A stretch of DNA of 64,000 nucleotides from the NCBI GenBank assembly GCA_018000455.1, contig JAGNJW010000015.1:1-64000 (forward strand). Reading direction: 5' to 3'. Positions within the stretch are counted from its first letter, which is position 1. Each line of letters begins with the position of its first letter. Below the pieces are notes generated by a model. The model did no database searches and had not been told where the DNA came from. It saw only the letters and a program-made list of their open reading frames with translations. The position numbers were made by a program, and so were the translations under genes. Source of the DNA: Acidobacteriota bacterium. Its GTDB lineage: Bacteria; Acidobacteriota; Vicinamibacteria; Vicinamibacterales; UBA2999. Positions 1-64,000 of this stretch are shown here, piece by piece.

Positions 1-134
1 GCTATCCCGGCGGCGTCAGGGTGACCGACGCTCAAATGGCCACCGTGCAGCTCACACCGCATCGCTTCCACGGCGAGTGGAACTACACCATCCGACCGGC
101 AGCGACAGAACCAGTTCCCACAGTTGTGTCCTGA
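1..134 (+). CDS. ISAzo13-type transposase, C-terminal end (partial)
   Basis: An open frame enters the window from the left in the frame starting at base 3 and stops at TGA 132-134. Its last 43 residues include VRVTDAQMATVQL and then FHGEWNYTI. That ending is what I remember of ISAzo13-family transposases, so I read it as the C-terminus of a DDE transposase whose body lies outside the window. No inverted repeat could be defined because the left end is missing. The stop lies just where the conserved part of the converging AlpA-like gene ends, which suggests the insertion sequence landed at the 3' end of that gene. The family call rests on the short C-terminal motif only. Confidence 0.65.
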   Translation, partial: YPGGVRVTDAQMATVQLTPHRFHGEWNYTIRPAATEPVPTVVS

Positions 135-340
135 CAGGCCCTTAGCCAGGCCGCCACGTCCGACTCACGCCACGCCACCCGGCGCCGCCCAACGCGCACA
201 GGCTGCGGGAACGTGCCCGCCTTCATCTTCCGGTAGATCGTTGTGATGTCCAGCGACGTCCGCTCCTCGAGTGCCCACTTCCCCAGCAGGCGATCGGGAT
301 TCCTCGGAACAACGCGCGGCGACACGGCTGATGCGTTCAT
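83..340 (-). CDS. AlpA-like helix-turn-helix regulator / excisionase-like protein
   Basis: An 85-residue protein with an AlpA/MerR-like winged HTH: residues about 17-66 contain LLGKWALEERTSLDITTIYR, then the typical GTFPQPVRVGRRRVAWRESD and VAAWL. Proteins of this family regulate prophage or island integrase genes or act as excision factors. I chose the ATG at 340 because GGGAGGAG lies just upstream; longer frames have no such site. The last about 15 residues (after WLRACQD) are not AlpA-like and read antisense into the transposase tail, so the original 3' end may have been replaced. It fits the integrase and attachment site near 5.9 kb as a component of the same integrated element. Confidence 0.7.
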   Translation of the reverse strand: MNASAVSPRVVPRNPDRLLGKWALEERTSLDITTIYRKMKAGTFPQPVRVGRRRVAWRESDVAAWLRACQDTTVGTGSVAAGRMV

Positions 341-509
341 GAACTCCTCCCGACCGAGCTTGGCGACCATCACGTAGTTGCCAGTTCGAGGCGGCACGCA
401 GGGACCCGTCAAGCCCGAAGCCCTGAAGGGGGCAGCGCAGCGCGCCGAGGCTTGACGAGGCCGAGGGCCGCCCGACAATCGCGCCCGTGATGGGCGCGCA
501 CGATGGTGG

Positions 510-1061
510 TCACTCTGAGAGGAGCACCGCGACGCGCGTGCAGAGACGCGCCCGATAGCGACGCGAGCATCGCCGACTTTGTGGAACGCATCGAGTCGGC
601 GAAATCTTGCAACCTATTCGTGTCGCAGCGATTCCGCCGGCTCCGCGCGACGCCCTCACCGACGGCACGAACGCCGCCACGAGCCGGGTTACCCGGAACG
701 CCGCACTGCCGCCGGCAATCGCCCTCGGGTCATCCGGCGCGATGCCACCACAGTTTGCGAGCGCAGGAGCTGCGCCGTCGCGAGTGCCGGCGGGATGCCG
801 ATCGGCCGACAGTCCGGCAACCAGGCGCTCGCGCAGCAACGCATTGTGGGTCCACTCCGGGCACGTGACCGGCCCGCACACGAAGTAGTGCCCCTTCGCC
901 TCCGCCGCGCGCACGTTGTCGTCACGCACGACCGCCATGTCGCCGGTGACGCGCACATGCGCCAACGGGAACTGGGCGCGCGTGATGTCTTGCGCCACGG
1001 CGCTGAGCCCGACAGCCAGGTGCGGGTCGCGGACGCTGCCGATGGGCACGGCGGCGGCCAC
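510..1061 (-). CDS. Doubtful hypothetical ORF, coding-like only at its 5' end
   Basis: A 183-codon frame that I do not recognise. The first about 75 codons (1061 down to about 830) have the strong G/C preference at third positions seen in real genes of this window and read MAAAVPIGSVRDPHLAVGL then VRVTGDMAVVRDDN and GHYFVCGPVTCPEW. The remaining codons lose that bias and look like random sequence. It could be a decayed cargo gene of the island or a chance frame. Confidence 0.25.
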   Translation of the reverse strand: MAAAVPIGSVRDPHLAVGLSAVAQDITRAQFPLAHVRVTGDMAVVRDDNVRAAEAKGHYFVCGPVTCPEWTHNALLRERLVAGLSADRHPAGTRDGAAPALANCGGIAPDDPRAIAGGSAAFRVTRLVAAFVPSVRASRGAGGIAATRIGCKISPTRCVPQSRRCSRRYRARLCTRVAVLLSE

Positions 1062-1430
1062 GCCGATGGGTGCCCACCTGCGTATCGCCAGCGCCGGCCG
1101 CCCGGCGAGTTGACGTGATGCAAGTTTGATGAATACAGGGACACTGCTGACAACGACGTTTGGGATGCCCGGAAGACTGCGAAGGCGACAGCGCGCGCAA
1201 CGGCAACATGTTCACGACATCGAAGACTGTGGCGCTTGCCGCAATCGCCACGCCAGCGAGTTGACCACGACGAACGACGCCCCTGGGCGACCGGCGCACA
1301 CCGCGCCACGAGTCGCGCAAGTCACGCAAGTTCGCATCGCGCATGGAGGCTTCTGAGCGGCCTGCGTCCAAGCCCCGCCGACTCCACATCGTTGACGCGC
1401 AGCCTGTGACGCCACTCAGGCACGGGTCGA

Positions 1431-1500
1431 GGGCGTGAGCGACCCTCTGGGTTGCGGCCGGAACGAAAACACGGCCGCGGAAGGGGGGTCGCTCACGCCC
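1431..1500. repeat. 70-nt hairpin with 15-bp perfect arms
   Basis: GGGCGTGAGCGACCC (1431-1445) is exactly complementary to GGGTCGCTCACGCCC (1486-1500). Inside, GCGGCCG (1454-1460) pairs with CGGCCGC (1472-1478) around an 11-nt A-rich loop. There is no T tract on either side, so it is not a standard terminator. It could be a structured RNA, a recombination or protein-binding site, or a miniature mobile sequence. Confidence 0.7.
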
Positions 1501-1648
1501 AATCTGCTACTCCTCACTGGCGTCAAGGGCGACCGGCTTCCCTACATGGAGTCGGCGATCGAACGCCCAAGGTACTGGCGTAGAAGCACTTACGGCGCTC
1601 CCCCCTGCTGACGTGGCTGGCGCTAACCGCCGGTCCTGACCCAATGCA

Positions 1649-1693
1649 GGGGGAACACACCTCCCAAGTCAGTGTTCCCCCCTGTGTTCCCCC
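1649..1693 (-). terminator. Candidate stem-loop downstream of the sigma/membrane-partner operon
   Basis: GGGGGAACAC (1649-1658) is complementary to GTGTTCCCCC, which occurs twice in direct repeat (1672-1681 and 1684-1693). Read on the minus strand it lies about 30 nt after the stop of the SecD-P1-like gene and could fold as a terminator with two alternative partners. No T run follows, so factor-independent termination is uncertain. Confidence 0.35.
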
Positions 1694-1724
1694 TAGTCTG
1701 CGACATCGGCCACCGATTGGGCTG

Positions 1725-2342
1725 TCACTGCGGCAGGATTCCTCGCACGATTCTTTCCGCTTCTGCGCGGCTGAAGCCGCCGGTCAGCAACCCGACGTCA
1801 CCGATCTCAGACCGCACGATTGGCGCCGCCACCACGAGCCCGTCGAGCATCAGGGCGACGGGCCGGCCAATGTGCCGGCGGGTCATCTCGCGCATGCGCG
1901 CACTGCCACCTTCGGACAGGTGAACTTCAACCCCGAACTGCTCGGGTGACGCGCCGGGAACAATCTGCGCATTGGCGATGTCGGTGTTCGTCAGGACGGC
2001 CTCGTCGCTTATGTAGACGACCCGGGGCTGCACACCGACGGGCGCCTCGCGGAGTCCGGCCCCAGGGGTCTCCTCCGCCAGCCGGACCTCGAAGCGGACC
2101 GCGGCAAACGCTGGCGGGCTCACGACGCGCCAGAGAGCGCCGCCGCCAAGTCCGACGGCCGCCAGCAGGATCGCCAATGCGAGCCCTCCCCGCAGGGCCA
2201 CACGCCGTGGATGGCCGGTTGCGGGCATCGTCCCGCCGGCCCTCACCACCGCGTCGCGCACACGGGCTCGCGCAATCGGCGCGGGCCCCGATTCACGGGC
2301 CACCGGATCGCCCTGGCGAAGAAGTTCCTGTACGACGCTCAT
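1725..2342 (-). CDS. Membrane protein with SecD-P1-head-like domain in anti-sigma position
   Basis: A 205-residue protein with a cytoplasmic N-terminus of about 48 residues, one transmembrane helix at about 50-72 and an exported C-terminal domain. The C-terminal part (about 138-203) reads EVHLSEGGSARMREMT, IGRPVALMLDGLVVAAP and GGFSRAEAERI, which resembles the P1 head subdomain of SecD translocases. Its ATG overlaps the stop of the ECF sigma gene by 4 nt (ATGA), the usual layout of an anti-sigma factor. I therefore infer a sigma-interacting membrane protein, but no zinc-anti-sigma motif is visible in the short cytoplasmic part, so the role is inferred from position. A true SecD would be far longer with six membrane spans. 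Confidence 0.75.
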   Translation of the reverse strand: MSVVQELLRQGDPVARESGPAPIARARVRDAVVRAGGTMPATGHPRRVALRGGLALAILLAAVGLGGGALWRVVSPPAFAAVRFEVRLAEETPGAGLREAPVGVQPRVVYISDEAVLTNTDIANAQIVPGASPEQFGVEVHLSEGGSARMREMTRRHIGRPVALMLDGLVVAAPIVRSEIGDVGLLTGGFSRAEAERIVRGILPQ

Positions 2343-2881
2343 GATGTCCTCCCCTTGCCGTGCAAGGCCGCCGCGAGGTCACGACGCCCCCGGAACAGAT
2401 GCCAGCGCACCGTGACCGCGGCTACCCCCAGCAGCGAGGCAATTTCGGCTGCGGACAAGCCTTCAAGTTCATGCATGACGACCACGGCGCGGCGCCTCGG
2501 AGCCAGCGTGTCGAGGGCTCGCCAGATCTCATCGTGGGCCAGCAGGCTGGCCTCGGCCCCACCACCGTTGTCTGACGCCAACGGCGGCTCGGCGTGCCTC
2601 GCCCGGACGCGTTCTTTTCGCCACTGGTCCTTCCGGACGTTGACGAGCACCCTGACGAGATACGCCTCCTCGGCGCGGTCGCCAACTGGGACCGAGGCCG
2701 ACCCGGCGGCGACCTTCAGGAACGTTTCCTGCACCAGGTCGAGCGCGTCATCGGCGCTCGGGCTCAGTCGCCTGGCGAGGCGGTAGAGCCGGTCGTACTG
2801 GGTGTCGAACAGCGTCGCCAGACGCTGGTCCGGGCTATCCGGGACCATCGCCACGGCCCCAGGCGTGGATACCGCGTCCAT
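2339..2881 (-). CDS. ECF-type RNA polymerase sigma factor
   Basis: A 180-residue sigma-70 family protein of extracytoplasmic-function size. Region 2 is at about 22-95 (LFDTQYDRLYRLARRLSP, then DALDLVQETFLKV, the -10-binding helix). Region 4 is at about 120-172, with the HTH SAAEIASLLGVAAVTVRWHL that contacts the -35 element. It would direct RNA polymerase to a small regulon. It is translationally coupled to the downstream membrane protein, which probably controls it. The start at 2881 is preceded by GGAAGGG and by a TACGTT hexamer 9 nt upstream. No target promoter motif shared with neighbours could be identified by eye. Confidence 0.9.
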   Translation of the reverse strand: MDAVSTPGAVAMVPDSPDQRLATLFDTQYDRLYRLARRLSPSADDALDLVQETFLKVAAGSASVPVGDRAEEAYLVRVLVNVRKDQWRKERVRARHAEPPLASDNGGGAEASLLAHDEIWRALDTLAPRRRAVVVMHELEGLSAAEIASLLGVAAVTVRWHLFRGRRDLAAALHGKGRTS

Positions 2882-2890
2882 ACCCTTCCA

Positions 2891-2896
2891 AACGTA
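2891..2896 (-). promoter_or_regulatory. Candidate -10 (TACGTT) of the ECF sigma gene
   Basis: TACGTT on the minus strand lies 9 nt before the ATG at 2881, in the TANNNT position seen before several other genes here. No clear -35 is present. Confidence 0.3.
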
Positions 2897-2929
2897 TCAG
2901 CCGACCCGGACGTTGGCGGGCGACGGCAG

Positions 2930-3046
2930 CTAATCCTCCCGCAGCACCTCGGCTGGAGACAGGCCCATGACCCGCCGAACTGTCAGGGCGCAGCCAAGCC
3001 CGACGACCAGCCTCGGCACCGCCAGCGCGACGCGGCGACCCTCGGG
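2930..3046 (-). pseudogene. C-terminal remnant of an ADOP/MacB-type permease
   Basis: The last about 36 codons before a TAG stop read VALAVPRLVVGLGCALTVRR and then VMGLSPAEVLRED. Permeases of the ADOP/MacB group end in a last transmembrane helix followed by a RRA-x-x-x-DP-x-x-LR-acidic tail, as does the intact gene at 24416-26821 (RRAMRVDPLEALRAE). Nothing upstream in this frame looks like the rest of the protein, and the methyltransferase gene occupies that DNA on the other strand. I read it as the residue of a deleted permease gene. Confidence 0.5.
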
Positions 3047-3072
3047 TCTTGTGGCGCCAGGCGGCTTCTGCC

Positions 3073-3078
3073 TACATT
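3073..3078 (+). promoter_or_regulatory. Candidate -10 (TACATT) of the exported methyltransferase gene
   Basis: TACATT lies 8 nt before the ATG at 3087, and no Shine-Dalgarno sequence lies between, which fits a leaderless or very short leader. Confidence 0.35.
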
Positions 3079-3086
3079 GGCTGCAT

Positions 3087-3893
3087 ATGGACGCTTCGAC
3101 GACAGGCAAGCGCCGCCTCACTGCGCTGGTGGTCGCGGTCGTCTTGGCCCAGCTCATCACGGCCGGAGCGCAGACAGGCGATGGCCCTGCCCTGCTGGCC
3201 GCCTTCAAGGCCTGGCAGAAGACCGACGCTTCGCAGGCCGGGTGGTCAGACGCGCTCGAGCAATACCGAGCCAAGCTTGTCCGTGACGGGCGTTCTACCA
3301 CCGAGGCCGACCGGACAGTCCGTCTCATCACCGCATACGACGAGGCTGAGCTCTACGATTCGGTGTACACGAAACCGCCTGAGTTCAACACGGCGCCGAA
3401 CCAGCTCCTCGTCGACGCAATCCGCGGCGTCCGACCGGGGCGCGCGCTCGATGTTGGCATGGGCATGGGGCGCAACGCCGTGTACCTGGCCCGCACTGGC
3501 TGGGACGTGACCGGCTTCGACGTCTCCACCGTCGGCGTTCGCCAGGCCGAGGCGACGGCGCGCACCGAGCAGCTCCGCCTGCGGGCCCACATCGCCGCCG
3601 ACGAGGAGTTCGACTTCGGTGTCTCGCAGTGGGATCTGATCGCCGTCATCTACGCGATCGAGAAGCGGAGCATCCACCGAATCCGCGAGGCCCTTCGGCC
3701 TGGTGGCCTGCTCGTGGTCGAGGCAGGAATCAATCCGGACCCGGCGGCGGCGTTCGGGTATACGCCGGGCGAGCTGCTGAAGCTCTTCGACGGGTTCGAG
3801 GTCCTGAAGCACGAGCAAGTCGAGGGAGCCTACGACTGGGGCCCGGAGCGGATCCCGCTCGTGCGATTCGTGGCCAGGAAGCCCACCGGCTAG
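3087..3893 (+). CDS. SAM-dependent methyltransferase with an N-terminal signal/anchor
   Basis: A 268-residue class I methyltransferase. Residues 1-29 form a basic start, a hydrophobic stretch (LTALVVAVVLAQLITA) and AGAQ, so the protein is probably exported or membrane-anchored, which is unusual for a SAM enzyme. The Rossmann motif I is at 121-135 (LDVGMGMGRNAVYLA), followed by GWDVTGFDVS with the acidic residue that binds the SAM ribose. Residues 84-96 (YDEAELYDSVYT) precede the fold. A longer frame exists from 2967 but would start before the signal sequence, so I chose the ATG at 3087. The substrate cannot be deduced. An alternative is a cytoplasmic enzyme starting further downstream, but no suitable start is present. 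Confidence 0.8.
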   Translation: MDASTTGKRRLTALVVAVVLAQLITAGAQTGDGPALLAAFKAWQKTDASQAGWSDALEQYRAKLVRDGRSTTEADRTVRLITAYDEAELYDSVYTKPPEFNTAPNQLLVDAIRGVRPGRALDVGMGMGRNAVYLARTGWDVTGFDVSTVGVRQAEATARTEQLRLRAHIAADEEFDFGVSQWDLIAVIYAIEKRSIHRIREALRPGGLLVVEAGINPDPAAAFGYTPGELLKLFDGFEVLKHEQVEGAYDWGPERIPLVRFVARKPTG

Positions 3894-3944
3894 GGACTAC
3901 AGGACGATGCCGCACCGGCGCTAGAATAGCGACTGGGGTTACCC

Positions 3945-4166
3945 ATGCTCGCCACAGTCATCCACAGCGACCCCGACATCCTCGGCGGGACTCCGGTCTT
4001 CGTCGGCACGCGTGTGCCGTTCCGCAATCTGATCGACTACCTCGAACGCAATCACAGCCTGGACGAGTTCCTCGACTCCTTCCCTTCTGTGTCGCGGGAG
4101 CAGGCCGTGGCCGCCCTGGAGGCGGCTCATGAGGCGGTGAGCGCAGGTGCGCGTTCTTCTCGATGA
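3945..4166 (+). CDS. DUF433 family antitoxin-like protein
   Basis: A 73-residue protein covering the DUF433 domain: DPDILGGTPVFVGTRVP at residues 9-25, then the helical part LDEFLDSFPSVSREQAVAAL. DUF433 proteins are small winged-HTH proteins usually paired with a PIN-like DUF5615 toxin, and the next gene is exactly that partner, overlapping by 20 nt. In such pairs the DUF433 protein is expected to neutralise the nuclease and repress the operon. A TAGAAT hexamer at 3922-3927 could be its -10. Located in the integrated element, it may stabilise it. Confidence 0.85.
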   Translation: MLATVIHSDPDILGGTPVFVGTRVPFRNLIDYLERNHSLDEFLDSFPSVSREQAVAALEAAHEAVSAGARSSR

Positions 4167-4485
4167 ACAGCTGCCCCGGCAGCTGGCTCGACACTTCATC
4201 GGCCACGAGGTTCGGACCGTTCAGCAGCAGTCCTGGGCTGGCCTGAAGAACGGCGTCCTGCTCACCACCGCTGAAGCTGCCGGTTTTCAGGTCTTCGTCA
4301 CCGGGGACCGGAACCTCGAGCATCAGCAGAACGTTGCCGGCCGCCGACTCGGCGTAGTTGTTCTGGTCGCACTCAGCAATGCGCTTGAAGACCTGCTGCC
4401 GCTTGTCCCCGACGCCCTGGCCGCGATTGCGAGCGTTCGGCTCGGTCAGGTGTTGCGAGTACCTGGCTCCGACTCGGTCCGATAG
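4147..4485 (+). CDS. DUF5615 PIN-like toxin (Mut7-C group nuclease)
   Basis: A 112-residue protein starting with GTG at 4147. The N-terminus RVLLDEQLPRQLARHF has the conserved acidic residue at position 6, residues 20-32 read GHEVRTVQQQSWA, and the second acidic block is at FVTGDRNLEHQQN. These are the marks of the DUF5615 PIN-like family, predicted metal-dependent RNases. The preceding DUF433 gene is the expected antitoxin, and the 20-nt overlap implies coupled translation. The 3' end overlaps the converging integrase gene by 40 nt. The last about 15 residues may be variable tail. Confidence 0.85.
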   Translation: MRVLLDEQLPRQLARHFIGHEVRTVQQQSWAGLKNGVLLTTAEAAGFQVFVTGDRNLEHQQNVAGRRLGVVVLVALSNALEDLLPLVPDALAAIASVRLGQVLRVPGSDSVR

Positions 4486-5804
4486 CGTCCAGCGCCGACC
4501 TGGAGTCGAACGCCTCGCGACGGCTTCGCGCCCCCTCGCGAACGCACCGCGCTGCCACGTCTGACACCTGACGGCCGCGTCGTCGCCTCCTGCGCGGTGT
4601 CGCTCATCGCACCCTTCGCTACGATCCGAGCGAGCACTGTGGCCCACTGCTGCAGGGCCGCGCGCTTCTCCTTGTCGTAGCGGTATCGGTCGTAGATTGC
4701 CGTGACCGTGCTGTGCGTCACGCTGCGGTGGTTCAGCACGTGGGCGATGTGCATCCGGTCGACGCCGGCCTCACCCATAAAGGAAGCCGCAGTCCGGCGA
4801 AGATCGTGAGCTCGGAAGCTGAACGACAACCCATGCGACAAGGTGGACGCGGCCTTCTTCGCCCGCGCCGCCACCGATGTGTGTCGATGGTTCGAGAAGA
4901 CGTACACGTCGTCGCGGCCGGCATTCCGTTTCAGCACCGTCAGCGCCGCAAGGCCGAGCGGCACACGGTGCGTGTCTCCGTTCTTGGAGACCTCTCCCGG
5001 CAATGTCCACCATCCCGTCACGAGGTCCACATCGACCCAGCGCATGCGACACACTTCCCCACACCGCTGGGCCGTCAGTAGCATCACGAGAAACGCGTCG
5101 TTGAGCGTGGCCGAGAGCCTGGCGAGCGGTCTGCCCTCGCCGTCGATGGCGTCGGTCTCATGCAGGGCGGCCCACAGCTCACGCAGCTCGTCGCGCCTCA
5201 GCACACGGTCGCGGCTCCTCTCTGCCCCTGGCTTCGCGATACGCAGCGCCGGATTGGCCTCGATCCAGTCGCGCTCCACGGCGAAGCTGAACAACCTCGA
5301 GATTCGCGCCAGCATCCGGTTCGCCATCACCGGCGCCGTGGTCACCTTCTGCTCGACCAGCCGTCGAATCTCGCGTCGGTTGATGTCCTGCACGCGCAGG
5401 TGCTTCCACGCGGGCAGGACCTCAGACTCGAAGATCCTTCGCTGCTCCGGCCAGCTGCGCTTCCTGTCAGATACCTTCTTGAACTCTTCGTACGGCGCGG
5501 CCACCGTGTCGCCGTGCGTGGCCCGTTCGTCCTGCTTCTCCCGAGCGGGATCGGCGCCGCTTACGATGCGGCCGCATTCCTTCGTCGCCATCCGCCGCGC
5601 CTCGGCCAGCCCCAAGTCCGGATAGCGCCCCAGCGTCAGCCGTCGCAAGCGCCCGTGATGGCGATAGAACAGCACCCACGACTTGTGGCCGGCCGTCGTC
5701 ACGCGTAGCGCGAGCGACGGCACCATCGCGTCGAACACTTCGTAGCGCTCGTCGCGTGGTCTGAGCGCGTCGAGGTAGCGCGCCGTGAGTGCTTCGGTCG
5801 ACAT
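4446..5804 (-). CDS. P4-type tyrosine integrase
   Basis: A 452-residue site-specific recombinase. The N-terminal arm-binding DUF4102 domain spans about 5-90 (LALRVTTAGHKSWVLFYRH, TLGRYPDLGLAEAR). The core-binding domain spans about 100-190. The catalytic domain carries R247 (AQRCGEV), K274, H333-x-x-R336 (HDLRR), H359 (HVLNHR) and the nucleophile Y371 (TAIYDRY). I chose the ATG at 5804 (MSTEALTARYL), preceded by a G-rich CAGGGGG; the frame is open to 5882. The C-terminal about 60 residues after the catalytic Tyr are low-complexity and overlap the toxin gene. It sits about 160 bp from a tRNA-Pro 3' fragment, so it very likely catalysed integration of this element into tRNA-Pro. Confidence 0.93.
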   Translation of the reverse strand: MSTEALTARYLDALRPRDERYEVFDAMVPSLALRVTTAGHKSWVLFYRHHGRLRRLTLGRYPDLGLAEARRMATKECGRIVSGADPAREKQDERATHGDTVAAPYEEFKKVSDRKRSWPEQRRIFESEVLPAWKHLRVQDINRREIRRLVEQKVTTAPVMANRMLARISRLFSFAVERDWIEANPALRIAKPGAERSRDRVLRRDELRELWAALHETDAIDGEGRPLARLSATLNDAFLVMLLTAQRCGEVCRMRWVDVDLVTGWWTLPGEVSKNGDTHRVPLGLAALTVLKRNAGRDDVYVFSNHRHTSVAARAKKAASTLSHGLSFSFRAHDLRRTAASFMGEAGVDRMHIAHVLNHRSVTHSTVTAIYDRYRYDKEKRAALQQWATVLARIVAKGAMSDTAQEATTRPSGVRRGSAVRSRGGAKPSRGVRLQVGAGRYRTESEPGTRNT

Positions 5805-5935
5805 CTGCTGGCCCCCTGTCCGAGCCGTCTGGGGTAACACTGGGGTAACACCGCGACGGCGCTTCCCCGCGACGCGTCGCACCGCCCCGCAACAATTACC
5901 CTAGCACCCACAGCAAGTTAGCTGGATCGCGATTG

Positions 5936-5955
5936 ACGCAGGAAAACGCAGGAAA
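5936..5955. repeat. Tandem 10-bp repeat between integrase and attachment site
   Basis: ACGCAGGAAA occurs twice back to back. Its position between the integrase start and the tRNA fragment is where arm-type integrase binding sites are normally found. That role is inferred from position. Confidence 0.5.
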
Positions 5956-5966
5956 TCGCGTCTGGG

Positions 5967-6015
5967 CTGCCTTGGGTGCAGGGGGTCGCTGGTTCGAATC
6001 CAGTCGCCCCGACCA
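5967..6015 (+). other. Attachment site: 3' fragment of tRNA-Pro(UGG)
   Basis: The sequence matches the 3' part of a bacterial tRNA-Pro: half an anticodon stem, loop CTTGGGT (anticodon TGG), variable region, T-arm GCTGG-TTCGAAT-CCAGT, acceptor strand CGCCCCG, discriminator A and CCA. The matching 5' half (acceptor CGGGGCG, D-arm) is absent; upstream bases are unrelated. Integrases of the P4 group recombine in such tRNA 3' ends and leave a copy at each border. This copy therefore marks the right end of the element, and an intact tRNA-Pro should lie left of the window. Confidence 0.85.
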
Positions 6016-6238
6016 CTTTCCTCCGTTCGCGCCGGGCGCGGCCAGCGCGACGGCTTCAGGCAACGCGCGGCTGACGCCGCGACTTGGCACGAATCGCGCT
6101 GCGAGCGCCGCGCTTGGCGGAAGGCCGGGCCGATGAACCCAACGGACTAGGCCGCTCCCCATGGTCCACGGGGCCGACACGGCTGCGGTCATGGTCTCGC
6201 GGTATCCGGGCTTCCCTGCCGGGCGAATGCTGGCGTGG

Positions 6239-6280
6239 CTAGTCCTCGCGTAGCACATCCGCTTGGGACACGCCCGCGGC
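6239..6280 (-). pseudogene. Very short ADOP-permease tail remnant
   Basis: The last codons before a TAG stop read SRAAGVSQADVLRED, the typical end of ADOP/MacB permeases and very like the remnant at 2930-3046 (GLSPAEVLRED). Only about 14 residues survive. It abuts the truncated HNH gene, so a deletion joint runs through about 6270-6285. Confidence 0.35.
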
Positions 6281-7152
6281 TCGCGACGACGGCATGGTCG
6301 TGATCCGCGGACGGCTCACGCTCGACGTTGGCACGGTCGTGCAGCGCGCGCTCGAGGCCGCGGCCGACCGGCTGTTCCGCGACACCGCCTCCGCATCGAA
6401 AGGCGATGCCATGCCCGAGGACCTGAGGCCGGCGGAGCTCTTAACCGACGCCTTGGCCCTGCTCGCCGAGTCCGCCTTGGCGACCCACTTCGATGGCGGC
6501 ACCGCAGGTGACCGCTACCAGGTGGTGGTGCACGTGAATGCCGAGGACGCAGCCAACACCCGGAGCGAATCGTCGACCCGATGCGCAAGCCCTGCTGCGC
6601 TGGACTGCGTCGTCGAGGTGGACCACGGCGCGTGGTACGTTTCGATGGACACGTCTCAGCGGCTGTCGTGCGATGCCTCGCTGGTGCACATGCGCTACGA
6701 CGCCGACGGCGCGGTCCTCGACGTGGGCCGCAAGACACGCACGAACCCGCCGTCCATTCGCCGTGCCCTGGCTGCACGCGACACCGGTTGTCGCTTCCCG
6801 GGCTGCACGTCCCGCATATGCAATGCCCACGACGTGCATCACTGGGCCAACGGCGGTGCGACGCGCGTCGAGAACCTGGTGCTTCTTTGCCGTCCACGAA
6901 GGCGAATTCGCCGCCGTTCGCGGGCTCGATGTCGTGCTGACCTTCCTCCCGCCTGATGGCGAGCCACCGATGGTGCGCGTGCGCCCAATTGAGTGGGGCG
7001 TGCCGATCGTGCGGTCGACGCAGCATGGCACGTCGGCGGCCTTCGACCGCTACGGTCGCCTGCTCGGGTCACAGAGCGACGACGGCCCCACCCGACGACC
7101 AATCCCGGTCGATGTCGTCCACCGGCAAGGTTCGGCCCGTCGACGGGGCTAG
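6276..7152 (+). pseudogene. DUF222/HNH endonuclease, truncated and internally deleted
   Basis: From about 6291 the frame reads MVVIRGRLTLDVGTVVQRAL, the middle of a DUF222 domain, so the N-terminal half is missing. It continues through GRKTRTNPPSIRRALAARD, GCRFPGCTSR and NAHDVHHWANGG to ENLVLLCR, the start of the HNH nuclease. Just after LLCR (about 6889) the family normally has a His-His segment before VHEGEF. Here that segment is missing, and the rest (FAVHEGEFAAVRG) continues in another frame to a stop at 7152. The metal-binding HH is therefore lost and the frame is broken. The full-length family is about 400-500 residues. Confidence 0.75.
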
Positions 7153-7155
7153 AAT
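7150..7155 (+). promoter_or_regulatory. Candidate -10 (TAGAAT) for the gene at 7163
   Basis: TAGAAT is followed by 7 nt and then ATG at 7163, with no ribosome binding site. This is the spacing expected when transcription starts at the A of the start codon. Confidence 0.45.
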
Positions 7156-7162
7156 GTCCCGG

Positions 7163-8434
7163 ATGACACGTCTTCATTCGTCCTGGGCACTGCCCACGCT
7201 CCTAGTCGTCCTCGTCTCCGCTGGCGCCGCCGCGCAGACACCGGCCATCTCGCCCGCCCCGCAGACCCAGGAAGACGACTACACACGCTACGAACTGCTG
7301 GCACCAGGCAGCGGTCAGTTCCGCATCCTCTACGAGGTCACGGCCACCAAGGCCGGCGCGCCGTACTTCTTCAACGTGATCCGCAAGGGCAGCGTCGCCA
7401 CCGATGAACGGGTCTTCGACGCCGCCAGCGGCAAGCCGCTGCAGTGGGCGGTCGTCACCGGCGCCCAGGCGCGCGCCGAGGGCCACCCCACCGCCGACCT
7501 CGACGCCGAGTGGATCAAGGTCACGCTGGCGCGACCGGTGCCAGCGGGCGGTGAGGCGCGCGTCGTCATCGACAAGACCTATAAGGACGACAAGAGCTAT
7601 TTCCGCCAGGGCGACGCCATCGTCTTCGACCGCTCGCTCGGTATCCGCAGGAACGCGGTCGTGCTGCCGGCTGGCTACCGTCTCCTGGGCTGCAACGTGC
7701 CCTCGCAGGTGCTCACGACCTCCGACGGCCGCGTCATGATCACGTTCCAGAATCCAGGTCCCGCCGCCGCGCCGCTGAAGATCACGGCCGGGCCGGGCCT
7801 CCCCGCCTTCACGCCGTCATGGCCGACCGGAGCCGGGGGCACGTCGTGGCGTTCGGCGCTGTCGCAGTTCGAGCGCCTCGTGGACCGCGCGCACCAGGAC
7901 CGCGAGGCGGTGTTCCGCCTGCAGGCGCCAGACACCCACGCCTACGAGATCGAGCACGACTACACCGAGACGCGGGTCGGCATCGGCCACTACGTCGAGA
8001 TTCTCGCGGCCGGCGCCGGGGTGGCGCAGCCTGCCGTCCGCAACCTCGATACGGGCGAGGCGCTGACGATGGAGCAGGTGAGCGGTAGGGAACTGAAGGC
8101 CCGGCAGATCGACGCCGGAGAACGCGTGGCCGACGGCGAGCAGGTGCTCGTGGGCGCGTTCCCTCCGGTGACGGCGGGCACCTCGGTCAGGCTGCGAGTG
8201 CGCGCGACGCTGACCGATCCGGAGGGCTACCGGCTCGATGGCGACGAGCTCGTGTGGGACCGCGTGTTCGATCGTCCGCGTAATACGGTCGTCCTGCCGG
8301 CTGGATGGACCGTGATTGCCAGCGCCATGCCGGCGGCCGTGGACACGATGGCCGACGGCCGCCAGCGCCTCGTCTACGAGAACGCCAGGCCCGACGCCCT
8401 GCAGGTGCTCATTCGAGCCCGCCGAGTGCGGTAG
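7163..8434 (+). CDS. Exported protein of unknown function
   Basis: A 423-residue protein that I do not recognise. Residues 1-25 form a signal peptide (LPTLLVVLVSAGAAAQ). The mature part is beta-rich and has two similar halves. Each contains a phrase of the type VFDRSLGIRRNAVVLPAGY (first half) and VFDRPRNTVVLPAGWTV (second half), followed by a NVPSQVLTTSDGRVMITFQN-like segment and its counterpart AAVDTMADGRQRLVYENAR, so an internal duplication is likely. I start at the ATG at 7163 because a TAGAAT hexamer lies 7 nt upstream and overlaps the alternative ATG at 7154. It is probably a periplasmic or surface protein. Confidence 0.75.
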   Translation: MTRLHSSWALPTLLVVLVSAGAAAQTPAISPAPQTQEDDYTRYELLAPGSGQFRILYEVTATKAGAPYFFNVIRKGSVATDERVFDAASGKPLQWAVVTGAQARAEGHPTADLDAEWIKVTLARPVPAGGEARVVIDKTYKDDKSYFRQGDAIVFDRSLGIRRNAVVLPAGYRLLGCNVPSQVLTTSDGRVMITFQNPGPAAAPLKITAGPGLPAFTPSWPTGAGGTSWRSALSQFERLVDRAHQDREAVFRLQAPDTHAYEIEHDYTETRVGIGHYVEILAAGAGVAQPAVRNLDTGEALTMEQVSGRELKARQIDAGERVADGEQVLVGAFPPVTAGTSVRLRVRATLTDPEGYRLDGDELVWDRVFDRPRNTVVLPAGWTVIASAMPAAVDTMADGRQRLVYENARPDALQVLIRARRVR

Positions 8435-8437
8435 CAT
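8432..8437 (+). promoter_or_regulatory. Candidate -10 (TAGCAT) of the universal stress gene
   Basis: TAGCAT lies exactly 6 nt before the ATG at 8444 and overlaps the stop of the preceding gene; no Shine-Dalgarno sequence is present. Confidence 0.4.
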
Positions 8438-8443
8438 GGCGTC

Positions 8444-8869
8444 ATGAAGAACGTGCTGGTGCCGGTCGATGGTTCCGAGAGTGCGACACGGGCGGTGGGC
8501 TGGGTGTCACGGCTGCTCGCCGGCCAGCCGGGAGCGCGCCTGCATTTGCTCCACGTGCAGCCGGTGATCGACGCCTGGGAGGTCACGAGTCACCTCGGCA
8601 AGGACGACATCGCGCGCTTTTACGCCACCGGATCGCAAGCCGTGCTCGAGCCGGCTGCCGCCATCGCCAAGGCATCCGGACTCGCCGTCGAGACACATGC
8701 CGCCGTCGGCGAGATTGCCACCGAGGTCAACGCGCACGTTGGCCAGCTCGGTTGCGATGCCATCGTCATGGGCACCCGCGGCCGCGGCCCGGTGACGAGC
8801 CTGCTGCTCGGCTCGACCACGCTGAAGGTGATCCACCTCGCCGAGGTGCCTGTCACCCTCATCAAGTAG
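8444..8869 (+). CDS. Universal stress protein (UspA family, ATP-binding type)
   Basis: A 141-residue single-domain UspA protein. It begins MKNVLVPVDGSESA and ends with the nucleotide-binding signature G110-x-x-G113-x9-G123-S124 (GTRGRGPVTSLLLGS), so it is the ATP-binding type like MJ0577. Such proteins are cytoplasmic dimers made under stress or slow growth; the precise target is not known. Length is normal for the family. It follows the exported protein gene by 9 nt but has its own -10-like hexamer, so it may be separately transcribed. The next gene converges from the other side, 24 nt away. Confidence 0.92.
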   Translation: MKNVLVPVDGSESATRAVGWVSRLLAGQPGARLHLLHVQPVIDAWEVTSHLGKDDIARFYATGSQAVLEPAAAIAKASGLAVETHAAVGEIATEVNAHVGQLGCDAIVMGTRGRGPVTSLLLGSTTLKVIHLAEVPVTLIK

Positions 8870-8893
8870 CGCCCGCTCGTCACATAGCGCCGC

Positions 8894-11800
8894 CTACTGT
8901 CCGGGCCAGCGGCCTGGCGTGTAGGGCACGCCGGCCGCCTCGAGCGCCTGCTCGAACGCACGCACCTCGCTCTCGAGGCCCTTGAGCAGCCCCACCGCCG
9001 CCGTCAGCTCGTCGAGCGCGATCGTGTAGTTCTGCTGTTGCGTCGCGGTCGGAGTCCCGGTGAGGCCTCGGGCCCCGGCCGTGGCCGAGTTCACGCGCGC
9101 CTGCACGCTCGACGGCGCGCCCGACTCCAGGCCCCGCAGTGTCTCGTTCCCCCTGAGCGCGCGCAGCACCGCGACGACGCGCCGGTCGAAGCCTACCGCC
9201 GTGTCGAGCAGCCCGACGGCGGCGCCCGAGCCGGCGATGGCGCGGCGCATGGCCTCGGCGCGGGTGCGGAGGTGATTGGCCTGCTCGAGAGCGCCGGTGA
9301 AGGTGCGCTGCAGGCGGAAGACGTGCTCCTGATAGTCGCGCGCGGCGGTGGTCATCGACGGCGTCAGCGCGACCGCCGCGTCGGCCTGCACGACGAGCGT
9401 CGCGGGCGCGCCGAGCGTCGATGTCGTGCCGCCGGCGCGGCGCGAGAGCGTCAGCGTGTAGGTGCCCGGCGGCACGAAGCCGCCGAGTGCCTGCTGGCCA
9501 CCGAACCCGCCGCCCCCACCGGCGTCGTCGGGTCGCGCGGGCGGCGGCAGGGCCGGGCCCGTGCCGCGCAGATCCCACGTGGTGCGATGGATGCCGCGAG
9601 CGCCGGGCACCGTCAGCCGCCGGACGATCGCGCCTGCGGCGCTGGTCACCGTAAGGAACGTCTGCGGCGGCTCCTCGTCGACTTCGGCCGTGAGCGTGGC
9701 CTGCGTGGGATACGCTGGCGTCTCATTCTTCGCCTCCGCCGCGCGGGCGTTCTCCTGGCGGCGCTCCTTGAGCGTCCTCGGTGTGTCCTTGACCCAGTAG
9801 GTCACCGTGGCTCCGAGGGGCCGGTTCTCCCCCATCCACAACTGCTCACCCTGGAAGCCGCGGGCGCGTCCGGTCTCGGGCAGCTCGATGGTGGCGGTCT
9901 TGGCCGGGAAGATGTAGCCGTCTTTCCCGAAGGTCGCCGCCGACACCTCCCGGAGTGGCGAGAAGTCGTCGAGCACGTAGAAGCCGCGGCCGAAGGTAGC
10001 CAGCACCAGGTCGCTCTCGCGCTCCTGCACGGCCATGTCGCGCACCGGAATCGTGGGCAGGTTGGAGTTGAGGCGCATCCACCTGGCGCCGCCGTCGACG
10101 GAGAAGAAGAGACCGAACTCGGTGCCGACGAACAGCAGATCCGGGTTCACCGGATCCTCTGCGAAGGCCAGGGCAGGTCCATTGCCCGGAAGATCGGCGG
10201 CAATGGCCGTCCACGATGCGCCCCGCGTGGTGCTCTTGAAGATGTAGGGCTTGAAGTCGCCGTTCTTGCTGTTGTCGAAAAGCGCGTAGACGGTGCTCTC
10301 GTCGCTCTTGCCGGCATAGATTCGCTGGACGTAGACGCCGTAGGAGCCGTAGTCGGGCAGGCCTGGCAAACGCTCGCTGGGCCGCCACGTGCCGCCGCCA
10401 TCGAGCGAGACCTGCACCAGGCCATCGTCGGTGCCGACATAGAGCAGGCCTTCGCGCCGGTGCGACTCGGCCACCGCCGAGATGTTGCCCCACGTGGCGG
10501 TGGACTGATGCTGCGCCACGGCCTCGGGCGGCCAGACGCGGCCCATCACCGGCAGCGCGTTGCGGTCGGTCTGGCGCGTGAGATCGCCGCTCACCGCCCG
10601 CCAGGTGTTGCCGCGATCGTCGCTCCTGAACAGCCGATTGGCGCCGAAGTAGAGCCGGCTGGCACTATGCGGACTGACGATGAACGGCGCTTCCCAGTTG
10701 AATCGCAGTGGCGCCTCGCCCCGGCCCTCGGCGGGCCGGATGTTCACGCGCTCGCTGGTGCGGCGATCGAGCCTCACGATGCCGCCATACTGCGACTCGG
10801 CGTAGACGATGTTCGGATCCTCAGGATCGACCCGCGCCACGAAGCCGTCGCCGCCGGTCACGATGAACCAGTCGTTGTTGGTGGCGCCGTCGGGCCCGCG
10901 CGAGCGTGACGGCCCGCCGAGCGTGCTGTTGTCTTGGGTGCCGCCGTAGATGTTGTAGATCGGCGAGGCATTGTCGACTGCGACGTTGTAGAACTGGGTG
11001 ACCGACAGGTTGGCGAAGTGGCGCCACAGCCGTCCGCCGTCCCAGCTCTCGTAGAGGCCGCCATCGCAGCCCTCGAGCAGGTGATCGGTGTTGTCGGGGT
11101 CGATCCACAGGTAGTGGTTGTCGACGTGCTTGTTGCGCTCGCCGAGCGTGCGGAACGTGCGGCCGCCGTCGTCTGAGATCTGGGTCTGCACGGTGGGCAC
11201 GTAGAGCCGATCCGCATCCTTGGGATCGGGATGGATGTTCTTGTAGTACATCGCCTGGGCCTGGACGTTGCCGCGGCGCTCCCAGCTCTCGCCGGAATCC
11301 TGTGAGACGTAGATCGCCGTCGCTTCGGCGGTCTCGATCTTGGCGTAGACGAGTCCCGCCTTCGCCGCCGAGAAGGCGATGACGATCCGGCCGAGGTCGC
11401 CAGAGGGCAGGCCCGTGCGCACTTTGCGCCACGTCGTGCCACCGTCCACCGACTTGTGCAGGCCGCTCTCGGGGCCGCCATGGATGAGCGTCCAGGTATG
11501 GCGACGGCGCTGGTGCGCCACGGCCAGCATGACGTCGGGACGCCGTGGATCGATGGCCACGTCGCTCACGCCGGTGTGCTCGCTCACCGCCAGCACGCTC
11601 TCCCATGTCACGCCGCCGTCGAGCGTCCGGTAGAGCCCGCGCTCGCCACCGGCCGACCACAGCGGACCATAGGCGGCGGCGAAGACGACGTCGGAGTCGC
11701 GCGGGTCGATGACGATCCGGCCGATGTGCTCGGACGTCTTCAGCCCGACGTTGCGCCAGGTGCGACCGGCGTCGTCACTGCGGTAGAGACCGTCGCCGTA

Positions 11801-12208
11801 GCCGACGCTGCGCTGGTTGTTGGCTTCGCCGCTACCGACCCAGATGGTGTTCGGATTGGCGGTATCGATGACGACGGCGCCGATCGAATACGAGGCCTCG
11901 TTCTGGAAGATCGGTGTGAAGGTGATGCCGGCGTTGGTCGTCTTCCACACACCGCCCGACGCGACGCCGACGTACCACGTCTGCTTGTCGTCGGGATGCA
12001 CCGCGATCGCGCTGATGCGGCCCGACATCAACCCTGGTCCGACCGCGCGCAGCCGGAACTCGGCAAAGGTCGCCGCCCGGAGCGGATTCAGCGCCGGGTC
12101 GGCGGACGCTTCTCCGGCCGGCCGCGGCTCCTGTGCTCCAACGCCCACGGCCCACGCCAGCACGACGGCGCTCAGCGCCGCCCCACACCTCTTCAGCCCC
12201 TGAGCCAT
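8894..12208 (-). CDS. Large exported BNR/VPS10-like beta-propeller protein
   Basis: A 1104-residue protein with a signal peptide (KRCGAALSAVVLAWAVGVGA) followed by about ten Asp-box (BNR) repeats of the form S-x-D-x-G-x-T-W: for example VWKTTNAGITF, YRSDDAGRTW, YRTLDGGVTW, HKSVDGGTTW, YVSQDSGESW, FRSDDRGNTW and FFSVDGGARW. This is the sortilin/VPS10-like propeller usually annotated as glycosyl hydrolase, but no sialidase catalytic set is evident. The C-terminal about 300 residues form a beta domain and then a helical segment. I start at the ATG at 12208 because the signal peptide begins there; the frame is open to 12322 over the intergenic region. A TATAAT lies about 47 nt upstream. It is probably periplasmic or secreted. 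Confidence 0.85.
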   Translation of the reverse strand: MAQGLKRCGAALSAVVLAWAVGVGAQEPRPAGEASADPALNPLRAATFAEFRLRAVGPGLMSGRISAIAVHPDDKQTWYVGVASGGVWKTTNAGITFTPIFQNEASYSIGAVVIDTANPNTIWVGSGEANNQRSVGYGDGLYRSDDAGRTWRNVGLKTSEHIGRIVIDPRDSDVVFAAAYGPLWSAGGERGLYRTLDGGVTWESVLAVSEHTGVSDVAIDPRRPDVMLAVAHQRRRHTWTLIHGGPESGLHKSVDGGTTWRKVRTGLPSGDLGRIVIAFSAAKAGLVYAKIETAEATAIYVSQDSGESWERRGNVQAQAMYYKNIHPDPKDADRLYVPTVQTQISDDGGRTFRTLGERNKHVDNHYLWIDPDNTDHLLEGCDGGLYESWDGGRLWRHFANLSVTQFYNVAVDNASPIYNIYGGTQDNSTLGGPSRSRGPDGATNNDWFIVTGGDGFVARVDPEDPNIVYAESQYGGIVRLDRRTSERVNIRPAEGRGEAPLRFNWEAPFIVSPHSASRLYFGANRLFRSDDRGNTWRAVSGDLTRQTDRNALPVMGRVWPPEAVAQHQSTATWGNISAVAESHRREGLLYVGTDDGLVQVSLDGGGTWRPSERLPGLPDYGSYGVYVQRIYAGKSDESTVYALFDNSKNGDFKPYIFKSTTRGASWTAIAADLPGNGPALAFAEDPVNPDLLFVGTEFGLFFSVDGGARWMRLNSNLPTIPVRDMAVQERESDLVLATFGRGFYVLDDFSPLREVSAATFGKDGYIFPAKTATIELPETGRARGFQGEQLWMGENRPLGATVTYWVKDTPRTLKERRQENARAAEAKNETPAYPTQATLTAEVDEEPPQTFLTVTSAAGAIVRRLTVPGARGIHRTTWDLRGTGPALPPPARPDDAGGGGGFGGQQALGGFVPPGTYTLTLSRRAGGTTSTLGAPATLVVQADAAVALTPSMTTAARDYQEHVFRLQRTFTGALEQANHLRTRAEAMRRAIAGSGAAVGLLDTAVGFDRRVVAVLRALRGNETLRGLESGAPSSVQARVNSATAGARGLTGTPTATQQQNYTIALDELTAAVGLLKGLESEVRAFEQALEAAGVPYTPGRWPGQ

Positions 12209-12254
12209 CACCTGATCCGTTCGTCGAAGGGCCGGCGTTCTGCCGGGCCTGACG

Positions 12255-12260
12255 ATTATA
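12255..12260 (-). promoter_or_regulatory. Candidate -10 (TATAAT) of the BNR gene
   Basis: A perfect TATAAT on the minus strand in the 70-nt gap between the LhgO-like gene and the BNR gene; TTGGCT lies 20 nt further upstream, at the end of the LhgO frame. This suggests the BNR gene has its own promoter. Confidence 0.45.
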
Positions 12261-12278
12261 GGGGCCGGATGGCGGGGC

Positions 12279-13478
12279 TCAGCCAAGCCGCGCGACGACG
12301 CGGGTGGCGACGTGGTGACCAATCGCCAGCGAGGCCGTGGCAGCCGGCGACGGCGCGTTCAGCACGTGCACCATGCGGCCGGATTCAACGAAGGCGAAGT
12401 CGTCCACCATCGCACCCTGCGGCGTGAGCGCCATCGCACGCACGCCGGAGCCGCCGGGCCTGAGGTCGTCGACCGAGATCGCCGGCACCAGCCGGGCGAG
12501 CGTGGCCGTAAAGCGGGCCTTCGAGAAGGAGCGGCGCATCTCGGCGAGGCCAGTGCCGACATGGGCCCGGACGAAGCGGCGGACGCCGGTGCTGCGGGCG
12601 GCCTCGGCGAGGTCGCGGACCGAGACGTCGCGCCACGAGTAGCCCTCACGAGCCAGCGCCATCACCGCGTTCGGCCCGGCTTCGATGCCGCCTGTCGCCA
12701 TGCGCGTGAAGTGCACGCCGAGGAATGGGAACCGTGGATCGGGCACCGGGTAGATGAGGTGGCGCACCAGCGACTGCCGCTCGGGGGCGAGCGTGTAGTA
12801 CTCGCCGCGGAACGGGACGATCACGATATCGGTCGCCACGCCCGACGCCTTGGCGACGCGGTCGGCTTGCAGGCCGGCACACGCCACCAAGGCGCCGACC
12901 TGCCAGGTGCCATCCGAGACGCGCACGCGGACGCCGCCACCGTGCTCGTGCGCGTCGACGAACGCCGCGCGACACTCGATGGCGCCGCCGTGGGCGGCCA
13001 CCTCCCGCGCCAGGGTGCGTGCCACGGCGGGATAATCGGCGATGCCGGCTTCCGGCACGTGCAGGGCGCGGAGTCCCACGGCACAGGGCTCGATGGTGGC
13101 AAACTCCGCGGGCGTCATCGCGGTGACCGCCAGGCCGTTCCGACGGCCGCGCAGGCACAAGGCCTCGAGCCGCGGAAGCTCGTCCTCGCGCGTGGCCACG
13201 ACGAGCTTGCCGCAGACGTCATGGGCCAGGCCGTGCGTACGGCAGAACTCGACCATCCGTTCGCGGCCCTCGATGCACAGGCGTGCCCGCGCGCTGCCAG
13301 GGGTGTAGTAGAGCCCGGAATGGATCACCCCGCTGTTGTGCGACGACTGATGCGCCGCCACGTGCGGCTCCTTCTCGAACACGACGACGCGGCAGCGGTG
13401 GGCGGCCGCCAGCGCATGCGCGGTGGCCAGCCCAACGAGTCCGGCGCCCACGATGCCAACGTCTGCGGTGCGTGTCAC
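12279..13478 (-). CDS. lhgO: L-2-hydroxyglutarate oxidase family FAD enzyme
   Basis: A 399-residue FAD-dependent oxidoreductase of the DAO fold. The dinucleotide-binding motif GAGLVGLATA starts at residue 11, EKEP follows at the end of the second strand, and SSHNSGVIHSGLYY at about 47-60 is the hallmark of L-2-hydroxyglutarate oxidase (LhgO/YgaF). The middle and C-terminal parts (FRGEYYTL, PDPRFPFLGVHFTRM, GPNAVMALAREGY) also match. The enzyme oxidises L-2-hydroxyglutarate to 2-oxoglutarate and passes electrons to quinone. I use the GTG at 13478, with GGAG close upstream and a TACAAT hexamer 9 nt upstream; the open frame extends to 13601 without homology. Confidence 0.9.
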   Translation of the reverse strand: MTRTADVGIVGAGLVGLATAHALAAAHRCRVVVFEKEPHVAAHQSSHNSGVIHSGLYYTPGSARARLCIEGRERMVEFCRTHGLAHDVCGKLVVATREDELPRLEALCLRGRRNGLAVTAMTPAEFATIEPCAVGLRALHVPEAGIADYPAVARTLAREVAAHGGAIECRAAFVDAHEHGGGVRVRVSDGTWQVGALVACAGLQADRVAKASGVATDIVIVPFRGEYYTLAPERQSLVRHLIYPVPDPRFPFLGVHFTRMATGGIEAGPNAVMALAREGYSWRDVSVRDLAEAARSTGVRRFVRAHVGTGLAEMRRSFSKARFTATLARLVPAISVDDLRPGGSGVRAMALTPQGAMVDDFAFVESGRMVHVLNAPSPAATASLAIGHHVATRVVARLG

Positions 13479-13487
13479 GATCTCCGA

Positions 13488-13493
13488 ATTGTA
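13488..13493 (-). promoter_or_regulatory. Candidate -10 (TACAAT) of lhgO
   Basis: TACAAT on the minus strand lies 9 nt before the GTG at 13478 in the 86-nt divergent region shared with the GNAT gene, which also holds two copies of GGGGCCTGGCCC. Confidence 0.35.
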
Positions 13494-13564
13494 CGGGGCC
13501 TGGCCCGTTGCGAATCCGTCAGGGGCCTGGCCCCACGGATACAATGGACGACTGTTTCCAGGCC

Positions 13565-14092
13565 ATGACCACACACCCTGCGCTCGCCATTCGGGCCGCA
13601 CTCCCTTCCGATCTCGACGTGCTGGTCGCCGGCAACGCCGCGATGGCGCTCGAGACCGAGCAGCTCGCCCTCGATTCCGCCATTCTCAGGGACGGCGTCG
13701 AGACCGTCCTGGCCGGCCGGGCGGCCGGCCAATACTGGGTCGCCGAACACGAGGGCCGGGTCGTCGGTCAGCTCCTCATCACCTACGAATGGAGCGACTG
13801 GCGAAACCGCCCGGTCTGGTGGATCCAGTCGGTGCACGTCGCTGACGACGCACGCCGGCTGGGCGTCTTTCGCGCCCTCTACGCCCATGCACGGACGGCG
13901 GCGCTGGCGGCGGGCGCCGGGGGACTGCGGCTCTATGTGGATGACACCAACGCGCGCGCCCAGGCGGTTTACGCCGCGCTCGGCATGAACGGCGGCCACT
14001 ACCGCGTGTTCGAAGACATGTTCGACGAGCCCCAGAAATCAGCGGCTAGTGCTGCCCCAATCACCGCACCGGCAGCCACACCGACGTCTTGA
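13565..14092 (+). CDS. GNAT family N-acetyltransferase
   Basis: A 175-residue GNAT protein. Beta strands with VGQLLITYEWSDWRNRPVWW lead to the acetyl-CoA-binding segment IQSVHVADDARRLGVFRALY (in place of the usual Q/R-x-x-G-x-G/A), and the C-terminal part GLRLYVDDTNARAQAVYAALG with GMNGGHYRVFE is typical. The substrate is unknown. An in-frame ATG at 13544 would add seven residues; the one at 13565 fits the family start. The last about 17 residues (SAASAAPITAPAATPTS) are Ala/Pro/Thr-rich, not GNAT-like, and are encoded antisense to the end of the DUF5916 gene (32-nt convergent overlap), which suggests read-through into the neighbour. Confidence 0.85.
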   Translation: MTTHPALAIRAALPSDLDVLVAGNAAMALETEQLALDSAILRDGVETVLAGRAAGQYWVAEHEGRVVGQLLITYEWSDWRNRPVWWIQSVHVADDARRLGVFRALYAHARTAALAAGAGGLRLYVDDTNARAQAVYAALGMNGGHYRVFEDMFDEPQKSAASAAPITAPAATPTS

Positions 14093-16721
14093 CGATGAAG
14101 AAGTTCGTGCCGGTGGCGCCGAGCGACCGGAACATGTCGCCAACGCCGACGTGGTCGCCGCGCGTGTCGCTGCCGGCGCGGCTCTGTTGCCACACCACGA
14201 AAAGGGTGCTGCCCGGACGCCACTCCCAACGCAGCACGACGTTGCTCCTGAACGACAGGGTGTTGAAATCGCGGTCGCGCAGCGGGAATGTCGTGCCGTC
14301 CACGCCCACGGTGCGGGTGCCGTCGCTGGCGAGCGTCATGGTCGTGCCGGCCGTGCCGTAGACGAGACGCTGGCGACCACTTGCCGCGAGGAGTTCGCCG
14401 TAGTCGTAGTAGCGGCCCGAGGCGGCGAACGGCTCGGCGTAGACGTCGAGGTTCATGTCGGGCTTGACGGTCAGGCCGAGGCGGAACTGGGTGGCGACGG
14501 TGCTGCGGTCGATGAACGCGAACACGTAGCGCGACCCGTAGGTCTCGAGCCGTCCGCCTGGCAGCGTGGCGACGTATTGCTGCGGCTCGGTCAGTGTCTC
14601 GTAGTACGGTTCGGCCGACACCTGCCAGCGCGGCCGCGGCCGCGCCGAGAGCAGCGTGCTGACCCGCCGCTGCCGGTAGCCGTCGTCGTTTTGCGCCAGC
14701 GTCGAGGTGGCCGTCCACCGCGTCTGTGCCCCGGCTCGGCTGCCAAACGTGACGACAGCCGTGCGGCCAGGCCCACGGCCCATGAGCGGCCCGCCACGGG
14801 TGAGCGACACGCTCGTCTGGGCCAGGTCTCGGCGAAGAGCGACGGTGGTCGTCCAGAAGTTGGCCCACGTCAGGTTCAGCGTCGACCGCAGATAGCCGGC
14901 CTGCACCAGCCGTCGCAGCGTGGTGTCGGCCTGGGTGTCGACTCGGAGGGAGTAGGCACGCAGCACGCGCCCGGGCTGTGTCTCCCGATACTGGAGGTTC
15001 CCGTTGGTCAGCCAGCCATCGGCGCCGTTCAGAATCGCGAGGTCGTTGGTCTCGAAGTTCTCCGAGTCGAGCTTGGTGTTGACGCCCCACAGCCAGTGCC
15101 GGCCGCCAGTGCGGTCGAAGGCCGCCTGCAGCGTCCAGCCGCCGAGCGACGTCCTGGTCGGATCGAGCGGCGAGTAGGTGCGGTCGGGCCGCTGCGCGAA
15201 GTGCGCGCTGGAGCGTTGCACGCGCTCGATGGCCTTGGCCGAGCCGCTCACCACCGAGCCGCCGCCGGCGACACGCAGCTCGTACTGGCCGCCGCGAAAG
15301 CGCAACGTCGAGTTGCCCGCCAGCGCCAGTGCGTTCTCGGGCTGCAAGGCGGCCAGCGGATCACCGGCCCCGAGATCCCGATGAACGACGCTCGCGAAGA
15401 GCCCCGCAGTGGAGGCCTGCGTTCCGAACTCCTGCAGCACGCGCCCGAGCGCGTAGTAGGCGCGCGGCGCCACGTCGATCCTCGTACGCTCGAGGGTCGT
15501 GGCCGACGCCACCTCGGCTGATTCCTCGGCGGTCACGGCCGAGAGGAACCCGATCGATGTCTTCGACGGCAGGCGTCCGGTGAGCTTGGCCGCGCCGAGG
15601 ATGGTGCTGTTGGCGGGATAGTCCACGTAGTCGCCGGCGGCGGGTCCGATGGGGCGGGCACCGATACGGCGTGAGTAGTAGAAGTTCGGATGGCCGATGT
15701 TGAAGAGCGTGGCGCCTTCGAGAAAGAACGGCCGCCGCTCGGGAAACCGCGTCTCGAACGCCGTGAGATTCACCTCGGCGGGATCGGCTTCGACCTGGCC
15801 GAAGTCGGGATTGATCGTGGCCTCGAGCGTGAGGTTGGGTCCAAGGCCCATCTTGACGTCGGCGCCGACACGACCGAGCGGGTTGAGCCCGGCGCGAAAC
15901 GGATTGCCGTCGCTCGGTGGATAGAGCGTGCTGGCGGCAGCCACATAGGGCGATACCTCCAGCCGGCGCGCCGCCGGCACGTCCGACACGCCGTGCAGCT
16001 CGCCAAAACGCGACGCCCAGGCACGCACGGTGCGCGGGATGAGCACCCAGTCGTCCTCCTCGTTGATCGACGGACGAAAGCGCTGGATGTTGAGGCCCCA
16101 TGTCAGGTCCTGGCCCGGGTTGAAGCGCAGCTGGGCGAAGGGCATCCAGATTTCGACCGTCCACCCGTCGGCATCGATGGTGGTCGCCGCATCCCACACG
16201 AGATCGTAGGTGGCATCGAAGCTCTCTTCGCTGTCGGTGCCATGGAAGCGGTCCATGCGCACGCCGGCGGCCGTCACACCGAAGACGACCGACGTGCGAT
16301 GGTCGAAAAACGTGTCGAGCCCGATGACGAGACGCTCGGCCTGGTCGACGAGGTCACGGCGGCCGAGCGGCGCCTGAATGCCGCGCGCGTTTCTGCTGAA
16401 CATCCGCGCGCCGACGTAGAAGGCCCGCTCGTCGTAGGCGAAGCGCACCTCCATGTCGTCGGTCGGCGGCGCGCCCTGGATGGGCTCCTTCTGTACGAAG
16501 TCGGTCACCGGCGTCGCCAGGCGCCAGGCGTCCTCCGATAGGCGTCCATCGACGGTGATCGCGCCGGCGGCGACGCGCCTGGCCACCGTGCGTTTGCCGG
16601 GGCCGGCCGGCACCGGCTCGGCCTGACGGGCGTCCACCGGCAGGGCGCACATCGAGATGACGACGAGCAGGCCCGACACGAACCAGGCGGGAGCGGGAGG
16701 ACGAGGCAGACGGCGAGGCAA
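14061..16721 (-). CDS. DUF5916 outer-membrane protein with CBM9-like domain
   Basis: About 886 residues. After a signal peptide (WFVSGLLVVISMCALPVDA) a CBM9-like beta-sandwich begins (ITVDGRLSEDAWRLATPVTD; VRFAYDERAFYVGARMF). It is followed by the DUF5916 barrel-like domain with PDFGQVEADPAEVNLTAFET and RFPERRPFFLEGATLF, both highly typical. The C-terminus ends in an aromatic-rich strand (FIVKTSVWLPVR) as in outer-membrane barrels. No clear ATG starts the signal peptide: TTG at 16721 gives a good basic n-region, and GTG at 16679 is the alternative. The frame is open to 17675, but that part is antisense to yaeQ. The function is probably surface carbohydrate or polymer binding or uptake; this is inferred. 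Confidence 0.82.
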   Translation of the reverse strand: MPRRLPRPPAPAWFVSGLLVVISMCALPVDARQAEPVPAGPGKRTVARRVAAGAITVDGRLSEDAWRLATPVTDFVQKEPIQGAPPTDDMEVRFAYDERAFYVGARMFSRNARGIQAPLGRRDLVDQAERLVIGLDTFFDHRTSVVFGVTAAGVRMDRFHGTDSEESFDATYDLVWDAATTIDADGWTVEIWMPFAQLRFNPGQDLTWGLNIQRFRPSINEEDDWVLIPRTVRAWASRFGELHGVSDVPAARRLEVSPYVAAASTLYPPSDGNPFRAGLNPLGRVGADVKMGLGPNLTLEATINPDFGQVEADPAEVNLTAFETRFPERRPFFLEGATLFNIGHPNFYYSRRIGARPIGPAAGDYVDYPANSTILGAAKLTGRLPSKTSIGFLSAVTAEESAEVASATTLERTRIDVAPRAYYALGRVLQEFGTQASTAGLFASVVHRDLGAGDPLAALQPENALALAGNSTLRFRGGQYELRVAGGGSVVSGSAKAIERVQRSSAHFAQRPDRTYSPLDPTRTSLGGWTLQAAFDRTGGRHWLWGVNTKLDSENFETNDLAILNGADGWLTNGNLQYRETQPGRVLRAYSLRVDTQADTTLRRLVQAGYLRSTLNLTWANFWTTTVALRRDLAQTSVSLTRGGPLMGRGPGRTAVVTFGSRAGAQTRWTATSTLAQNDDGYRQRRVSTLLSARPRPRWQVSAEPYYETLTEPQQYVATLPGGRLETYGSRYVFAFIDRSTVATQFRLGLTVKPDMNLDVYAEPFAASGRYYDYGELLAASGRQRLVYGTAGTTMTLASDGTRTVGVDGTTFPLRDRDFNTLSFRSNVVLRWEWRPGSTLFVVWQQSRAGSDTRGDHVGVGDMFRSLGATGTNFFIVKTSVWLPVR

Positions 16722-16789
16722 CGTCAGAGCGTCGAGATGATAACGCGAGACGGTGTGTGTGTCGCGACGGCTGGCGAGGGGTGGAGTGG

Positions 16790-16795
16790 TACCAT
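16790..16795 (+). promoter_or_regulatory. Candidate -10 (TACCAT) of yaeQ
   Basis: TACCAT lies 10 nt before the ATG at 16806 in the 84-nt divergent region; no ribosome binding site is seen. Confidence 0.3.
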
Positions 16796-16805
16796 CCTGT
16801 CCGGC

Positions 16806-17345
16806 ATGGCACAGTCTTCGACGGTCTACGCGCTCACGATCGATCTCTCGAACGTCGACCGGGGCGTCTACGAGACGCTCGACCTGCGTGCGGCACGGCA
16901 CCCGTCGGAAACCGCGGACTACTTCGTCACACGGCTGCTGGCGTATGCCCTCGAGTACGAGGAGGGCATCGTCTTCGGCGATGGGCTCTCGATCGCCGAT
17001 GAGCCGGCCGTCCTCGTGCGCGACCTCACCGGACGCACGACCGCCTGGATCGAGGTGGGCATGCCGTCGGCCGAGCGCGTACACCGCGCCAGCAAGCTCG
17101 CCGGCCGGACGGCCATCTACACGCACCGCGAGCTCAGGCAGGTGCTCGCCCAGCTCGATGGCCAGGGCGTGCATCGCGCCGCCGCGATCCCTGTCTTTGC
17201 CTTCGAACGGACGTTCCTGGATTCCCTGACCGCCACGCTCGAGCGGCGCACGCAGTGGACGGTGAACGTCATGGACGGCCAGCTCTACGTCGAGGCCGCG
17301 GCCGGCTCCCTCTCGACACCGCTCGTGGCGTCGCACTTCGCGTAG
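16806..17345 (+). CDS. yaeQ: YaeQ family protein
   Basis: A 179-residue protein, the family's usual length. It has SSTVYALTIDLSNVDRGVYE at the start, the conserved block RLLAYALEYEEGIVFGDGLS with the E-E-x-x-x-F-G-x-G-L motif, then GRTTAWIEVGMPSAERVHRA and a C-terminal VMDGQLYVEAA. YaeQ proteins have a PD-(D/E)XK nuclease-like fold, and their biochemical role is not settled. I chose the ATG at 16806 because the family begins there; the frame is open to 16737. It is divergent from the DUF5916 gene and converges on the acyl-CoA ligase with a 28-nt gap. Confidence 0.9.
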   Translation: MAQSSTVYALTIDLSNVDRGVYETLDLRAARHPSETADYFVTRLLAYALEYEEGIVFGDGLSIADEPAVLVRDLTGRTTAWIEVGMPSAERVHRASKLAGRTAIYTHRELRQVLAQLDGQGVHRAAAIPVFAFERTFLDSLTATLERRTQWTVNVMDGQLYVEAAAGSLSTPLVASHFA

Positions 17346-17373
17346 ACGTGCCCTCCGGCAAGCGACCTCGCCG

Positions 17374-18945
17374 CTATTGCGCGGCGATGTTCGGCCGGCC
17401 CTTGCGCAGCACGAACTTCTGGATCTTTCCGGTCGCCGTCTTCGGCAGCTCGGTGACGGTCGAGAAGCTGTGCGGCACCTTGAAGTGCGCCAGGTGCTCG
17501 CGGCAGAAGGCGCGCAGCTCGGCCGGCGCCGCCTCCGCTCCGGTCCGAAAGACGACGAAGGCATGCGGTGCTTCGCCCCACTTCTCGTCGGCGAACCCCA
17601 CGACGGCCGCTTCGAGCACGGCCGCATGCCGGAGCAGCGTGGCCTCGACCTCGACCGATGAGATGTTCTCGCCACCGCTGATGATGACGTCCTTCAGGCG
17701 ATCGCGAATCTCGATGTAGCCATCGGGATGCACCACCGCAGCATCGCCTGAATGGAACCAGCCGGCGCCCATCACGGCGGCGGTTGCTTCCGGATCGTCG
17801 TAGTAACCCGCCATCACGACGTTACCGCGCACGACGATCTCACCGCGCGTCTCACCGTCGGCTGGCACCTCGGCGCCGGCGGCGTCGACGACCCGCACTT
17901 CCCCGCCAGTGAGCTGCTCGACACCCTGACGCGCCTTCTGGCGGGCGCGGTCAACCGGCGCGAGCCGCTCGTGCTCGGGCAACGGCTCGCAGATCGTCAT
18001 GAGCGGCGAGGTCTCGGTGAGGCCGTAGAGTTGCGTCACCACCCAACCGAGCTCGTCTTCGATTCGTTGGATGGTCGCCGCCGCCGGTGGCGCGCCCGCC
18101 GTGAGCACGCGGACGCCGCCCGGCACGCCGGTCTTGAGCTCGGCCGGGGCATTGGCGAGCGCGATGAGCACGGTGGGCGCGGCGCACAAGAACGTCACGC
18201 CTTCGTCGGCGATCAGGCGGAAGACGGCCGCGGGATCGATCTTTCGCAGGCACACGTGCCGCCCGCCGATCGCCGTCACGATCCAGGTGAAGGTCCAGCC
18301 ATTGGCGTGGAACATGGGCAGCGTCCACAGGTAGCGGTCGACGGCCGACATCGGCATGTGAATAAGCATGCCGACGGCGTTCACCCACGCGTTCCTGTGC
18401 GTGATCATCACGCCCTTGGGCCGCGAGGTGGTGCCGCTCGTGTAGTTGATGGTGAGCAGGTTGGTCTCGGCCACCGTCGGCCGCTCCGGCGTTGGCGTCG
18501 CGGCCGCCACGAGCGCGGCGTAGTCGAGCCAGCCGGCCCCGGTGCCCGAGAGCGCGACGAAGTGCCGCACACCCGGCAGCTCCGGCCGCAGCCGATCGAC
18601 AGCCTCGAGATAGTCGTGGTCCACACACACGATGGTGGCGCCGCTGTGCTGTAGCAGGTACTGGAATTCCTCGGTCGCGAGGCGGAAGTTGATCGGCACG
18701 AGCACCGCGCCGATCTGCGGCACGGCATAGAACGAGGCTAGCTGCTGGTGGGTGTTCGGCGAGATGTAGGCGACCCGGTCGCCCGGCTGCACCCCCAGGG
18801 CCTGCAGCGCGCTCGACCACCGGTCGCAGTGCTCGAACAACTGGCCGTAGGTCCAGCGGAGGTCGCCGTCGACGACTGCCTCGCGACTTGCGTAGAGACG
18901 CCGGGCGCGACGCATGAACTCGAGCGGGCTGAGCGGAATCTCCAT
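17374..18945 (-). CDS. AMP-forming acyl-CoA synthetase/ligase
   Basis: A 523-residue ANL-superfamily enzyme. The P-loop-like motif YTSGTTSRPKG is at 168-178, the A5 motif QLYGLTETSPL at about 316, GWFHSGDAAVVHPDGYIEI with the ribose-binding Asp at about 400, and the catalytic Lys motif LPKTATGKIQK near the end. It activates a carboxylic acid to the acyl-adenylate and then the CoA thioester; sequence type and length suit medium/long-chain fatty acids. It appears monocistronic, with a TAGGAT hexamer 9 nt before the ATG. The chain-length preference cannot be read from sequence. Confidence 0.92.
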   Translation of the reverse strand: MEIPLSPLEFMRRARRLYASREAVVDGDLRWTYGQLFEHCDRWSSALQALGVQPGDRVAYISPNTHQQLASFYAVPQIGAVLVPINFRLATEEFQYLLQHSGATIVCVDHDYLEAVDRLRPELPGVRHFVALSGTGAGWLDYAALVAAATPTPERPTVAETNLLTINYTSGTTSRPKGVMITHRNAWVNAVGMLIHMPMSAVDRYLWTLPMFHANGWTFTWIVTAIGGRHVCLRKIDPAAVFRLIADEGVTFLCAAPTVLIALANAPAELKTGVPGGVRVLTAGAPPAAATIQRIEDELGWVVTQLYGLTETSPLMTICEPLPEHERLAPVDRARQKARQGVEQLTGGEVRVVDAAGAEVPADGETRGEIVVRGNVVMAGYYDDPEATAAVMGAGWFHSGDAAVVHPDGYIEIRDRLKDVIISGGENISSVEVEATLLRHAAVLEAAVVGFADEKWGEAPHAFVVFRTGAEAAPAELRAFCREHLAHFKVPHSFSTVTELPKTATGKIQKFVLRKGRPNIAAQ

Positions 18946-18954
18946 GGCGCGGCC

Positions 18955-18960
18955 ATCCTA
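18955..18960 (-). promoter_or_regulatory. Candidate -10 (TAGGAT) of the acyl-CoA ligase gene
   Basis: TAGGAT on the minus strand lies 9 nt before the ATG at 18945; no Shine-Dalgarno sequence intervenes. Confidence 0.35.
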
Positions 18961-18998
18961 TCGCGAGACCGCCGGCTGGCGACTTTCCCCGAAAGCGC

Positions 18999-19402
18999 TC
19001 AACCGGCGCTCCCGGCGCCGCGCACGGGCGCCTGCGGCGTGGCGAGCGCGTAGGCCACGAGCGCCGCGCTCAGGCCGGCGACGCTGGCGGCGACGACGTA
19101 TTGCCGGCCCTGGTGCAGATAGGTCATGGGCGAGGCCATCGGGCCCGGCACCGGCGGTTCGATGGCCCGCAGGTGCGCCCCGGTGTCGGGATCGAAGACG
19201 TGGAGCTTGCGCGTTCGGGCGGCGGCCCCTCGCCGACCGGCGATGTCCACGCCAGCGTGCCGTCGTTGAGGTCGAGCGCGGTGACGCGACCGTGGGGCGG
19301 CTTGGTCAGCGGCAGCCCGTCGAGGCTGGGTGTGAGCATCCGCCCGCCGCGGCGAAACTGGAAGTTGCTGTCCGCCGGGTCGGGCTTCACGAGCTGGACC
19401 AT
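18999..19402 (-). pseudogene. PQQ-dependent dehydrogenase, C-terminal fragments
   Basis: Two pieces of a quinoprotein (glucose-type) dehydrogenase survive in different frames. The first (19402 to about 19220) reads RGGRMLTPSLDGLPLTKPPH, GRVTALDLNDGTLAWTSPVG and EGPP. The second (about 19230 to the stop at 18999) reads KLHVFDPDTGAHLRAIEPPV, ASPMTYLHQGRQYVVAASVA and AALVAYAL, the usual propeller end. The stretch between them and everything upstream is missing, so the gene is dead. Its upstream end abuts a HupE fragment on the other strand at about 19402, so a deletion joint lies there. Confidence 0.75.
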
Positions 19403-19686
19403 CGTGGGGCTTGGCGCTGGTCTTCCTCTTCGGTCTCCTGCTTGGCCTGGGATTCGCCGGCGTCCTTCGCGGGCTGCAGCTGCCGCGCACCGACTTCGCG
19501 CTCGGACTCGTCGGCTTCAATCTCGGCGTCGAGGCGGGGCAGCTCATGGTGATCGCCGCCGTCGCCCTCGGCGTCGGCTGGTGGCGCGACCGCGCGTGGT
19601 TCCACCAGCGGATCGTCATGCCGGCATCGCTGGCGACTGCCGCGGTGGGCCTGTACTGGACGGTCGCACGGCTGCTGCCGGCTTGA
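19402..19686 (+). pseudogene. HupE/UreJ-like membrane protein, C-terminal fragment
   Basis: From TTG 19411 the frame reads ALVFLFGLLLGLGFAGVLRG, LPRTDFALGLVGFNLGVEAG, QLMVIAAVALGVGWWRDRAW and ASLATAAVGLYWTVARLLPA. This is the C-terminal three-helix part of HupE/UreJ-2 type membrane proteins, including the FGLLHG-like motif with the metal-binding His replaced by Leu. The N-terminal signal peptide and first helices are absent. The break coincides with the start of the PQQ-dehydrogenase remnant on the opposite strand. Expression as a short membrane protein is possible but unlikely. Confidence 0.65.
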
Positions 19687-19871
19687 CCTCGACGCGCAGA
19701 CCTCCGGCAGCCAGCGCGGCACACGCCGCCATCCCCCACCTGAGGCCGGCTGTGCGCACGCCGCCATCATCGCTTGCGCCCCACGGGCCGCCCGGCGTCG
19801 GCTATCCTTGAGGCGCATCGTCCCGGAGCGGTCGCATGAGGCGTCCGCTGGCGACGACAGAAGGCCGACTC

Positions 19872-20741
19872 ATGCGATACGGCACCTTGGGCAGCCTGGT
19901 GGTGATGACGACGCTACTGGCGGCCGGCCCCGCTCGAGCCCAGAGCGTCGCCCCCGGCGCCGCGGCGGCGCGCACTCCGAACGTCGAGTTCGAGATGATG
20001 ACGTGGCCGGAGGTGAAGCAGGCGCTGGCCGACGGCAAGACGACGGCGCTCGTCTACAACGGAGGCACCGAGCAGCGCGGTCCCCAGAACGTGAACGGCG
20101 GCCACACGTTGCTCGGACGTGAGCAGGTGCGCGACATCGCCCTCGAGCTCGGCAACGCCATCGCGGCGCCGGTGCTGCCCTTCTCGCCCAACCGCGCCAG
20201 CGCCGAGCTGCCGGGTACGATCGGGCTGACCAACGAGATCTTCGAGGCCATCAACGAGCAGATCGCGGACGAGCTCATCAAGACCGGCTTCAAGAACGTC
20301 GTGCTGATGGGCGACCACGGCGGCGGGCAGGCCCAGCTCAGGAGCGTGGCGGCGAAGCTCGATGCCAAGTACGCCGGCCAGGGCATCCGTGTCGTCTACT
20401 GTGACGAGGTCTACGGCAAGGCCAATGGCGACTTCGACAAGGAGATCACGGCGCAGGGCTACCCGGCCAGCGCGCACGCTGGCATTCCCGACACCTCCGA
20501 GATGCTGTATCTCGGCGGCGACAAGGGCTGGGTGCGCAAGGAACTCGTCAAGGACGCCCTCGGCGATCCGATGCCAGTACCGGGCGCGAAGCCCGATCGC
20601 GTGGCGCCGCGCGTCAACAACGGCATCACCGGCGACGGCCGCCGCTCGTCGGCCGAACTCGGCAAGAAGCTCTTCGATATGAAGACGGCCTACGCCGTGA
20701 CGCAGATTCGCCGGCTCCTCGGCGCGTCGAATGCCCACTGA
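19872..20741 (+). CDS. Exported creatininase-family protein
   Basis: A 289-residue protein with a signal peptide (GTLGSLVVMTTLLAAGPARA) followed by a creatininase/MftE-type fold: MTWPEVKQALADGKTTALVY, NGGTEQRGPQNVNGGHTLLG, PVLPFSPNRASAELPGTIGL and NVVLMGDHGGGQ. The Glu and the later Asp-His of the metal site are visible, but the usual T-E-Q-H is TEQR and the later Asp is replaced in NGGH, so the site is atypical. A periplasmic metal-dependent amidohydrolase is likely. I use the ATG at 19872, where the signal begins (19836 is an alternative). The next gene follows after 15 nt, so the two are probably co-transcribed. Confidence 0.82.
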   Translation: MRYGTLGSLVVMTTLLAAGPARAQSVAPGAAAARTPNVEFEMMTWPEVKQALADGKTTALVYNGGTEQRGPQNVNGGHTLLGREQVRDIALELGNAIAAPVLPFSPNRASAELPGTIGLTNEIFEAINEQIADELIKTGFKNVVLMGDHGGGQAQLRSVAAKLDAKYAGQGIRVVYCDEVYGKANGDFDKEITAQGYPASAHAGIPDTSEMLYLGGDKGWVRKELVKDALGDPMPVPGAKPDRVAPRVNNGITGDGRRSSAELGKKLFDMKTAYAVTQIRRLLGASNAH

Positions 20742-20756
20742 ACCACGAGGTCTGAC

Positions 20757-21974
20757 ATGGCCATTTCCCGTCGCACGATCCTCACGGCGTTCCCGGCGAT
20801 GGCCGGGCTGTCGACGCTAGCCGTGTCCGCGAGTGACCTTGCCCAAGCCGCCTTGGACCCACTCGGGGTGCGGGCCGACTTCCCCGTGGCCTCAACGACG
20901 CTGTTCCTGAATTCCGCCTACATCACACCGACACCGCTGCCGGTGGCCGCGGTCGGACGCGCGTTCGCCGACGCGAAGGCCCAGGCGCCGATCGCGCTCG
21001 GCGACATGCTGCGCAAGACCGACGAGGTGCGCGCCCACTACGCGCGTCTCATCAACGCCGACCCGGACGAGATCGCGTTCCTGTCGGCTACGAGTGAGGG
21101 CGAGAACGTCGTGGCGCGCTCGCTGAACCCTGGCCGCGGCGACAACGTCGTCATCGATGAGCTGCACTACGAATCGGAGTTCGTCCTCTACTCCCAGATG
21201 GCGAAGTCCACCGGCGTCGAGCTGCGCATCGCCAGGGCGATCGGCGGCGCGGTCACCGTCAAGGAGCTCGAGGGGCTGGTGAACAACCGCACGAAGCTGG
21301 TCTCGGTGGCGTGGGTGTCGCATCAGAACGGTTTTCGCCACGAGATGCGGCCGATTGCCGATCTGGCGCACGCGCACGGCGCGTTCTGCTACGCGGACGG
21401 CATCCAGGCCGTCGGCATGTTCCCGGTCGACGTGCAGGCCTCCGGCGTCGACGCGATGTGCATCGGCACCTACAAGTGGGTGCTCGGCAGCTACGGCGTG
21501 GCGCCGTTCTACGTGCGCCGCGAGGTACTGCCCCGCCTGACCCCCGACCGCTACGGCTGGCGGCACGTGGAGAAGACGCTCGGGCCGACCGACTTCCAGA
21601 TCTACCAGACGGCGAAGAAGTTCGACTACGCGACGCCGGCGTTCGGGCCCATCTACCAGCTCGGCGCGGGGCTCGACTACGTCAGCACGGTCGGCGTGGA
21701 CCGCATCGAGACGCACACGGTCGCGCTGGCGCATCGTCTGCAGCGCGGACTGCGCACGCTCGGTTTCGACGTCCTGACGCCCGACGGCAATCGCTCGTCG
21801 ATCGTGGCGTTCAAGGTCACGAAGTCTGCGGACGCGATCACGACGCTGCTGGCCGACACCAAGACGCTCGTGAGCCTGCGCGAGAACGGCACGCAGATCC
21901 GCGTGGCGCCGGCCCTCTTCAACACCGAGAGCGACATCGATCGGTTCCTGACGGTGGCAGAAGGACTGAAGTAG
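20757..21974 (+). CDS. Tat-exported class V aminotransferase
   Basis: A 405-residue PLP-dependent fold-type I enzyme. The N-terminus SRRTILTAFPAMAGLSTLAV is a twin-arginine signal. The mature part shows FLNSAYITPTP, SATSEGENVVARSL, a WVSHQNGFRHEM strand, the PLP-binding Asp214 (YADGIQAVG) and the Schiff-base Lys240 (IGTYKWVLGSYG). This is the class V (cysteine desulfurase/isopenicillin epimerase-like) family; lack of a catalytic Cys loop argues against a desulfurase. Export by Tat implies folding with PLP in the cytoplasm first. It probably works with the exported creatininase-like enzyme encoded 15 nt upstream on an extracytoplasmic amino compound; the substrate is unknown. Confidence 0.88.
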   Translation: MAISRRTILTAFPAMAGLSTLAVSASDLAQAALDPLGVRADFPVASTTLFLNSAYITPTPLPVAAVGRAFADAKAQAPIALGDMLRKTDEVRAHYARLINADPDEIAFLSATSEGENVVARSLNPGRGDNVVIDELHYESEFVLYSQMAKSTGVELRIARAIGGAVTVKELEGLVNNRTKLVSVAWVSHQNGFRHEMRPIADLAHAHGAFCYADGIQAVGMFPVDVQASGVDAMCIGTYKWVLGSYGVAPFYVRREVLPRLTPDRYGWRHVEKTLGPTDFQIYQTAKKFDYATPAFGPIYQLGAGLDYVSTVGVDRIETHTVALAHRLQRGLRTLGFDVLTPDGNRSSIVAFKVTKSADAITTLLADTKTLVSLRENGTQIRVAPALFNTESDIDRFLTVAEGLK

Positions 21975-22120
21975 GCCCTCTGCGCCCTCCTGCGGAGGAC
22001 ACACTGCCGGGGTATTCGTGGCCGGCCTGGTGCCGATAGCGCGCGGCATCAACGGGCTGTTCGCCCGGCCAAACACGGCCAGCTATCTGCTCGATGGCCT
22101 GCAGCGCGTGGTCGAGGAGG

Positions 22121-22375
22121 TCAGGCGCCTCGAGCAGTCACGGGCGGCACCTTCCAGCGGGTGGCCCTCGTCAGCAGGCCGCGCCAAGGACGAGTGATCA
22201 CCGCGACGACGACGCCGGCACGAACTTCTGGATGCGCCGACTGCCCCTTGATCTCGACGCCGGCTGGCGCCGGCGTGGGTACGTGCGCGGAGGCGGGCGC
22301 CACCGGCAGCAGCAGGAGGACACCCGCCGCCAGCACGCGTGAAGTCAGAGGGTGTCTTTGTATACCCGCGCGCAC
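22121..22375 (-). CDS. Possible small exported protein
   Basis: An 84-codon frame, unrecognised. Residues about 12-30 (SRVLAAGVLLLLPVAPASA) look like a signal peptide with an AxA cleavage site followed by HVPTPAPAGVEI. The remaining about 50 residues show no known domain and may be a truncated or chance sequence. It is divergent from the malate synthase gene. Confidence 0.3.
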   Translation of the reverse strand: MRAGIQRHPLTSRVLAAGVLLLLPVAPASAHVPTPAPAGVEIKGQSAHPEVRAGVVVAVITRPWRGLLTRATRWKVPPVTARGA

Positions 22376-22450
22376 CTGCCGTCAACGGAGTCGCGTCGGC
22401 GGAAGGTGGCCGACCACCGGGAGGCGCCGGTCGCCGACGCCCGACTGCGA

Positions 22451-22456
22451 TACACT
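22451..22456 (+). promoter_or_regulatory. Candidate -10 (TACACT) of the malate synthase gene
   Basis: TACACT lies 8 nt before the ATG at 22465, and no Shine-Dalgarno sequence is visible between them. Confidence 0.4.
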
Positions 22457-22464
22457 CCGGCGCG

Positions 22465-24378
22465 ATGCCGAAGCGTCAGCCCGCCCATCAAGCCGCAGGC
22501 CCTCTGCAGATCCGCGGCACCCTCGCCACGCGCTACGCCGACGTCTTCACGCCGCCGGCCATCGCGGCCCTCGAGTTGCTCGCTCCCCTCGATCGCGAGC
22601 GCCAGGCTGTGATGCAGGCCAGGCTGTCACGCCGGGCGGCGAGACAGAGCGCGCGCGAGCACCTCGGCTTCCTGCCGCCCGACGCCACCATCGGCCGCAC
22701 CGCGATTGGCGTGGCAAACGCGCGCGCCGGACGATTCGACGGCAGTGAGATTCCCGCTGCGCTCGACCGGCAGTGGATTCAGGGCACCGGACCGGCGGCT
22801 CGTCCCGGCGCCGCCCTCGACGTCAGCCTGCGCAACGTCGCCTACGCGCTGCTCTCGGGCGCCGATGGCTGGATGTTCGACGGCGAGGACGCTCTGGGGC
22901 AGCGCTCCACGATGTCGCTCGATAATCAGCGGAACCTGCGCCTGGCGCTCACGCGCGAGGCGGTGTTCCTCGAGGTCGCCGCCCGGGTCGCCGACGAAAT
23001 GAACCAGTGGGCCCAGGGATTCTTCGGCCGCCCGATCGTCGCCGACTGGCGGGCGCAACTCGACGTGACCGTGCCCATCTTCCGGACCCGCGGTCTGCAC
23101 CTCGACGATCGGCACGTCCGCTGGGCGGGCGGCACCGGCTTCTCCGCCTCGATCGTCGATCTCGTGCTCTATGTGGTCAACGTCCAGCAGGCACTGGCTG
23201 CGTCCGGCTGGCCAATCGTCCTCTACCTGCCGAAGATCCAGACGGCGGAAGAGGCCGCTCTCTGGCACGACCTGCTGAGCGCCCTCGAGACGCATCTCGG
23301 GATGGCGGTGGGCACCATCAAGGCCTACGTGCTGGTCGAGCAGCTCGAGGCGTGCTATCAGCTGATGGAGATCCGCGCCGCCCTCGGCACCCATTTCGTG
23401 GGCTTCAATACCGGCCGCTGGGACTACATCAACAGCGTGTCGGATGCGGTGGCCTGGGACGCGGCCTTCCGGAACCCGAACATCGACGCCATCACGATGA
23501 CCTACGCCTACATGCGGGCCTACGAAGACCGCGTGCGGCGGGCCGTCAACACGCCAGACCGCCACGGCCGCACGGCGCTGTGGCAGGGCGGCATGGAGCC
23601 GAACATCCCGGTCGGCTCGGCCGCCGGCGTCACGGCCGGCATGGCGCGAGCGGTGGCCGGCGCCGAGCGCGAACGCACGGCCGGCGCCAGCGGCAAGTGG
23701 GTGGCGCACTGGAAGATGGTGCACATCGTGCGGCCGGTCTGGGAACAGGCCGGCCAAGCCAATCAGCTCGGTCGGCAGTTCCCGCCCCTGACCTACACCG
23801 CCCACGACGCGGCCGAACTCCGCGCGCTCGAGGCCGCGCCGAGAACCGTGCGCGGCGCGCGCGATCTCGTGAGCGTCGCCATCCAGTACGGCAACGCCTT
23901 CGGCAAGGGCATGCAGGCGGCGGCCCTGAAGCCGGCGGACTTCTTCGGCAACGACGATGTGCTCTACCTGATGGAGGACATGGCGACGGGCGAGATCCGC
24001 GTCAGCATCCTCTGGGAATGGCTCCACAAGCAGGCGCCCTTCACCGACGCTGATCCCGACACCGGCGTCGTGGCCGGCGACACGCTGACGCCGGCGCTCT
24101 TTGCGCGGCTGCTCGAAGAGGAATACGCCAAGCTCCTGGCCGCCGCCAACCGGGACGTGCACGACGACTCGAAGACCACCACGCTGCCGATCGCGCGGGA
24201 TCTGGTGGCGGCGCTCGTCGAGAGTGATGTCAAGGCGCCGTGGTACATCGACCTGTTGAATCTCACGCTCGACAACACCGATCGCGCGGAAGCCGCGCGC
24301 CGGGTGACCGCCTACCTCGAGGCCTTCACGAGCCAGGGCCGGCGCGTGACCGCCAACCCGGAGTTCGATCGCGTGTGA
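22465..24378 (+). CDS. aceB: Malate synthase (A-type, long form)
   Basis: A 637-residue TIM-barrel protein of the malate synthase family. Markers are LSGADGWMFDGEDALGQ, a segment with YLPKIQTAEEAALW, the barrel strand VGTIKAYVLVEQLEA, and the signature HFVGFNTGRWDYINSVSD. The C-terminal helical plug includes DDVLYLMEDMATGEIRVSIL and WEWLHK. The enzyme condenses glyoxylate and acetyl-CoA to malate in the glyoxylate shunt. It is about 100 residues longer than E. coli AceB, and the strand usually written GTIRAT has Lys here. No isocitrate lyase gene is next to it. I chose the ATG at 22465; the open frame from 22339 lacks homology. Confidence 0.8.
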   Translation: MPKRQPAHQAAGPLQIRGTLATRYADVFTPPAIAALELLAPLDRERQAVMQARLSRRAARQSAREHLGFLPPDATIGRTAIGVANARAGRFDGSEIPAALDRQWIQGTGPAARPGAALDVSLRNVAYALLSGADGWMFDGEDALGQRSTMSLDNQRNLRLALTREAVFLEVAARVADEMNQWAQGFFGRPIVADWRAQLDVTVPIFRTRGLHLDDRHVRWAGGTGFSASIVDLVLYVVNVQQALAASGWPIVLYLPKIQTAEEAALWHDLLSALETHLGMAVGTIKAYVLVEQLEACYQLMEIRAALGTHFVGFNTGRWDYINSVSDAVAWDAAFRNPNIDAITMTYAYMRAYEDRVRRAVNTPDRHGRTALWQGGMEPNIPVGSAAGVTAGMARAVAGAERERTAGASGKWVAHWKMVHIVRPVWEQAGQANQLGRQFPPLTYTAHDAAELRALEAAPRTVRGARDLVSVAIQYGNAFGKGMQAAALKPADFFGNDDVLYLMEDMATGEIRVSILWEWLHKQAPFTDADPDTGVVAGDTLTPALFARLLEEEYAKLLAAANRDVHDDSKTTTLPIARDLVAALVESDVKAPWYIDLLNLTLDNTDRAEAARRVTAYLEAFTSQGRRVTANPEFDRV

Positions 24379-24415
24379 TCGCAGGGCGCAAGAGCGCTTA
24401 CCTTGCGCTGCAGCG

Positions 24416-26821
24416 TCATTCCGCCCTGAGCGCCTCGAGGGGGTCGACACGCATGGCACGCCGCGCCGGCACGAGACAGGCGGCGACCACGACGCCGACG
24501 ACGACGGCGGCCGTGACGGCGAGTCGCAGCGGGTCGGTCGGTTCGACGCCGAAGAGCTGGGTGGCAATCGCCCGGGCCGCGAACACGGCACCCGTCACGC
24601 CCAGCACCAGGCCGGCAGCGGCCAGCTTCACGCCGTCGCCGACGACGAGGCGGAACACTCCGGTAGTGCTGGCCCCGAGCGCCATCCGCACCCCGATCTC
24701 GGCCGTGCGCTGGGCCACGGCGTAGGCCATCACGCCGTAGATGCCGAGGGCGGCCAGAATGAGGGCGAGACCGGCGAAGCCACCCGACAACGTGGCCAGG
24801 AACCGTGGCTGGCTGATCGACACGCCCACCCGCTCCGCCATCGTCTGCACGCCCACCACCGGCAGCCCGGGATCGATTGCGCCGACCGCCTGCCGAAGGG
24901 GCGTGGGCCAACTGCCGGGGATCGGACCGCGCAGCACGATGTTCATCCCCCGCTCGGGCATCTGCCGGTAGGGCACGAAGGTCTCGACGCGGGTGTCCTC
25001 CCGTGCCCCGCGCCCGCTGACGTCGGCGACGACGCCGACAATCGTGAACGCCGGGCGATCGGGTGCGCCGAAGCGGAGGCGCCGGCCCAGGGGATCCTCG
25101 CCGGGGAAATACCGGCGGACGAACGTCTCGTTGACGACAACCGACGGGGCGGGTTCACGATCCGCGAAGCTACGACCGCGGACGATTCGCATGCCGATCG
25201 CCTCGAAGTAGCCGGCGCTGACCAGCCGGTACCAGGCAACCGGCACCTCGCTGGCCACCGACACGGCCGGCCGGCCCTCGATCGCGAACGACATGTCGCT
25301 GTCGCCGCCGTCGAGCGGGAGTACCGAGCTCAGGGCCGCCTGCTCCACCCCGGGAATGGCGGCCACGCGCTCGAGCACCTGGTCGTAGAGGGCGATGGTC
25401 TTCTCCGGGGTGTCGTAGCTCGTGCGGGTCGGAAAGATCGCGCCGAGGAGCAGTCCGTCGGTGCGGAAGCCGAGGTCGGCCGACTGCAGCCGCACGAACG
25501 TCTCGACGAAGAGGGCGCCGCCGGTGACGAGCACGAGCGCCAGAGCGACTTCCGCCGTCACGAGAACCCGGCGAAGCGTGCCGCTGCTACCGCCGGCGGT
25601 GCCGCGGCCGCCGTCCTTGAGCGCCGGGGCCACGCTCGTGAACGACTGCTGGAGGGCGGGCGCGAGACCGACGAGCAGGCCGGTGGCCAGTGCCAGCAAC
25701 GCGGTCGCGGCGAAGACGGCGGCGTCGACCCGCACCTCGTCCAGCCGCGGCGCATCGGCCGGCGCCAGGGCCACCAGCGCGTCGACGCCCCAGATGCCGA
25801 GCAGCAGGCCCACGGCGCCGCCTGCCGCGGCCACGACCAGGCTCTCGGTAGCGAGCTGCCGCACCATCCGGCCGCGGCTGGCGCCGAGCGCGACGCGCGT
25901 GGCCAGCTCGCGGCGACGACCGGACGCACGGGCCAGCAGGAGATTGGCGATATTCGCACAGGCGATGAGCAGCACGAAGGCCACGGCCCCGGCCAGCGCG
26001 ACGAGGGCTGGCCGAATCTGTCCGGTGACGCGGTCGCCGAGCGGTTGCACCAGGAAGCCGGTGCGCGCGTTGTCGTCGGGATGCTCGGCCTCCAGCCGCG
26101 CGGCCAGGGCCGTGGCAGCGCCCTGCGCCTGGGCCAGAGTGACGCCCTCGGCAAGACGCGCCACCGTCCGCAGCACGACGAGGCCACGAGACGGATTGGC
26201 CCGGTCGAGTCGCAGCGGCCGCCAGACGTCGGCGTCCGGCGCCACGACCGGGCGGAAGGCCGGCGGCAGCACGCCGATGATCTCGTGCGGCTCGCCGGCC
26301 AGCACGACGAGGCGACCGACGGCCGAGGGATCACCGCCGAACCGCCGTCGCCAGAGGCCGTCGCTGATGATCGCGACGCGGCGCGCGTTCGGGACGTCGT
26401 CGGCGGCGGCGAAGTCGCGGCCGAGGGCCGGGGCGCGCCGCAGCACGGTCAGGTACTCGTGCGACACCTGTTCGCCGCCAAGCGCCTCAGGCTCGGCGTC
26501 GCCGGTCAGCGTCGGACGCCAGCCGCCAATGGCGGCGACCCGTTCGAGCGCCGGCAGGCTGGTCGTCCAGTCCACGAAGTTGCCCGGCGAGGCCCACTCA
26601 TCGGCCGGGCCGCCCCGCTGGCTGAGATCCTGCCACAGCATCACGAGGCGGTCGGCCGCGGGGTAAGGCAGCGGCCGCAGCACGATCGCGTTAACGACGG
26701 TGAAGACCGCGGTGTTGGCGCCGATGCCGAGCGCCAGCGTGAGGATCGTGACGGCGGCGAATCCCGGCGCCCGCAGCAGCGAGCGCACGGCGTAGGTCAC
26801 ATCCTGCCAGATAGTCTGCAT
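24416..26821 (-). CDS. ADOP-type MacB-like ABC permease
   Basis: An 801-residue permease with duplicated MacB_PCD-FtsX units. The first helix is in APGFAAVTILTLALGIGANT (about 19-38), followed by a large periplasmic domain and FtsX helices at about 285-305 (ALVALAGAVAFVLLIACANI), and then the second unit. The C-terminal helices end in RRAMRVDPLEALRAE. This architecture without an attached ATPase is the acidobacterial duplicated orphan permease. Such proteins may use a distant ATPase, and their cargo is unknown. I use the ATG at 26821, preceded by GGAGGACCCG, a good ribosome binding site. It lies 83 nt downstream of the ankyrin gene of the DUF1592/DUF1552 array, in the same direction, so it may be the last gene of that operon. 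Confidence 0.9.
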   Translation of the reverse strand: MQTIWQDVTYAVRSLLRAPGFAAVTILTLALGIGANTAVFTVVNAIVLRPLPYPAADRLVMLWQDLSQRGGPADEWASPGNFVDWTTSLPALERVAAIGGWRPTLTGDAEPEALGGEQVSHEYLTVLRRAPALGRDFAAADDVPNARRVAIISDGLWRRRFGGDPSAVGRLVVLAGEPHEIIGVLPPAFRPVVAPDADVWRPLRLDRANPSRGLVVLRTVARLAEGVTLAQAQGAATALAARLEAEHPDDNARTGFLVQPLGDRVTGQIRPALVALAGAVAFVLLIACANIANLLLARASGRRRELATRVALGASRGRMVRQLATESLVVAAAGGAVGLLLGIWGVDALVALAPADAPRLDEVRVDAAVFAATALLALATGLLVGLAPALQQSFTSVAPALKDGGRGTAGGSSGTLRRVLVTAEVALALVLVTGGALFVETFVRLQSADLGFRTDGLLLGAIFPTRTSYDTPEKTIALYDQVLERVAAIPGVEQAALSSVLPLDGGDSDMSFAIEGRPAVSVASEVPVAWYRLVSAGYFEAIGMRIVRGRSFADREPAPSVVVNETFVRRYFPGEDPLGRRLRFGAPDRPAFTIVGVVADVSGRGAREDTRVETFVPYRQMPERGMNIVLRGPIPGSWPTPLRQAVGAIDPGLPVVGVQTMAERVGVSISQPRFLATLSGGFAGLALILAALGIYGVMAYAVAQRTAEIGVRMALGASTTGVFRLVVGDGVKLAAAGLVLGVTGAVFAARAIATQLFGVEPTDPLRLAVTAAVVVGVVVAACLVPARRAMRVDPLEALRAE

Positions 26822-26904
26822 CGGGTCCTCCACCGGGCCGGCGACCGGGGCAGGACCGCCGACCCCGCGAGGCTCTCACCGCCAGGCGGCCGGCAGCCCG
26901 GCCG

Positions 26905-28695
26905 TCAGCACGACACGCACTTGTGGTTGTTCTTGGCGCCGAGCGAGGCGAGCAGCTGGATGGTCTCAAGGAACGGCTGCACGCGCTGCACCGGGCCGTT
27001 GGCCAGGTCGATGGTGGTCTGGCCGGCGCGGTTCACGCGGGTGACGTCGGCGCCCTTCGACACGAGGTACTTGATCATCTCGGTGTCGCCGCGGGCGGCG
27101 GCGTGATGAATGACGGTGTTGCCCTCATAGTCGAGGGCGTTGACATCGACGCCGACGTCCTCGACGAGATACCGCACGGCCACCATCATCCCGGCCGGAG
27201 CGAAGACGTGCGAGTTGCCGGCGAAGCCCTTGCCGTAGCCGACGCCCGCCACCGCGTGCAGCACGGGAATGCCGGGGCCGCCGACCGGCACCGGCGGCAC
27301 GCTCGAGACGTCGCGCAGCTCGCCGACGCCGTCGAGGCCGCGCGTGCGCTCGGCGGGACGCACGCTCGGAATGAAGGGGTCGGCGCCGCGCCCGACCAGC
27401 AGCCGCATGGCCGTCACGTCGCTGGCATAGGCGGCACGCCAGAACGGCGTCGCGCCGATCTCGTCCACGCCCGACTGATCGAAGTTGTAGCCCGAGTACC
27501 AGACCTTGCGCGTGAGCCGCGCGTTCGGATCCGCGCCCTTGTCGAGCAGCAGCGTCATGAGATCCAGGTAGGTCGTCTGCTGCTGCAGATAGGCGCGCGG
27601 CTGCGGATAGGCAGCCTTGGGTGCCCACTGCACGTTGAGCGTCGCATAGAGCGGCGCGGCGCCGGCCGCGCTGGCGAGATTCGCATCGGCCCCGTGCTCG
27701 AGCAGGTACTTCGCGAGATCGAAGTGGCCGTTGAGTGTTGCGATGAGCAGCGGCGTCGTGCCGTCGCCCGGGCTCGGCAGGTTGACGTTGCCACCGTGTT
27801 CGACGATCGCGCGGGCCGCGGCGAACGCGCCCTGGCGGGCGGCGAAGTGCAGCGCCGAAAGCCCCCCCTGGGCGCCGATGAGCTCGTTGTAGCGATAGGG
27901 TCGCGTGGCACCAGCCACGTCGGCGGCGCGGGCCGGCGTTCGGGCGGGCGCAGCGGCGGCCGGCTGGGCGGCGCCGCGGGCCTGGTTCTGTCCGTCGGGC
28001 TGCGGCTCAGGGGGACGGCCCTCACCATCGCCGCTCGCCGTCAACGCCGCCAGATTCACGACCGTGGACGCCAGATCCGCCGTCGCCCCCCGCGCCAGCA
28101 GCAGCGTGACCACCTCGGCCCGATCGGCGGTGGCGGCAAACATGAGCGCCGTCTGGCCGTTGGCCCGCTCCACCAGATTCACGTCGGCCTTCGCCTCGAT
28201 GAGCGCCGTCGTGGTCGCCACGTGCCCGACCCGCGACGCGAACATCAGCGCCGTGGCGCCAGTGGACGTCGTCTCGTCGGGCTCGGCGCCACGCGCCAGC
28301 AGGGCCGTGACCACCGCCGCCGCGCCGCTCTGGCTGGCCACGTGCAGCGCGGTGTAGCGGCCGAGACGGCTGGTGGCCTTCACGTTGGCACCGGCATAGA
28401 GCAGGATCTCGGTGAGCGGACCGTCGCCGTGGGTGGCGGCCCAATGGAGCGCGGTCATGCCGTCGCCTTGCGCGGCGTTCACGTCGCCGCCCTGGCGCAA
28501 GAGCGTGCGTACTTGGTCGACATCCCGGCGCATCGCCGCATCGGCCACCGCGCTTCGACTGTGCTCGACACGGCCCTGGGCCGAGGCCGCGCCGTCAGCG
28601 GCTAGAGCCGCGGCCGGCCCCGCTAGGTGCAGCCACGTCCCGAGGACGCCAATCGCTGCGGCGATCACGACGCCGCCCCCATGTCGTCGGACCAT
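26905..28695 (-). CDS. Exported ankyrin-repeat protein A with C-terminal HKCVSC
   Basis: A 596-residue protein. Residues about 10-33 are a signal peptide or anchor. Ankyrin repeats run from about 50 to 215 (DGMTALHWAATHGDGPLTEI; TGATALMFASRVGHVATTTA) and from about 270 to 585. A Pro/Ala-rich linker at about 215-265 separates the blocks. The final block, EGNTVIHHAAARGDTEMIKY, ends in NNHKCVSC-stop, a CXXC placed exactly at the C-terminus. It starts 4 nt after the DUF1552 gene, so it is translated from the same message. It probably acts as a periplasmic scaffold for the haem-binding DUF1592 protein. The paralogue at 36798-38576 has the same layout. Confidence 0.88.
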   Translation of the reverse strand: MVRRHGGGVVIAAAIGVLGTWLHLAGPAAALAADGAASAQGRVEHSRSAVADAAMRRDVDQVRTLLRQGGDVNAAQGDGMTALHWAATHGDGPLTEILLYAGANVKATSRLGRYTALHVASQSGAAAVVTALLARGAEPDETTSTGATALMFASRVGHVATTTALIEAKADVNLVERANGQTALMFAATADRAEVVTLLLARGATADLASTVVNLAALTASGDGEGRPPEPQPDGQNQARGAAQPAAAAPARTPARAADVAGATRPYRYNELIGAQGGLSALHFAARQGAFAAARAIVEHGGNVNLPSPGDGTTPLLIATLNGHFDLAKYLLEHGADANLASAAGAAPLYATLNVQWAPKAAYPQPRAYLQQQTTYLDLMTLLLDKGADPNARLTRKVWYSGYNFDQSGVDEIGATPFWRAAYASDVTAMRLLVGRGADPFIPSVRPAERTRGLDGVGELRDVSSVPPVPVGGPGIPVLHAVAGVGYGKGFAGNSHVFAPAGMMVAVRYLVEDVGVDVNALDYEGNTVIHHAAARGDTEMIKYLVSKGADVTRVNRAGQTTIDLANGPVQRVQPFLETIQLLASLGAKNNHKCVSC

Positions 28696-28699
28696 CGCG

Positions 28700-30115
28700 C
28701 TACGCCTCCGCTCGGGCCATCGTCGTATCGACGGCGCGGTTCAGGTCGAGCGCACCCGTGCTGTCGCCGAAGCTCGCGACGTCGACGCCCAGCGCCTGCA
28801 GCGCCGGCAGCATGGCGTTGGCCATCGGCGTGCCGTCGGCGGCCTTGATGTGCAGGTTGCCCTTCAGCCGTCCACCGGCGTGACCGGCGAGGAACAGCGG
28901 GCAGCGCTTGTGGTTGTGCATGTTCGAGTTGCCCATCGCCGAGCCGTAGACGACGAGGCTGTTGTCGAGCAGCGTGCCGCCGCCGTCGGGGGTGCTCTTG
29001 AGCTTGCCGAGCAGATACGGGATGAGACTCACGTGGTAGAGGTTGATCTTCTGGAAGTCGCGGATGCGATCCTCGCGCTCCTGGTGGTGCGAGGCGGTGT
29101 GGAAGGCGTTCGACGAGCTGTTGGGCCCGAACACCCGGTTCGAAACGTCGCGGCTCAGCTTGAAGGCGAAGTTCCTGGTGATGTCGCTGGCAAACGCCAC
29201 CACCTGCAGGTCGAACATCAGCTTCACGTGTTCTTCCCACGAGTCGGGCACGCCGATCGGTGCACCGGGGAGCTCGCGCGCATCACCGCTCGAGTTCTGC
29301 CCCTCGACTTTCTGGATGCGGCGTTCGATCTCTCGCACGTCGTCGAGGTACCCGGTGAGCCGGGCCCGGTCGGCGGCGCCGAGGCGGCCTTTCAGTTCGC
29401 CGACCGACTCGGCGACGAAGTCGAGGATGCTCTTGTCGTCCTTCCGGCGCTCGCGCCGCGCTTCGGGCGTCGTGCCCACGCCGAACAGCTGGTCGAACAC
29501 CGAGCGCGGGTCGCGAATCATCGGCAGCGGTTCGGTCGGCGAGGCCCAGCTGATGGTGTCGGTGTAGACGCACGAGTAGTTGTAGGAGCAGCCGCCCGCC
29601 TGGTCCACGTTTTCGATGCACAGCTGCATCGACGGAATGGGCGTGTCGTGCCCGTAGTGCTTGGCCACGATCTGGTCGAACGAGGTGCCGGCGAAGACGT
29701 CCGACCCCTGCGTCTGCTTCGGCTTGGCCTGGGTGAGGAACACGGCGGCGGACCGGAAGTGGTCGGCGCCGATCTCGGGAGCGCTGAAAGCCTCGGCGTT
29801 GCGGCAGTCGGTGTTGCTGACGATGGTCACGTAGTCGCGGAAGGGCTCGAGCGAGGCCATCGCGGTGGGCGCCAGATCGAAATCTCTGCCGGTGGCCGCT
29901 GGCGCCCACAGGTTCTGGCTCGCGCCGTAGGTGGTGCTGCCGGCCGCGCCGTGCACCATCTCCAGGGCGATGAGCCGCACCTTCTTGTCGGCCATCTTGG
30001 CGTCGGCCGTGCGCGCCGGGATCATGGCATCGAGGAACGGCAGGGCCACGGTGGCCCCGATGCCGCGCAGGGCGGCGCGTCTCGACAAGTGCTGCCTGGT
30101 GATGAAGGTCGACAT
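28700..30115 (-). CDS. DUF1552 family exported protein A
   Basis: A 471-residue protein. The N-terminus HLSRRAALRGIGATVALPFL is a twin-arginine signal. The DUF1552 body (PF07586) has RLIALEMVHGAAGSTTYGAS, PEIGADHFRSAAVFLT, CSYNYSCVYTDTISWASP, LDDVREIERRIQKVEGQNSS and the C-terminal YGSAMGNSNMHNHKRCPLFL with AGHAGGRLKGNLHIKAADGT. The biochemical function of DUF1552 is unknown; it is nearly always encoded next to DUF1592/DUF1588 cytochrome-like proteins. It starts 2 nt after the DUF1592 stop and ends 4 nt before the ankyrin gene. Among the three copies here it is the most divergent, for example SDVFAGTSFDQIVAKHYG where the others have Leu-Asp-Gln. Confidence 0.92.
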   Translation of the reverse strand: MSTFITRQHLSRRAALRGIGATVALPFLDAMIPARTADAKMADKKVRLIALEMVHGAAGSTTYGASQNLWAPAATGRDFDLAPTAMASLEPFRDYVTIVSNTDCRNAEAFSAPEIGADHFRSAAVFLTQAKPKQTQGSDVFAGTSFDQIVAKHYGHDTPIPSMQLCIENVDQAGGCSYNYSCVYTDTISWASPTEPLPMIRDPRSVFDQLFGVGTTPEARRERRKDDKSILDFVAESVGELKGRLGAADRARLTGYLDDVREIERRIQKVEGQNSSGDARELPGAPIGVPDSWEEHVKLMFDLQVVAFASDITRNFAFKLSRDVSNRVFGPNSSSNAFHTASHHQEREDRIRDFQKINLYHVSLIPYLLGKLKSTPDGGGTLLDNSLVVYGSAMGNSNMHNHKRCPLFLAGHAGGRLKGNLHIKAADGTPMANAMLPALQALGVDVASFGDSTGALDLNRAVDTTMARAEA

Positions 30116-30117
30116 AG

Positions 30118-32613
30118 TCAGTGCTTCCCCGGTCCCTGTTCCCTGGCCCTTGGCTGCTCGGTGGCGAGCGGGGCGGCTCGGCGAACCACGCTCAGCTGGA
30201 ACGGGTCGCTCGCGACCACGCCCTGCACGAAGGCCGAGATCCTGTAGTCCTGTCGAGCGGCATGGCGGATGACGGCGCGCACGGCCGCCATGTCCGACGC
30301 CTCGACCCGGCGCCCGAGGGCGTAGGTCATGAGGTGCTCGGTGAAGCTCAGGAGGAACGCGTCCTGATGCTTCAACAGGGCACTCCGCAGCCCGGCAGCG
30401 CCGTCCATCCTGGTGCCATCGTAGAGATCGCCCACCGCATCGACCGGCACGCCGTTGTCGCGGATCCGGTAGCGGCCGGTGGCATCGAAGTGCTCGAGGG
30501 CGAGTCCCAGCGGGTCGATCACCTTGTGGCACGACATGCACGCCGGATTGCGGCGGTGCGCCTCCATGCGCTCGCGCACCGAGAGCACCTTGCCCTCACT
30601 CGTGGCCATGGTTTCCTCGAGCGCCGGCACGTTAGGCGGCGGCGCCGGCGGCGGCGAGCCGAGCAGCACCTCCATGATCCACTTGCCGCGCTGCACCGGC
30701 GATGTCCGGTCGGCGATCGAGGTCAGCGTCAGCACGCTGCCATGACCGAGGATGCCGCGCCGCTCGGCCGGCAGCGCCACGCGGCGGAACTGGTTGCCGG
30801 TGACGCCGCCCACGCCGTAGTGCCGAGCCACGCGTTCGTTGGCGAAGGTGTAGTCGGCGGTGAGCAAATCGAGCACGCTCTTGTTCTCGCGAACGAGACT
30901 GGCCACGAACAGCTCGGTTTCCTGCTGCAGCCCCTGGGCGAGGGTGCTGTCGTAGTACGGATAGAGAATCGGGTCCGGCGAGACGTCGTCGAGATCCTGC
31001 AGGCGCAGCCACTGGGAGGCGAAGCGGGTCGAGAGCGCGTCGGCCCGGGGGTCGGCAAGCAGACGCGTGACCTGGCGGTCGAGCGCGCCCGCCGCACTCA
31101 GCCGGCCCTGCATCGCCAACGCCTGCAGCGGCTCGTCGGGCGCGGCGCCCCAAATGAAGTACGAGAGGCGGGAGGCCAGCTCGCCGTCGGCCAGGCGATA
31201 GGGCTGGCCGGGCTGCGCCGAGGCGGGGGTGTCTTCGAGGCGGAAGAGGAACTGCGGACTGGCGAGGATCGCCTCGACGGCCTTGGTGACACCGCGCTCG
31301 AAAGTGTCGCTCTTGCCCCGCTCGTAGAAGCGCAGCAGGCGCTCGAGTTCGCTGTCGGTGGGCGGGCGGCGGAAGGCCTGTGTGGCCAGTCCTCGCACGA
31401 TCGAGGAGGCACAGGCGGCTTCGTCGCTCGCGCTCGTCGGCCGGCACGTGAAGATCTTCCGTCGGCTCACCGTGTCTGACACACCGGTGACCCGGTGGGG
31501 TCCGACGACGGCCAGGTTCCTGAGGTGAGGCAGGGTGGTGATGCCGACGGCAATGCCGATTTCGGAATCGGCCATCGTGTGGTCGATTGGCGCCACCAGG
31601 TCGTTCACTGGGCCTTCGAACCGCTGCAGGAAGGCGGCCGTCACACGCTGTGCGCCGGCCTGCACGTAGACCGGCACCGTCTTGAGCGACAGGCTCGAGG
31701 TGGTCTCGTTCATCCGCGGATCGATGTCGAAGATGGCGGCACGTTCGCCGTTGATCGACACTTCGATCTGCTCGCCCCGGGCGGTGTTTCCGAACAGCAT
31801 GCCGAGCGGCTCGGCGAAGAAGTCCATCCGGAAGGTGTAGTCGCCGTCGGCCGGGAACGTATGCATCACCGAAATGCCGCCGCGCGTACCGAGCGGCGCG
31901 CCGTCGACGCGGGCGAGCTGCGAGGCCGTCTTCGGCAGGCTGTAGGTGGACTCGCCCGCCGCGCTGTCGGGATCCCCTACCGCCAGCGCCGTGACGCGAC
32001 TGGCCGCGCGCAGGTAGCCTTCAAGCAGCGCCGGCGAGAAGCCCTGCGCGTCGGCCACGTTGTCGAAACCCTGGCTGATCGTGTCGGGAGGCAAGAGCGG
32101 CGCCACGTCGACCTCCACGCCGAGCAGGTCGTAGACCGCGCGCGCGTACTCGGCGCGGTTCAGGCGCTGGAACGGCCGCCAGCCCGGATTGGGGTGCGCC
32201 GCCGCGTGCTCGTCCATGCGCGCTTCGAGCGCGCCCGCCAGATCCTCGAGGGCGCCGGCCGGCGGGCGCTTGGCCCCCGCCGGCGGCATCATGCCAGCGC
32301 GCAGCTTGCGCACCATCATCTCGACGATCTCGGGAGAGTCCTGGGCCCGCATGGCGCTGAAGCCGGCCAGTGACAAGCCGCCCGCCTTGGCGCGCTCGCT
32401 GTGGCAGCCGGCGCAGTAGGTGGTGACGAGGTCGGTCTGCGCGGCCGGGGCGAGCGCGTGCCCGCCGGGGCCGGCAGGCGCCGCCGGCCTGACCGTGGCC
32501 CGTGACGATTTGCGCGCGGTCGCCTGCTCGGCGGTGCCGTCTGCGGCCGCGAGTCCTGCGAGTGCCAGCCCTACCGCCGCGGCCGCCAGGGCCGCCGTCG
32601 CGCTGCGATGCAT
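30118..32613 (-). CDS. DUF1592 multi-domain dihaem cytochrome-like protein A
   Basis: An 831-residue exported protein (signal about 1-24, ATAALAAAAVGLALAGLAAA). The first haem c motif, C67-A-G-C-H71, lies in an N-terminal PSCyt-like domain. It is followed by the DUF1587 segment (PFQRLNRAEYARAVYDLLGV), a carbohydrate-binding-like beta domain, DUF1595, DUF1592 (ELASRLSYFIWGAAPDEPLQ), DUF1588 (FRRVALPAERRGILGHGSVL) and DUF1585. A second motif, C692-M-S-C-H696, precedes KVIDPLGLALEHFD. The protein is thus a predicted periplasmic dihaem redox protein of a group common in Planctomycetes, Verrucomicrobia and Acidobacteria; its reaction is unknown. The downstream DUF1552 gene starts 2 nt after its stop. 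Confidence 0.92.
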   Translation of the reverse strand: MHRSATAALAAAAVGLALAGLAAADGTAEQATARKSSRATVRPAAPAGPGGHALAPAAQTDLVTTYCAGCHSERAKAGGLSLAGFSAMRAQDSPEIVEMMVRKLRAGMMPPAGAKRPPAGALEDLAGALEARMDEHAAAHPNPGWRPFQRLNRAEYARAVYDLLGVEVDVAPLLPPDTISQGFDNVADAQGFSPALLEGYLRAASRVTALAVGDPDSAAGESTYSLPKTASQLARVDGAPLGTRGGISVMHTFPADGDYTFRMDFFAEPLGMLFGNTARGEQIEVSINGERAAIFDIDPRMNETTSSLSLKTVPVYVQAGAQRVTAAFLQRFEGPVNDLVAPIDHTMADSEIGIAVGITTLPHLRNLAVVGPHRVTGVSDTVSRRKIFTCRPTSASDEAACASSIVRGLATQAFRRPPTDSELERLLRFYERGKSDTFERGVTKAVEAILASPQFLFRLEDTPASAQPGQPYRLADGELASRLSYFIWGAAPDEPLQALAMQGRLSAAGALDRQVTRLLADPRADALSTRFASQWLRLQDLDDVSPDPILYPYYDSTLAQGLQQETELFVASLVRENKSVLDLLTADYTFANERVARHYGVGGVTGNQFRRVALPAERRGILGHGSVLTLTSIADRTSPVQRGKWIMEVLLGSPPPAPPPNVPALEETMATSEGKVLSVRERMEAHRRNPACMSCHKVIDPLGLALEHFDATGRYRIRDNGVPVDAVGDLYDGTRMDGAAGLRSALLKHQDAFLLSFTEHLMTYALGRRVEASDMAAVRAVIRHAARQDYRISAFVQGVVASDPFQLSVVRRAAPLATEQPRAREQGPGKH

Positions 32614-32684
32614 GCCACTGTCTCCGCTCCGCCTCGCGGCGGTTCATGCCCTCCGGTTCCGACCCGCCGGCTCCGGGGCCCACC

Positions 32685-34088
32685 CTAGAGCGTCGCGGTG
32701 GTGGCCGGCGCCGAATTCAGATCCATCGCGCCCGTGCTGTCGCCAAACTCCGTGACGTCGTCCAGCCCCAGCATGTGCATCACGCTCAGCATAGCGTTGG
32801 CCATCGGCGTGCCGTCGGCCGCCTTGATGTGCAGGTTGCCCTTGAGCTGACCGCCGGCATGGCCGGCCAGGAACAACGGGCAGCGCTTGTGGTTGTGCAC
32901 GTTGGAGTTGCCCATCGGCGATCCGTAGAGCACCAGCGTGTTGTCGAGCAGGTTGCGCTCGCCGTCAGGCGTGTTCTTCAGCTTGTTCAGGAAATACGGG
33001 ATCATCCCGATGTGATAGAGATTGATCTTCTGGAAGTCGCGGATGCGATCGTCCCGATCCTGATGGTGTGAGGCCGAGTGGAACGCCGTCTTCACGCCGC
33101 TGTCGGCGAAGACGCGGTTGCTGGCGTCGCGGCCCAGCTTGAACGAGAACACCCGCGTGATGTCACTGGCGAAGGCGATCGCCTGCAGGTCGAACATCAG
33201 CTTGATGTGCTCTTCGAACGAATCGGGCACGCCCACCGGTGCGCCGGGCAGCGCGCGCTCGTTGCCGCTGCTGTTGAACGATTCGGTCAGCTGGATGCGG
33301 CGCTCGATCTCACGCACGTCGTCGAGGTACTCCCCGAGGCGAGCTTGGTCGGCGGCGCCCAGTTCCTTCTTGAGCCGCGCCACGTCGGACGTGATCCAGT
33401 CGAGGATGCTCCGGTCCTCGGCCCGCCGTTCGGCGCGGGCGCCCGCCGTGGCGCCGACACCGAAGAGCTGGTCGAAAGCCACCCGCGGATCGCGGATCAT
33501 CGGCATCGGATCGGTCGGCGACGACCAGCTGATGGTGTCGGTGTAGACGCACGAGTAACCGTAGGAGCAGCCGCCGGCCGCGTCCACGTTCTCGATGCAG
33601 AACTGCATCGACGGGATCGGCGTGTTCTGTCCGAACTTCTTCGCGAAGTGCTGGTCGAGCGACGTGCCGACGCGGACGTCGGAACTCTGCGTCTGCTTGG
33701 GATGGAGCTGCGTGAGGAACACGGCGCTCGAGCGGAAGTGGTCACCGCCGATTTCGGGCAGTTCGAACGCTTCGGCATTTCTGACGTCGGTGTTGCTGAC
33801 GATCGTAAGGTAGTCGCGCAGCGGCTCGAGCGGCAGGAGGGCCGAGGGCGTCAGATCGAAGCTTGCGCCGGTGGCCGCCGGGGCCCACATGTTCTGCTGG
33901 ATGCCGAAGGCCGTGCTGCCGGCCGAACCGTGCACCATCTCGATGCAGGCCAGCCGCATCTTCCCAGCGGCCGTCTGCGCCAGTGCCGTACGTGCCGGCA
34001 CCATCGCCTCGAGAAACGGCAGCGCCACGGTCACACCCAGGCCCTTGAGGGCCGCGCGCCTGGACAAGTGCTTCTGCGTGATGAACAT
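32685..34088 (-). CDS. DUF1552 family exported protein B
   Basis: A 467-residue protein with the Tat-type start HLSRRAALKGLGVTVALPFL and an Ala-rich cleavage region (ARTALAQ). The DUF1552 landmarks are LACIEMVHGSAGSTAFGIQQ, PEIGGDHFRSSAVFLTQLHP, CSYGYSCVYTDTISWSSPTD and YGSPMGNSNVHNHKRCPLFL. Its N-terminus is almost identical to that of copy C (38595-39998), including MFITQKHLSRR, so B and C are the closer pair. This module lacks an ankyrin gene: the next gene downstream is DUF1592 A after 71 nt. A 127-nt gap with a strong palindrome separates it from the upstream DUF1592 B. Confidence 0.92.
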   Translation of the reverse strand: MFITQKHLSRRAALKGLGVTVALPFLEAMVPARTALAQTAAGKMRLACIEMVHGSAGSTAFGIQQNMWAPAATGASFDLTPSALLPLEPLRDYLTIVSNTDVRNAEAFELPEIGGDHFRSSAVFLTQLHPKQTQSSDVRVGTSLDQHFAKKFGQNTPIPSMQFCIENVDAAGGCSYGYSCVYTDTISWSSPTDPMPMIRDPRVAFDQLFGVGATAGARAERRAEDRSILDWITSDVARLKKELGAADQARLGEYLDDVREIERRIQLTESFNSSGNERALPGAPVGVPDSFEEHIKLMFDLQAIAFASDITRVFSFKLGRDASNRVFADSGVKTAFHSASHHQDRDDRIRDFQKINLYHIGMIPYFLNKLKNTPDGERNLLDNTLVLYGSPMGNSNVHNHKRCPLFLAGHAGGQLKGNLHIKAADGTPMANAMLSVMHMLGLDDVTEFGDSTGAMDLNSAPATTATL

Positions 34089-34138
34089 CGCGTGTCTCCG
34101 CCTCCGAAATGCGTGCCGCTGATCCTATCCGAAACCTG

Positions 34139-34182
34139 CCGGGGTCAGGCCGCTGGAAATCCTCGTCGGGGCCAGACCCCGG
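34139..34182 (-). repeat. Imperfect palindrome between DUF1592 B and DUF1552 B
   Basis: CCGGGGTCAGGCC (34139-34151) pairs with GGCCAGACCCCGG (34170-34182), 12 of 13 positions, around an 18-nt loop. It sits in the only long gap within a module of the array. It could attenuate transcription, cap an mRNA end or be a dispersed repeat; the related GGGGCCTGGCCC occurs twice near 13.5 kb. No T tract follows. Confidence 0.6.
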
Positions 34183-34215
34183 CGAGCCCCCCGGACCCGC
34201 ATCAGTGGCCCCGTG

Positions 34216-36762
34216 TCAGTGTCTGGCTCCGGCCGCCGGGGCGGTGGTGGTCGTCTCGGGCGCGTCGATGCGGCTCATGCGGAATGCCTGACTCGCTACG
34301 ATCCCCTGCACGAACGACTGCACCCTGTAGTCGTCGGCCGCCGCGTCACTGATGATCTGTCTGACCGTCGGCATGTCGTAGGACTCGATGCGACGCCCGA
34401 GCGCGTAGGTCATCAGGTGCTCGGTAAAGCTCAGCAGCACGGCGTCCTTGTGACGCAGCAGCGCCTTCCGGAGGCCCACCGGGCCGTCGAGCTTGGAGCC
34501 GTCGTAGAGAACGCCCACCGGGTCGACAGCCACTTCGTTGTCCTTGATGCGCCAGGCGCCGGTGACATCGAAATTCTCGAGCGCCAGGCCGAGCGGGTCG
34601 ATCACCTTGTGGCACGACATGCACGCCGGATTCGCCCGGTGCTGCTCCATCCGCTCGCGCACCGACAGCGTGCGTCCACCGGCCGTGTCCTTGGTCTCAT
34701 CGAGAGCCGGCACGTTCGGCGGCGGCGCCGGCGGCGGCGAACCGAGCAGCACTTCCATGATCCACTTGCCGCGCAGCACCGGCGACGTGCGGTCGGCAAT
34801 CGAGGTGAGCGCCAGGACGCTGCCGTGGCCGAGGATGCCGCGCCGGTTCGGGTCGGCCACCGCCACCTTACGGAAGGCGTTGCCCGTCACATTTGGCACG
34901 CCGTAGTGAATCGCGACGCGCTCGTTCACGAACGTGTAGTCGCCATCGAGCAGATCCAGCACGCTCTTGTTCTCGCGGACCAGACTGTCGACGAACAGCT
35001 CGGTCTCGCGCCGCAGTCCCTGAGCCAGCGTGTCGTCGTAGTCCGGATACTGCAGGTAATCGGGAATCAACTTGTCGAGATCCTGCAAGCGCAGCCACTG
35101 CGCGGCAAAGCGCGTCGACAGCGCTTCCGACCGCGGGTCGGCCAGCATCCGCTCGACCTGGGTGCGCAAGGCCGCCGGCGTGCGCAACTGGCCAGCCGAG
35201 GCCGCCGTGATGAGTGGCGTATCCGGCACCGTGCCCCACAGGAAGAACGAGAGCCGCGAGGCCAGAGCCTCGTCGCTCAGCCGGAAGGGCTGTCCGGCGC
35301 GCATCGTCGCCGGCACCTCCTCGAGGCGGAAGACGAAACGCGGACTGGCGAGGATCGCCTGGAGCGTGTAGCGGATGGCGTGCTCGAAATCGCCCTTCCG
35401 GCGCCCTTCGGTATAGAACCCCATCAAGGTCTCGAGATCGGCCGGTGGCACCGGCCCGCGGAAGGCACGGCTCGCCATCGCATTGATGATCTCGCCAGCG
35501 CAGGTCGGCTCCTCGGCCGCCGCGGTCGGCCGGCAGGTGAAGATGCGGCGGCGGCTCACCGAGTCGGACACGCCGGTCACGACGTAGGGGCCGTTGACCG
35601 TCATGTCGCGCAGGTGAGGCAGCAACGTGACGCCGAAGCTCATGCTGACGTCGGCCAGCGTATTCTCGGCAGGCACGAGCAGGTCGACGATCGGCGCCTC
35701 GAACTTCTGGATGAACGCGGCCGAGACGACGTGCGGCCCCGCCGTCACGTGGATGCGCGCCGTTTTCGGATCGAGGCTGTTGGCGGGATCCGATTCGCTC
35801 ATGCGCTCGTTCAGAGGAATGACCGCCACGCGCTGGCCGTCGATGGCCACGTCGATCTCTTCCTTGATGTTCATGACGCTCATCGTCGAGCGTCCGTAGA
35901 GGCCGCCGAGCGGCTCGTTGTGGAGGTTGACGCCAATGACGTAGTCGCCGTCGGCCGGGAAGATGTGGGTCACGACGATGCCGCCGCGCGTGCCCATCGG
36001 CGCGCCCTCGATCTGGCGCATCTGCGACATGGTGCGGCCCACCTTGTAAGTGGCTGCCGAGGGCGTCGCGTCACGATCGCCCACCGCGAGGCGGCTGATC
36101 TGGCTGGCGGCACGCATGTAGCCCTCGAGGAGCGTCGGCGACATGCCCTGCACGTCAGCCACGTTGTCGAACCCGTGGCTCATGGTATCGGCCGGCAGGA
36201 ATGCCGTGACGTCGACCTCGATGCCGAGCAGGTCGCGCACGGCGCGGGTGTACTCGGCGCGGTTGAGCCGCTGGAACGGACGCCGGCCCGGATTGGGGTT
36301 GGTGGCCGCGTGCTCGTCCATTCGCGATTCGAGCGCCGCGGTCAGCAGGTCGATGGTCGCCGCGTCGGGCCGGCGGGCCCCGGCCGGCGGCATCATGCCC
36401 GCGCGCAGCTTGCGAATGATCTTCTCGACCACCTCAGGCTGCTCCTGCGCCCGCATGGCGTTGAAGTTGGCAAGCGAGAGCCCGCCCGCCTTGGCGCGTT
36501 CGCTGTGGCAGGTGGCGCAGTAGGTCGTCACGAGCTCGGTCTGCCCCGCGGCGGTGAGCGGAACGGCCCCGGGCGTGTGCGACGCTGCAGGCGTCGTCGA
36601 CGCCGGGCGCGACTGCGCCTGTGCCTGCGCAGAGCGGAGTCGAGCCGGTGCTGAGAGGGCCGCAGGCGGCGCCTGCGCGGCGCTGACGACCAAGCCGAAG
36701 GCGATCGCCGCCGCGCCCGCTGCGGTCGCTGTCACTCGTCGTCGTGTCATGACTGGTGGCAT
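34216..36762 (-). CDS. DUF1592 multi-domain dihaem cytochrome-like protein B
   Basis: An 848-residue exported protein. The signal is in TRRRVTATAAGAAAIAFGLV, followed by an Ala/Gln/Pro-rich linker. The first haem site is C82-A-T-C-H86. The DUF1587 region reads PFQRLNRAEYTRAVRDLLGI, DUF1592 LASRLSFFLWGTVPDTPLIT and DUF1588 RGILGHGSVLALTSIADRTS, and the second haem site CMSCH precedes KVIDPLGLALENFDVTGAWR. The C-terminal part (LSFTEHLMTYALGRRIESYD) is DUF1585. I start at the ATG at 36762; 36750 is an in-frame alternative just inside. A frame further upstream would overlap the ankyrin stop. It follows ankyrin B by 35 nt, linking modules C/B. Confidence 0.92.
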   Translation of the reverse strand: MPPVMTRRRVTATAAGAAAIAFGLVVSAAQAPPAALSAPARLRSAQAQAQSRPASTTPAASHTPGAVPLTAAGQTELVTTYCATCHSERAKAGGLSLANFNAMRAQEQPEVVEKIIRKLRAGMMPPAGARRPDAATIDLLTAALESRMDEHAATNPNPGRRPFQRLNRAEYTRAVRDLLGIEVDVTAFLPADTMSHGFDNVADVQGMSPTLLEGYMRAASQISRLAVGDRDATPSAATYKVGRTMSQMRQIEGAPMGTRGGIVVTHIFPADGDYVIGVNLHNEPLGGLYGRSTMSVMNIKEEIDVAIDGQRVAVIPLNERMSESDPANSLDPKTARIHVTAGPHVVSAAFIQKFEAPIVDLLVPAENTLADVSMSFGVTLLPHLRDMTVNGPYVVTGVSDSVSRRRIFTCRPTAAAEEPTCAGEIINAMASRAFRGPVPPADLETLMGFYTEGRRKGDFEHAIRYTLQAILASPRFVFRLEEVPATMRAGQPFRLSDEALASRLSFFLWGTVPDTPLITAASAGQLRTPAALRTQVERMLADPRSEALSTRFAAQWLRLQDLDKLIPDYLQYPDYDDTLAQGLRRETELFVDSLVRENKSVLDLLDGDYTFVNERVAIHYGVPNVTGNAFRKVAVADPNRRGILGHGSVLALTSIADRTSPVLRGKWIMEVLLGSPPPAPPPNVPALDETKDTAGGRTLSVRERMEQHRANPACMSCHKVIDPLGLALENFDVTGAWRIKDNEVAVDPVGVLYDGSKLDGPVGLRKALLRHKDAVLLSFTEHLMTYALGRRIESYDMPTVRQIISDAAADDYRVQSFVQGIVASQAFRMSRIDAPETTTTAPAAGARH

Positions 36763-36797
36763 GCTGTTTTGCCGTCGTGTCGCTGTCGGTGCACCGT

Positions 36798-38576
36798 CTA
36801 GCACGACACGCACTTGTGATGGTTCTTCGAACCGAGCTTCTCGAGCAGCTGCAGGGCCTCTGGATACGGCTGGGTGCGCTGCACCGGACCGTTGGCCATG
36901 TCGGCCGTCGACTGCCCCTCGCGGTTCAGGCGCGTCACATCCGCCCCCTTCGACACCAGGTACTCGATCATCGCGACATCGCCGCGGGCCGCCGCCTGGT
37001 GCAGGGCGGTGTTGCCTTCATGGTCGGCCGCGTTGACGTCGGCGCCGAGCTCCTCGACCAGGTACTTCACCGCCGCCATCATGCCGCTCGGCGCATAGCG
37101 GTGCGAGTTGGCCGCAAAGCCCTCGCCGTAGCCGACGCCGGCGGCGGCCTGCAGCGGCGTGACGCCGGGGCCGCCAATCGGCAGCGGTGGCAGCACGGAG
37201 GTGTCGCTGCCCTCACGCACGCCGGCGTCGCCCACCCGCGGACGTCCGGCCGGCTTGGTCGTCGGGATGCTCGGATCCGCACCGGCCTTGACGAGCATCT
37301 TCATGGCTTCGATGTCCGAGGCATAGGCGGCGCGCCAGAAAGGCGTCGCGCCGATCTCGTCAACGCCCGACAGGTCGAAGTTGTAGCCCGAGTACCACAC
37401 CTTGTACTTGAGGCGGGCGTTCGGATCGGCGCCCTTGTCGATGAGCGCCTGCAGCGTCGCGAGGTAGCTGGCTTTCTGCTGCAGGTACGAGCGCGGCTGC
37501 GGGTAGAGCGCCTTGGGCGCCCACTGGACGTTCAGCACCGCATAGAGGGGCGCCACGCCGTTGTCGCTGACCGCGTTCGGGTCAGCGCCCTTGTCGAGCA
37601 TGAAGAGGGCGATGTCGAAGTGCCCGTTCGCGATGGCCAGCACGAGCGGGCTGGTCTTGTCGCCACCACTGGCCTGATTGACGTCGGCACCGGCCTCGAG
37701 CAGCACCCTGACGGCGTCCATCGAGCCCTGGCGCGCGGCAAACAGCAGCGGCGTCATGCCGCCCTGCCAGCCGACCAGCTCGTTGTAGCGGAAGTTGCGC
37801 TCGACGCCCGCCTTGCCCTGCTGCGGGCCGCGACGGCCACCGCCGCCGGCAGCCGCGGCGGCCGCTGGCGCGGCGCCGGGCGCCTGAGCACCGGCCGGCG
37901 CCCCGGACTGCTGCCCCTGGCCCTGCTGCGGTTGCTGCTGGCGGAAGAACTCCTCCTCGGGCGAGGTCAGCGACGCCAGGTTCACCACTTTCGACACTGC
38001 CTTCACGTTGGCGCCGGCGGCGATGAGCGCCTTCATGACGTCGACCCGGGTGTTGGCCGCCGCGAACATCAGCGGGGTCTGCTCCATCGAGGATTCCTTC
38101 GCCTCGACATCGGCGCCGGCGTCAAGCAGGGCCTTGACGGCCTCGACGCTGCCCGATGCGGAGGCCAGCATGAGCGGCGTCGTGCCGGTCGTGGTCGCCA
38201 GTTTGGCGTCGGCGCCGGCCTTGAGCAGCACGTCGACGACCGCGGCGTTGCCGTTGCGCGCGGCGATGACGAGCGGCGTGTTGCCGCCAAGACGGGTCGT
38301 CGCCTTCACGTTCCCGCCGGCGTAGACGAGCATCTGCGCCAGCTCGGCGTCGTTCTTCATCGCGGCCCAGTGCAGCGCCGTCGTGCCGTCGCCCTGCGCG
38401 GCGTTGACGTCGCTGCCTTCCTGCAGCAGCGTCTTCACCGTGGCCCGGTCGCCGGCCATCGCCGCGTCGGCCACCGGCGCGGCTGACTGGGCGCCGAGCA
38501 CCACCGTGAATGCCAGCGCGGTCGCGCCCACCAGGGCGGCGCCGCCCTTCACCGCGTATCCGAATTGAAGCTGCAT
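36798..38576 (-). CDS. Exported ankyrin-repeat protein B with C-terminal HKCVSC
   Basis: A 592-residue protein with a signal peptide (GAALVGATALAFTVVLGAQ), ankyrin repeats at about 35-210 (GTTALHWAAMKNDAELAQML; GNTPLVIAARNGNAAVVDVL), a Gln/Pro/Ala/Gly-rich linker at about 212-270 and further repeats to the end. The last repeat, EGNTALHQAAARGDVAMIEY, is followed by NHHKCVSC-stop. Layout, linker position, the conserved block KVWYSGYNFDLSGVDEIGAT and the Cys tail match paralogue A, so both derive from one ancestor. It follows DUF1552 C by 18 nt and precedes DUF1592 B by 35 nt. Confidence 0.88.
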   Translation of the reverse strand: MQLQFGYAVKGGAALVGATALAFTVVLGAQSAAPVADAAMAGDRATVKTLLQEGSDVNAAQGDGTTALHWAAMKNDAELAQMLVYAGGNVKATTRLGGNTPLVIAARNGNAAVVDVLLKAGADAKLATTTGTTPLMLASASGSVEAVKALLDAGADVEAKESSMEQTPLMFAAANTRVDVMKALIAAGANVKAVSKVVNLASLTSPEEEFFRQQQPQQGQGQQSGAPAGAQAPGAAPAAAAAAGGGGRRGPQQGKAGVERNFRYNELVGWQGGMTPLLFAARQGSMDAVRVLLEAGADVNQASGGDKTSPLVLAIANGHFDIALFMLDKGADPNAVSDNGVAPLYAVLNVQWAPKALYPQPRSYLQQKASYLATLQALIDKGADPNARLKYKVWYSGYNFDLSGVDEIGATPFWRAAYASDIEAMKMLVKAGADPSIPTTKPAGRPRVGDAGVREGSDTSVLPPLPIGGPGVTPLQAAAGVGYGEGFAANSHRYAPSGMMAAVKYLVEELGADVNAADHEGNTALHQAAARGDVAMIEYLVSKGADVTRLNREGQSTADMANGPVQRTQPYPEALQLLEKLGSKNHHKCVSC

Positions 38577-38594
38577 CGCCGTGTCTCCGAGAGG

Positions 38595-39998
38595 CTAGAG
38601 GGTCGCGGTCGCCTCGGGCGCCGCGTTCAGATCGGTCACGCCCGTGCTGTCTCCGAACGCCGTCGTGTCGGAGAGCCCGAGCAATTGCATGGCACCGAGC
38701 AGCGGATTCGCCATCGGCGTCCCGTCGGCCGTCTTGATGTGCAGGCCGCCCTTCAGCCGGCCGCCGGCATGGCCGGCGAAGAACAACGGGCAGCGCTTGT
38801 GATTGTGGACGTTCGAGTTGCCCATCGGCGAGCCATAGATGATGAGCGTGTTGTCGAGCAGGCTGCCATTCCCGTCGGGCGTGTTCTTCAGCTTGTCGAG
38901 GAAGTAAGGCAGCTGCGCCACGTGGTAGGTGTTGATCTTCTGGAACTCGCGGATGCGATCTTCGCGGTCCTGATGGTGCGACGCGGGATGGAAGCCGTTG
39001 TTCGATCCGCTCTCCGGATACGCCCGGCTGGACCCATCGCGGCCCATCTTGAACGAAAACACGCGCGTGATGTCGCTGGCAAACGCCACCGCCTGCAGGT
39101 CGAACATCAGGCGCACGTGTTCGCCGAAGGCATCGGGCACACCCACCGGAGCGCCGGGCAGCTCCCGCGGATCGCCGCTCGAGTTCGAGGCTTCGATCTT
39201 CTGGATGCGGCGCTCGATCTCGCGCACGTCGTCGAGGTACTCGCCGAGGCGTGCCCGGTCGGCCGGACCGAGATCCTTGCGCAGCTTCGCGACCTCAACG
39301 GTGATGAAGTCGAGGATGCTCTTGTCGCGCTGTCGGCGGGTCGCGCGTTCGGCGGGCGAGCCGCCGACGCCGAAGAGCTGGTCGAAGGCCGCGCGCGGAT
39401 CGCGAATCATCGGCAGCGGCTCCTCGGGTGAGGCCCAGCTGACGGTGTCGGTGTAGACGCATGAGTAGCCGTAGGCGCAGCCGCCGGCCTGGTCGATGCT
39501 CTCGATGCACAGCTGCATCGACGGGATCGGCGTCTCATGGCCGACTTTCTTCGCATAGAACTGATCGAGCGAGGTGCCGGCGAGCACGTCGCTGCCCTGC
39601 GTCTGCTTGGGATGGCTCTGCGTGAGGAACACCGCGCTCGAGCGGAAGTGGTCGCCGCCAATCTCCGGCAGCTCGAACGCCTCGGCATTTCGCACGTCGG
39701 TGTTGCTGACGATGGTCAGGTGCTCGCGGAAGGGCTCGAGCGGCGCCAGGCTGGTCGGTGACAGATCGAAGTTGCGCCCGGTGGCCGCCGGCGACCACAT
39801 GTTCTTCTGCAGACCGATCACGGTCGCGCCGGCCGACCCATGCACCATCTCGATGGCGGCAAGACGCACCTTGCCGGCGGCGGTCTGCGCGAGCGCGGTG
39901 CGCGCCGGCACCATGGCTTCGAGCAACGGCAGCGCGACGGTGACGCCCAGTCCCTTGAGGGCGGTGCGGCGCGAGAGGTGCTTCTGCGTAATGAACAT
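38595..39998 (-). CDS. DUF1552 family exported protein C
   Basis: A 467-residue protein, same length as copy B, beginning MFITQKHLSRRTALKGLGVT, a twin-arginine signal, with an ARTALAQ cleavage region. Body markers are EMVHGSAGATVIGLQKNMW, PEIGGDHFRSSAVFLTQSHP, CAYGYSCVYTDTVSWASPEE and YGSPMGNSNVHNHKRCPLFF. It ends SFGDSTGV-like (TAFGDSTGVTDLN), as do the others (FGDSTGAL/FGDSTGAM). It lies 34 nt after DUF1592 C and 18 nt before ankyrin B, so the three form one translational unit. The DUF1552 function is unknown. Confidence 0.92.
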   Translation of the reverse strand: MFITQKHLSRRTALKGLGVTVALPLLEAMVPARTALAQTAAGKVRLAAIEMVHGSAGATVIGLQKNMWSPAATGRNFDLSPTSLAPLEPFREHLTIVSNTDVRNAEAFELPEIGGDHFRSSAVFLTQSHPKQTQGSDVLAGTSLDQFYAKKVGHETPIPSMQLCIESIDQAGGCAYGYSCVYTDTVSWASPEEPLPMIRDPRAAFDQLFGVGGSPAERATRRQRDKSILDFITVEVAKLRKDLGPADRARLGEYLDDVREIERRIQKIEASNSSGDPRELPGAPVGVPDAFGEHVRLMFDLQAVAFASDITRVFSFKMGRDGSSRAYPESGSNNGFHPASHHQDREDRIREFQKINTYHVAQLPYFLDKLKNTPDGNGSLLDNTLIIYGSPMGNSNVHNHKRCPLFFAGHAGGRLKGGLHIKTADGTPMANPLLGAMQLLGLSDTTAFGDSTGVTDLNAAPEATATL

Positions 39999-40032
39999 CA
40001 GCGTGCTCCTAATGACAGACTCAACGTCGTGA

Positions 40033-42561
40033 CTAGTGTGCGGGCGCCGGCGCCACGGTGGCCGGCTCGACGCCTTCCACGCGGCTCATACGGAACGCCG
40101 GCGAGGTAACCACGCCAATCAGGAAGGCGGAGATCCGATCGTCCTGCTTGCCCGCGTCGCGGATGATCTTCCGCACGGTGGGCATGTCGTAGGGCTGCAT
40201 GCGGCGGCCGGTGGCGTAGGTCATGAGACGCTCGGTGAAACTCAGGAGGAACGCGTCCTTGTGCTTCAGGAGCGCGTTGCCCAGCCCGATCGGGCCATCC
40301 ATCTTCGTGCCGTCGTAGAGTTCGCCCACGGCGTCGACCGGCACTTCGTTGTCCTTGATGCGCCAGGCGCCGGTGACGTCGAAGTTCTCGAGCGCCAGGC
40401 CGAGCGGGTCGATCACCTTGTGGCACGACATGCAGGCGGGGTTCGCGCGGTGCTGCTCCATGCGTTCGCGCACCGAGAGCAGCCGACCGCCCACGGCCCC
40501 GCCGGTCTCTTCGAGGGCCGGCACGTTGGGCGGAGGCGCCGGCGGCGGTGAGCCGAGCAGCACTTCCATCACCCACTTGCCGCGCTGCACCGGCGACGTG
40601 CGATCGGCCACCGACGTCAGCAGCAGCACGCTGCCGTGCCCGAGCACGCCGCGACGTCCAGTGGGCGTCGGCACCTTGCGGAATTCAGAGCCCATGACAT
40701 TGGGAATACCGTAGTGGCGCGCCACGCGCTCGTTCACGAAGGTGTAGTCGGCGCGCAGCATGTCGAGGATGCTGCGGTCGTCGCGCACGAGGCTATCGAA
40801 GAAGAGCTCGGTTTCGCGCACCAGGTTCTCGGCCAGCGTGTAATCCCAGTAGGGATAGAGCAAGGCGTCGGGTCGAATCTTCTCCACGTCCTGGAGGCGC
40901 AGCCACTGGCCGGCGAACCGCGTCGACAGCGCTTCCGAGCGTGGGTCGGCGATCATCCGGCGTACCTCGGCGGCCAGTCGGGCCGTCGTCTTGAGCGCTC
41001 CGGAGGACGCCGCCGTAATCAGCGCCTGATCGGGTCCGGTCCCCCACAGGAAGTACGACATCCGCGAGGCGAGATCGAGGTCGGCCACGCGGAACGTCTC
41101 TCCGACCCGGGCCGCCGCCGGCGGCTGCTCGAGGCGGAAGACGAAGCGGGGGCTGGCGAGCAGGGCCTCGAGGGCCGTCTCGATGCCGGCTTCGAAATCG
41201 GCGCCGGCGCGCCCCTTCTCGTAGAAGTCGAGCAGCCCCTGCACATCGGCGGTCGAGACCGGCTCGCGGTAGGCCTGCGACGCCAGGCGCTTCAGGATCT
41301 CGGTCGCGCACGGTAGTTCTTCGGCCAGCGTCGTCGGCCGGCAACTGAAGACCCGGCGGCGGCTCACCGTCTCGGACACGCCGGTGACCTTGAACGGACC
41401 GCTGATGCTGAAATCGCGCACGTGCGGCAGCGTCGTGACGCCGAAGCCGCTGCCGATCTGCGAGTCGGCGAGGGTGTAGTCCTGGGGGGCGAGCAGGTCG
41501 TCGACGGGCGCTTCGAACTGGCGCAGGAACGCCGCCGAGACGCGCTGCGGGCCGGCCAGCACGTGCACGCGCGGCGATTGCAGGTTCATGCCGTTCTCGT
41601 CCTGCTCGCTCATCGAGTGGTGGATGTCGAGGACTGCGACGCGCGCGCCGTTGATCGAGATTTCGATCTTCTCGCCGCGGACGATGCTGCCGTAGAGCTG
41701 CCCGGTCGGAATCGAGTGCAGCATCACGCGGAAGCTGTAGTCGCCGTCGGCCGGGAACACGTGCACGAGCGACACGCCGCCGCGGGTGCCGAGCGGCGCG
41801 CCTTCGATGTGCACCATCTGCGACTGCGTGCGCGGCACCTTGTAGGTGGCTTCTGTCGGCGCCGAATCGGGGTCGCCGAGGGCGAGTTGCGTGATGCGGC
41901 CGGCAGCGCGCAGGTAGCCTTCCATCAGCGTCGGCGAGAAGCTCTGGGCGTCGGCGACATTGTCGAAGCCGTTGCTGATCGTGTCGGCCGGCAGGAACGT
42001 GGACACGTCGACGTCGATGCCGAGCAGATCCTTGACCGCCGTGGCGTACTCGGCGCGATTCAGCCGCTGGAATGGACGCCAGCCCGGGTTCGGGTTGACG
42101 GCGGCCAATTCGTCCATCCGCGATTCGAGCGCCGCCGTCAGCGCCTCGATGGTGGACGCGTCGGGCCGTCGCGATCCGGCCGGCGGCATCATGCCGGCGC
42201 GCAGCTTGCGGATCATCTTCTCGATGACCTCGGGGTGCTCCTGGGCCTGCATCGCGTTGAAGTCGGCAAGCACCAGCCCGCCGGCCTTGCCACGCGCGCT
42301 GTGGCAGGTGGCGCAGTACTGGGTCACGAGCTCGGTCTGTGCGGCGGCCGAGAGCCCGGCCGTGTGCGAAGGCGCCAGGGCCTGAAGGGCCTGGGCGCGG
42401 CCGGCCGGCGCGGGTGAAGTGGCACGAGCCGCCGGCTGGGGCGCAGGACCCTCAACGGCACCGACGACCAGCCCGGTGCCGGTCACGGCGGTGAGCGCGA
42501 TGGCGACCGCAAACGGCTCCATGAGCCCCACGAATCGCCCTAAGTAGCTGATTCCACACAT
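40033..42561 (-). CDS. DUF1592 multi-domain dihaem cytochrome-like protein C (first gene of the array)
   Basis: An 842-residue exported protein. The signal is in MEPFAVAIALTAVTGTGLVV. The first haem site, C83-A-T-C-H87 (QYCATCHSARGKAGG), is followed by DUF1587 (PFQRLNRAEYATAVKDLLGI), DUF1592 (DLASRMSYFLWGTGPDQALI), DUF1588 (RRGVLGHGSVLLLTSVADRT) and a second haem site in ACMSCHKVIDPLGLALENFD. I start at the ATG at 42561 (MCGISYLGRFVG); an ATG at 42522 is possible. The open frame to 42852 runs antisense into msrA and is not used. A TATACT 12 nt upstream could be the -10 of the whole leftward array. Confidence 0.92.
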   Translation of the reverse strand: MCGISYLGRFVGLMEPFAVAIALTAVTGTGLVVGAVEGPAPQPAARATSPAPAGRAQALQALAPSHTAGLSAAAQTELVTQYCATCHSARGKAGGLVLADFNAMQAQEHPEVIEKMIRKLRAGMMPPAGSRRPDASTIEALTAALESRMDELAAVNPNPGWRPFQRLNRAEYATAVKDLLGIDVDVSTFLPADTISNGFDNVADAQSFSPTLMEGYLRAAGRITQLALGDPDSAPTEATYKVPRTQSQMVHIEGAPLGTRGGVSLVHVFPADGDYSFRVMLHSIPTGQLYGSIVRGEKIEISINGARVAVLDIHHSMSEQDENGMNLQSPRVHVLAGPQRVSAAFLRQFEAPVDDLLAPQDYTLADSQIGSGFGVTTLPHVRDFSISGPFKVTGVSETVSRRRVFSCRPTTLAEELPCATEILKRLASQAYREPVSTADVQGLLDFYEKGRAGADFEAGIETALEALLASPRFVFRLEQPPAAARVGETFRVADLDLASRMSYFLWGTGPDQALITAASSGALKTTARLAAEVRRMIADPRSEALSTRFAGQWLRLQDVEKIRPDALLYPYWDYTLAENLVRETELFFDSLVRDDRSILDMLRADYTFVNERVARHYGIPNVMGSEFRKVPTPTGRRGVLGHGSVLLLTSVADRTSPVQRGKWVMEVLLGSPPPAPPPNVPALEETGGAVGGRLLSVRERMEQHRANPACMSCHKVIDPLGLALENFDVTGAWRIKDNEVPVDAVGELYDGTKMDGPIGLGNALLKHKDAFLLSFTERLMTYATGRRMQPYDMPTVRKIIRDAGKQDDRISAFLIGVVTSPAFRMSRVEGVEPATVAPAPAH

Positions 42562-42573
42562 CAACACAGGGTC

Positions 42574-42579
42574 AGTATA
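42574..42579 (-). promoter_or_regulatory. Candidate -10 (TATACT) at the head of the DUF1592/DUF1552 array
   Basis: TATACT on the minus strand lies 12 nt before the first ATG of the array, inside the 160-nt divergent region with msrA, which is the only long non-coding gap upstream of the array. Confidence 0.4.
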
Positions 42580-42721
42580 CGATTGAATCAGCGGGTCGCC
42601 GGCGGCCACGACGCCATTTGTAGCCTCGAAAATGTCTCCGGGTGTCATTCGCGGCCAATCGAGGGGCTTCTGAGAACCGTCGACAGCCCCTGCGGCCTCA
42701 AAACCGAGGGGAATCTCTACT

Positions 42722-43345
42722 ATGCAGATTTCGAGCCTGTTCGGCGGCGACGTAGCAGACCTGGCCAACTTCCCGTCCCCGAGCCTCGACGTCGCACCAG
42801 GCGCGGGCGGGCCGGCCGCGGCCGTGCTCGCTGGCGGGTGTTTCTGGTGCACCGAGGCCGTGTTCCTGCCGATCGATGGCGTCCAATCGGTGGTCTCTGG
42901 CTACATCGGCGGCGCGGCGGAGACCGCCAACTACGAAGCGGTGTGCGCGGGCACGACCGGCCACGCCGAGGCCATCCGGATCACGTTTGTGCCCGAGGTC
43001 GTGTCGTTCGGACAACTGCTGCGGGTGTTCTTCGCCGTGGCGCACGACCCGACCCAATTGAATCGCCAGGGCAACGACCGCGGCGCGCAGTACCGGTCGG
43101 CGATCTTCCCGGCTGATGCCGAGCAGCAGGCAGTGGCCGAAGCCTACATCGCGCAGCTGAACGCCGCCGGTGTCTTCGGCGCGCCGATCGCCACCTCGGT
43201 CGAACCGGCGACGCCGTTCTACCCGGCCGAGACCTACCACCAGAACTACGCGGCCCGGAATCCGCATCAACCGTACGTGGCGGCCGTCGCCGCGCCCAAA
43301 GTCGGCAAATTGCACAAGTACTTCGCCGACCGGCTGAAGACGTAG
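42722..43345 (+). CDS. msrA: Peptide-methionine (S)-S-oxide reductase MsrA
   Basis: A 207-residue protein. The active-site motif GGCFWC is at 38-43, with catalytic Cys40. The family also shows in VVSGYIGGAAETANYEAVCA, GHAEAIRITF, LLRVFFAVAHDPTQLNRQGN and DRGAQYRSAIF. The C-terminal YPAETYHQNYAARNPHQPYV is typical of single-domain MsrA. It reduces methionine-S-sulfoxide in damaged proteins. No signal peptide is seen, so it is cytoplasmic. The ATG at 42722 has GAGGGG 10 nt upstream. It is divergent from the array; a functional link is not shown. Confidence 0.95.
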   Translation: MQISSLFGGDVADLANFPSPSLDVAPGAGGPAAAVLAGGCFWCTEAVFLPIDGVQSVVSGYIGGAAETANYEAVCAGTTGHAEAIRITFVPEVVSFGQLLRVFFAVAHDPTQLNRQGNDRGAQYRSAIFPADAEQQAVAEAYIAQLNAAGVFGAPIATSVEPATPFYPAETYHQNYAARNPHQPYVAAVAAPKVGKLHKYFADRLKT

Positions 43346-43458
43346 CCCGCCCGCTCGGCCCCGGAAAGGCGCCGGTCGGCGCCGCTCGACTGCCGGTGGC
43401 GCCTCAGGTGCGAACCTGCGCTCGCCGGTTGCGTTATCTCCTGTAGGAGAATCGAGCC

Positions 43459-43683
43459 GTGACACAGACGCTCCGGGCCGCGAAGTTCCTCGTCAAGGCG
43501 CCGCTCATCCTGGCGTTGCTGTTCGTCATCAACCTGCTCACGTCGCCCGGGCACTGGTGGATTCAGTGGCCCGCGCTGGGGCTGGGCATCGCGTGGGTGA
43601 TCAGTCTCTTCCGCGTCATGCGCGCCGTCGTCCTCGCCGGCGGCCTGGCCGCCGTGGCGGCCGTCCTGGCGCGCCGCCGGTAG
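43459..43683 (+). CDS. Small two-helix membrane protein (2TM domain)
   Basis: A 74-residue protein starting with GTG at 43459, with TAGGAGA 10 nt upstream. It has two hydrophobic helices (about 14-27 and 35-50, with HWWIQWPALGLGIAWVISLF) and a short third hydrophobic stretch. The H-W-W/W-P pattern between helices matches the 2TM domain found fused to sensor kinases or alone. Its function is unknown. It is separated from msrA by 113 nt. Confidence 0.6.
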   Translation: MTQTLRAAKFLVKAPLILALLFVINLLTSPGHWWIQWPALGLGIAWVISLFRVMRAVVLAGGLAAVAAVLARRR

Positions 43684-43689
43684 CGGCTC

Positions 43690-44030
43690 AACGCCGCCGC
43701 GACCACAGGTCAGCAGCGTCGACACGCCGGGCGTGACGAGCGCGTCGTGGACCGGGCGGCCATTCACGATGACGACGACCGGCCGGGCGAAGTCGACCAT
43801 GTCAGGCGACAGCAGCAGCGTGAAGGCCGACCGCGTCACGCGATCGGTCCCCCGCTCGACGACGAACGTGATACATGGCCCGGTGTTGGCAGCGAACGCC
43901 GCCACAATGGCCTGGATATCAGCCGCCGTGTTGCGGCGGCCGGATACGGGAGATCGCTAGTCGCGTTGTCAGCCGGCGCGTCGACCACGGCGGCAAGCGC
44001 CGCCAGAACGACGGCCGCGCCAATTCGCAT
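43690..44030 (-). pseudogene. Exported protein reduced to its signal peptide and C-terminus
   Basis: From ATG 44028-44030 the frame reads MRIGAAVVLAALAAVVDAPA, a signal peptide, and then loses sense. From about 43905 another frame reads RVTRSAFTLLLSPDMVDFAR, PVVVIVNGRPVHDALVTPGV and STLL. That is the usual C-terminal beta segment of exported alpha/beta-hydrolase-like (depolymerase-type) proteins, where it is followed by a short final helix. The whole middle of the protein is missing. Joining both pieces into one former gene is my inference from their order and strand. Confidence 0.5.
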
Positions 44031-44065
44031 CGTCCGAAATCATTCGCCGCCGCGGCGGCGCACCG

Positions 44066-44719
44066 CGGCGATTCGCGGGTATTCTGGACCACGCGCGACG
44101 GCGCGCCAAGTCCCGATTCCGCTTCTATCTGCCAGCGTGGCCCGTGCTCGCGACCGCCACCGCTCATGGTGCGTGGCGTGTCGTCGGCCGCTGGTCGCGC
44201 GACGCGGCGGCGGTCGTCGTCGTGGCCGCCGGCATCGCGATCGCCGGATCCGCCCTCAAGGCGACGGCGGCGCAGGGCGTGTTCGACCTGTGGCGAAGCG
44301 CCGAGCGCTATCCCGCGGTCGCCACGTGGGTGCGCGACGAGGCGCCGGCGGGCGCGGTGCTCCTGAGCGTGCAGCACAGCGGCGCGCTCAGCGCCGGCGG
44401 CGCCGCGACGGTGGCGCGCTGGGACTACGTGGCGCCCGAGGCGCTCGACGCACGCGTCGTGGAGCTCGCCGCGCAGGGGCGCACGACGTGGGCCGTACTC
44501 GACGACTGGGAGGAGGCCGACTGGCGGCGGCGATTCGCCGGGCAGGCACGCGGGCGTCTCGACTGGGCGCCGCTGGCGGAGGCCCGCGTCGGCACGATGC
44601 GCGTGCGCGTCTTCGACCTCACGACGCCGACCCGCGCGGTCGGGCCGGCGCTCATCCCCATCGCGCGAGGCGGTCCGTGGCCATGGGCCCGCCGGCCCGC
44701 CGCATCGGCATCGAAGTAA
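44066..44719 (+). pseudogene. Membrane glycosyltransferase, C-terminal fragment
   Basis: From about 44066 the frame reads FAGILDHARRRAKSRFRFYL and PAWPVLATATAHGAWR, the end of the membrane part of ArnT/PMT-like glycosyltransferases. A transmembrane helix (AAAVVVVAAGIAIAGSAL) and a soluble C-terminal domain (WRSAERYPAVATWVRDEAPA; ALLSVQHSG-like text as VLLSVQHSGALSAGGAATVA) follow. The N-terminal about 350 residues with the catalytic Asp are absent. The first possible start is GTG 44144. The intact glycosyltransferase gene starts 10 nt after its stop, so it may still carry that gene's promoter. Confidence 0.65.
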
Positions 44720-44729
44720 GATCGCCGCC

Positions 44730-47531
44730 GTGACCCGGTTCCGCGCCGCCCTGCTGCCAGGCTTGGCCTGCCTCGTCGCCGGGGCCGCCGGCTGGGCCTC
44801 GCGCGCCGAGCTCGACGAGCTGGTCGTGGACGGCGTGCGGCAGCGTATCGCGCTCGTGCCGTCGTGGCAGCCGTTCGTGGCCTTCACGGCGTTCGCCGTG
44901 GCCGTGGTTGCGGGCCTGGCGGTGGTGGCGGCGCGCCGACGGCCGGCCGGCCGGTCAGCGCTCGCCAGTCTGGTGCTACCGGCCTTCGGGCTCGCCGCCC
45001 TCATCGTGCCGTATCTGCTGGTCGTGCCCGACCGGTGGCCCGTCCTGCAGGCGCTGGCCGGCCCCGGGCTCTGGATCGTCTGGGCGCTCGTCGGCACGCA
45101 GCTCCTGTGGACCATCTGGCCATCTCTTCCGGGCGTGGCCGACTGGAGCGCGCGCCGGGGACTCCGCGCGCAGACTGCCGCCATCTGGATCGTCACGGCG
45201 GCCGCCTCGGGTCTGGCGGCCAGCCGTCTCACCAACACGACACTCTTCCCGTCAGGCGACGAACCGCACTATCTCGTCATCGCCCAGAGTCTGTGGCGCG
45301 ACGGCGATCTGCGCATCGAGAACAACCACACGCGGAGAGACTACGCCGAGTACTTCGGACGCGATCTCGACCCGCACTACCTGACACGCGGCGTCGACAA
45401 GGAGATCTACTCGATTCATCCCGTTGGCATGCCGGTGCTCATCACGCCGGTCTACGCGCTCGGCGGCTACGACCTCGTGGTGGCCTTCTTCGTGGCCATG
45501 GCGGCCACGGCGGCAACCGTGATGTGGCGGTGGGTCGTCGCGCTCACAGCGAGCGTCGGCGCGTCGACGCTCGCCTGGGCGGCCATCGTGCTCTCGGCGC
45601 CGTTCCTCATCAACGCGTTCACCATCTACCCGGAGGTGCCGGCGGCGCTCGTCGTGGCACTGGCGATCGTCCTCACGCTGCGCGCGACGCCCGGCGTCCG
45701 CCCCTGGCACGACGTCGCCATCGGCCTGCTGGCCGGCGCACTCCCGTGGCTCAGCACCAAATACGCACCGATGTCGGCTGCCCTCGTGGCGGTGGCGCTC
45801 GTGCGCCGGGCCTGGCCGCTCCATGCCACCGAGCCGCGCTGGAACCTGATGGCCGGCGTGCGGCTCGCGCTGCCGTACGCGCTCAGCCTGCTCGGCTGGT
45901 TCGCGTTCTTCTACGCCTACTGGGGCCGGCCGATGCCGAGCGCACCCTATGGGCCGATGACGCAGACCGAGATCGGCAACACCCTCTTCGGCGTGCCCGG
46001 CCTGCTCTTCGATCAGGAATACGGACTGCTCGCCTACGCGCCGGCCTACGTGCTGGCGGGGTTCGGCTTCTGGACGATGGCGCGCCGTCGCGGCCCACTA
46101 CGGCGTGTCGGCCTCGAGCTGCTGGTCGTGTTCGGAGCGCTCATAGTGACCGTGGGCGCGTTCAGGATCTGGTGGGGCGGCTCGGCCGCGCCGGGCCGCC
46201 CCATCGTCTCTGGTCTGCTCGTGCTGCTGCTGCCGATGACGGTGCAGCTCGGCACCGCGGCGGCCGGATCGGCGCGGCGCGCCGCGCAGCATCTGCTCAT
46301 CTGGACGGGCGCCTGTCTTGCCGTCGTGCTGGTGACGGCGCAGGACGGCTTTCTCATCGCCAACGGCCGTGACGGAACGTCGGCGCTGCTGGCCTGGCTG
46401 TCGCCGCGCTGGCCGCTCTGGCTGCTGGCGCCAACCTTCGTCGAACACGAAGCCAGCCGCGCGCTCGTCGATACCGGCGTGTGGCTCGCGGTCGTCGGCG
46501 CGGGCTCGTGGGCACTGGCCCGGGTCGGTGCCGTAACACGCGGTGCGGCGTCGCTCTGGGCGCTTGGGGCCGGCGCGGTCGCGCTCAGCGCTGGGGCCAC
46601 GGCGGTCGGCCTGCTGCCGGCGGCCGAGCCGCCTCTTCCCGGCATCGACCTCGCGGCCCGGGCGCGGCTCGCCGCCCTCGATACTTTCGATCACGTCAGT
46701 CGTCCGCTCGCTGTGCGCTACGCGCCGTTCAGCGTGTCGAGCACGATGGAGGCCGGCGCCGAATCCGCCCTCTTCGTCGAGGTCACGCCCGGCCTGCGCC
46801 CCGAGCCGCAGCCGCTGCGCGTCATTCACAATGGCCGTTTTTCGCTGCCGGCCGGACGCTACCGCGTCCTCATCCACTGGGCGTCACGCGATCCGCTGCC
46901 GGCCCGCGCCGGCGCCAGCATCGGCCTGCAGGTGGGACGCATCGGCGCGCCGCTGACGACCTGGACCGTCACTCCGACCCCGAACGGCGTGTGGTCGCAG
47001 GAGTTCTGGCTGCCCGTGGATGCCGGCTTCGTCGGCCTGCGCGGTGAGACGGACGTCGAACGCTCGATCGCCGCCGTGCGCTTCGAGGCCATCGACATCG
47101 TGGATCTCGGCGCGCGGACGTCGACCCCGCCGGTGCTGTCGGCGGCGCGTTTCGGCGAGGCGATCGTGCTCTTCCACGACGAGCTCATGTACCCGGAGGT
47201 CGGCGGTTTCTGGACGACGGGCGAGCGGCCCGCGCGTATCTCGTTGGCCTGTCCCGGTGGCTGCACGGCGGGCGTCACGCTGCGGGTGCACAGTGGCAAG
47301 CGTCCGAATCACCTGCGACTCTCGACGCTCGGGTGGAGTCAGGACGTCGATCTGCAGGGCGAGATCACCGTCGACATCCTCGTGCCGCCACCGGCCACGG
47401 GCAGTATCATTCTGCTCGACCTCGCCACCACCAGCGGATTCGTCCCGATGGACGCGGACCCCGACGTGCGCGATCGCCGCTACCTGGGCGTGTGGATCGC
47501 GCCCGTCGAGTCCGCGAAGGAGACACCATGA
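44730..47531 (+). CDS. Large ArnT/PMT-like membrane glycosyltransferase
   Basis: A 933-residue protein starting with GTG at 44730. About 12 hydrophobic segments fill residues 5-640. The first large extracytoplasmic loop carries FPSGDEPHYLVIAQSLWRDG, the D-E-x-H/Y motif typical of GT-C glycosyltransferases using polyprenyl-phosphate sugars (ArnT, PMT). A conserved PVGMPVLITPVYALGGYDLV follows. The C-terminal about 290 residues are a soluble beta-rich domain. It would glycosylate a surface lipid or protein on the periplasmic face; the acceptor is unknown. It is preceded by a truncated relative and overlaps pdxH by 4 nt (ATGA). Confidence 0.78.
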   Translation: MTRFRAALLPGLACLVAGAAGWASRAELDELVVDGVRQRIALVPSWQPFVAFTAFAVAVVAGLAVVAARRRPAGRSALASLVLPAFGLAALIVPYLLVVPDRWPVLQALAGPGLWIVWALVGTQLLWTIWPSLPGVADWSARRGLRAQTAAIWIVTAAASGLAASRLTNTTLFPSGDEPHYLVIAQSLWRDGDLRIENNHTRRDYAEYFGRDLDPHYLTRGVDKEIYSIHPVGMPVLITPVYALGGYDLVVAFFVAMAATAATVMWRWVVALTASVGASTLAWAAIVLSAPFLINAFTIYPEVPAALVVALAIVLTLRATPGVRPWHDVAIGLLAGALPWLSTKYAPMSAALVAVALVRRAWPLHATEPRWNLMAGVRLALPYALSLLGWFAFFYAYWGRPMPSAPYGPMTQTEIGNTLFGVPGLLFDQEYGLLAYAPAYVLAGFGFWTMARRRGPLRRVGLELLVVFGALIVTVGAFRIWWGGSAAPGRPIVSGLLVLLLPMTVQLGTAAAGSARRAAQHLLIWTGACLAVVLVTAQDGFLIANGRDGTSALLAWLSPRWPLWLLAPTFVEHEASRALVDTGVWLAVVGAGSWALARVGAVTRGAASLWALGAGAVALSAGATAVGLLPAAEPPLPGIDLAARARLAALDTFDHVSRPLAVRYAPFSVSSTMEAGAESALFVEVTPGLRPEPQPLRVIHNGRFSLPAGRYRVLIHWASRDPLPARAGASIGLQVGRIGAPLTTWTVTPTPNGVWSQEFWLPVDAGFVGLRGETDVERSIAAVRFEAIDIVDLGARTSTPPVLSAARFGEAIVLFHDELMYPEVGGFWTTGERPARISLACPGGCTAGVTLRVHSGKRPNHLRLSTLGWSQDVDLQGEITVDILVPPPATGSIILLDLATTSGFVPMDADPDVRDRRYLGVWIAPVESAKETP

Positions 47532-48166
47532 CATCAATCGCCGATCTTCGCCGCGACTATCGCGAGCGAGCACTGTTAGAAGCCGACGCGGACGCCGACC
47601 CGCTCGTGCTCTTTCGCCACTGGCTCGACGACGCCGTGCGCGCCGAACTCGCAGATGCCACGGCCATGACGCTGGCCACGGCGTCAGGCGACGGCACACC
47701 CGACGCGCGCATCGTCTTGCTCAAGGACGCCGGCGCCGACGGCTTCACCTTCTTCACCAACTACGACAGTGCGAAGAGCGCGGAACTGTCGGCGAATCCC
47801 CGTGCCAGCCTGGTCTTCTTCTGGGCGGCCCTCGAACGACAGATTCGCATCGGCGGCACGGTCAGCCGTGTCGCGCCGGACGTCAGTGACGCCTACTTCG
47901 CCTCGCGCCCATTCGACAGCCAGTACGGCGCGTGGGCCTCGCCCCAAAGCCAGGTCATCGCCGACCGCGCCTCGCTCGAGGCGAGGATGGCCGAGATAAA
48001 CACGCGCTTTGCCGGCGGCCCCACGCCGCGTCCGCCCCATTGGGGCGGCTACCTGGTGACGCCGTCGTGGCTCGAGTTCTGGCAGGGACGTCCGAACCGC
48101 CTCCACGACCGGCTGCGCTATCGCCGCGACGGCGTCGCGTGGGCACGCGAGCGCCTGGCCCCCTAG
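47528..48166 (+). CDS. pdxH: Pyridoxamine 5'-phosphate oxidase
   Basis: A 212-residue FMN enzyme, normal for PdxH. It has the N-terminal MTSIADLRRDYRERALLEAD, the FMN-binding DARIVLLKDAGADGFTFFTN and ASLVFFWAALERQIRIGGTV, and the C-terminal WGGYLVTPSWLEFWQGRPNR with LHDRLRYRR, both typical. It oxidises pyridoxine/pyridoxamine 5'-phosphate to PLP. It is coupled to the glycosyltransferase by an ATGA overlap, although no functional link is apparent. Its stop lies 12 nt from the stop of the converging PhzF-like gene. Confidence 0.95.
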   Translation: MTSIADLRRDYRERALLEADADADPLVLFRHWLDDAVRAELADATAMTLATASGDGTPDARIVLLKDAGADGFTFFTNYDSAKSAELSANPRASLVFFWAALERQIRIGGTVSRVAPDVSDAYFASRPFDSQYGAWASPQSQVIADRASLEARMAEINTRFAGGPTPRPPHWGGYLVTPSWLEFWQGRPNRLHDRLRYRRDGVAWARERLAP

Positions 48167-48178
48167 TGCGCAGGGCCG

Positions 48179-49093
48179 CTACCACTCGATGACGCCATCG
48201 CCGACGCGCACGGCGCAGCCGCCGACGTGCGCGCGGGTGATGTCGGCCGGCGAGGTCGCCTCGACGCGGACGTGGAGGCGGCTGGGGCGTCCCATCTTCA
48301 CACCCTGCGCGCTCACGATGGACTGCCCTGCCGCCACCGGCACGATGCCGTGGCGCACCAGATAGCCGCCGAGCGGACCGCTGGCGCCGCCGGTGGCGGG
48401 ATCCTCGACGACACCCGCCTCCGGCGCGAACATCCGGCTGTAGACGGTGGCCCCGTCAGGTCCCGGTTCGGCCGTGAACACGAACACGCCGACGTGCCCC
48501 TCGGGGAAGGCGCTCTGGAGGCGCCGCATCTTTGCGCTGTCGGGATGACACGCGTCGACGGCCGCACGCGTCGAGAGCGGCACGTAGAAAAACGGCGCGC
48601 CGCACGACGCTTCCTCGACCGGCAGACCGGTGGCCGCCCACGCCGCCGGATCGCCGTTGATGGCGGCGACGACATCGCCACCCGGTGCGCCCGTCTGGCG
48701 GAACTCGGGGCGTCCCTGGTCCATCCACGCCGCCGTGAGGCCGTCGTCGCCCCACTCGAGAGCCACGGCGGTCGGACCCACGTTCAGGCCGAACACCCAG
48801 CGGGCGCGACCGCGCGGGATGACCCCGAGCGACGCCAACGCGAACGTGGTGCCGATGGTCGGGTGTCCCGCCATCGGCATCTCGCGCGCTGGCGTGAAGA
48901 TGCGCATCCGCACGTCGGTGTCGGCGGCTTCAGCGGGCAGGACGAACGTGCTCTCGGCGAAGTTCATCTCGTTGGTGAGCGTCTGCATCTGGCGCGTGTC
49001 GAGGCCGCGCCCGTCGTGGAAGACGGCGAGCTGGTTGCCTTCGAAGGGACGCGAAGTGAAGACGTCGTAGTGCAGATAACGCGCGGTCGGCAT
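48179..49093 (-). CDS. PhzF family isomerase/epimerase-like protein
   Basis: A 304-residue protein with the diaminopimelate-epimerase-like double fold of PhzF: YDVFTSRPFEGNQLAVFHDG at residues 9-28, the catalytic Glu in NEMNFAESTFVLP, the conserved MPMAGHPTIGTTFAL, and in the second half EDPATGGASGPLGGYLVRHG. PhzF proteins isomerise small metabolites, and most members are of unknown substrate; there is no phenazine cluster here. A TACGAT hexamer lies exactly 6 nt before the ATG, so the mRNA may be leaderless. Confidence 0.92.
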   Translation of the reverse strand: MPTARYLHYDVFTSRPFEGNQLAVFHDGRGLDTRQMQTLTNEMNFAESTFVLPAEAADTDVRMRIFTPAREMPMAGHPTIGTTFALASLGVIPRGRARWVFGLNVGPTAVALEWGDDGLTAAWMDQGRPEFRQTGAPGGDVVAAINGDPAAWAATGLPVEEASCGAPFFYVPLSTRAAVDACHPDSAKMRRLQSAFPEGHVGVFVFTAEPGPDGATVYSRMFAPEAGVVEDPATGGASGPLGGYLVRHGIVPVAAGQSIVSAQGVKMGRPSRLHVRVEATSPADITRAHVGGCAVRVGDGVIEW

Positions 49094-49099
49094 GCGGCC

Positions 49100-49105
49100 A
49101 TCGTA
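49100..49105 (-). promoter_or_regulatory. Candidate -10 (TACGAT) of the PhzF-like gene
   Basis: TACGAT on the minus strand with exactly 6 nt to the ATG at 49093 and no ribosome binding site. Confidence 0.45.
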
Positions 49106-49146
49106 TCTCCGGCCCGGGCGCGGCCGTGCACTGTAATCGCGCCCTG

Positions 49147-49891
49147 ATGCCCGCCGGTCGTGCCGGCGCCAAGGTTGTGGTGCTCGCGGTGGCGACCGCC
49201 GCAGGACTGGCGTGGAGTCTGGCTGCAGCGCGCGCGCAAGCGCTCACGATCGTGGCACCGGCCGCGCCCGGCGGCGGCTGGGATCAGACGGTCCGCGCCC
49301 TGCAGCGCGCCTTCGCGTCGCTCGGCACGCCGGTCTCGGTGCAGGTGGAGAACGTGCCGGGCGCCGCCGGTACGATTGGCTTGGCACGGTTTGCCAGCGC
49401 CGACCGCGGACGCGACGACGCGCTGCTCGTCACCGGCCTCGTGATGGTGAGCGGTATCGTCGCGACGCATTCGAGGCGGCGGCTGGGCCGGCGGTGGCGA
49501 AGCGCTCGCCGCGCTCCTCGGCGGGCAGGTCACGGCCGGCGTGAGCGGCCTGGGCGAGTTCGCGCCGAGCATCAGCGCCGGTCAGCTCCGCGCGCTGGCG
49601 ATCTCGTCGCCGTCGCGCGTCGCGGAGCTCGACGCGCCGACCTTGCGCGAGGCGGGAGTGGAGCTCGATCTGGCCAACTGGCGCGCCGTGGTCGCGCCGC
49701 CCGGCGTGAGCGACGTCGAGGCCGCGGCCCTCACGGCGCAGGTACGCGCCGCGGTCGGTAGCGCCGCCTGGCGCGACACCCTCACGCGCACCGGCTGGAC
49801 CGACCTCTACCTGGATGGCGCGCCCGTTCGTCAGTTCCTGCTGGCCGAAGGGGCGCGCGTCAACGCCGTGCTGGCGCGGCTGGCACAGGGC
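49147..49891 (+). pseudogene. tctC: tctC: tripartite tricarboxylate transporter binding protein, internally deleted
   Basis: The first frame (49147 to about 49465) gives a signal peptide (VVVLAVATAAGLAWSLAAA) and then ALTIVAPAAPGGGWDQTVRA and VENVPGAAGTIGLARF, the N-terminal third of a TctC/Bug periplasmic receptor. After GLVMVSGIVAT the sense jumps to another frame at about 49469: GGGWAGGGEALAALLGGQVT, AGVSGLGEFAPSISAGQLRA and RALAISSPSRVAELDAPTLR, the C-terminal half. About 80 residues and the frame are lost between, including part of the ligand pocket. The second frame runs without a stop into TctB sequence. The intact family length is about 320 residues. Confidence 0.8.
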
Positions 49892-50152
49892 ACACCGGCG
49901 ACGCCGACGGCGTGGAGGCCGACTGCGTCCACGGCGCCGGCACTCGCCCTGGCGCCCGCCCACGCGTTCCTTGAGCCGCTCATGGGCTTCGTCCCGACGG
50001 CCACGCTCGACTTCGCGGCCGGCGCCGCGGCACTCGGCAGCCGCCGGCACGCCGGCAATGCCTGTGTGGGCGTGGTGGTCGCGCTCGTCATCGTCCTTGT
50101 CTTCGGCGCGGGCCTCGGGGTGCCGCTGCCACTCGGCGCGTGGTGGCCGTGA
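49892..50152 (+). pseudogene. tctB: tctB: small membrane subunit, N-terminally deleted and fused to tctC
   Basis: In the same frame as the tctC remainder, the sequence FLEPLMGFVPTATLDFAAGA, ALGSRRHAGNACVGVVVALV and VLVFGAGLGVPLPLGAWWP matches the last two helices of TctB (DUF1468). The N-terminal half with its first two helices and its own start are absent, so the open frame joins a TctC C-terminus to a TctB C-terminus. Its TGA overlaps the GTG of the tctA fragment (GTGA), which preserves the ancestral operon layout. Confidence 0.7.
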
Positions 50153-50627
50153 ACGCCTTCGGCGCTCTGGTCGACGGCTTCGTGCAGGCGCTGACGCCCA
50201 CCCACCTGGGCTGGGGTGCGCTGGGCGTCACGCTCGGGACGAACCGACCAGTGCATTCATCATGTTCGCCGGCATCTGCTACGGCGGCAACCTGGTCGTG
50301 GCGTCGGTCGGAGCCTGGAGCGTACACCGCGCCACGGGCGACATCCTGGCGCTGGCGGCGGTGGGACTGCTCGGCTTCGGCCTGCGCCGCGCCGGTTGCC
50401 CGCTGGCGCCAGTGATGATCGGGTTCATGCTGGGACCGGCCGCCGACATGCACCTGCGCCGCGCGCTGGCGGTGGGCGATGGCGCCTGGTCGACGCTCGT
50501 TCTCAGGCCGGGCATGGGCCTGATGTGGGGCGCGTGCCTGCTGCTGCTGGCCGGACCGTGGCTGTGGCGGCGCTGGGGGCGGGACCGCCCGCAGGCCGAC
50601 GGCATTCAAGGGACAGGACTACACTAA
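50149..50627 (+). pseudogene. tctA: tctA: large membrane subunit, mostly deleted
   Basis: GTG 50149 starts NAFGALVDGFVQALTPTHLG and GALGVTLGT, the normal N-terminus of TctA. The next sense is in another frame, DEPTSAFIMFAGICYGG, a conserved TctA segment. This in turn is joined directly to NLVVASVGAWSVHRATGDIL, LLGFGLRRAGCPLAPVMIGF and GPAADMHLRRALAVGDGAW from the C-terminal part. Only about 160 of about 500 residues remain, with at least two internal losses. The transporter cannot work; the family normally imports citrate or similar carboxylates. Confidence 0.8.
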
Positions 50628-50646
50628 CCACAGGATCCGCCTCTGC

Positions 50647-51249
50647 ATGTCTACCGCGCCTTCCGCCCCACTCGTCGTCGCGATCACCGGCGCCACCGGC
50701 ATCGTCTACGGCGTCCGCCTCCTCGAGCGGCTGCGCGAGGCCGGCGTCGGCTCGCATCTGGTCATGAGCAAGTGGGCCATCCAGACGATGCTGCAGGAGA
50801 CCGACTACACGGTCGATGGCGTGAAGCGGCTGGCCACCGAGGTGCACAGCCCCGACGACTTCGGCGCCGCGATCTCGAGTGGCAGCTTCGTCACGCGCGG
50901 CATGGTCGTGGCCCCGTGCAGCATGCGGACGCTGGCGGCGATCTCGACCGGCAACGGCACCACGCTCGTGCACCGCGCCGCCGACGTCGTGCTCAAGGAG
51001 CGCCGCCGGCTGGTGCTGGTGCCGCGCGAGGCACCCCTCAGCGACATCCATCTCGAACACATGCTGCGGCTGTCGCGGATGGGGACCGTGATCTTCCCGC
51101 CGGTGCCGGCCTTCTACCAGCGCCCCGTCACCGTGGCCGACATCGTCGACCACACGGTGATGCGGGTGCTCGACCAGTTCGGCCTCCACGCCGACTCGGC
51201 CGGCCGCTGGACGGGCAAGACTGCCACCCCGCTCGCTGCCCGCGGCTGA
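50647..51249 (+). CDS. ubiX: Flavin prenyltransferase UbiX
   Basis: A 200-residue protein of the UbiX/Pad1 family. The N-terminal FMN-binding loop is ITGATGIVYGVRLLERL. Further marks are AISSGSFVTRGMVVAPCSMR, TLAAISTGNGTTLVHRAADV, RRLVLVPREAPLSDIHLEHM and the C-terminal FPPVPAFYQRPVTVADIVDH. UbiX prenylates FMN to make the cofactor of UbiD-type decarboxylases. No ubiD lies in the window. The gene begins 20 nt after the dead tctA and was probably the next cistron; a TACACT hexamer lies 22 nt upstream. Length is normal and all active-site loops are present. Confidence 0.93.
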   Translation: MSTAPSAPLVVAITGATGIVYGVRLLERLREAGVGSHLVMSKWAIQTMLQETDYTVDGVKRLATEVHSPDDFGAAISSGSFVTRGMVVAPCSMRTLAAISTGNGTTLVHRAADVVLKERRRLVLVPREAPLSDIHLEHMLRLSRMGTVIFPPVPAFYQRPVTVADIVDHTVMRVLDQFGLHADSAGRWTGKTATPLAARG

Positions 51250-51347
51250 CGCTGGTCGCGACGCCCGCTCGCGCCTGACTCGGCGCTTCGGTCGCTCCTT
51301 GGTGGCGTCCCCTACGCGCCTTGGTCGCGTCGTGAGCGACGGTGGAT

Positions 51348-51353
51348 TACACT
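51348..51353 (+). promoter_or_regulatory. Candidate -10 (TACACT) of the DPP III-like gene
   Basis: TACACT with exactly 6 nt to the ATG at 51360 and no ribosome binding site between. Confidence 0.45.
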
Positions 51354-51359
51354 CGCCGG

Positions 51360-53387
51360 ATGCGCATTCGTCTGGCTCTTGCCGCCTCGTTCGCCACTGT
51401 CCTGGCCGGCTGTTCGCCGCCCACCGAGACGCCCGCGCCGGCCGCGCCCCCGGCCGAGGCCGAGCGCCACTACCTGCTCGAACGCGTCGACGACGCGGCG
51501 ATCGTGCAGCTCTACGCCGATGGCTTCACGGCCCTGCCGCTGAACGAGAAGCGGCTCGTCTACCACCTGACCGAGGCGGCCATCGCCGGCCGCGACATCT
51601 ACTGGGACCAGCGCTATGAGCACGGGCTCGCCATGCGCGGCGTGCTCGAGCAGATCGTGACCAACGACGCCGGCATCGGTCCGGCCACGCTCACCGAGAT
51701 CACGCGCTACACGAAGCTCCTGTGGCTCAACTCGGGCCCGTACGACAATCTCACCGCCCGCAAGTTCGTGATGACCTGCACGCCCGAGGCGTTGGCGGCG
51801 GCGGCCGCGCAGGCGGCGAAGAACGGCGCCACGTTCGCGACCTCGTCCGGTGAATCGCTCGACCAGATGCTGGCGCGGATGCGTCCGCTGTTCTTCGATG
51901 CCACGGTCGATCCGATGGTCACGCAGAAGACGCCCGAAGGCGGCAAGGACATCCTGCAGGCGAGCGCGAACAATCTCTACAGCGGCGTCTCGATGGCTGA
52001 CCTCAAGGGCTTCACGGAGCAGAACGGCCTCAACTCGCGGCTGGTCAAGCAAGACGGCCGCTTGGTCGAAGAGGTCTACAAGGTGGGCGGGCGCTACGAC
52101 GTCCAGATTCGCGCCATCATCGGCCACCTCGAAGCCGCTCAGGCGTTCGCCACGCCGACCATGAAGGAGGCCCTGGCGAAGCTCGTGCAGTGGTATCGCA
52201 CCGGCGACGACGCCGACCGCAAGGCCTACGACATCGCCTGGGTGAACGACAAAGCGTCGCCGGTCGACACGATCAACGGCTTCATCGAGGTCTACCTCGA
52301 CGCCCGCGGTGTGAAGGGCTCGTGGGAAGCGCTCGTCTATTACGTGAACCGTCAGAAGACGGTCGACATCGAGAAGCTGGCCACCAGCGCGCAGTGGTTC
52401 GAGGATCGCATGCCGTGGGCGCCGGAGTTCAGGAAGGCCGGCGTCAAGGGCATCACCGCCACGGCCATCGACGTGGTGATTGAAACCGGCGACTCCGGCC
52501 CCATCACGCCGATCGGCATCAACCTGCCAAACGATCAGACCGTGCGTGAGGAGCACGGCAGTAAGTCGGTGTCACTGTCGAACGTGACCGAGGCCTATGA
52601 CAAGTCCACGGTGCCCGAGTTCCGCCGGGAATTCGCCTGGGCGCCGGAGGAGGTGGCGCGCGCCGACAAGTGGAGCGCGTTTGCCGGCGAACTGACGACC
52701 AATATGCACGAGGTGATTGGCCACGCCTCGGGCAAGGTCAGCGACAAGGTGGGCGGTAATCCAGCGACGCTGCTCAAGGAGCATTACTCGGCGCTCGAAG
52801 AGGGTCGCGCCGATCTGGTAGCCCTCTACTTCATCGCCGACCCGAAGGTGGCCGAACTCGGCATCCTGAAAGCCGACGATCAGGCCGAGATCGTCCAGAC
52901 CGAGTACGAGAGCTACACCAAGAACGCGCTCGTGCAGTTGCGCCGGATGCGCCAGGGCACGCAGATCGAAGAAGATCACATGCGCAACCGCCAGATGATC
53001 GTGCGCTGGCTGATGGCCAACACCAAGGCGATCGAGGTGCGGCGGCGCGACGGCAAGACCTTCTACGTGATGACCGACGCGCAGGCCTTCCGCGAGGGCG
53101 TGGGCCGGTTGCTGGCCGAAGTGCAGCGCATCAAGGGCGTCGGTGACTACGCGGCGGCCAAAGCCCTGTTCGAAGCCCATGGAGTGCATTTCGATCCGGT
53201 GCTGCGCGATGAGGTGGTGGCCCGGGTGGACCGCCTGCACCTGCCGTCGTACTCCGGCTTCGTGATGCCGAAGCTGACGGCGACCCGCGACGCCAGCGGG
53301 GCCATCACCGACGTGGCCATGACGTATCCGATGGATCTCGCCGCGCAAATGCTCGAATACTCCAGGATCGGCGCCGGCCTGAAGTAG
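51360..53387 (+). CDS. Dipeptidyl-peptidase III-like (M49) metallopeptidase, lipoprotein
   Basis: A 675-residue protein. The signal ends in a lipobox (ATVLAGC, Cys18), so it is probably a lipoprotein. The M49 zinc motif is H450-E-V-I-G-H455 (MHEVIGHASGKVSDK), and the third ligand is in the EEGRADLVALY helix at 480-490, matching the HExxxH/EExRAE pattern of DPP III. Such enzymes remove dipeptides from peptide N-termini. The bacterial lipoprotein form would act in the periplasm on imported peptides. It is first of a run of peptidase-related genes in the same direction (zinc-ribbon protein, then P1 peptidase). Confidence 0.9.
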   Translation: MRIRLALAASFATVLAGCSPPTETPAPAAPPAEAERHYLLERVDDAAIVQLYADGFTALPLNEKRLVYHLTEAAIAGRDIYWDQRYEHGLAMRGVLEQIVTNDAGIGPATLTEITRYTKLLWLNSGPYDNLTARKFVMTCTPEALAAAAAQAAKNGATFATSSGESLDQMLARMRPLFFDATVDPMVTQKTPEGGKDILQASANNLYSGVSMADLKGFTEQNGLNSRLVKQDGRLVEEVYKVGGRYDVQIRAIIGHLEAAQAFATPTMKEALAKLVQWYRTGDDADRKAYDIAWVNDKASPVDTINGFIEVYLDARGVKGSWEALVYYVNRQKTVDIEKLATSAQWFEDRMPWAPEFRKAGVKGITATAIDVVIETGDSGPITPIGINLPNDQTVREEHGSKSVSLSNVTEAYDKSTVPEFRREFAWAPEEVARADKWSAFAGELTTNMHEVIGHASGKVSDKVGGNPATLLKEHYSALEEGRADLVALYFIADPKVAELGILKADDQAEIVQTEYESYTKNALVQLRRMRQGTQIEEDHMRNRQMIVRWLMANTKAIEVRRRDGKTFYVMTDAQAFREGVGRLLAEVQRIKGVGDYAAAKALFEAHGVHFDPVLRDEVVARVDRLHLPSYSGFVMPKLTATRDASGAITDVAMTYPMDLAAQMLEYSRIGAGLK

Positions 53388-53459
53388 CCGCTGCCAAGGC
53401 CACGCACGTGTCGTTCCCGAGCCCGCGGCGACCGGCCAGCCGTGGCATGATCGGCCAGG

Positions 53460-54092
53460 ATGCCCACACGAGACTACCGCGCCGGCCAGACGGTGGAAGA
53501 CTACTGCCGCGCCTGCCACGTCGATCGCATTCACACGATCGTGGTCGTCGACGGCGGCGGGCAGCCGCTGCGCGTCACCTGCGACTACTGCCGCAGCGAG
53601 CACAACTTTCGGGGCGGCGGGCGGATGGCGCTCCCCGGCCGAGCGGCGGTGACCCCGGCGAAGCGCAGCCCCGAGGTCGCCGCCAACACCCCAGCCCCGC
53701 CGCTGGTCAGCGACCGTGAGATCTCGGAGCCCTCCATGAGTGATCTGTCCGGTATCAACCTCGAAGCGCTGCTGCGTCGCATCATCCGCGAAGAGACCGG
53801 CCTCACACCGGCCGCGCCGGCCGAGAAGTGGCGCGGCGGCGATCTCGTGCTTCGGCCCGGCAAGCCCGGCGTGCAGCAGAAGGTGGTGCCGATCGAGACC
53901 TTCTTCCACAAGATCGTGATGCTCCGGAACCGCCTGCGGACGCTCGAACAGCAGGTCAACGCCTCCGACCTGCCCGACGATCAGAAGCTGAAGATCCAGA
54001 GCTACATCACCGGCTGCTACGGCTCGCTCACGAGCTTCAACGTGCTGTTTGCCGACGAGGCCGACCGCTTCGTCGGCGCGGCGAGCGACTAG
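53460..54092 (+). CDS. Zinc-ribbon protein of unknown function
   Basis: A 210-residue protein with an N-terminal ribbon, C16-R-A-C19 and C41-D-Y-C44 (YCRACHVDRIHT ... VTCDYCRSEHNF), likely binding one zinc. A flexible linker of about 45 residues follows (Pro/Ala-rich). The C-terminal helical domain (DLSGINLEALLRRIIREETG; VVPIETFFHKIVMLRNRLRT) includes a predicted coiled coil (LEQQVNASDLPDDQKLKIQ). I recall similar ribbon-plus-helical proteins in Acidobacteria but no function. A CATGAT hexamer lies 8 nt before the ATG. It may bind nucleic acid; this is a guess from the ribbon. Confidence 0.65.
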   Translation: MPTRDYRAGQTVEDYCRACHVDRIHTIVVVDGGGQPLRVTCDYCRSEHNFRGGGRMALPGRAAVTPAKRSPEVAANTPAPPLVSDREISEPSMSDLSGINLEALLRRIIREETGLTPAAPAEKWRGGDLVLRPGKPGVQQKVVPIETFFHKIVMLRNRLRTLEQQVNASDLPDDQKLKIQSYITGCYGSLTSFNVLFADEADRFVGAASD

Positions 54093-54104
54093 CCCCGGCC
54101 CCCA

Positions 54105-55277
54105 ATGGCACGCATACTGCGCCGCTTTCGTGCCAACGGGGGCTGGGCTCTTCTCACTACTTGCGTACTCATCGCTGCGGCGACGCTGGGCGCCCAGCCG
54201 AAGCCGCGGGCTCGCGCGGTCGGCGTGCCTTTCCACGGTACGCCCGGACCGCTCAACGCCATCACCGACGTGGCCGGCGTGGAGGTGGGCCACGCGACGA
54301 TCGTGCGCGGTGAGGGGGCACTCGTCGTCGGCCGCGGACCGGTGCGCACGGGCGTAACGGCCGTGTGGCCGCGCGGCAAGCGCTGGGCGCCGGTGTTTGC
54401 CGGCTGGTTCGCCGGTAACGGCTTCGGCGAGATGACCGGCGCACCATGGGTCGTCGAAGGCGGCGTGCTCGGTGGGCCGGTGATGATTACCGGGACGTAC
54501 TCGGTGGGCGTCGTCCGCGACGGCGTCAACAGCTACTTTCACGAGGTGCTGAAGACGCCGATCCCATGGCACCAGCCGGTGGTGGGCGAAACGTCCGACG
54601 CCTTCCTGAACGATGGTCAGGGCCAGCACGTGACGAAGGCGCACGCCTTCGAGGCGCTCATGGATGCGCGGCCGGGTCCTGTGGTCGAAGGCAACGTCGG
54701 CGGCGGCACCGGCATGGTCGCCCACGGGTTCAAGGGCGGCATCGGCACTTCGAGTCGTGTCGTCGGCGACCACATCGTCGGGGTTCTGGTGCAGGCCAAC
54801 TACGGCACGCGCGAGAGCCTGACGGTGGCCGGCGTGCCCGTGGGCCGCGAAGTGACCGGCGCCGAGCGCCAGCGCGCGCCGGCGCCGCCGGCCGATCGCG
54901 ACGGCTCGATCATCGCCGTGGTCGCCACCTCGGCACCGCTCCTGCCCCACCAGCTCGAACGCCTGGCGCGTAGGGTGCCCATGGGAATCGCGCGGCTGGG
55001 CGGCACGGCGGCCAACGGCTCCGGCGACATCTTCATCGCCTTCTCCACGGCCAATCCGGGCGCCGCAGCCGATACCGGCCCGACCGCCCTCACGTGGCTC
55101 CCGAACGGGGACCTGTCACCCTTCTTCGAAGCCACCGTGGATGCCACCGAGGAAGCAATCGTGAACGCGCTGGTGGCCGCCGACACCATGAGCGGCATCG
55201 ACGGCAACACGGCCTACGCGCTGCCGATCGACCAACTCCGGGCGATCCTGCAGAAGTACGGCCGTTTGGCACCCTAG
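54105..55277 (+). CDS. P1 family (DmpA/BapA-like, S58) aminopeptidase
   Basis: A 390-residue exported protein (signal in WALLTTCVLIAAATLGAQ). The family shows in NAITDVAGVEVGHATIVRGE, RTGVTAVWPRGK, FAGWFAGNGFGEMTGAPWVV and EGNVGGGTGMVAHGFKGGIG, followed by GTSSR. In this family the chain self-cleaves before a Ser/Thr in that G-T-S region, and the new N-terminal residue is the nucleophile. Other members are L-aminopeptidase/D-esterases and beta-aminopeptidases. The C-terminal NGSGDIFIAFSTANPG is also typical. It begins 12 nt after the zinc-ribbon gene, so it is in an operon with it and perhaps with the DPP III-like gene. Confidence 0.88.
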   Translation: MARILRRFRANGGWALLTTCVLIAAATLGAQPKPRARAVGVPFHGTPGPLNAITDVAGVEVGHATIVRGEGALVVGRGPVRTGVTAVWPRGKRWAPVFAGWFAGNGFGEMTGAPWVVEGGVLGGPVMITGTYSVGVVRDGVNSYFHEVLKTPIPWHQPVVGETSDAFLNDGQGQHVTKAHAFEALMDARPGPVVEGNVGGGTGMVAHGFKGGIGTSSRVVGDHIVGVLVQANYGTRESLTVAGVPVGREVTGAERQRAPAPPADRDGSIIAVVATSAPLLPHQLERLARRVPMGIARLGGTAANGSGDIFIAFSTANPGAAADTGPTALTWLPNGDLSPFFEATVDATEEAIVNALVAADTMSGIDGNTAYALPIDQLRAILQKYGRLAP

Positions 55278-55336
55278 CACCTGCGAGTCGCGTCAGGTCT
55301 TACAGAAGGATTACGCGCCCTGGCGCGAACACGCCG

Positions 55337-55342
55337 TAGCAT
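55337..55342 (+). promoter_or_regulatory. Candidate -10 (TAGCAT) of the nitronate monooxygenase gene
   Basis: TAGCAT with exactly 6 nt to the ATG at 55349; identical hexamer and spacing to the universal stress gene at 8444. Confidence 0.45.
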
Positions 55343-55348
55343 GCTGGC

Positions 55349-56761
55349 ATGGTGATCATCCAGGGCGGCATGGGTGTCGGCATCTCGAATTGGCGGCTCG
55401 CACGGACCGTTTCCACGCTTGGCCATCTGGGCGTCGTGAGTGGCACGGCCCTCGATCAGCTGCTCGTGCGACGTCTGCAGACGGGAGACCAGGGCGGTCA
55501 CATGCGCCGCGCCCTCGATGCCTTCCCCGTCGCCGATCTCGCTGCCGCGATCGTCGATCGCTACTACGTGCCAGACGGCAAGGCGCGACGCGAATCCTTC
55601 CAGACGCTGCCGATGCCCTCGGCGACGCCGTCGGTCGAATGGCAGTCCCTGGTGATGATCGCCAGCTACGTTGAGGTCTTCCTCGCTCGCGACGGCCACT
55701 CCAATCCGATCGGCATCAACTTCCTGGAGAAGATCCAGACACCGCACTTGCCGGCCATCTACGGCGCGATGCTGGCCGGCGTGGAGTACGTGTTGATGGG
55801 AGCCGGCATCCCGATGAAGATCCCTGGCGTGCTCGATCGCTTCGCCCATCACGAGCCGGCGACCTATCCGCTCACGGTGAGCGGCATCGGTGCCGACGAC
55901 GGCGTGATGCTCTCATTCGACCCGCGGGAGTTCGTCGGCGTGGCGCTGCCGCCTCTGACGCGGCCGAAGTTCCTGGCCATCATCGCCTCGGACGTGCTCG
56001 CGCTCAGCCTCGTACGACGCGCCAATGGCAAGGTGGACGGCTTCATCGTCGAAGGACCGACGGCGGGTGGCCACAACGCGCCGCCGCGCGGCCCCCGACA
56101 GGCCAACGAACGCGGCGAGCCGATCTACGGGCCGCGTGACGTCGTGAATCTCGACAAGCTGAAGGCGCTCGGCCTGCCGTTCTGGCTGGCCGGCGGATCG
56201 GGCACCGCCCAAGGCGTGCGCGAGGCACTGGCCGCCGGCGCCCAAGGCGTGCAGGTGGGTACGGCCTTCGCGATGTGCGCCGAATCGGGCCTGCGCGACG
56301 ACCTCCGTCGCACCTTGCTCGCGCAGGTGCGCGAGGGCTCAGCCGCGGTCGTCACCAACGCCGTCGCGTCGCCAACCGGCTTCCCGTTCAAGGTCGCCAC
56401 CGTGCCCGGCACGCTGTCGGACGCCGGCGTGCTCGCCGCGCGGCCGCGCATCTGCGACCTCGGCTACCTGCGCGAGGCTTACAGGACCGCGGATGGCACG
56501 ATCGACTTCCGCTGTCCGTCGGAACCCGTGAATGTATTTGAATCGAAGGGCGGCGACCGCGCCGATACGCAGGGACGAGCTTGTATCTGCAACGCGCTCC
56601 TGGCTACGGCTGGCCTGCCGCAGATACGCGCAGGCAAGCTCGAAGAACCGCCGATCGTGACCATGGGCGACGACCTGCGAGGTGTGGGACGGTTCCTGCG
56701 TCCCGGGGCCACCGACTATTCGGCGGCCGACGTCATCGCGACGCTGACGGCGGAACTCTGA
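55349..56761 (+). CDS. Nitronate monooxygenase family flavoprotein
   Basis: A 470-residue FMN-binding TIM-barrel protein of the nitronate monooxygenase/FabK group. It starts MVIIQGGMGVGISNWRLART with the glycine-rich loop. The core has IGINFLEKIQTPHLPAIYGA, VEGPTAGGHNAPPRG with the catalytic-type His, LPFWLAGGSGTAQGVREALA and GAQGVQVGTAFAMC, the phosphate-binding end of the barrel. It is about 100 residues longer than classical enzymes, with a Cys-containing C-terminal extension (CICNALLATAGLPQIR). It oxidises alkyl nitronates or acts on a related substrate. Monocistronic, followed by tRNA-Arg. Confidence 0.88.
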   Translation: MVIIQGGMGVGISNWRLARTVSTLGHLGVVSGTALDQLLVRRLQTGDQGGHMRRALDAFPVADLAAAIVDRYYVPDGKARRESFQTLPMPSATPSVEWQSLVMIASYVEVFLARDGHSNPIGINFLEKIQTPHLPAIYGAMLAGVEYVLMGAGIPMKIPGVLDRFAHHEPATYPLTVSGIGADDGVMLSFDPREFVGVALPPLTRPKFLAIIASDVLALSLVRRANGKVDGFIVEGPTAGGHNAPPRGPRQANERGEPIYGPRDVVNLDKLKALGLPFWLAGGSGTAQGVREALAAGAQGVQVGTAFAMCAESGLRDDLRRTLLAQVREGSAAVVTNAVASPTGFPFKVATVPGTLSDAGVLAARPRICDLGYLREAYRTADGTIDFRCPSEPVNVFESKGGDRADTQGRACICNALLATAGLPQIRAGKLEEPPIVTMGDDLRGVGRFLRPGATDYSAADVIATLTAEL

Positions 56762-56787
56762 GACCTCCGCCGCCATGCTTGGGCTGC

Positions 56788-56793
56788 TACGAT
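56788..56793 (+). promoter_or_regulatory. Candidate -10 (TACGAT) of tRNA-Arg
   Basis: TACGAT lies 9 nt before the first base of the tRNA, a plausible distance for a tRNA promoter; the -35 is not clear. Confidence 0.4.
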
Positions 56794-56802
56794 TGGAGCG
56801 AC

Positions 56803-56879
56803 GCGCCCGTAGCTCAGTCGGATAGAGCACCGGCCTTCTAAGCCGGGGGTCGCAGGTTCGATCCCTGCCGGGCGCGCCA
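56803..56879 (+). tRNA. tRNA-Arg(UCU)
   Basis: A complete 77-nt cloverleaf. The acceptor GCGCCCG pairs with CGGGCGC, and the D-arm is AGCTCAGTCGGATAGAGC. The anticodon stem CCGGC/GCCGG encloses loop CTTCTAA (anticodon TCT). The T-arm is GCAGG-TTCGATC-CCTGC, and an encoded G-CCA ends the gene. It reads AGA codons, rare in such GC-rich genes. The IS5 element lies 30 bp downstream without harming it. Confidence 0.97.
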
Positions 56880-56909
56880 GGTCCTTGCGGACCTGCCTGC
56901 CCTCGCTAG

Positions 56910-58062
56910 GGAAGCTCTGCACAGGTGACTGTGCGGAGTGAACGTGCGTGTTCCGACGCCACGTAAGGCTGCGCCGCGGCACCGTCTCGTGGCCCGCGGG
57001 GCGGGCGCACGGGCGTCGTGGGCGGTGATGCGGTCATGCCGGACACACCTCCGGCGCGAGGCGCCGTCGCAGCAGGTAGAGATTCGCTAGGGCGAACGCC
57101 GCGAAGAGGCGCACGGTGTTCGTGGCCAAGCCGCGATAGCGGACCTTCGTGAAGCCCCAGAGCCGTTTCACGACATGGAAGGCATGCTCCCCACGGGCGC
57201 GCGCCTGGGAGCGCCGGCGATTCTCGACGCGTTGGCCAGCCGTGAGCGGCCGCTGGCGTGTGCCCCGACGGTTGACGCGGTAATGGACGCCGTGGGCCTC
57301 GGCACACTGGTGGTGAAACGCACTCCAGTACGCTTGGTCCCCATGGAGCACCCGCTCCGCTCCGTGGAGCAACTGCGGGAGCTGGGTGATGTCCGCGACG
57401 TGCGCAGCGGTCGTCGTCAGACTGTGCACAATCCCCTGGAGGTCGGTGCCCACATGGGCCTTCATGCCGAAGTGCCACGTTGAGCCCTTCCGTGTCTGGT
57501 GCATCTCGGGGTCGCGGGCCCGCTCGGCATTCTTCGTCGAGGGCGGCGCTTCGATGATGGTGGCGTCGACGATCGTGCCGGCCTTCAGCAGCAACTGACG
57601 CTCCTCCAGCAACGTCCGCACCGCGGCGAACATCGCCTCGGTCAACTGATGCCGCTCCAACAGGTGCCGAAACCGCAGGATGGTCGATTCGTCCGGCACG
57701 GGGTCGGCACCCAGCTCAATGCCGGCAAAGCGCCGCATCGCCTCCGAGTCGTAGAGCGCGTCCTCCATCGCCGGGTCCGACAGATTGAACCAGTGCTGCA
57801 AGAAGTAGATCCGCAGCATCCGCGGCAGCGGCATCGGCTGGGTGCCCTGACCGGCCTTCGGATAGTGCGGTACGACCAGCGCCGTCAGCGCCGCCCACGG
57901 AATGACCGCATCCATCTCGGCCAGAAAGCGCTCCCGCCGCGTCACCTTCCCCTTGCCGTCCCACACCAGTGCCGCGAATGTCGGCTGCGTCATCGGCCCT
58001 CCCGGTCTCACGCAGTATGCGGTCCCGGCGATCGCCTGTCGATCCCCCTGTGCAGAGCTTCC
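56910..58062. mobile_element. Complete IS5-family insertion sequence
   Basis: 1153 bp bounded by perfect 16-bp inverted repeats: GGAAGCTCTGCACAGG (56910-56925) and its complement (58047-58062). Both ends are flanked by CTAG (56906-56909 and 58063-58066), a 4-bp target duplication typical of IS5. A single intact transposase gene fills it on the minus strand. Perfect ends and the matching target copies indicate a recent, possibly still mobile insertion between tRNA-Arg and the HEAT-repeat gene. Confidence 0.92.
57034..57993 (-). CDS. IS5-family transposase
   Basis: A 319-residue DDE transposase. N-terminal parts are WAALTALVVPHYPKAGQGTQ, MLRIYFLQHWFNLSDPAMED and FAGIELGADPVPDESTILRF, all hallmarks of IS5. 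The first catalytic Asp is in TIVDATIIEAP, the second in VLHGDQAYWS (usually D-x-G-Y) and the Glu in RARGEHAFHVVKRLWGFTKV. I start at the ATG at 57993 (MTQPTFAALVW); a frame from 58011 exists. No frameshift or stop is present, so the enzyme should be functional. Confidence 0.95.
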   Translation of the reverse strand: MTQPTFAALVWDGKGKVTRRERFLAEMDAVIPWAALTALVVPHYPKAGQGTQPMPLPRMLRIYFLQHWFNLSDPAMEDALYDSEAMRRFAGIELGADPVPDESTILRFRHLLERHQLTEAMFAAVRTLLEERQLLLKAGTIVDATIIEAPPSTKNAERARDPEMHQTRKGSTWHFGMKAHVGTDLQGIVHSLTTTAAHVADITQLPQLLHGAERVLHGDQAYWSAFHHQCAEAHGVHYRVNRRGTRQRPLTAGQRVENRRRSQARARGEHAFHVVKRLWGFTKVRYRGLATNTVRLFAAFALANLYLLRRRLAPEVCPA

Positions 58063-58180
58063 CTAGGGCTCAGGCGGCCGCGACGCACGAGTGCGTCGCG
58101 ACCGGGCACACCTACGTCATTCCAACGAAATCCCCTGGCCGGCCGTCCAACCCGGGAACATCACACACCCTGGAGCGACG

Positions 58181-59497
58181 ATGACAACAGCCCTTCTCCT
58201 GGCGGCCAGCCTGGCCGTGCAGCAGCCCGACCTTCGCAACGCGGCGTCGGTTTCCGAGCTCCTCACCTCACTTCGCGCCGCCGAGCCGGGGGTCTGCGAG
58301 CTGGCCGCACGATCGCTCACCGGCTACGGCGGCTGGTGGAATGGCGACGTCGCCGCCGTGCCGATGCCCGTGCCGATGCCGATGCCGATGCCGATGCCCC
58401 GCGCGGGCGGCGGCATCTCGGTGCGCATGCCGCGGATGGGACGGCGTGCCGGGGAGGGTCTCGACCCACAGGTGCTGCAGGCGTTCCGGACCGCGCTCCG
58501 GGACACGAGCGGGTGCGTCAGGCACCTGGCCGCGCGGGTGATCGCGCGAGAGCATCCGGCCTGGGCCACGACCGAGTTCGGCGCTTTGGCCAAAGACGCC
58601 GACGCCGGCCGGCGAGAGACGGGCATCCAGGGACTCGGCGAACTCGAGGACCCGGGAACGCTCGACATCATCACGCGGGCCCTGGGCGACAGCGTCGTGG
58701 CCGTGCGTGCGATGGCGGCCTGGGCGCTCGGCGAGATGGAGCACCTCGAGTCGATTCCGGGCCTCGGTCGCGCCCTGGGCGATGATTCGCCCCTCGTGAG
58801 GCGCCGGGCCGCCTGGGCCCTTGGGGAGATCGAAGACGAACTGGCGCTGCCGCCGCTCGAACGCGCACTCCGCGATCGCTCGCCCGAGGTGCGGCGGATG
58901 GCGGTCTGGGCGATCGGCGAAATCGAGTCGCCGAAAGGCGTGCCGATGTTGCGGGCCATGGCGGCCGATGCCGACCCGGAGGCACGCCGGATGGCGGCCT
59001 GGGCCCTGGGCGAAATCGAGGACGCCAGCGGGGTGGGCGTGCTGACGCCGCTCGCCAAAGACAAGGACCCCCGCGTGCGACAGATGGCAGCGTGGGCGCT
59101 CGGCGAAATCGAGAGTGCCTCGGCCGTGAACGTGCTCGCGCCGCTCGTGCGCGACCCGAATCTCGACGTGCAGCTCACCGCCCTGTGGGCGCTCGGCGAG
59201 ATCGAGTCCCGGGACGGCGTCGAGGTGGTGGCGCCCGGGCTCAAAGACGGCGCGCCGGCCGTGCGGCGAACGGCGGCCTGGGCCCTGGGCGAGATCGAAT
59301 CGGCGGCCGCGGTTCGCCATCTGACGCCGCTGCTGCGCGATCCCGACGAGGACGTGCGGGCCGTGGTGGCGTGGGCGCTCGGGGAGATCGAGAGCGCCTC
59401 GGCGCTCCCGGCGCTCGAGGCCGTGCGCGACGATCGATCGCCCGCCGTGCGGCACGCGGTCCGCTGGGCCATCGCACAGATCGACGATCGCCGTTAG
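58181..59497 (+). CDS. HEAT-repeat protein with near-identical repeats
   Basis: A 438-residue protein. A short hydrophobic start (TTALLLAASLAVQQ) may be a signal. Residues about 59-73 are the PMPVPMPMPMPMP spacer, encoded by the hexamer repeat. From about 180 to the end there are nine PBS/HEAT-type repeats with a 31-residue period. Each carries a near-identical helix of the type AAWALGEIE (AAWALGEME, AVWAIGEIES, ALWALGEIES, AVRWAIAQID) and a V-R-R/D-P turn. This gives an alpha-solenoid for protein binding. GGAG lies 6 nt before the ATG at 58181. The role and partner are unknown. It converges on rsmH with a 4-nt overlap. Confidence 0.85.
   Translation: MTTALLLAASLAVQQPDLRNAASVSELLTSLRAAEPGVCELAARSLTGYGGWWNGDVAAVPMPVPMPMPMPMPRAGGGISVRMPRMGRRAGEGLDPQVLQAFRTALRDTSGCVRHLAARVIAREHPAWATTEFGALAKDADAGRRETGIQGLGELEDPGTLDIITRALGDSVVAVRAMAAWALGEMEHLESIPGLGRALGDDSPLVRRRAAWALGEIEDELALPPLERALRDRSPEVRRMAVWAIGEIESPKGVPMLRAMAADADPEARRMAAWALGEIEDASGVGVLTPLAKDKDPRVRQMAAWALGEIESASAVNVLAPLVRDPNLDVQLTALWALGEIESRDGVEVVAPGLKDGAPAVRRTAAWALGEIESAAAVRHLTPLLRDPDEDVRAVVAWALGEIESASALPALEAVRDDRSPAVRHAVRWAIAQIDDRR
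58361..58396 (+). repeat. CCGATG hexamer tandem repeat
   Basis: Six hexamers (one variant, CCCGTG) inside the HEAT-protein gene, encoding a Pro-Met/Val alternation. Such repeats can change length by slippage in steps of two residues without breaking the frame. Confidence 0.8.
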
Positions 59498-60528
59498 TCG
59501 ACAGCCACGGCAGCCGCCCGTCGCGCCCACCGCAGCTTCGCCGCGGCTGCGCGCGGGTTCGCACGCACCTCCTTGCCGGCGGCGCGGATCACGTCGTGGC
59601 TGACCGCGGCATAGACGCCGTCGCGAAGCCCGGCCTGGAACGCCTTCTTCACGCGGCGGTCCTCGCCAGAATGGAAGGTCAGGATCGCCACGCGCCCTCC
59701 CGGCGCCAGGCACTCCGGCAGCGTGCGCAGCAGCGCATCGAGCGCGCCGAGTTCGTCGTTGACGGCAATGCGCAGCGCCTGGAACACGCGCCGGACCGAG
59801 CGGTCGGTGTGCTCGGCATCGACGCCAGTAGACGCGCCCTCGACGGCCGCCCGGACGAGTTCGGCCAGTGCACGCGTCGTGGCGAGGGTTCGTCCCGCCA
59901 CGTGGGCGGCAATCGCCGCCGCATGTGGTTCATCGGCGTTGGCCGTCAAGAGCGCCGTCAGCTCGGACACGCTCAATCGGGCCAGGAGCTCTGACGCCGA
60001 GGCCCCACGCGCCGGGTTCATCCGCATGTCGAGCGGCGCGACCTCCTTGAACGTGAAGCCGCGTTCGGGGTTATCGAGCTGCATCGACGACACGCCGAGG
60101 TCGGCGCAGATGACGTCGGCGCCGGTCACGCCCTCGGCCGCCAGCACCTCGGCCAGGGCCGCAAAGTTGGTGCGGTGGGCCGTGAAGACGTCCGCGCCGA
60201 AGCCGGCCGCGCCCAGGCGCGTCACCGTGCGCGGCAATTCGAGCGGATCGGCGTCGAGCCCAACGAGCCGTCCCCCCGGCAGAAGACGCGCGAGCAGGGC
60301 CTGTGCATGACCGCCGAAGCCCAGCGTGCAGTCCACGGCCACCTCTCCCGGCCGTGGCGCGAGCACGGCAAGGAGGTCGTCGACCATGATCGGCCGGTGC
60401 ATCCCGGCGGGCGTCTTCCCCGCCTGCAGCACCTTGGCGACGTCGGCGACGAAGCGCTCCGGCTGCAGTTCCTTGTACTTGTGATGGAAGGCGCGGGGAT
60501 GCCTGCCGGGATAGCGCGGGCGCCGCAT
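59494..60528 (-). CDS. rsmH: 16S rRNA (cytosine1402-N4)-methyltransferase RsmH
   Basis: A 344-residue RsmH (MraW). After an N-terminal extension of about 40 residues (RHPRAFHHKYKELQPERF) come HRPIMVDDLLAVL, the SAM-binding DCTLGFGGHAQALLARLLPG and GLDADPLEL, ICADLGVSSMQLDNPERGFT, DMRMNP, and the C-terminal AILTFHSGEDRRVKKAF. The enzyme methylates C1402 of 16S rRNA in the decoding centre. In most bacteria rsmH starts the division/cell-wall cluster, but here it follows a hydrolase gene after 3 nt and no mraZ, ftsL or mur genes are present. It may be a second, displaced copy. Confidence 0.93.
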   Translation of the reverse strand: MRRPRYPGRHPRAFHHKYKELQPERFVADVAKVLQAGKTPAGMHRPIMVDDLLAVLAPRPGEVAVDCTLGFGGHAQALLARLLPGGRLVGLDADPLELPRTVTRLGAAGFGADVFTAHRTNFAALAEVLAAEGVTGADVICADLGVSSMQLDNPERGFTFKEVAPLDMRMNPARGASASELLARLSVSELTALLTANADEPHAAAIAAHVAGRTLATTRALAELVRAAVEGASTGVDAEHTDRSVRRVFQALRIAVNDELGALDALLRTLPECLAPGGRVAILTFHSGEDRRVKKAFQAGLRDGVYAAVSHDVIRAAGKEVRANPRAAAAKLRWARRAAAVAVD

Positions 60529-60531
60529 CGC

Positions 60532-61092
60532 TCAGGCTCCGGCCCCTGCCGTCAGCCGGCGTCGCACGAACTGCACGAGTTCGGGAAACGGCGCCCGTTC
60601 GACGAAGTGGCCGCGGTCGCTGTGCTCGAAGTAACTGCAGCCGAGTTGACTGGCCACGAACCGGGCCTCAGCCACCGGGATGAGCGGATCGTCGGCCGAG
60701 TGGAAGATCCCGATCCACTGCTGATGGCGGCGGATGTCGCTCCAGCGCCACGGGTCGCGGTAGTAGCCGCTGGCCCGCTCACCTGCATCCCCAAGGTCGG
60801 TGTGACACACGCCGACGAGCACCGAACCGAGCAGGCGGTGCGTCTCGGCGTAGCGCATCGCCGCCACGGCACCCGACGAGTGACCGATGAGCACCGTGTT
60901 GTCATCGGCGCCGAGGGTCTCGAGGAACCTCAGCCAGACGCTGGCTCGGGCGCGGACGTTGTCGGGGAAGGTGCAGTTCACGACCTCGAGGCCGAGCAAG
61001 GCCAGATCGCGCTCGACGAAGGGCAGCCAGCCGTCGGCCGCGGTGGCGCCGCCGTTGCCGTGAATGAGGATGACTCTGGGAGTGGAGGTCAC
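60532..61092 (-). CDS. RBBP9/YdeN-like alpha/beta hydrolase
   Basis: A 186-residue small serine hydrolase starting with GTG at 61092. It has PRVILIHGNGGATAADGWLP, the nucleophile elbow GHSSG at about 93-97 (VLIGHSSGAVAAMRYAE), an Asp in HSADDPLIPVAEA and the His in HSDRGHFVER. These match the RBBP9/YdeN group, hydrolases of small esters or peptides with unknown physiological substrate. rsmH starts 3 nt after its stop, so the two share a message. A GATAAT hexamer lies 15 nt upstream of the start, in the 150-nt divergent region. Confidence 0.88.
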   Translation of the reverse strand: MTSTPRVILIHGNGGATAADGWLPFVERDLALLGLEVVNCTFPDNVRARASVWLRFLETLGADDNTVLIGHSSGAVAAMRYAETHRLLGSVLVGVCHTDLGDAGERASGYYRDPWRWSDIRRHQQWIGIFHSADDPLIPVAEARFVASQLGCSYFEHSDRGHFVERAPFPELVQFVRRRLTAGAGA

Positions 61093-61242
61093 GAGGGCCT
61101 GACGCCGATTATCCCGCGAGCCGTTGCGGTAGCGCCCAGCATCGACCGGGTGGGGGCCGACCGGCGCGGCCGTCCCGGTGCACTACAATGCCGAGACGGT
61201 CGTCGAGCTGGCCCCCAGGCTCCGCCACCGCCGGAGGACTGG

Positions 61243-62478
61243 ATGCCGGACGCGCGCGAGTATCGACTGGTGGTGGCAGACGCCGAGCAGGCCGCTCGCG
61301 CCGGCGACTACCCACGCGCCGACGTGTTGATGCGTGAGGCGCTCCGCCTGCAGGAGTCCACGCTCGGATCGCTGCACCCGGATCTCGCCAGCACCTTGAA
61401 CAACCTGGCGGTCGTGTGTGAAGCGATCGGCCAGATCGACGACGCCGAGCAGTTCTATCGCCGTGCGTGCGCCGTCGCGTCGTGGTCGCGCCCGCCCACC
61501 GACCCGCTCGTCATCACGAGCCGTGAGAACCTGAAGGACTTCTGTGCTGCGCAGGGACGGCCATTCGAGGAGTGGCCCGAGATCGCGCGGGGCGAAGCTC
61601 CGGCGGCCGTTGCGCCGGCGCCGGCGCCTCACGCAGCCGTGTCATCGCCTCACTCACACGCCTCACCGGTGCCGCCAGTGTCACCGGCGTCGCCCGCAGC
61701 GCGGCCTGCCGCGGCCCACGCCAGCACGGCGTCACCGGTCGGGCGCGCCGCTGGCGCCAGTGTGGTGCCGGCGACATCCTCACGCGTCCCGCGAACGCCG
61801 GCCGCGCCACCGAGCTCGGTCAAGCGGTCCGCCTGGATGACGCCGGTCGTCGGCGCTGTGGCGCTCGTGGCCATCATCGGCGCGGTCGTGCTCGTGCGCT
61901 CGTGGCGCGCCACCCCACCGGTCGAGCGTGCTGCCGTGGTGCAGACAGAGGCGCCGCCAACCACGCTTCCCGCGGCGCCGGAGGCGCTCTCCCCCGCACC
62001 GCCGTCGCCGGCGGCGGCACCAGGCGACTCCGCCGGCGAGCCGCCGGCGGTGCTCACGCCGCCCGTCCCTGCGGCCGCGCCTCCAGCAACGCCAGACCCC
62101 CCGGCCGCGGCGTCGTCTCCGCCCTCACCGCCCGCGTCGACGACGGCCGCGCCGGCCGGCGTTCGGGTCGTCGTCGCGGAAGTCTGCGCTTCGCTCTCGA
62201 CCAGCGGTGCGTGGCGCTGCGACCCCCTGGAGACCCCCGCACCTGCGGGACGCGCCGTCTTCTACACGCGGATTGCCTCGCCCTCCGGCATGCGCGTGGA
62301 GCACCGGTGGTACCAAGGCCCGACACTGCGTCAGACCGTGCCGCTCTCGATCGCGGCCAATCCGTCGGCCGGCTACCGCACGTTCAGCCGGCAGACCCTC
62401 ACCGCCGGCGCCTGGCGGGTCGAGCTGCGCGCGGCTGACGGCACCGTGCTGCACGAGGCGGCGTTCGAGGTGCGGTAA
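61243..62478 (+). CDS. TPR - transmembrane - DUF2914 protein
   Basis: A 411-residue protein. Residues about 1-85 are TPR-like (AEQAARAGDYPRADVLMREA; LHPDLASTLNNLAVVCEAIG; IDDAEQFYRRACAVA). A Pro/Ala/Ser-rich linker, one transmembrane helix at about 202-220 (VVGAVALVAIIGAVVLVRS) and a second, very Pro/Ala-rich linker follow. The C-terminal about 100 residues are DUF2914 (CASLSTSGAWRCDPLETPAP; VFYTRIASPSGMRVEHRWYQ; GAWRVELRAADGTVLHEA). The TPR end should be cytoplasmic and DUF2914 periplasmic; the function is unknown. GGAGG lies 5 nt before the ATG at 61243, and TACAAT at 61184-61189 is a possible -10. Confidence 0.8.
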   Translation: MPDAREYRLVVADAEQAARAGDYPRADVLMREALRLQESTLGSLHPDLASTLNNLAVVCEAIGQIDDAEQFYRRACAVASWSRPPTDPLVITSRENLKDFCAAQGRPFEEWPEIARGEAPAAVAPAPAPHAAVSSPHSHASPVPPVSPASPAARPAAAHASTASPVGRAAGASVVPATSSRVPRTPAAPPSSVKRSAWMTPVVGAVALVAIIGAVVLVRSWRATPPVERAAVVQTEAPPTTLPAAPEALSPAPPSPAAAPGDSAGEPPAVLTPPVPAAAPPATPDPPAAASSPPSPPASTTAAPAGVRVVVAEVCASLSTSGAWRCDPLETPAPAGRAVFYTRIASPSGMRVEHRWYQGPTLRQTVPLSIAANPSAGYRTFSRQTLTAGAWRVELRAADGTVLHEAAFEVR

Positions 62479-62494
62479 CGGTCCGCGCGAGGTG

Positions 62495-64000
62495 CTACGG
62501 CGTGAAGTCGTCGGCGCGATAGACCTCGCGGCCTTCCTTCATCGTCCACAGCACCTGCAGTGAGTGCAGCTCGGACGGCGCAACGGCATAGGGATCGCGA
62601 TCGAGCACGACGAGATCGGCGAGCTTTCCCACCTCGAGCGCACCGCTGTCGGCGTCTTCGAAGCTCACGTAGGCGCCGCCGTTCGTGTAGGCACGAAGCG
62701 CCGTCGTCAGGTCGAGACGTTCGTCGGGCAGCCAGGCCGGCGCCGCCGCTGCGGCCTCGAGCGCCTTGCGCGTCACGGCGACCTGCACGGCGTGCAGTGG
62801 ATTGACCGAGCTCACCGACCAGTCGCTGCCGCCGGCCAGTCGTGCGCCTGCCCGCAGCAACGAGCCGAACGGGTAGAGATGTTGCGACCGCACGGGGCCG
62901 AGCCGCGGTTCGGTCAGGTCGGTGATGAACCGATCGGCGAAGGCCCACAGCGGCTGCATGTTCGCCACCACGCCCAGCGACGCAAAGCGCGGCTGATCGG
63001 CCGGGTCGACGAGCTGGATGTGGGCGATGTGGGCACGACGATCGCGGCGCCCGTTGGCGCGATCGGCCGCCTCGATGGCGTCGAGGCCCTGACGCACACC
63101 CCCGTCGCCGATGGCATGCATGTGCGTCTGGAAGCCCTCGCGGTCGAGACGGGTGACGAGCGCCTGCAAGGCCGCGTCGGTGAAATTCGACAGGCCGCGC
63201 GCCTCGGGCGACGAGGCTGGACGCGCCCGCTCGCCGGCAAGCGGCAGGTATGGCTCGAGCAGCGCCGCCGTGCCAGCCTCGATCACGCCGTCGATGAAGA
63301 TCTTGACGGCCGCGGCGGACACGCCGGGCTCGACGACCGCCTTCCGGATGGCCACGAAATCATCCACCTGGCTGGCATCTTTCGCCGGGTCGGCGTAGAG
63401 CGAGAGGCGCGCGCGCGCCGTCAGCTTGCCCCGCCGCGCCACGGCCCGGTACGCGGCCACGGTGGCCTCACGAGCGCTGGCCTCCTGGAACGACACGATG
63501 CCCACGCGGTTCATCGCCGCCAGGGCGCGCAGCAACCCGGCCTCGTACTCCTCGGCGGTCGGGGGCGGCACGAGGCGGCTCACCAGATCGGTCGCCGACT
63601 CGCGCAGCACGCCAGTCGGATTGCCACGCCGGTCGCGCTCGATGCGGCCGGCAGGTGGGTCGGCCGTGGTGCGGGTGACACCCGCCGCGGCGAGTGCTGC
63701 GGTATTCGCCCACAGCGTGTGCCCGTCGGACGAACTGAGGGCGGCCGGCTGCTGGCCGGTCAATCGATCGAGCGCCTGCCGGTCGGGCGCCCCGCCGGGA
63801 AACGCCGTGAGCTGCCAGCCGCCGCCCACGAGCCAGGGCCGGCCGCGTTGTGCTTCGACGCACTGCGCGACGGCGGCCAGGGTCGCCTCGGCCGTGTCGA
63901 GGTCGTTGAGGTTGCACTGCCCCAGTTCGACGCCGGCGCTCACCGGATGTACGTGGGCGTCGTGGAACGCCGGCAGCACCACGCGTCCGCCAAGGTCGAC
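62495..64000 (-). CDS. Amidohydrolase 3 (YtcJ-like), N-terminus outside window
   Basis: At least 501 residues; the frame continues beyond 64000, so the N-terminal beta part is cut off. It shows LPAFHDAHVHPVSAGVELGQ with the metal-binding H-x-H, SDGHTLWANTAALAAAGVT, VKIFIDGVIEAGTAALLEPY (in place of the usual carboxylated Lys region), MHAIGDGGVRQGLDAIE, HIAHIQLV and the final Asp in LAGGSDWSVSSVNPL. The end, LRAYTNGGAYVSFEDADSGA and LEVGKLADLVVLDRDPYAV, is standard for YtcJ-like amidohydrolases. The substrate is unknown. Confidence 0.92.
   Translation of the reverse strand, partial: VDLGGRVVLPAFHDAHVHPVSAGVELGQCNLNDLDTAEATLAAVAQCVEAQRGRPWLVGGGWQLTAFPGGAPDRQALDRLTGQQPAALSSSDGHTLWANTAALAAAGVTRTTADPPAGRIERDRRGNPTGVLRESATDLVSRLVPPPTAEEYEAGLLRALAAMNRVGIVSFQEASAREATVAAYRAVARRGKLTARARLSLYADPAKDASQVDDFVAIRKAVVEPGVSAAAVKIFIDGVIEAGTAALLEPYLPLAGERARPASSPEARGLSNFTDAALQALVTRLDREGFQTHMHAIGDGGVRQGLDAIEAADRANGRRDRRAHIAHIQLVDPADQPRFASLGVVANMQPLWAFADRFITDLTEPRLGPVRSQHLYPFGSLLRAGARLAGGSDWSVSSVNPLHAVQVAVTRKALEAAAAAPAWLPDERLDLTTALRAYTNGGAYVSFEDADSGALEVGKLADLVVLDRDPYAVAPSELHSLQVLWTMKEGREVYRADDFTP

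Follow-up and report, generated by a model that had tools for sequence, protein, structure and literature searches.

A tandem array of DUF1592, DUF1552 and ankyrin genes

The window, the 64,000-nucleotide stretch of Acidobacteriota DNA analysed here, contains a tandem array in which DUF1592 and DUF1552 genes recur together with genes for exported ankyrin proteins. This arrangement raises the question of whether the three proteins form a unit and what such a unit might do. The original prediction of eight same-direction genes making up three DUF1592-DUF1552 pairs and two ankyrin genes was borne out, as all of the open reading frames were found and in the order claimed. The features of the array, in window coordinates, are:

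40033..42561, minus strand: DUF1592 protein, module 1 (Pfam domains, CXXCH motifs, model; start 42561 or 42522)
38595..39998, minus strand: DUF1552 (HXXSHH) protein, module 1 (Tat-type N-terminus; predicted alkaline phosphatase/sulfatase-superfamily fold)
36798..38576, minus strand: exported ankyrin protein, module 1 (Ank B), ending ...NHHKCVSC
36801..36824, minus strand: codons of the Ank B C-terminal tail NHHKCVSC with the invariant CxxC (tail alignment, DNA pattern)
34216..36762, minus strand: DUF1592 protein, module 2 (Pfam domains, CXXCH motifs)
32685..34088, minus strand: DUF1552 protein, module 2 (Pfam), no own ankyrin gene behind it
30118..32613, minus strand: DUF1592 protein, module 3 (Pfam domains, CXXCH motifs)
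28700..30115, minus strand: DUF1552 protein, module 3 (Pfam; Tat-type N-terminus)
26905..28695, minus strand: exported ankyrin protein, module 3 (Ank A), ending ...NNHKCVSC
26908..26931, minus strand: codons of the Ank A C-terminal tail NNHKCVSC with the invariant CxxC (tail alignment, DNA pattern)

The order of transcription, read from the open reading frames of the window and their Pfam domains, is DUF1592-DUF1552-Ank, DUF1592-DUF1552, DUF1592-DUF1552-Ank, the middle pair (DUF1592 B-DUF1552 B) being without an ankyrin gene of its own. Measured from stop to likeliest start, the intergenic gaps are 34, 18, 35, 127, 71, 2 and 4 nt; the predicted spacing of mostly 2-35 nt applies to five of the seven and not to the other two (127 and 71 nt). 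The true start of the module 1 DUF1592 gene (DUF1592 A) is probably 42522 or 42561 and not the longest-ORF start. The same eight-gene array, with a first ankyrin protein 84% identical to ours, was found in another Acidobacteria bin (L037), and because that bin repeats all eight genes in order the array is not a chance arrangement. As named by sequence only, a MacB/ADOP-like permease gene (24416-26833, minus strand) begins about 70 nt beyond the end of Ank A in the same orientation and possibly shares its transcript, and a likely msrA gene for methionine sulfoxide reductase A (42722-43345, plus strand) is divergent from the array start. The window also encodes, at 19836-21974 (plus strand), an exported creatininase-family protein and, behind it, a class V aminotransferase-like protein whose N-terminus contains RR and is possibly of Tat type.

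A recurrent ankyrin partner with an invariant C-terminal dithiol

Relatives of the ankyrin protein were collected by scanning GTDB contigs, blind to gene neighbors, with the aligned ankyrin proteins of this genome (three sequences); the scan gave 398 stretches with 333 relatives among them, and 74 loci were kept. Of the 95 long ankyrin genes in these loci, 82 came with 3 kb or more of sequence upstream, and 76 of these 82 lay directly behind a DUF1592-DUF1552 pair. The triplet occurs across Acidobacteriota and Gemmatimonadota, so the adjacency is not confined to this genome; such confinement was the outcome that the original prediction had named as fatal to it. Taxon labels of the matched records were mainly Acidobacteria and Gemmatimonadetes, with a few Gammaproteobacteria, Acidimicrobiia and Cyanobacteria that may be mislabelled bins. 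Taking DUF1552 as the start point in 15 genomes gave a DUF1592 gene upstream in 119 of 128 cases and an ankyrin gene of this family directly downstream in 80 of 128, against a chance expectation, estimated from gene density, of well below one. Since about one third of the DUF1552 genes, including that of the middle pair in the window, have no ankyrin gene downstream, the ankyrin protein may be dispensable or shared. No consistent neighbor family of the triplets, glycan-degrading or other, was found; each family occurred in 8 of the 74 loci at most. In one locus (L068, 613-5413) the ankyrin gene directly follows DUF1592 with no DUF1552 between them; L080 resembles it, with a DUF1592 gene cut by the contig end. 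A first look at G049, G060, G070, G079, G086, G087 and G094, genomes from related families, gave 28 to 41 DUF1552 candidates each, a large expansion of the DUF1552 gene family.

The ankyrin proteins begin with hydrophobic stretches that by appearance are signal-peptide-like, in agreement with the predicted signal peptides, and in this genome the three end in NHHKCVSC, NNHKCVSC and NNHRCVSC. The tail cysteines were invariant in all 82 aligned relatives, the preceding histidine was 90% conserved, and in 60 of the 82 these were the sole cysteines past residue 40. A CxxC was located no more than three residues from the end in 92 of the 95 long ankyrin genes, and two of the remaining three run off the contig. 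The DUF1552 partners of the tail-bearing ankyrin proteins formed one clade (30/30 sampled tips, support 1.0) and have a histidine at position 53, where other DUF1552 proteins mostly have asparagine. An exported ankyrin protein was also encoded next to the pair in ten more distant loci, in some of them from an upstream or divergent gene, as at L143 (1012-6576) and L150 (306-5735); none of the ankyrin proteins there had the CxxC tail, and the DUF1592 proteins of this subtype retain both CXXCH motifs. The ankyrin association is thus broader than the tail, as the distant subtype has tailless ankyrin proteins.

The dithiol could point to a role of the ankyrin protein in maturation, as a periplasmic haem chaperone or apocytochrome dithiol reductase dedicated to loading the CXXCH sites of DUF1592. 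CcmH carries a CxxC comparable to the ankyrin tail, an invariant dithiol at the extreme C-terminus would suit a place where CXXCH thiols need reduction, and the window has two DUF1592-DUF1552 pairs ahead of one ankyrin gene, as a shared chaperone could. Moreover, the available text of PMC7567364 describes Cj1386 as trafficking haemin to KatA and haem-adjacent ankyrin proteins as needed for catalase activity. However, the ankyrin proteins of the distant subtype have no tail cysteines and yet their DUF1592 partners keep both CXXCH motifs, and general cytochrome c assembly genes were found in this genome, which makes a role in maturation unlikely.

DUF1592 is a putative dihaem cytochrome with a carbohydrate-binding-like domain

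The three DUF1592 proteins of the window share the Pfam order PSD3, PSD5, PSD4 (DUF1592), PSCyt3 and PSD2, with 3/3 above the curated cut-offs. The module 1 protein is laid out as an N-terminal cytochrome c, PSD3, a CBM-like beta-sandwich, PSD5, PSD4, PSCyt3 with the second CXXCH, and PSD2. Two CXXCH motifs, as predicted, are present in all three window copies, together with an invariant methionine within KLRAGMMPP, and 69 of the 73 DUF1592 proteins aligned have both motifs. These motifs, and the cytochrome c assembly genes of this genome, support the assignment of the DUF1592 proteins as dihaem c-type cytochromes, in which both sites would be loaded with haem.

The AlphaFold model of DUF1592 (pLDDT 86.6) contained a single recognizable insertion, a beta-sandwich spanning residues 171-333 (numbering of the modelled DUF1592 A, window 40036-42381). 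Fold searches with the predicted model matched this domain to CBM36, CBM6 and CBM35 with Z up to 10.3. The whole-model search, which also served as the comparison with dihaem peroxidase/MauG/RoxA enzymes, gave matches essentially all to the beta-sandwich; these filled the list and may have masked other folds. The N-terminal haem domain by itself gave a weak match only, to a flavocytochrome c haem subunit (E 0.007). Sequence searches of the PDB with the DUF1592 and DUF1552 profiles returned nothing useful. When the three window copies are compared, identity is 73-87% in the haem-2 region and PSD3 but only 43-55% in the beta-sandwich and PSD5. This divergence is compatible with differing ligands and lends slight backing, short of showing such ligands, to the prediction that the array was amplified for several substrates.

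DUF1552 has a predicted sulfatase-like fold and a candidate metal site

PF07586 (HXXSHH) scored above its cut-off in the DUF1552 proteins of the window (270-296 bits), with HxASHH conserved. The Tat-like signal predicted for each of them was seen as an RR pair in all, and in 79 of 79 aligned proteins. The AlphaFold model (pLDDT 81.7) matched sulfatases and phosphodiesterases in Foldseek (E 7e-4, probability 0.99) and the alkaline phosphatase/sulfatase superfamily by VIA-align (Z 15.7 over 259 residues), placing DUF1552 in this superfamily by predicted fold. The Tat-type start and the enzyme-like predicted fold are both as expected for the Tat-folded enzyme proposed originally. Residues E50, H53, D116, H117, S120, H337, H341, H398, H400 and H420 are invariant or near-invariant and suggest a candidate metal site, with E50, H53, S120, H337, H341, H398, H400 and H420 as candidates for the metal ligands and nucleophile of the superfamily. 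Coupling of C164 and C403 to the ankyrin tail was considered and dropped, as 18 of 79 tail-subtype proteins are without one or both cysteines.

If the fold is taken at face value the unit could instead be hydrolytic, with DUF1552 acting as a hydrolase of phosphatase or sulfatase type and the haems of DUF1592 being structural or serving only for sensing. The predicted match to sulfatases and phosphodiesterases favors this idea, but the formylglycine (FGly) signature of type I sulfatases, [CS]xPxR, was present in only 2 of 79 DUF1552 proteins, the first strand is followed by E..H or E..N in place of the usual Asp pair, as judged from an inferred correspondence of catalytic residues, and the presence of two haems in a conserved setting argues for redox chemistry. 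A purely hydrolytic unit is therefore improbable in our estimate.

Triplets are inherited, gained and lost as blocks

The predicted co-evolution of the module members was examined by comparing distance matrices of the DUF1592, DUF1552 and ankyrin proteins; the pairwise distances correlated with r = 0.89-0.92 across 73 triplets. As a control, modules were swapped within a contig only, so that species relationships were kept, and this shuffling dropped the mean correlation to 0.76-0.80. None of 1000 shuffles reached the observed value, and therefore the modules are inherited as blocks, bearing out that prediction. Block inheritance of neighbors is no proof of physical contact, and a complex of the three proteins is inferred.

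At the thresholds used for searching, DUF1552 and DUF1592 are each represented by exactly four genes in the genome (5.19 Mb, 54 contigs). A single contig, C17, carries them all, and the four modules lie within about 55 kb. The fourth module and the remnants of others are:

C17:75476-81259, plus strand: fourth full DUF1592-DUF1552-Ank triplet, outside the window and on the opposite strand to the array
C17:64826-65155, minus strand: triplet scar 1, just beyond the window end, with a signal-like N-terminus and an NNHRCVSC tail
C17:85878-86750, minus strand: candidate triplet scar 2, part of DUF1592 joined to an ankyrin end
C38:204937-205293, minus strand: candidate triplet scar 3, part of DUF1592 joined to an ankyrin end

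In each of the three scars a DUF1592 fragment is fused in frame with the end of an ankyrin gene, and the tail DNA pattern matched only the three ankyrin genes and two scars in the genome. The flanks of scar 1 enclose an intact, full triplet in two congeners (G003 and G004). The scars and the intact congener site indicate that triplets are lost, and gained, as whole units; scars 2 and 3 could be assembly errors instead of deletions. C17:64826-65155 was also considered as a stand-alone exported tail protein and rejected, as comparison with the two congeners identified it as the scar of a deleted triplet.

It is quite unlikely that the three genes simply co-travel by local duplication within large families with no physical unit, an idea that would fit four modules so closely spaced, an agreement of distances that co-inherited neighbors alone yield equally and an ankyrin gene separable from the pair in some loci, but that sits poorly with a gene order identical across two phyla and with a distant subtype that keeps the ankyrin gene beside the pair in other arrangements, which linkage by descent explains less well.

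Proposed mechanism

We tentatively favor the reading that the array consists of copies of a periplasmic haem/metalloenzyme redox unit built on an ankyrin scaffold and probably acting on glycans. DUF1592, with two c-type haems and a CBM-like beta-sandwich, would bind a glycan, or a substrate derived from one, and exchange electrons with the respiratory chain in one direction or the other. Metal-dependent catalysis would fall to its partner DUF1552, exported folded via Tat, with its conserved His-rich site. The two would be held together by the ankyrin protein as a scaffold, whose invariant C-terminal dithiol (HxCxxC) may serve at this contact as an arm for redox chemistry or metal handling. The glycan side of this reading draws on the CBM-like matches, the link of Cbp2D to cellulose in the available text of PMC8981238 and the CBM-bearing PSCyt proteins of PMC5615132. 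A bolder version, which we regard as rather doubtful, is that the HxCxxC ankyrin protein is a new redox- or metal-shuttling scaffold coupling a sulfatase-fold metalloenzyme to a dihaem carbohydrate-binding cytochrome in an oxidative glycan-processing complex. If true, such a complex would be new to any organism. With the fixed third partner and its two-cysteine tail, the predicted fold of DUF1552 and the CBM-like domain of DUF1592, a gene family becomes a system of three proteins that can be tested, and one whose DUF1592 and DUF1552 members number in the tens in some relatives' genomes, with as many as 41 DUF1552 candidates per genome at first look.

Comparison with known systems

Elsewhere, a secreted DUF1552 protein of Rhodopirellula baltica was tabulated among stress-responsive genes (PMC2754498). 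The predicted DUF1552 fold resembles the alkaline phosphatase/sulfatase superfamily over about 260 residues (VIA Z up to 15.7) but DUF1552 differs from it in the missing [CS]xPxR signature, the His-rich conserved site and the cytochrome partner.

The best functional lead for DUF1592, by analogy, is Cbp2D of Cellvibrio japonicus. In the available text of PMC8981238 this protein has a small cytochrome c (CjX183, PDB 7B21), DUF1587, a second CXXCH domain and a CBM, knockout of the Cbp2D and Cbp2E genes slowed growth on cellulose, and the Cbp2D cytochrome was able to reduce LPMOs. CjX183 was not among the sequence matches of DUF1592, and the likeness is one of published architecture: a small cytochrome c, DUF1587, a C-terminal second CXXCH and a carbohydrate-binding module. 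As described in that text Cbp2D differs in having CBM2, YceI-like and FN3 domains, in its link to LPMOs and in having no reported DUF1552 or ankyrin partner. An LPMO was considered as a partner here as well and rejected, no AA10 LPMO being found in this genome, and for this reason the electron partner of DUF1592 probably differs from that of Cbp2D.

For the ankyrin protein the best precedent, again by analogy, may be the periplasmic ankyrin proteins linked to catalases. According to the available text of PMC7567364 (citing Howell 2000 and Flint 2015), ankyrin proteins encoded beside haem enzymes are reported to be needed, in two of the cases, for catalase activity, probably via haem binding, the cited pairs being AnkB-KatB of Pseudomonas aeruginosa, Ank-KatE of Leptospira and Cj1386-KatA of Campylobacter. 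By that description they differ in having another haem protein and in having no DUF1552 partner or CxxC tail reported, and the neighbors of the ankyrin gene here are DUF1592 and DUF1552 and not a haem catalase.

Also among the closest known systems are the PSCyt3/PSD genes (Planctomycete-specific cytochrome genes, DUF1592 class) of Verrucomicrobia. He et al. 2017 (PMC5615132) reported that PSCyt3 genes usually adjoin a gene family of undetermined role and that some PSCyt genes carry CBMs, the function of such genes being then unexplained. They share with our locus the same PSD/PSCyt domain set, a conserved neighbor family and, in some, CBMs, and differ in having no ankyrin protein (the word "ankyrin" is absent from PMC5615132), no tandem triplets and no CxxC tail. 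The system had been predicted to be undescribed; among the open-licence papers searched this holds for the ankyrin partner and not for the pairing of a PSCyt3-type gene with a second family, on record since 2017 (PMC5615132). A search of open-licence papers found none on the DUF1592-DUF1552-Ank triplet, the ankyrin partner or its tail. The novelty of this locus is the recurrent ankyrin partner of DUF1592-DUF1552 together with its invariant dithiol tail.
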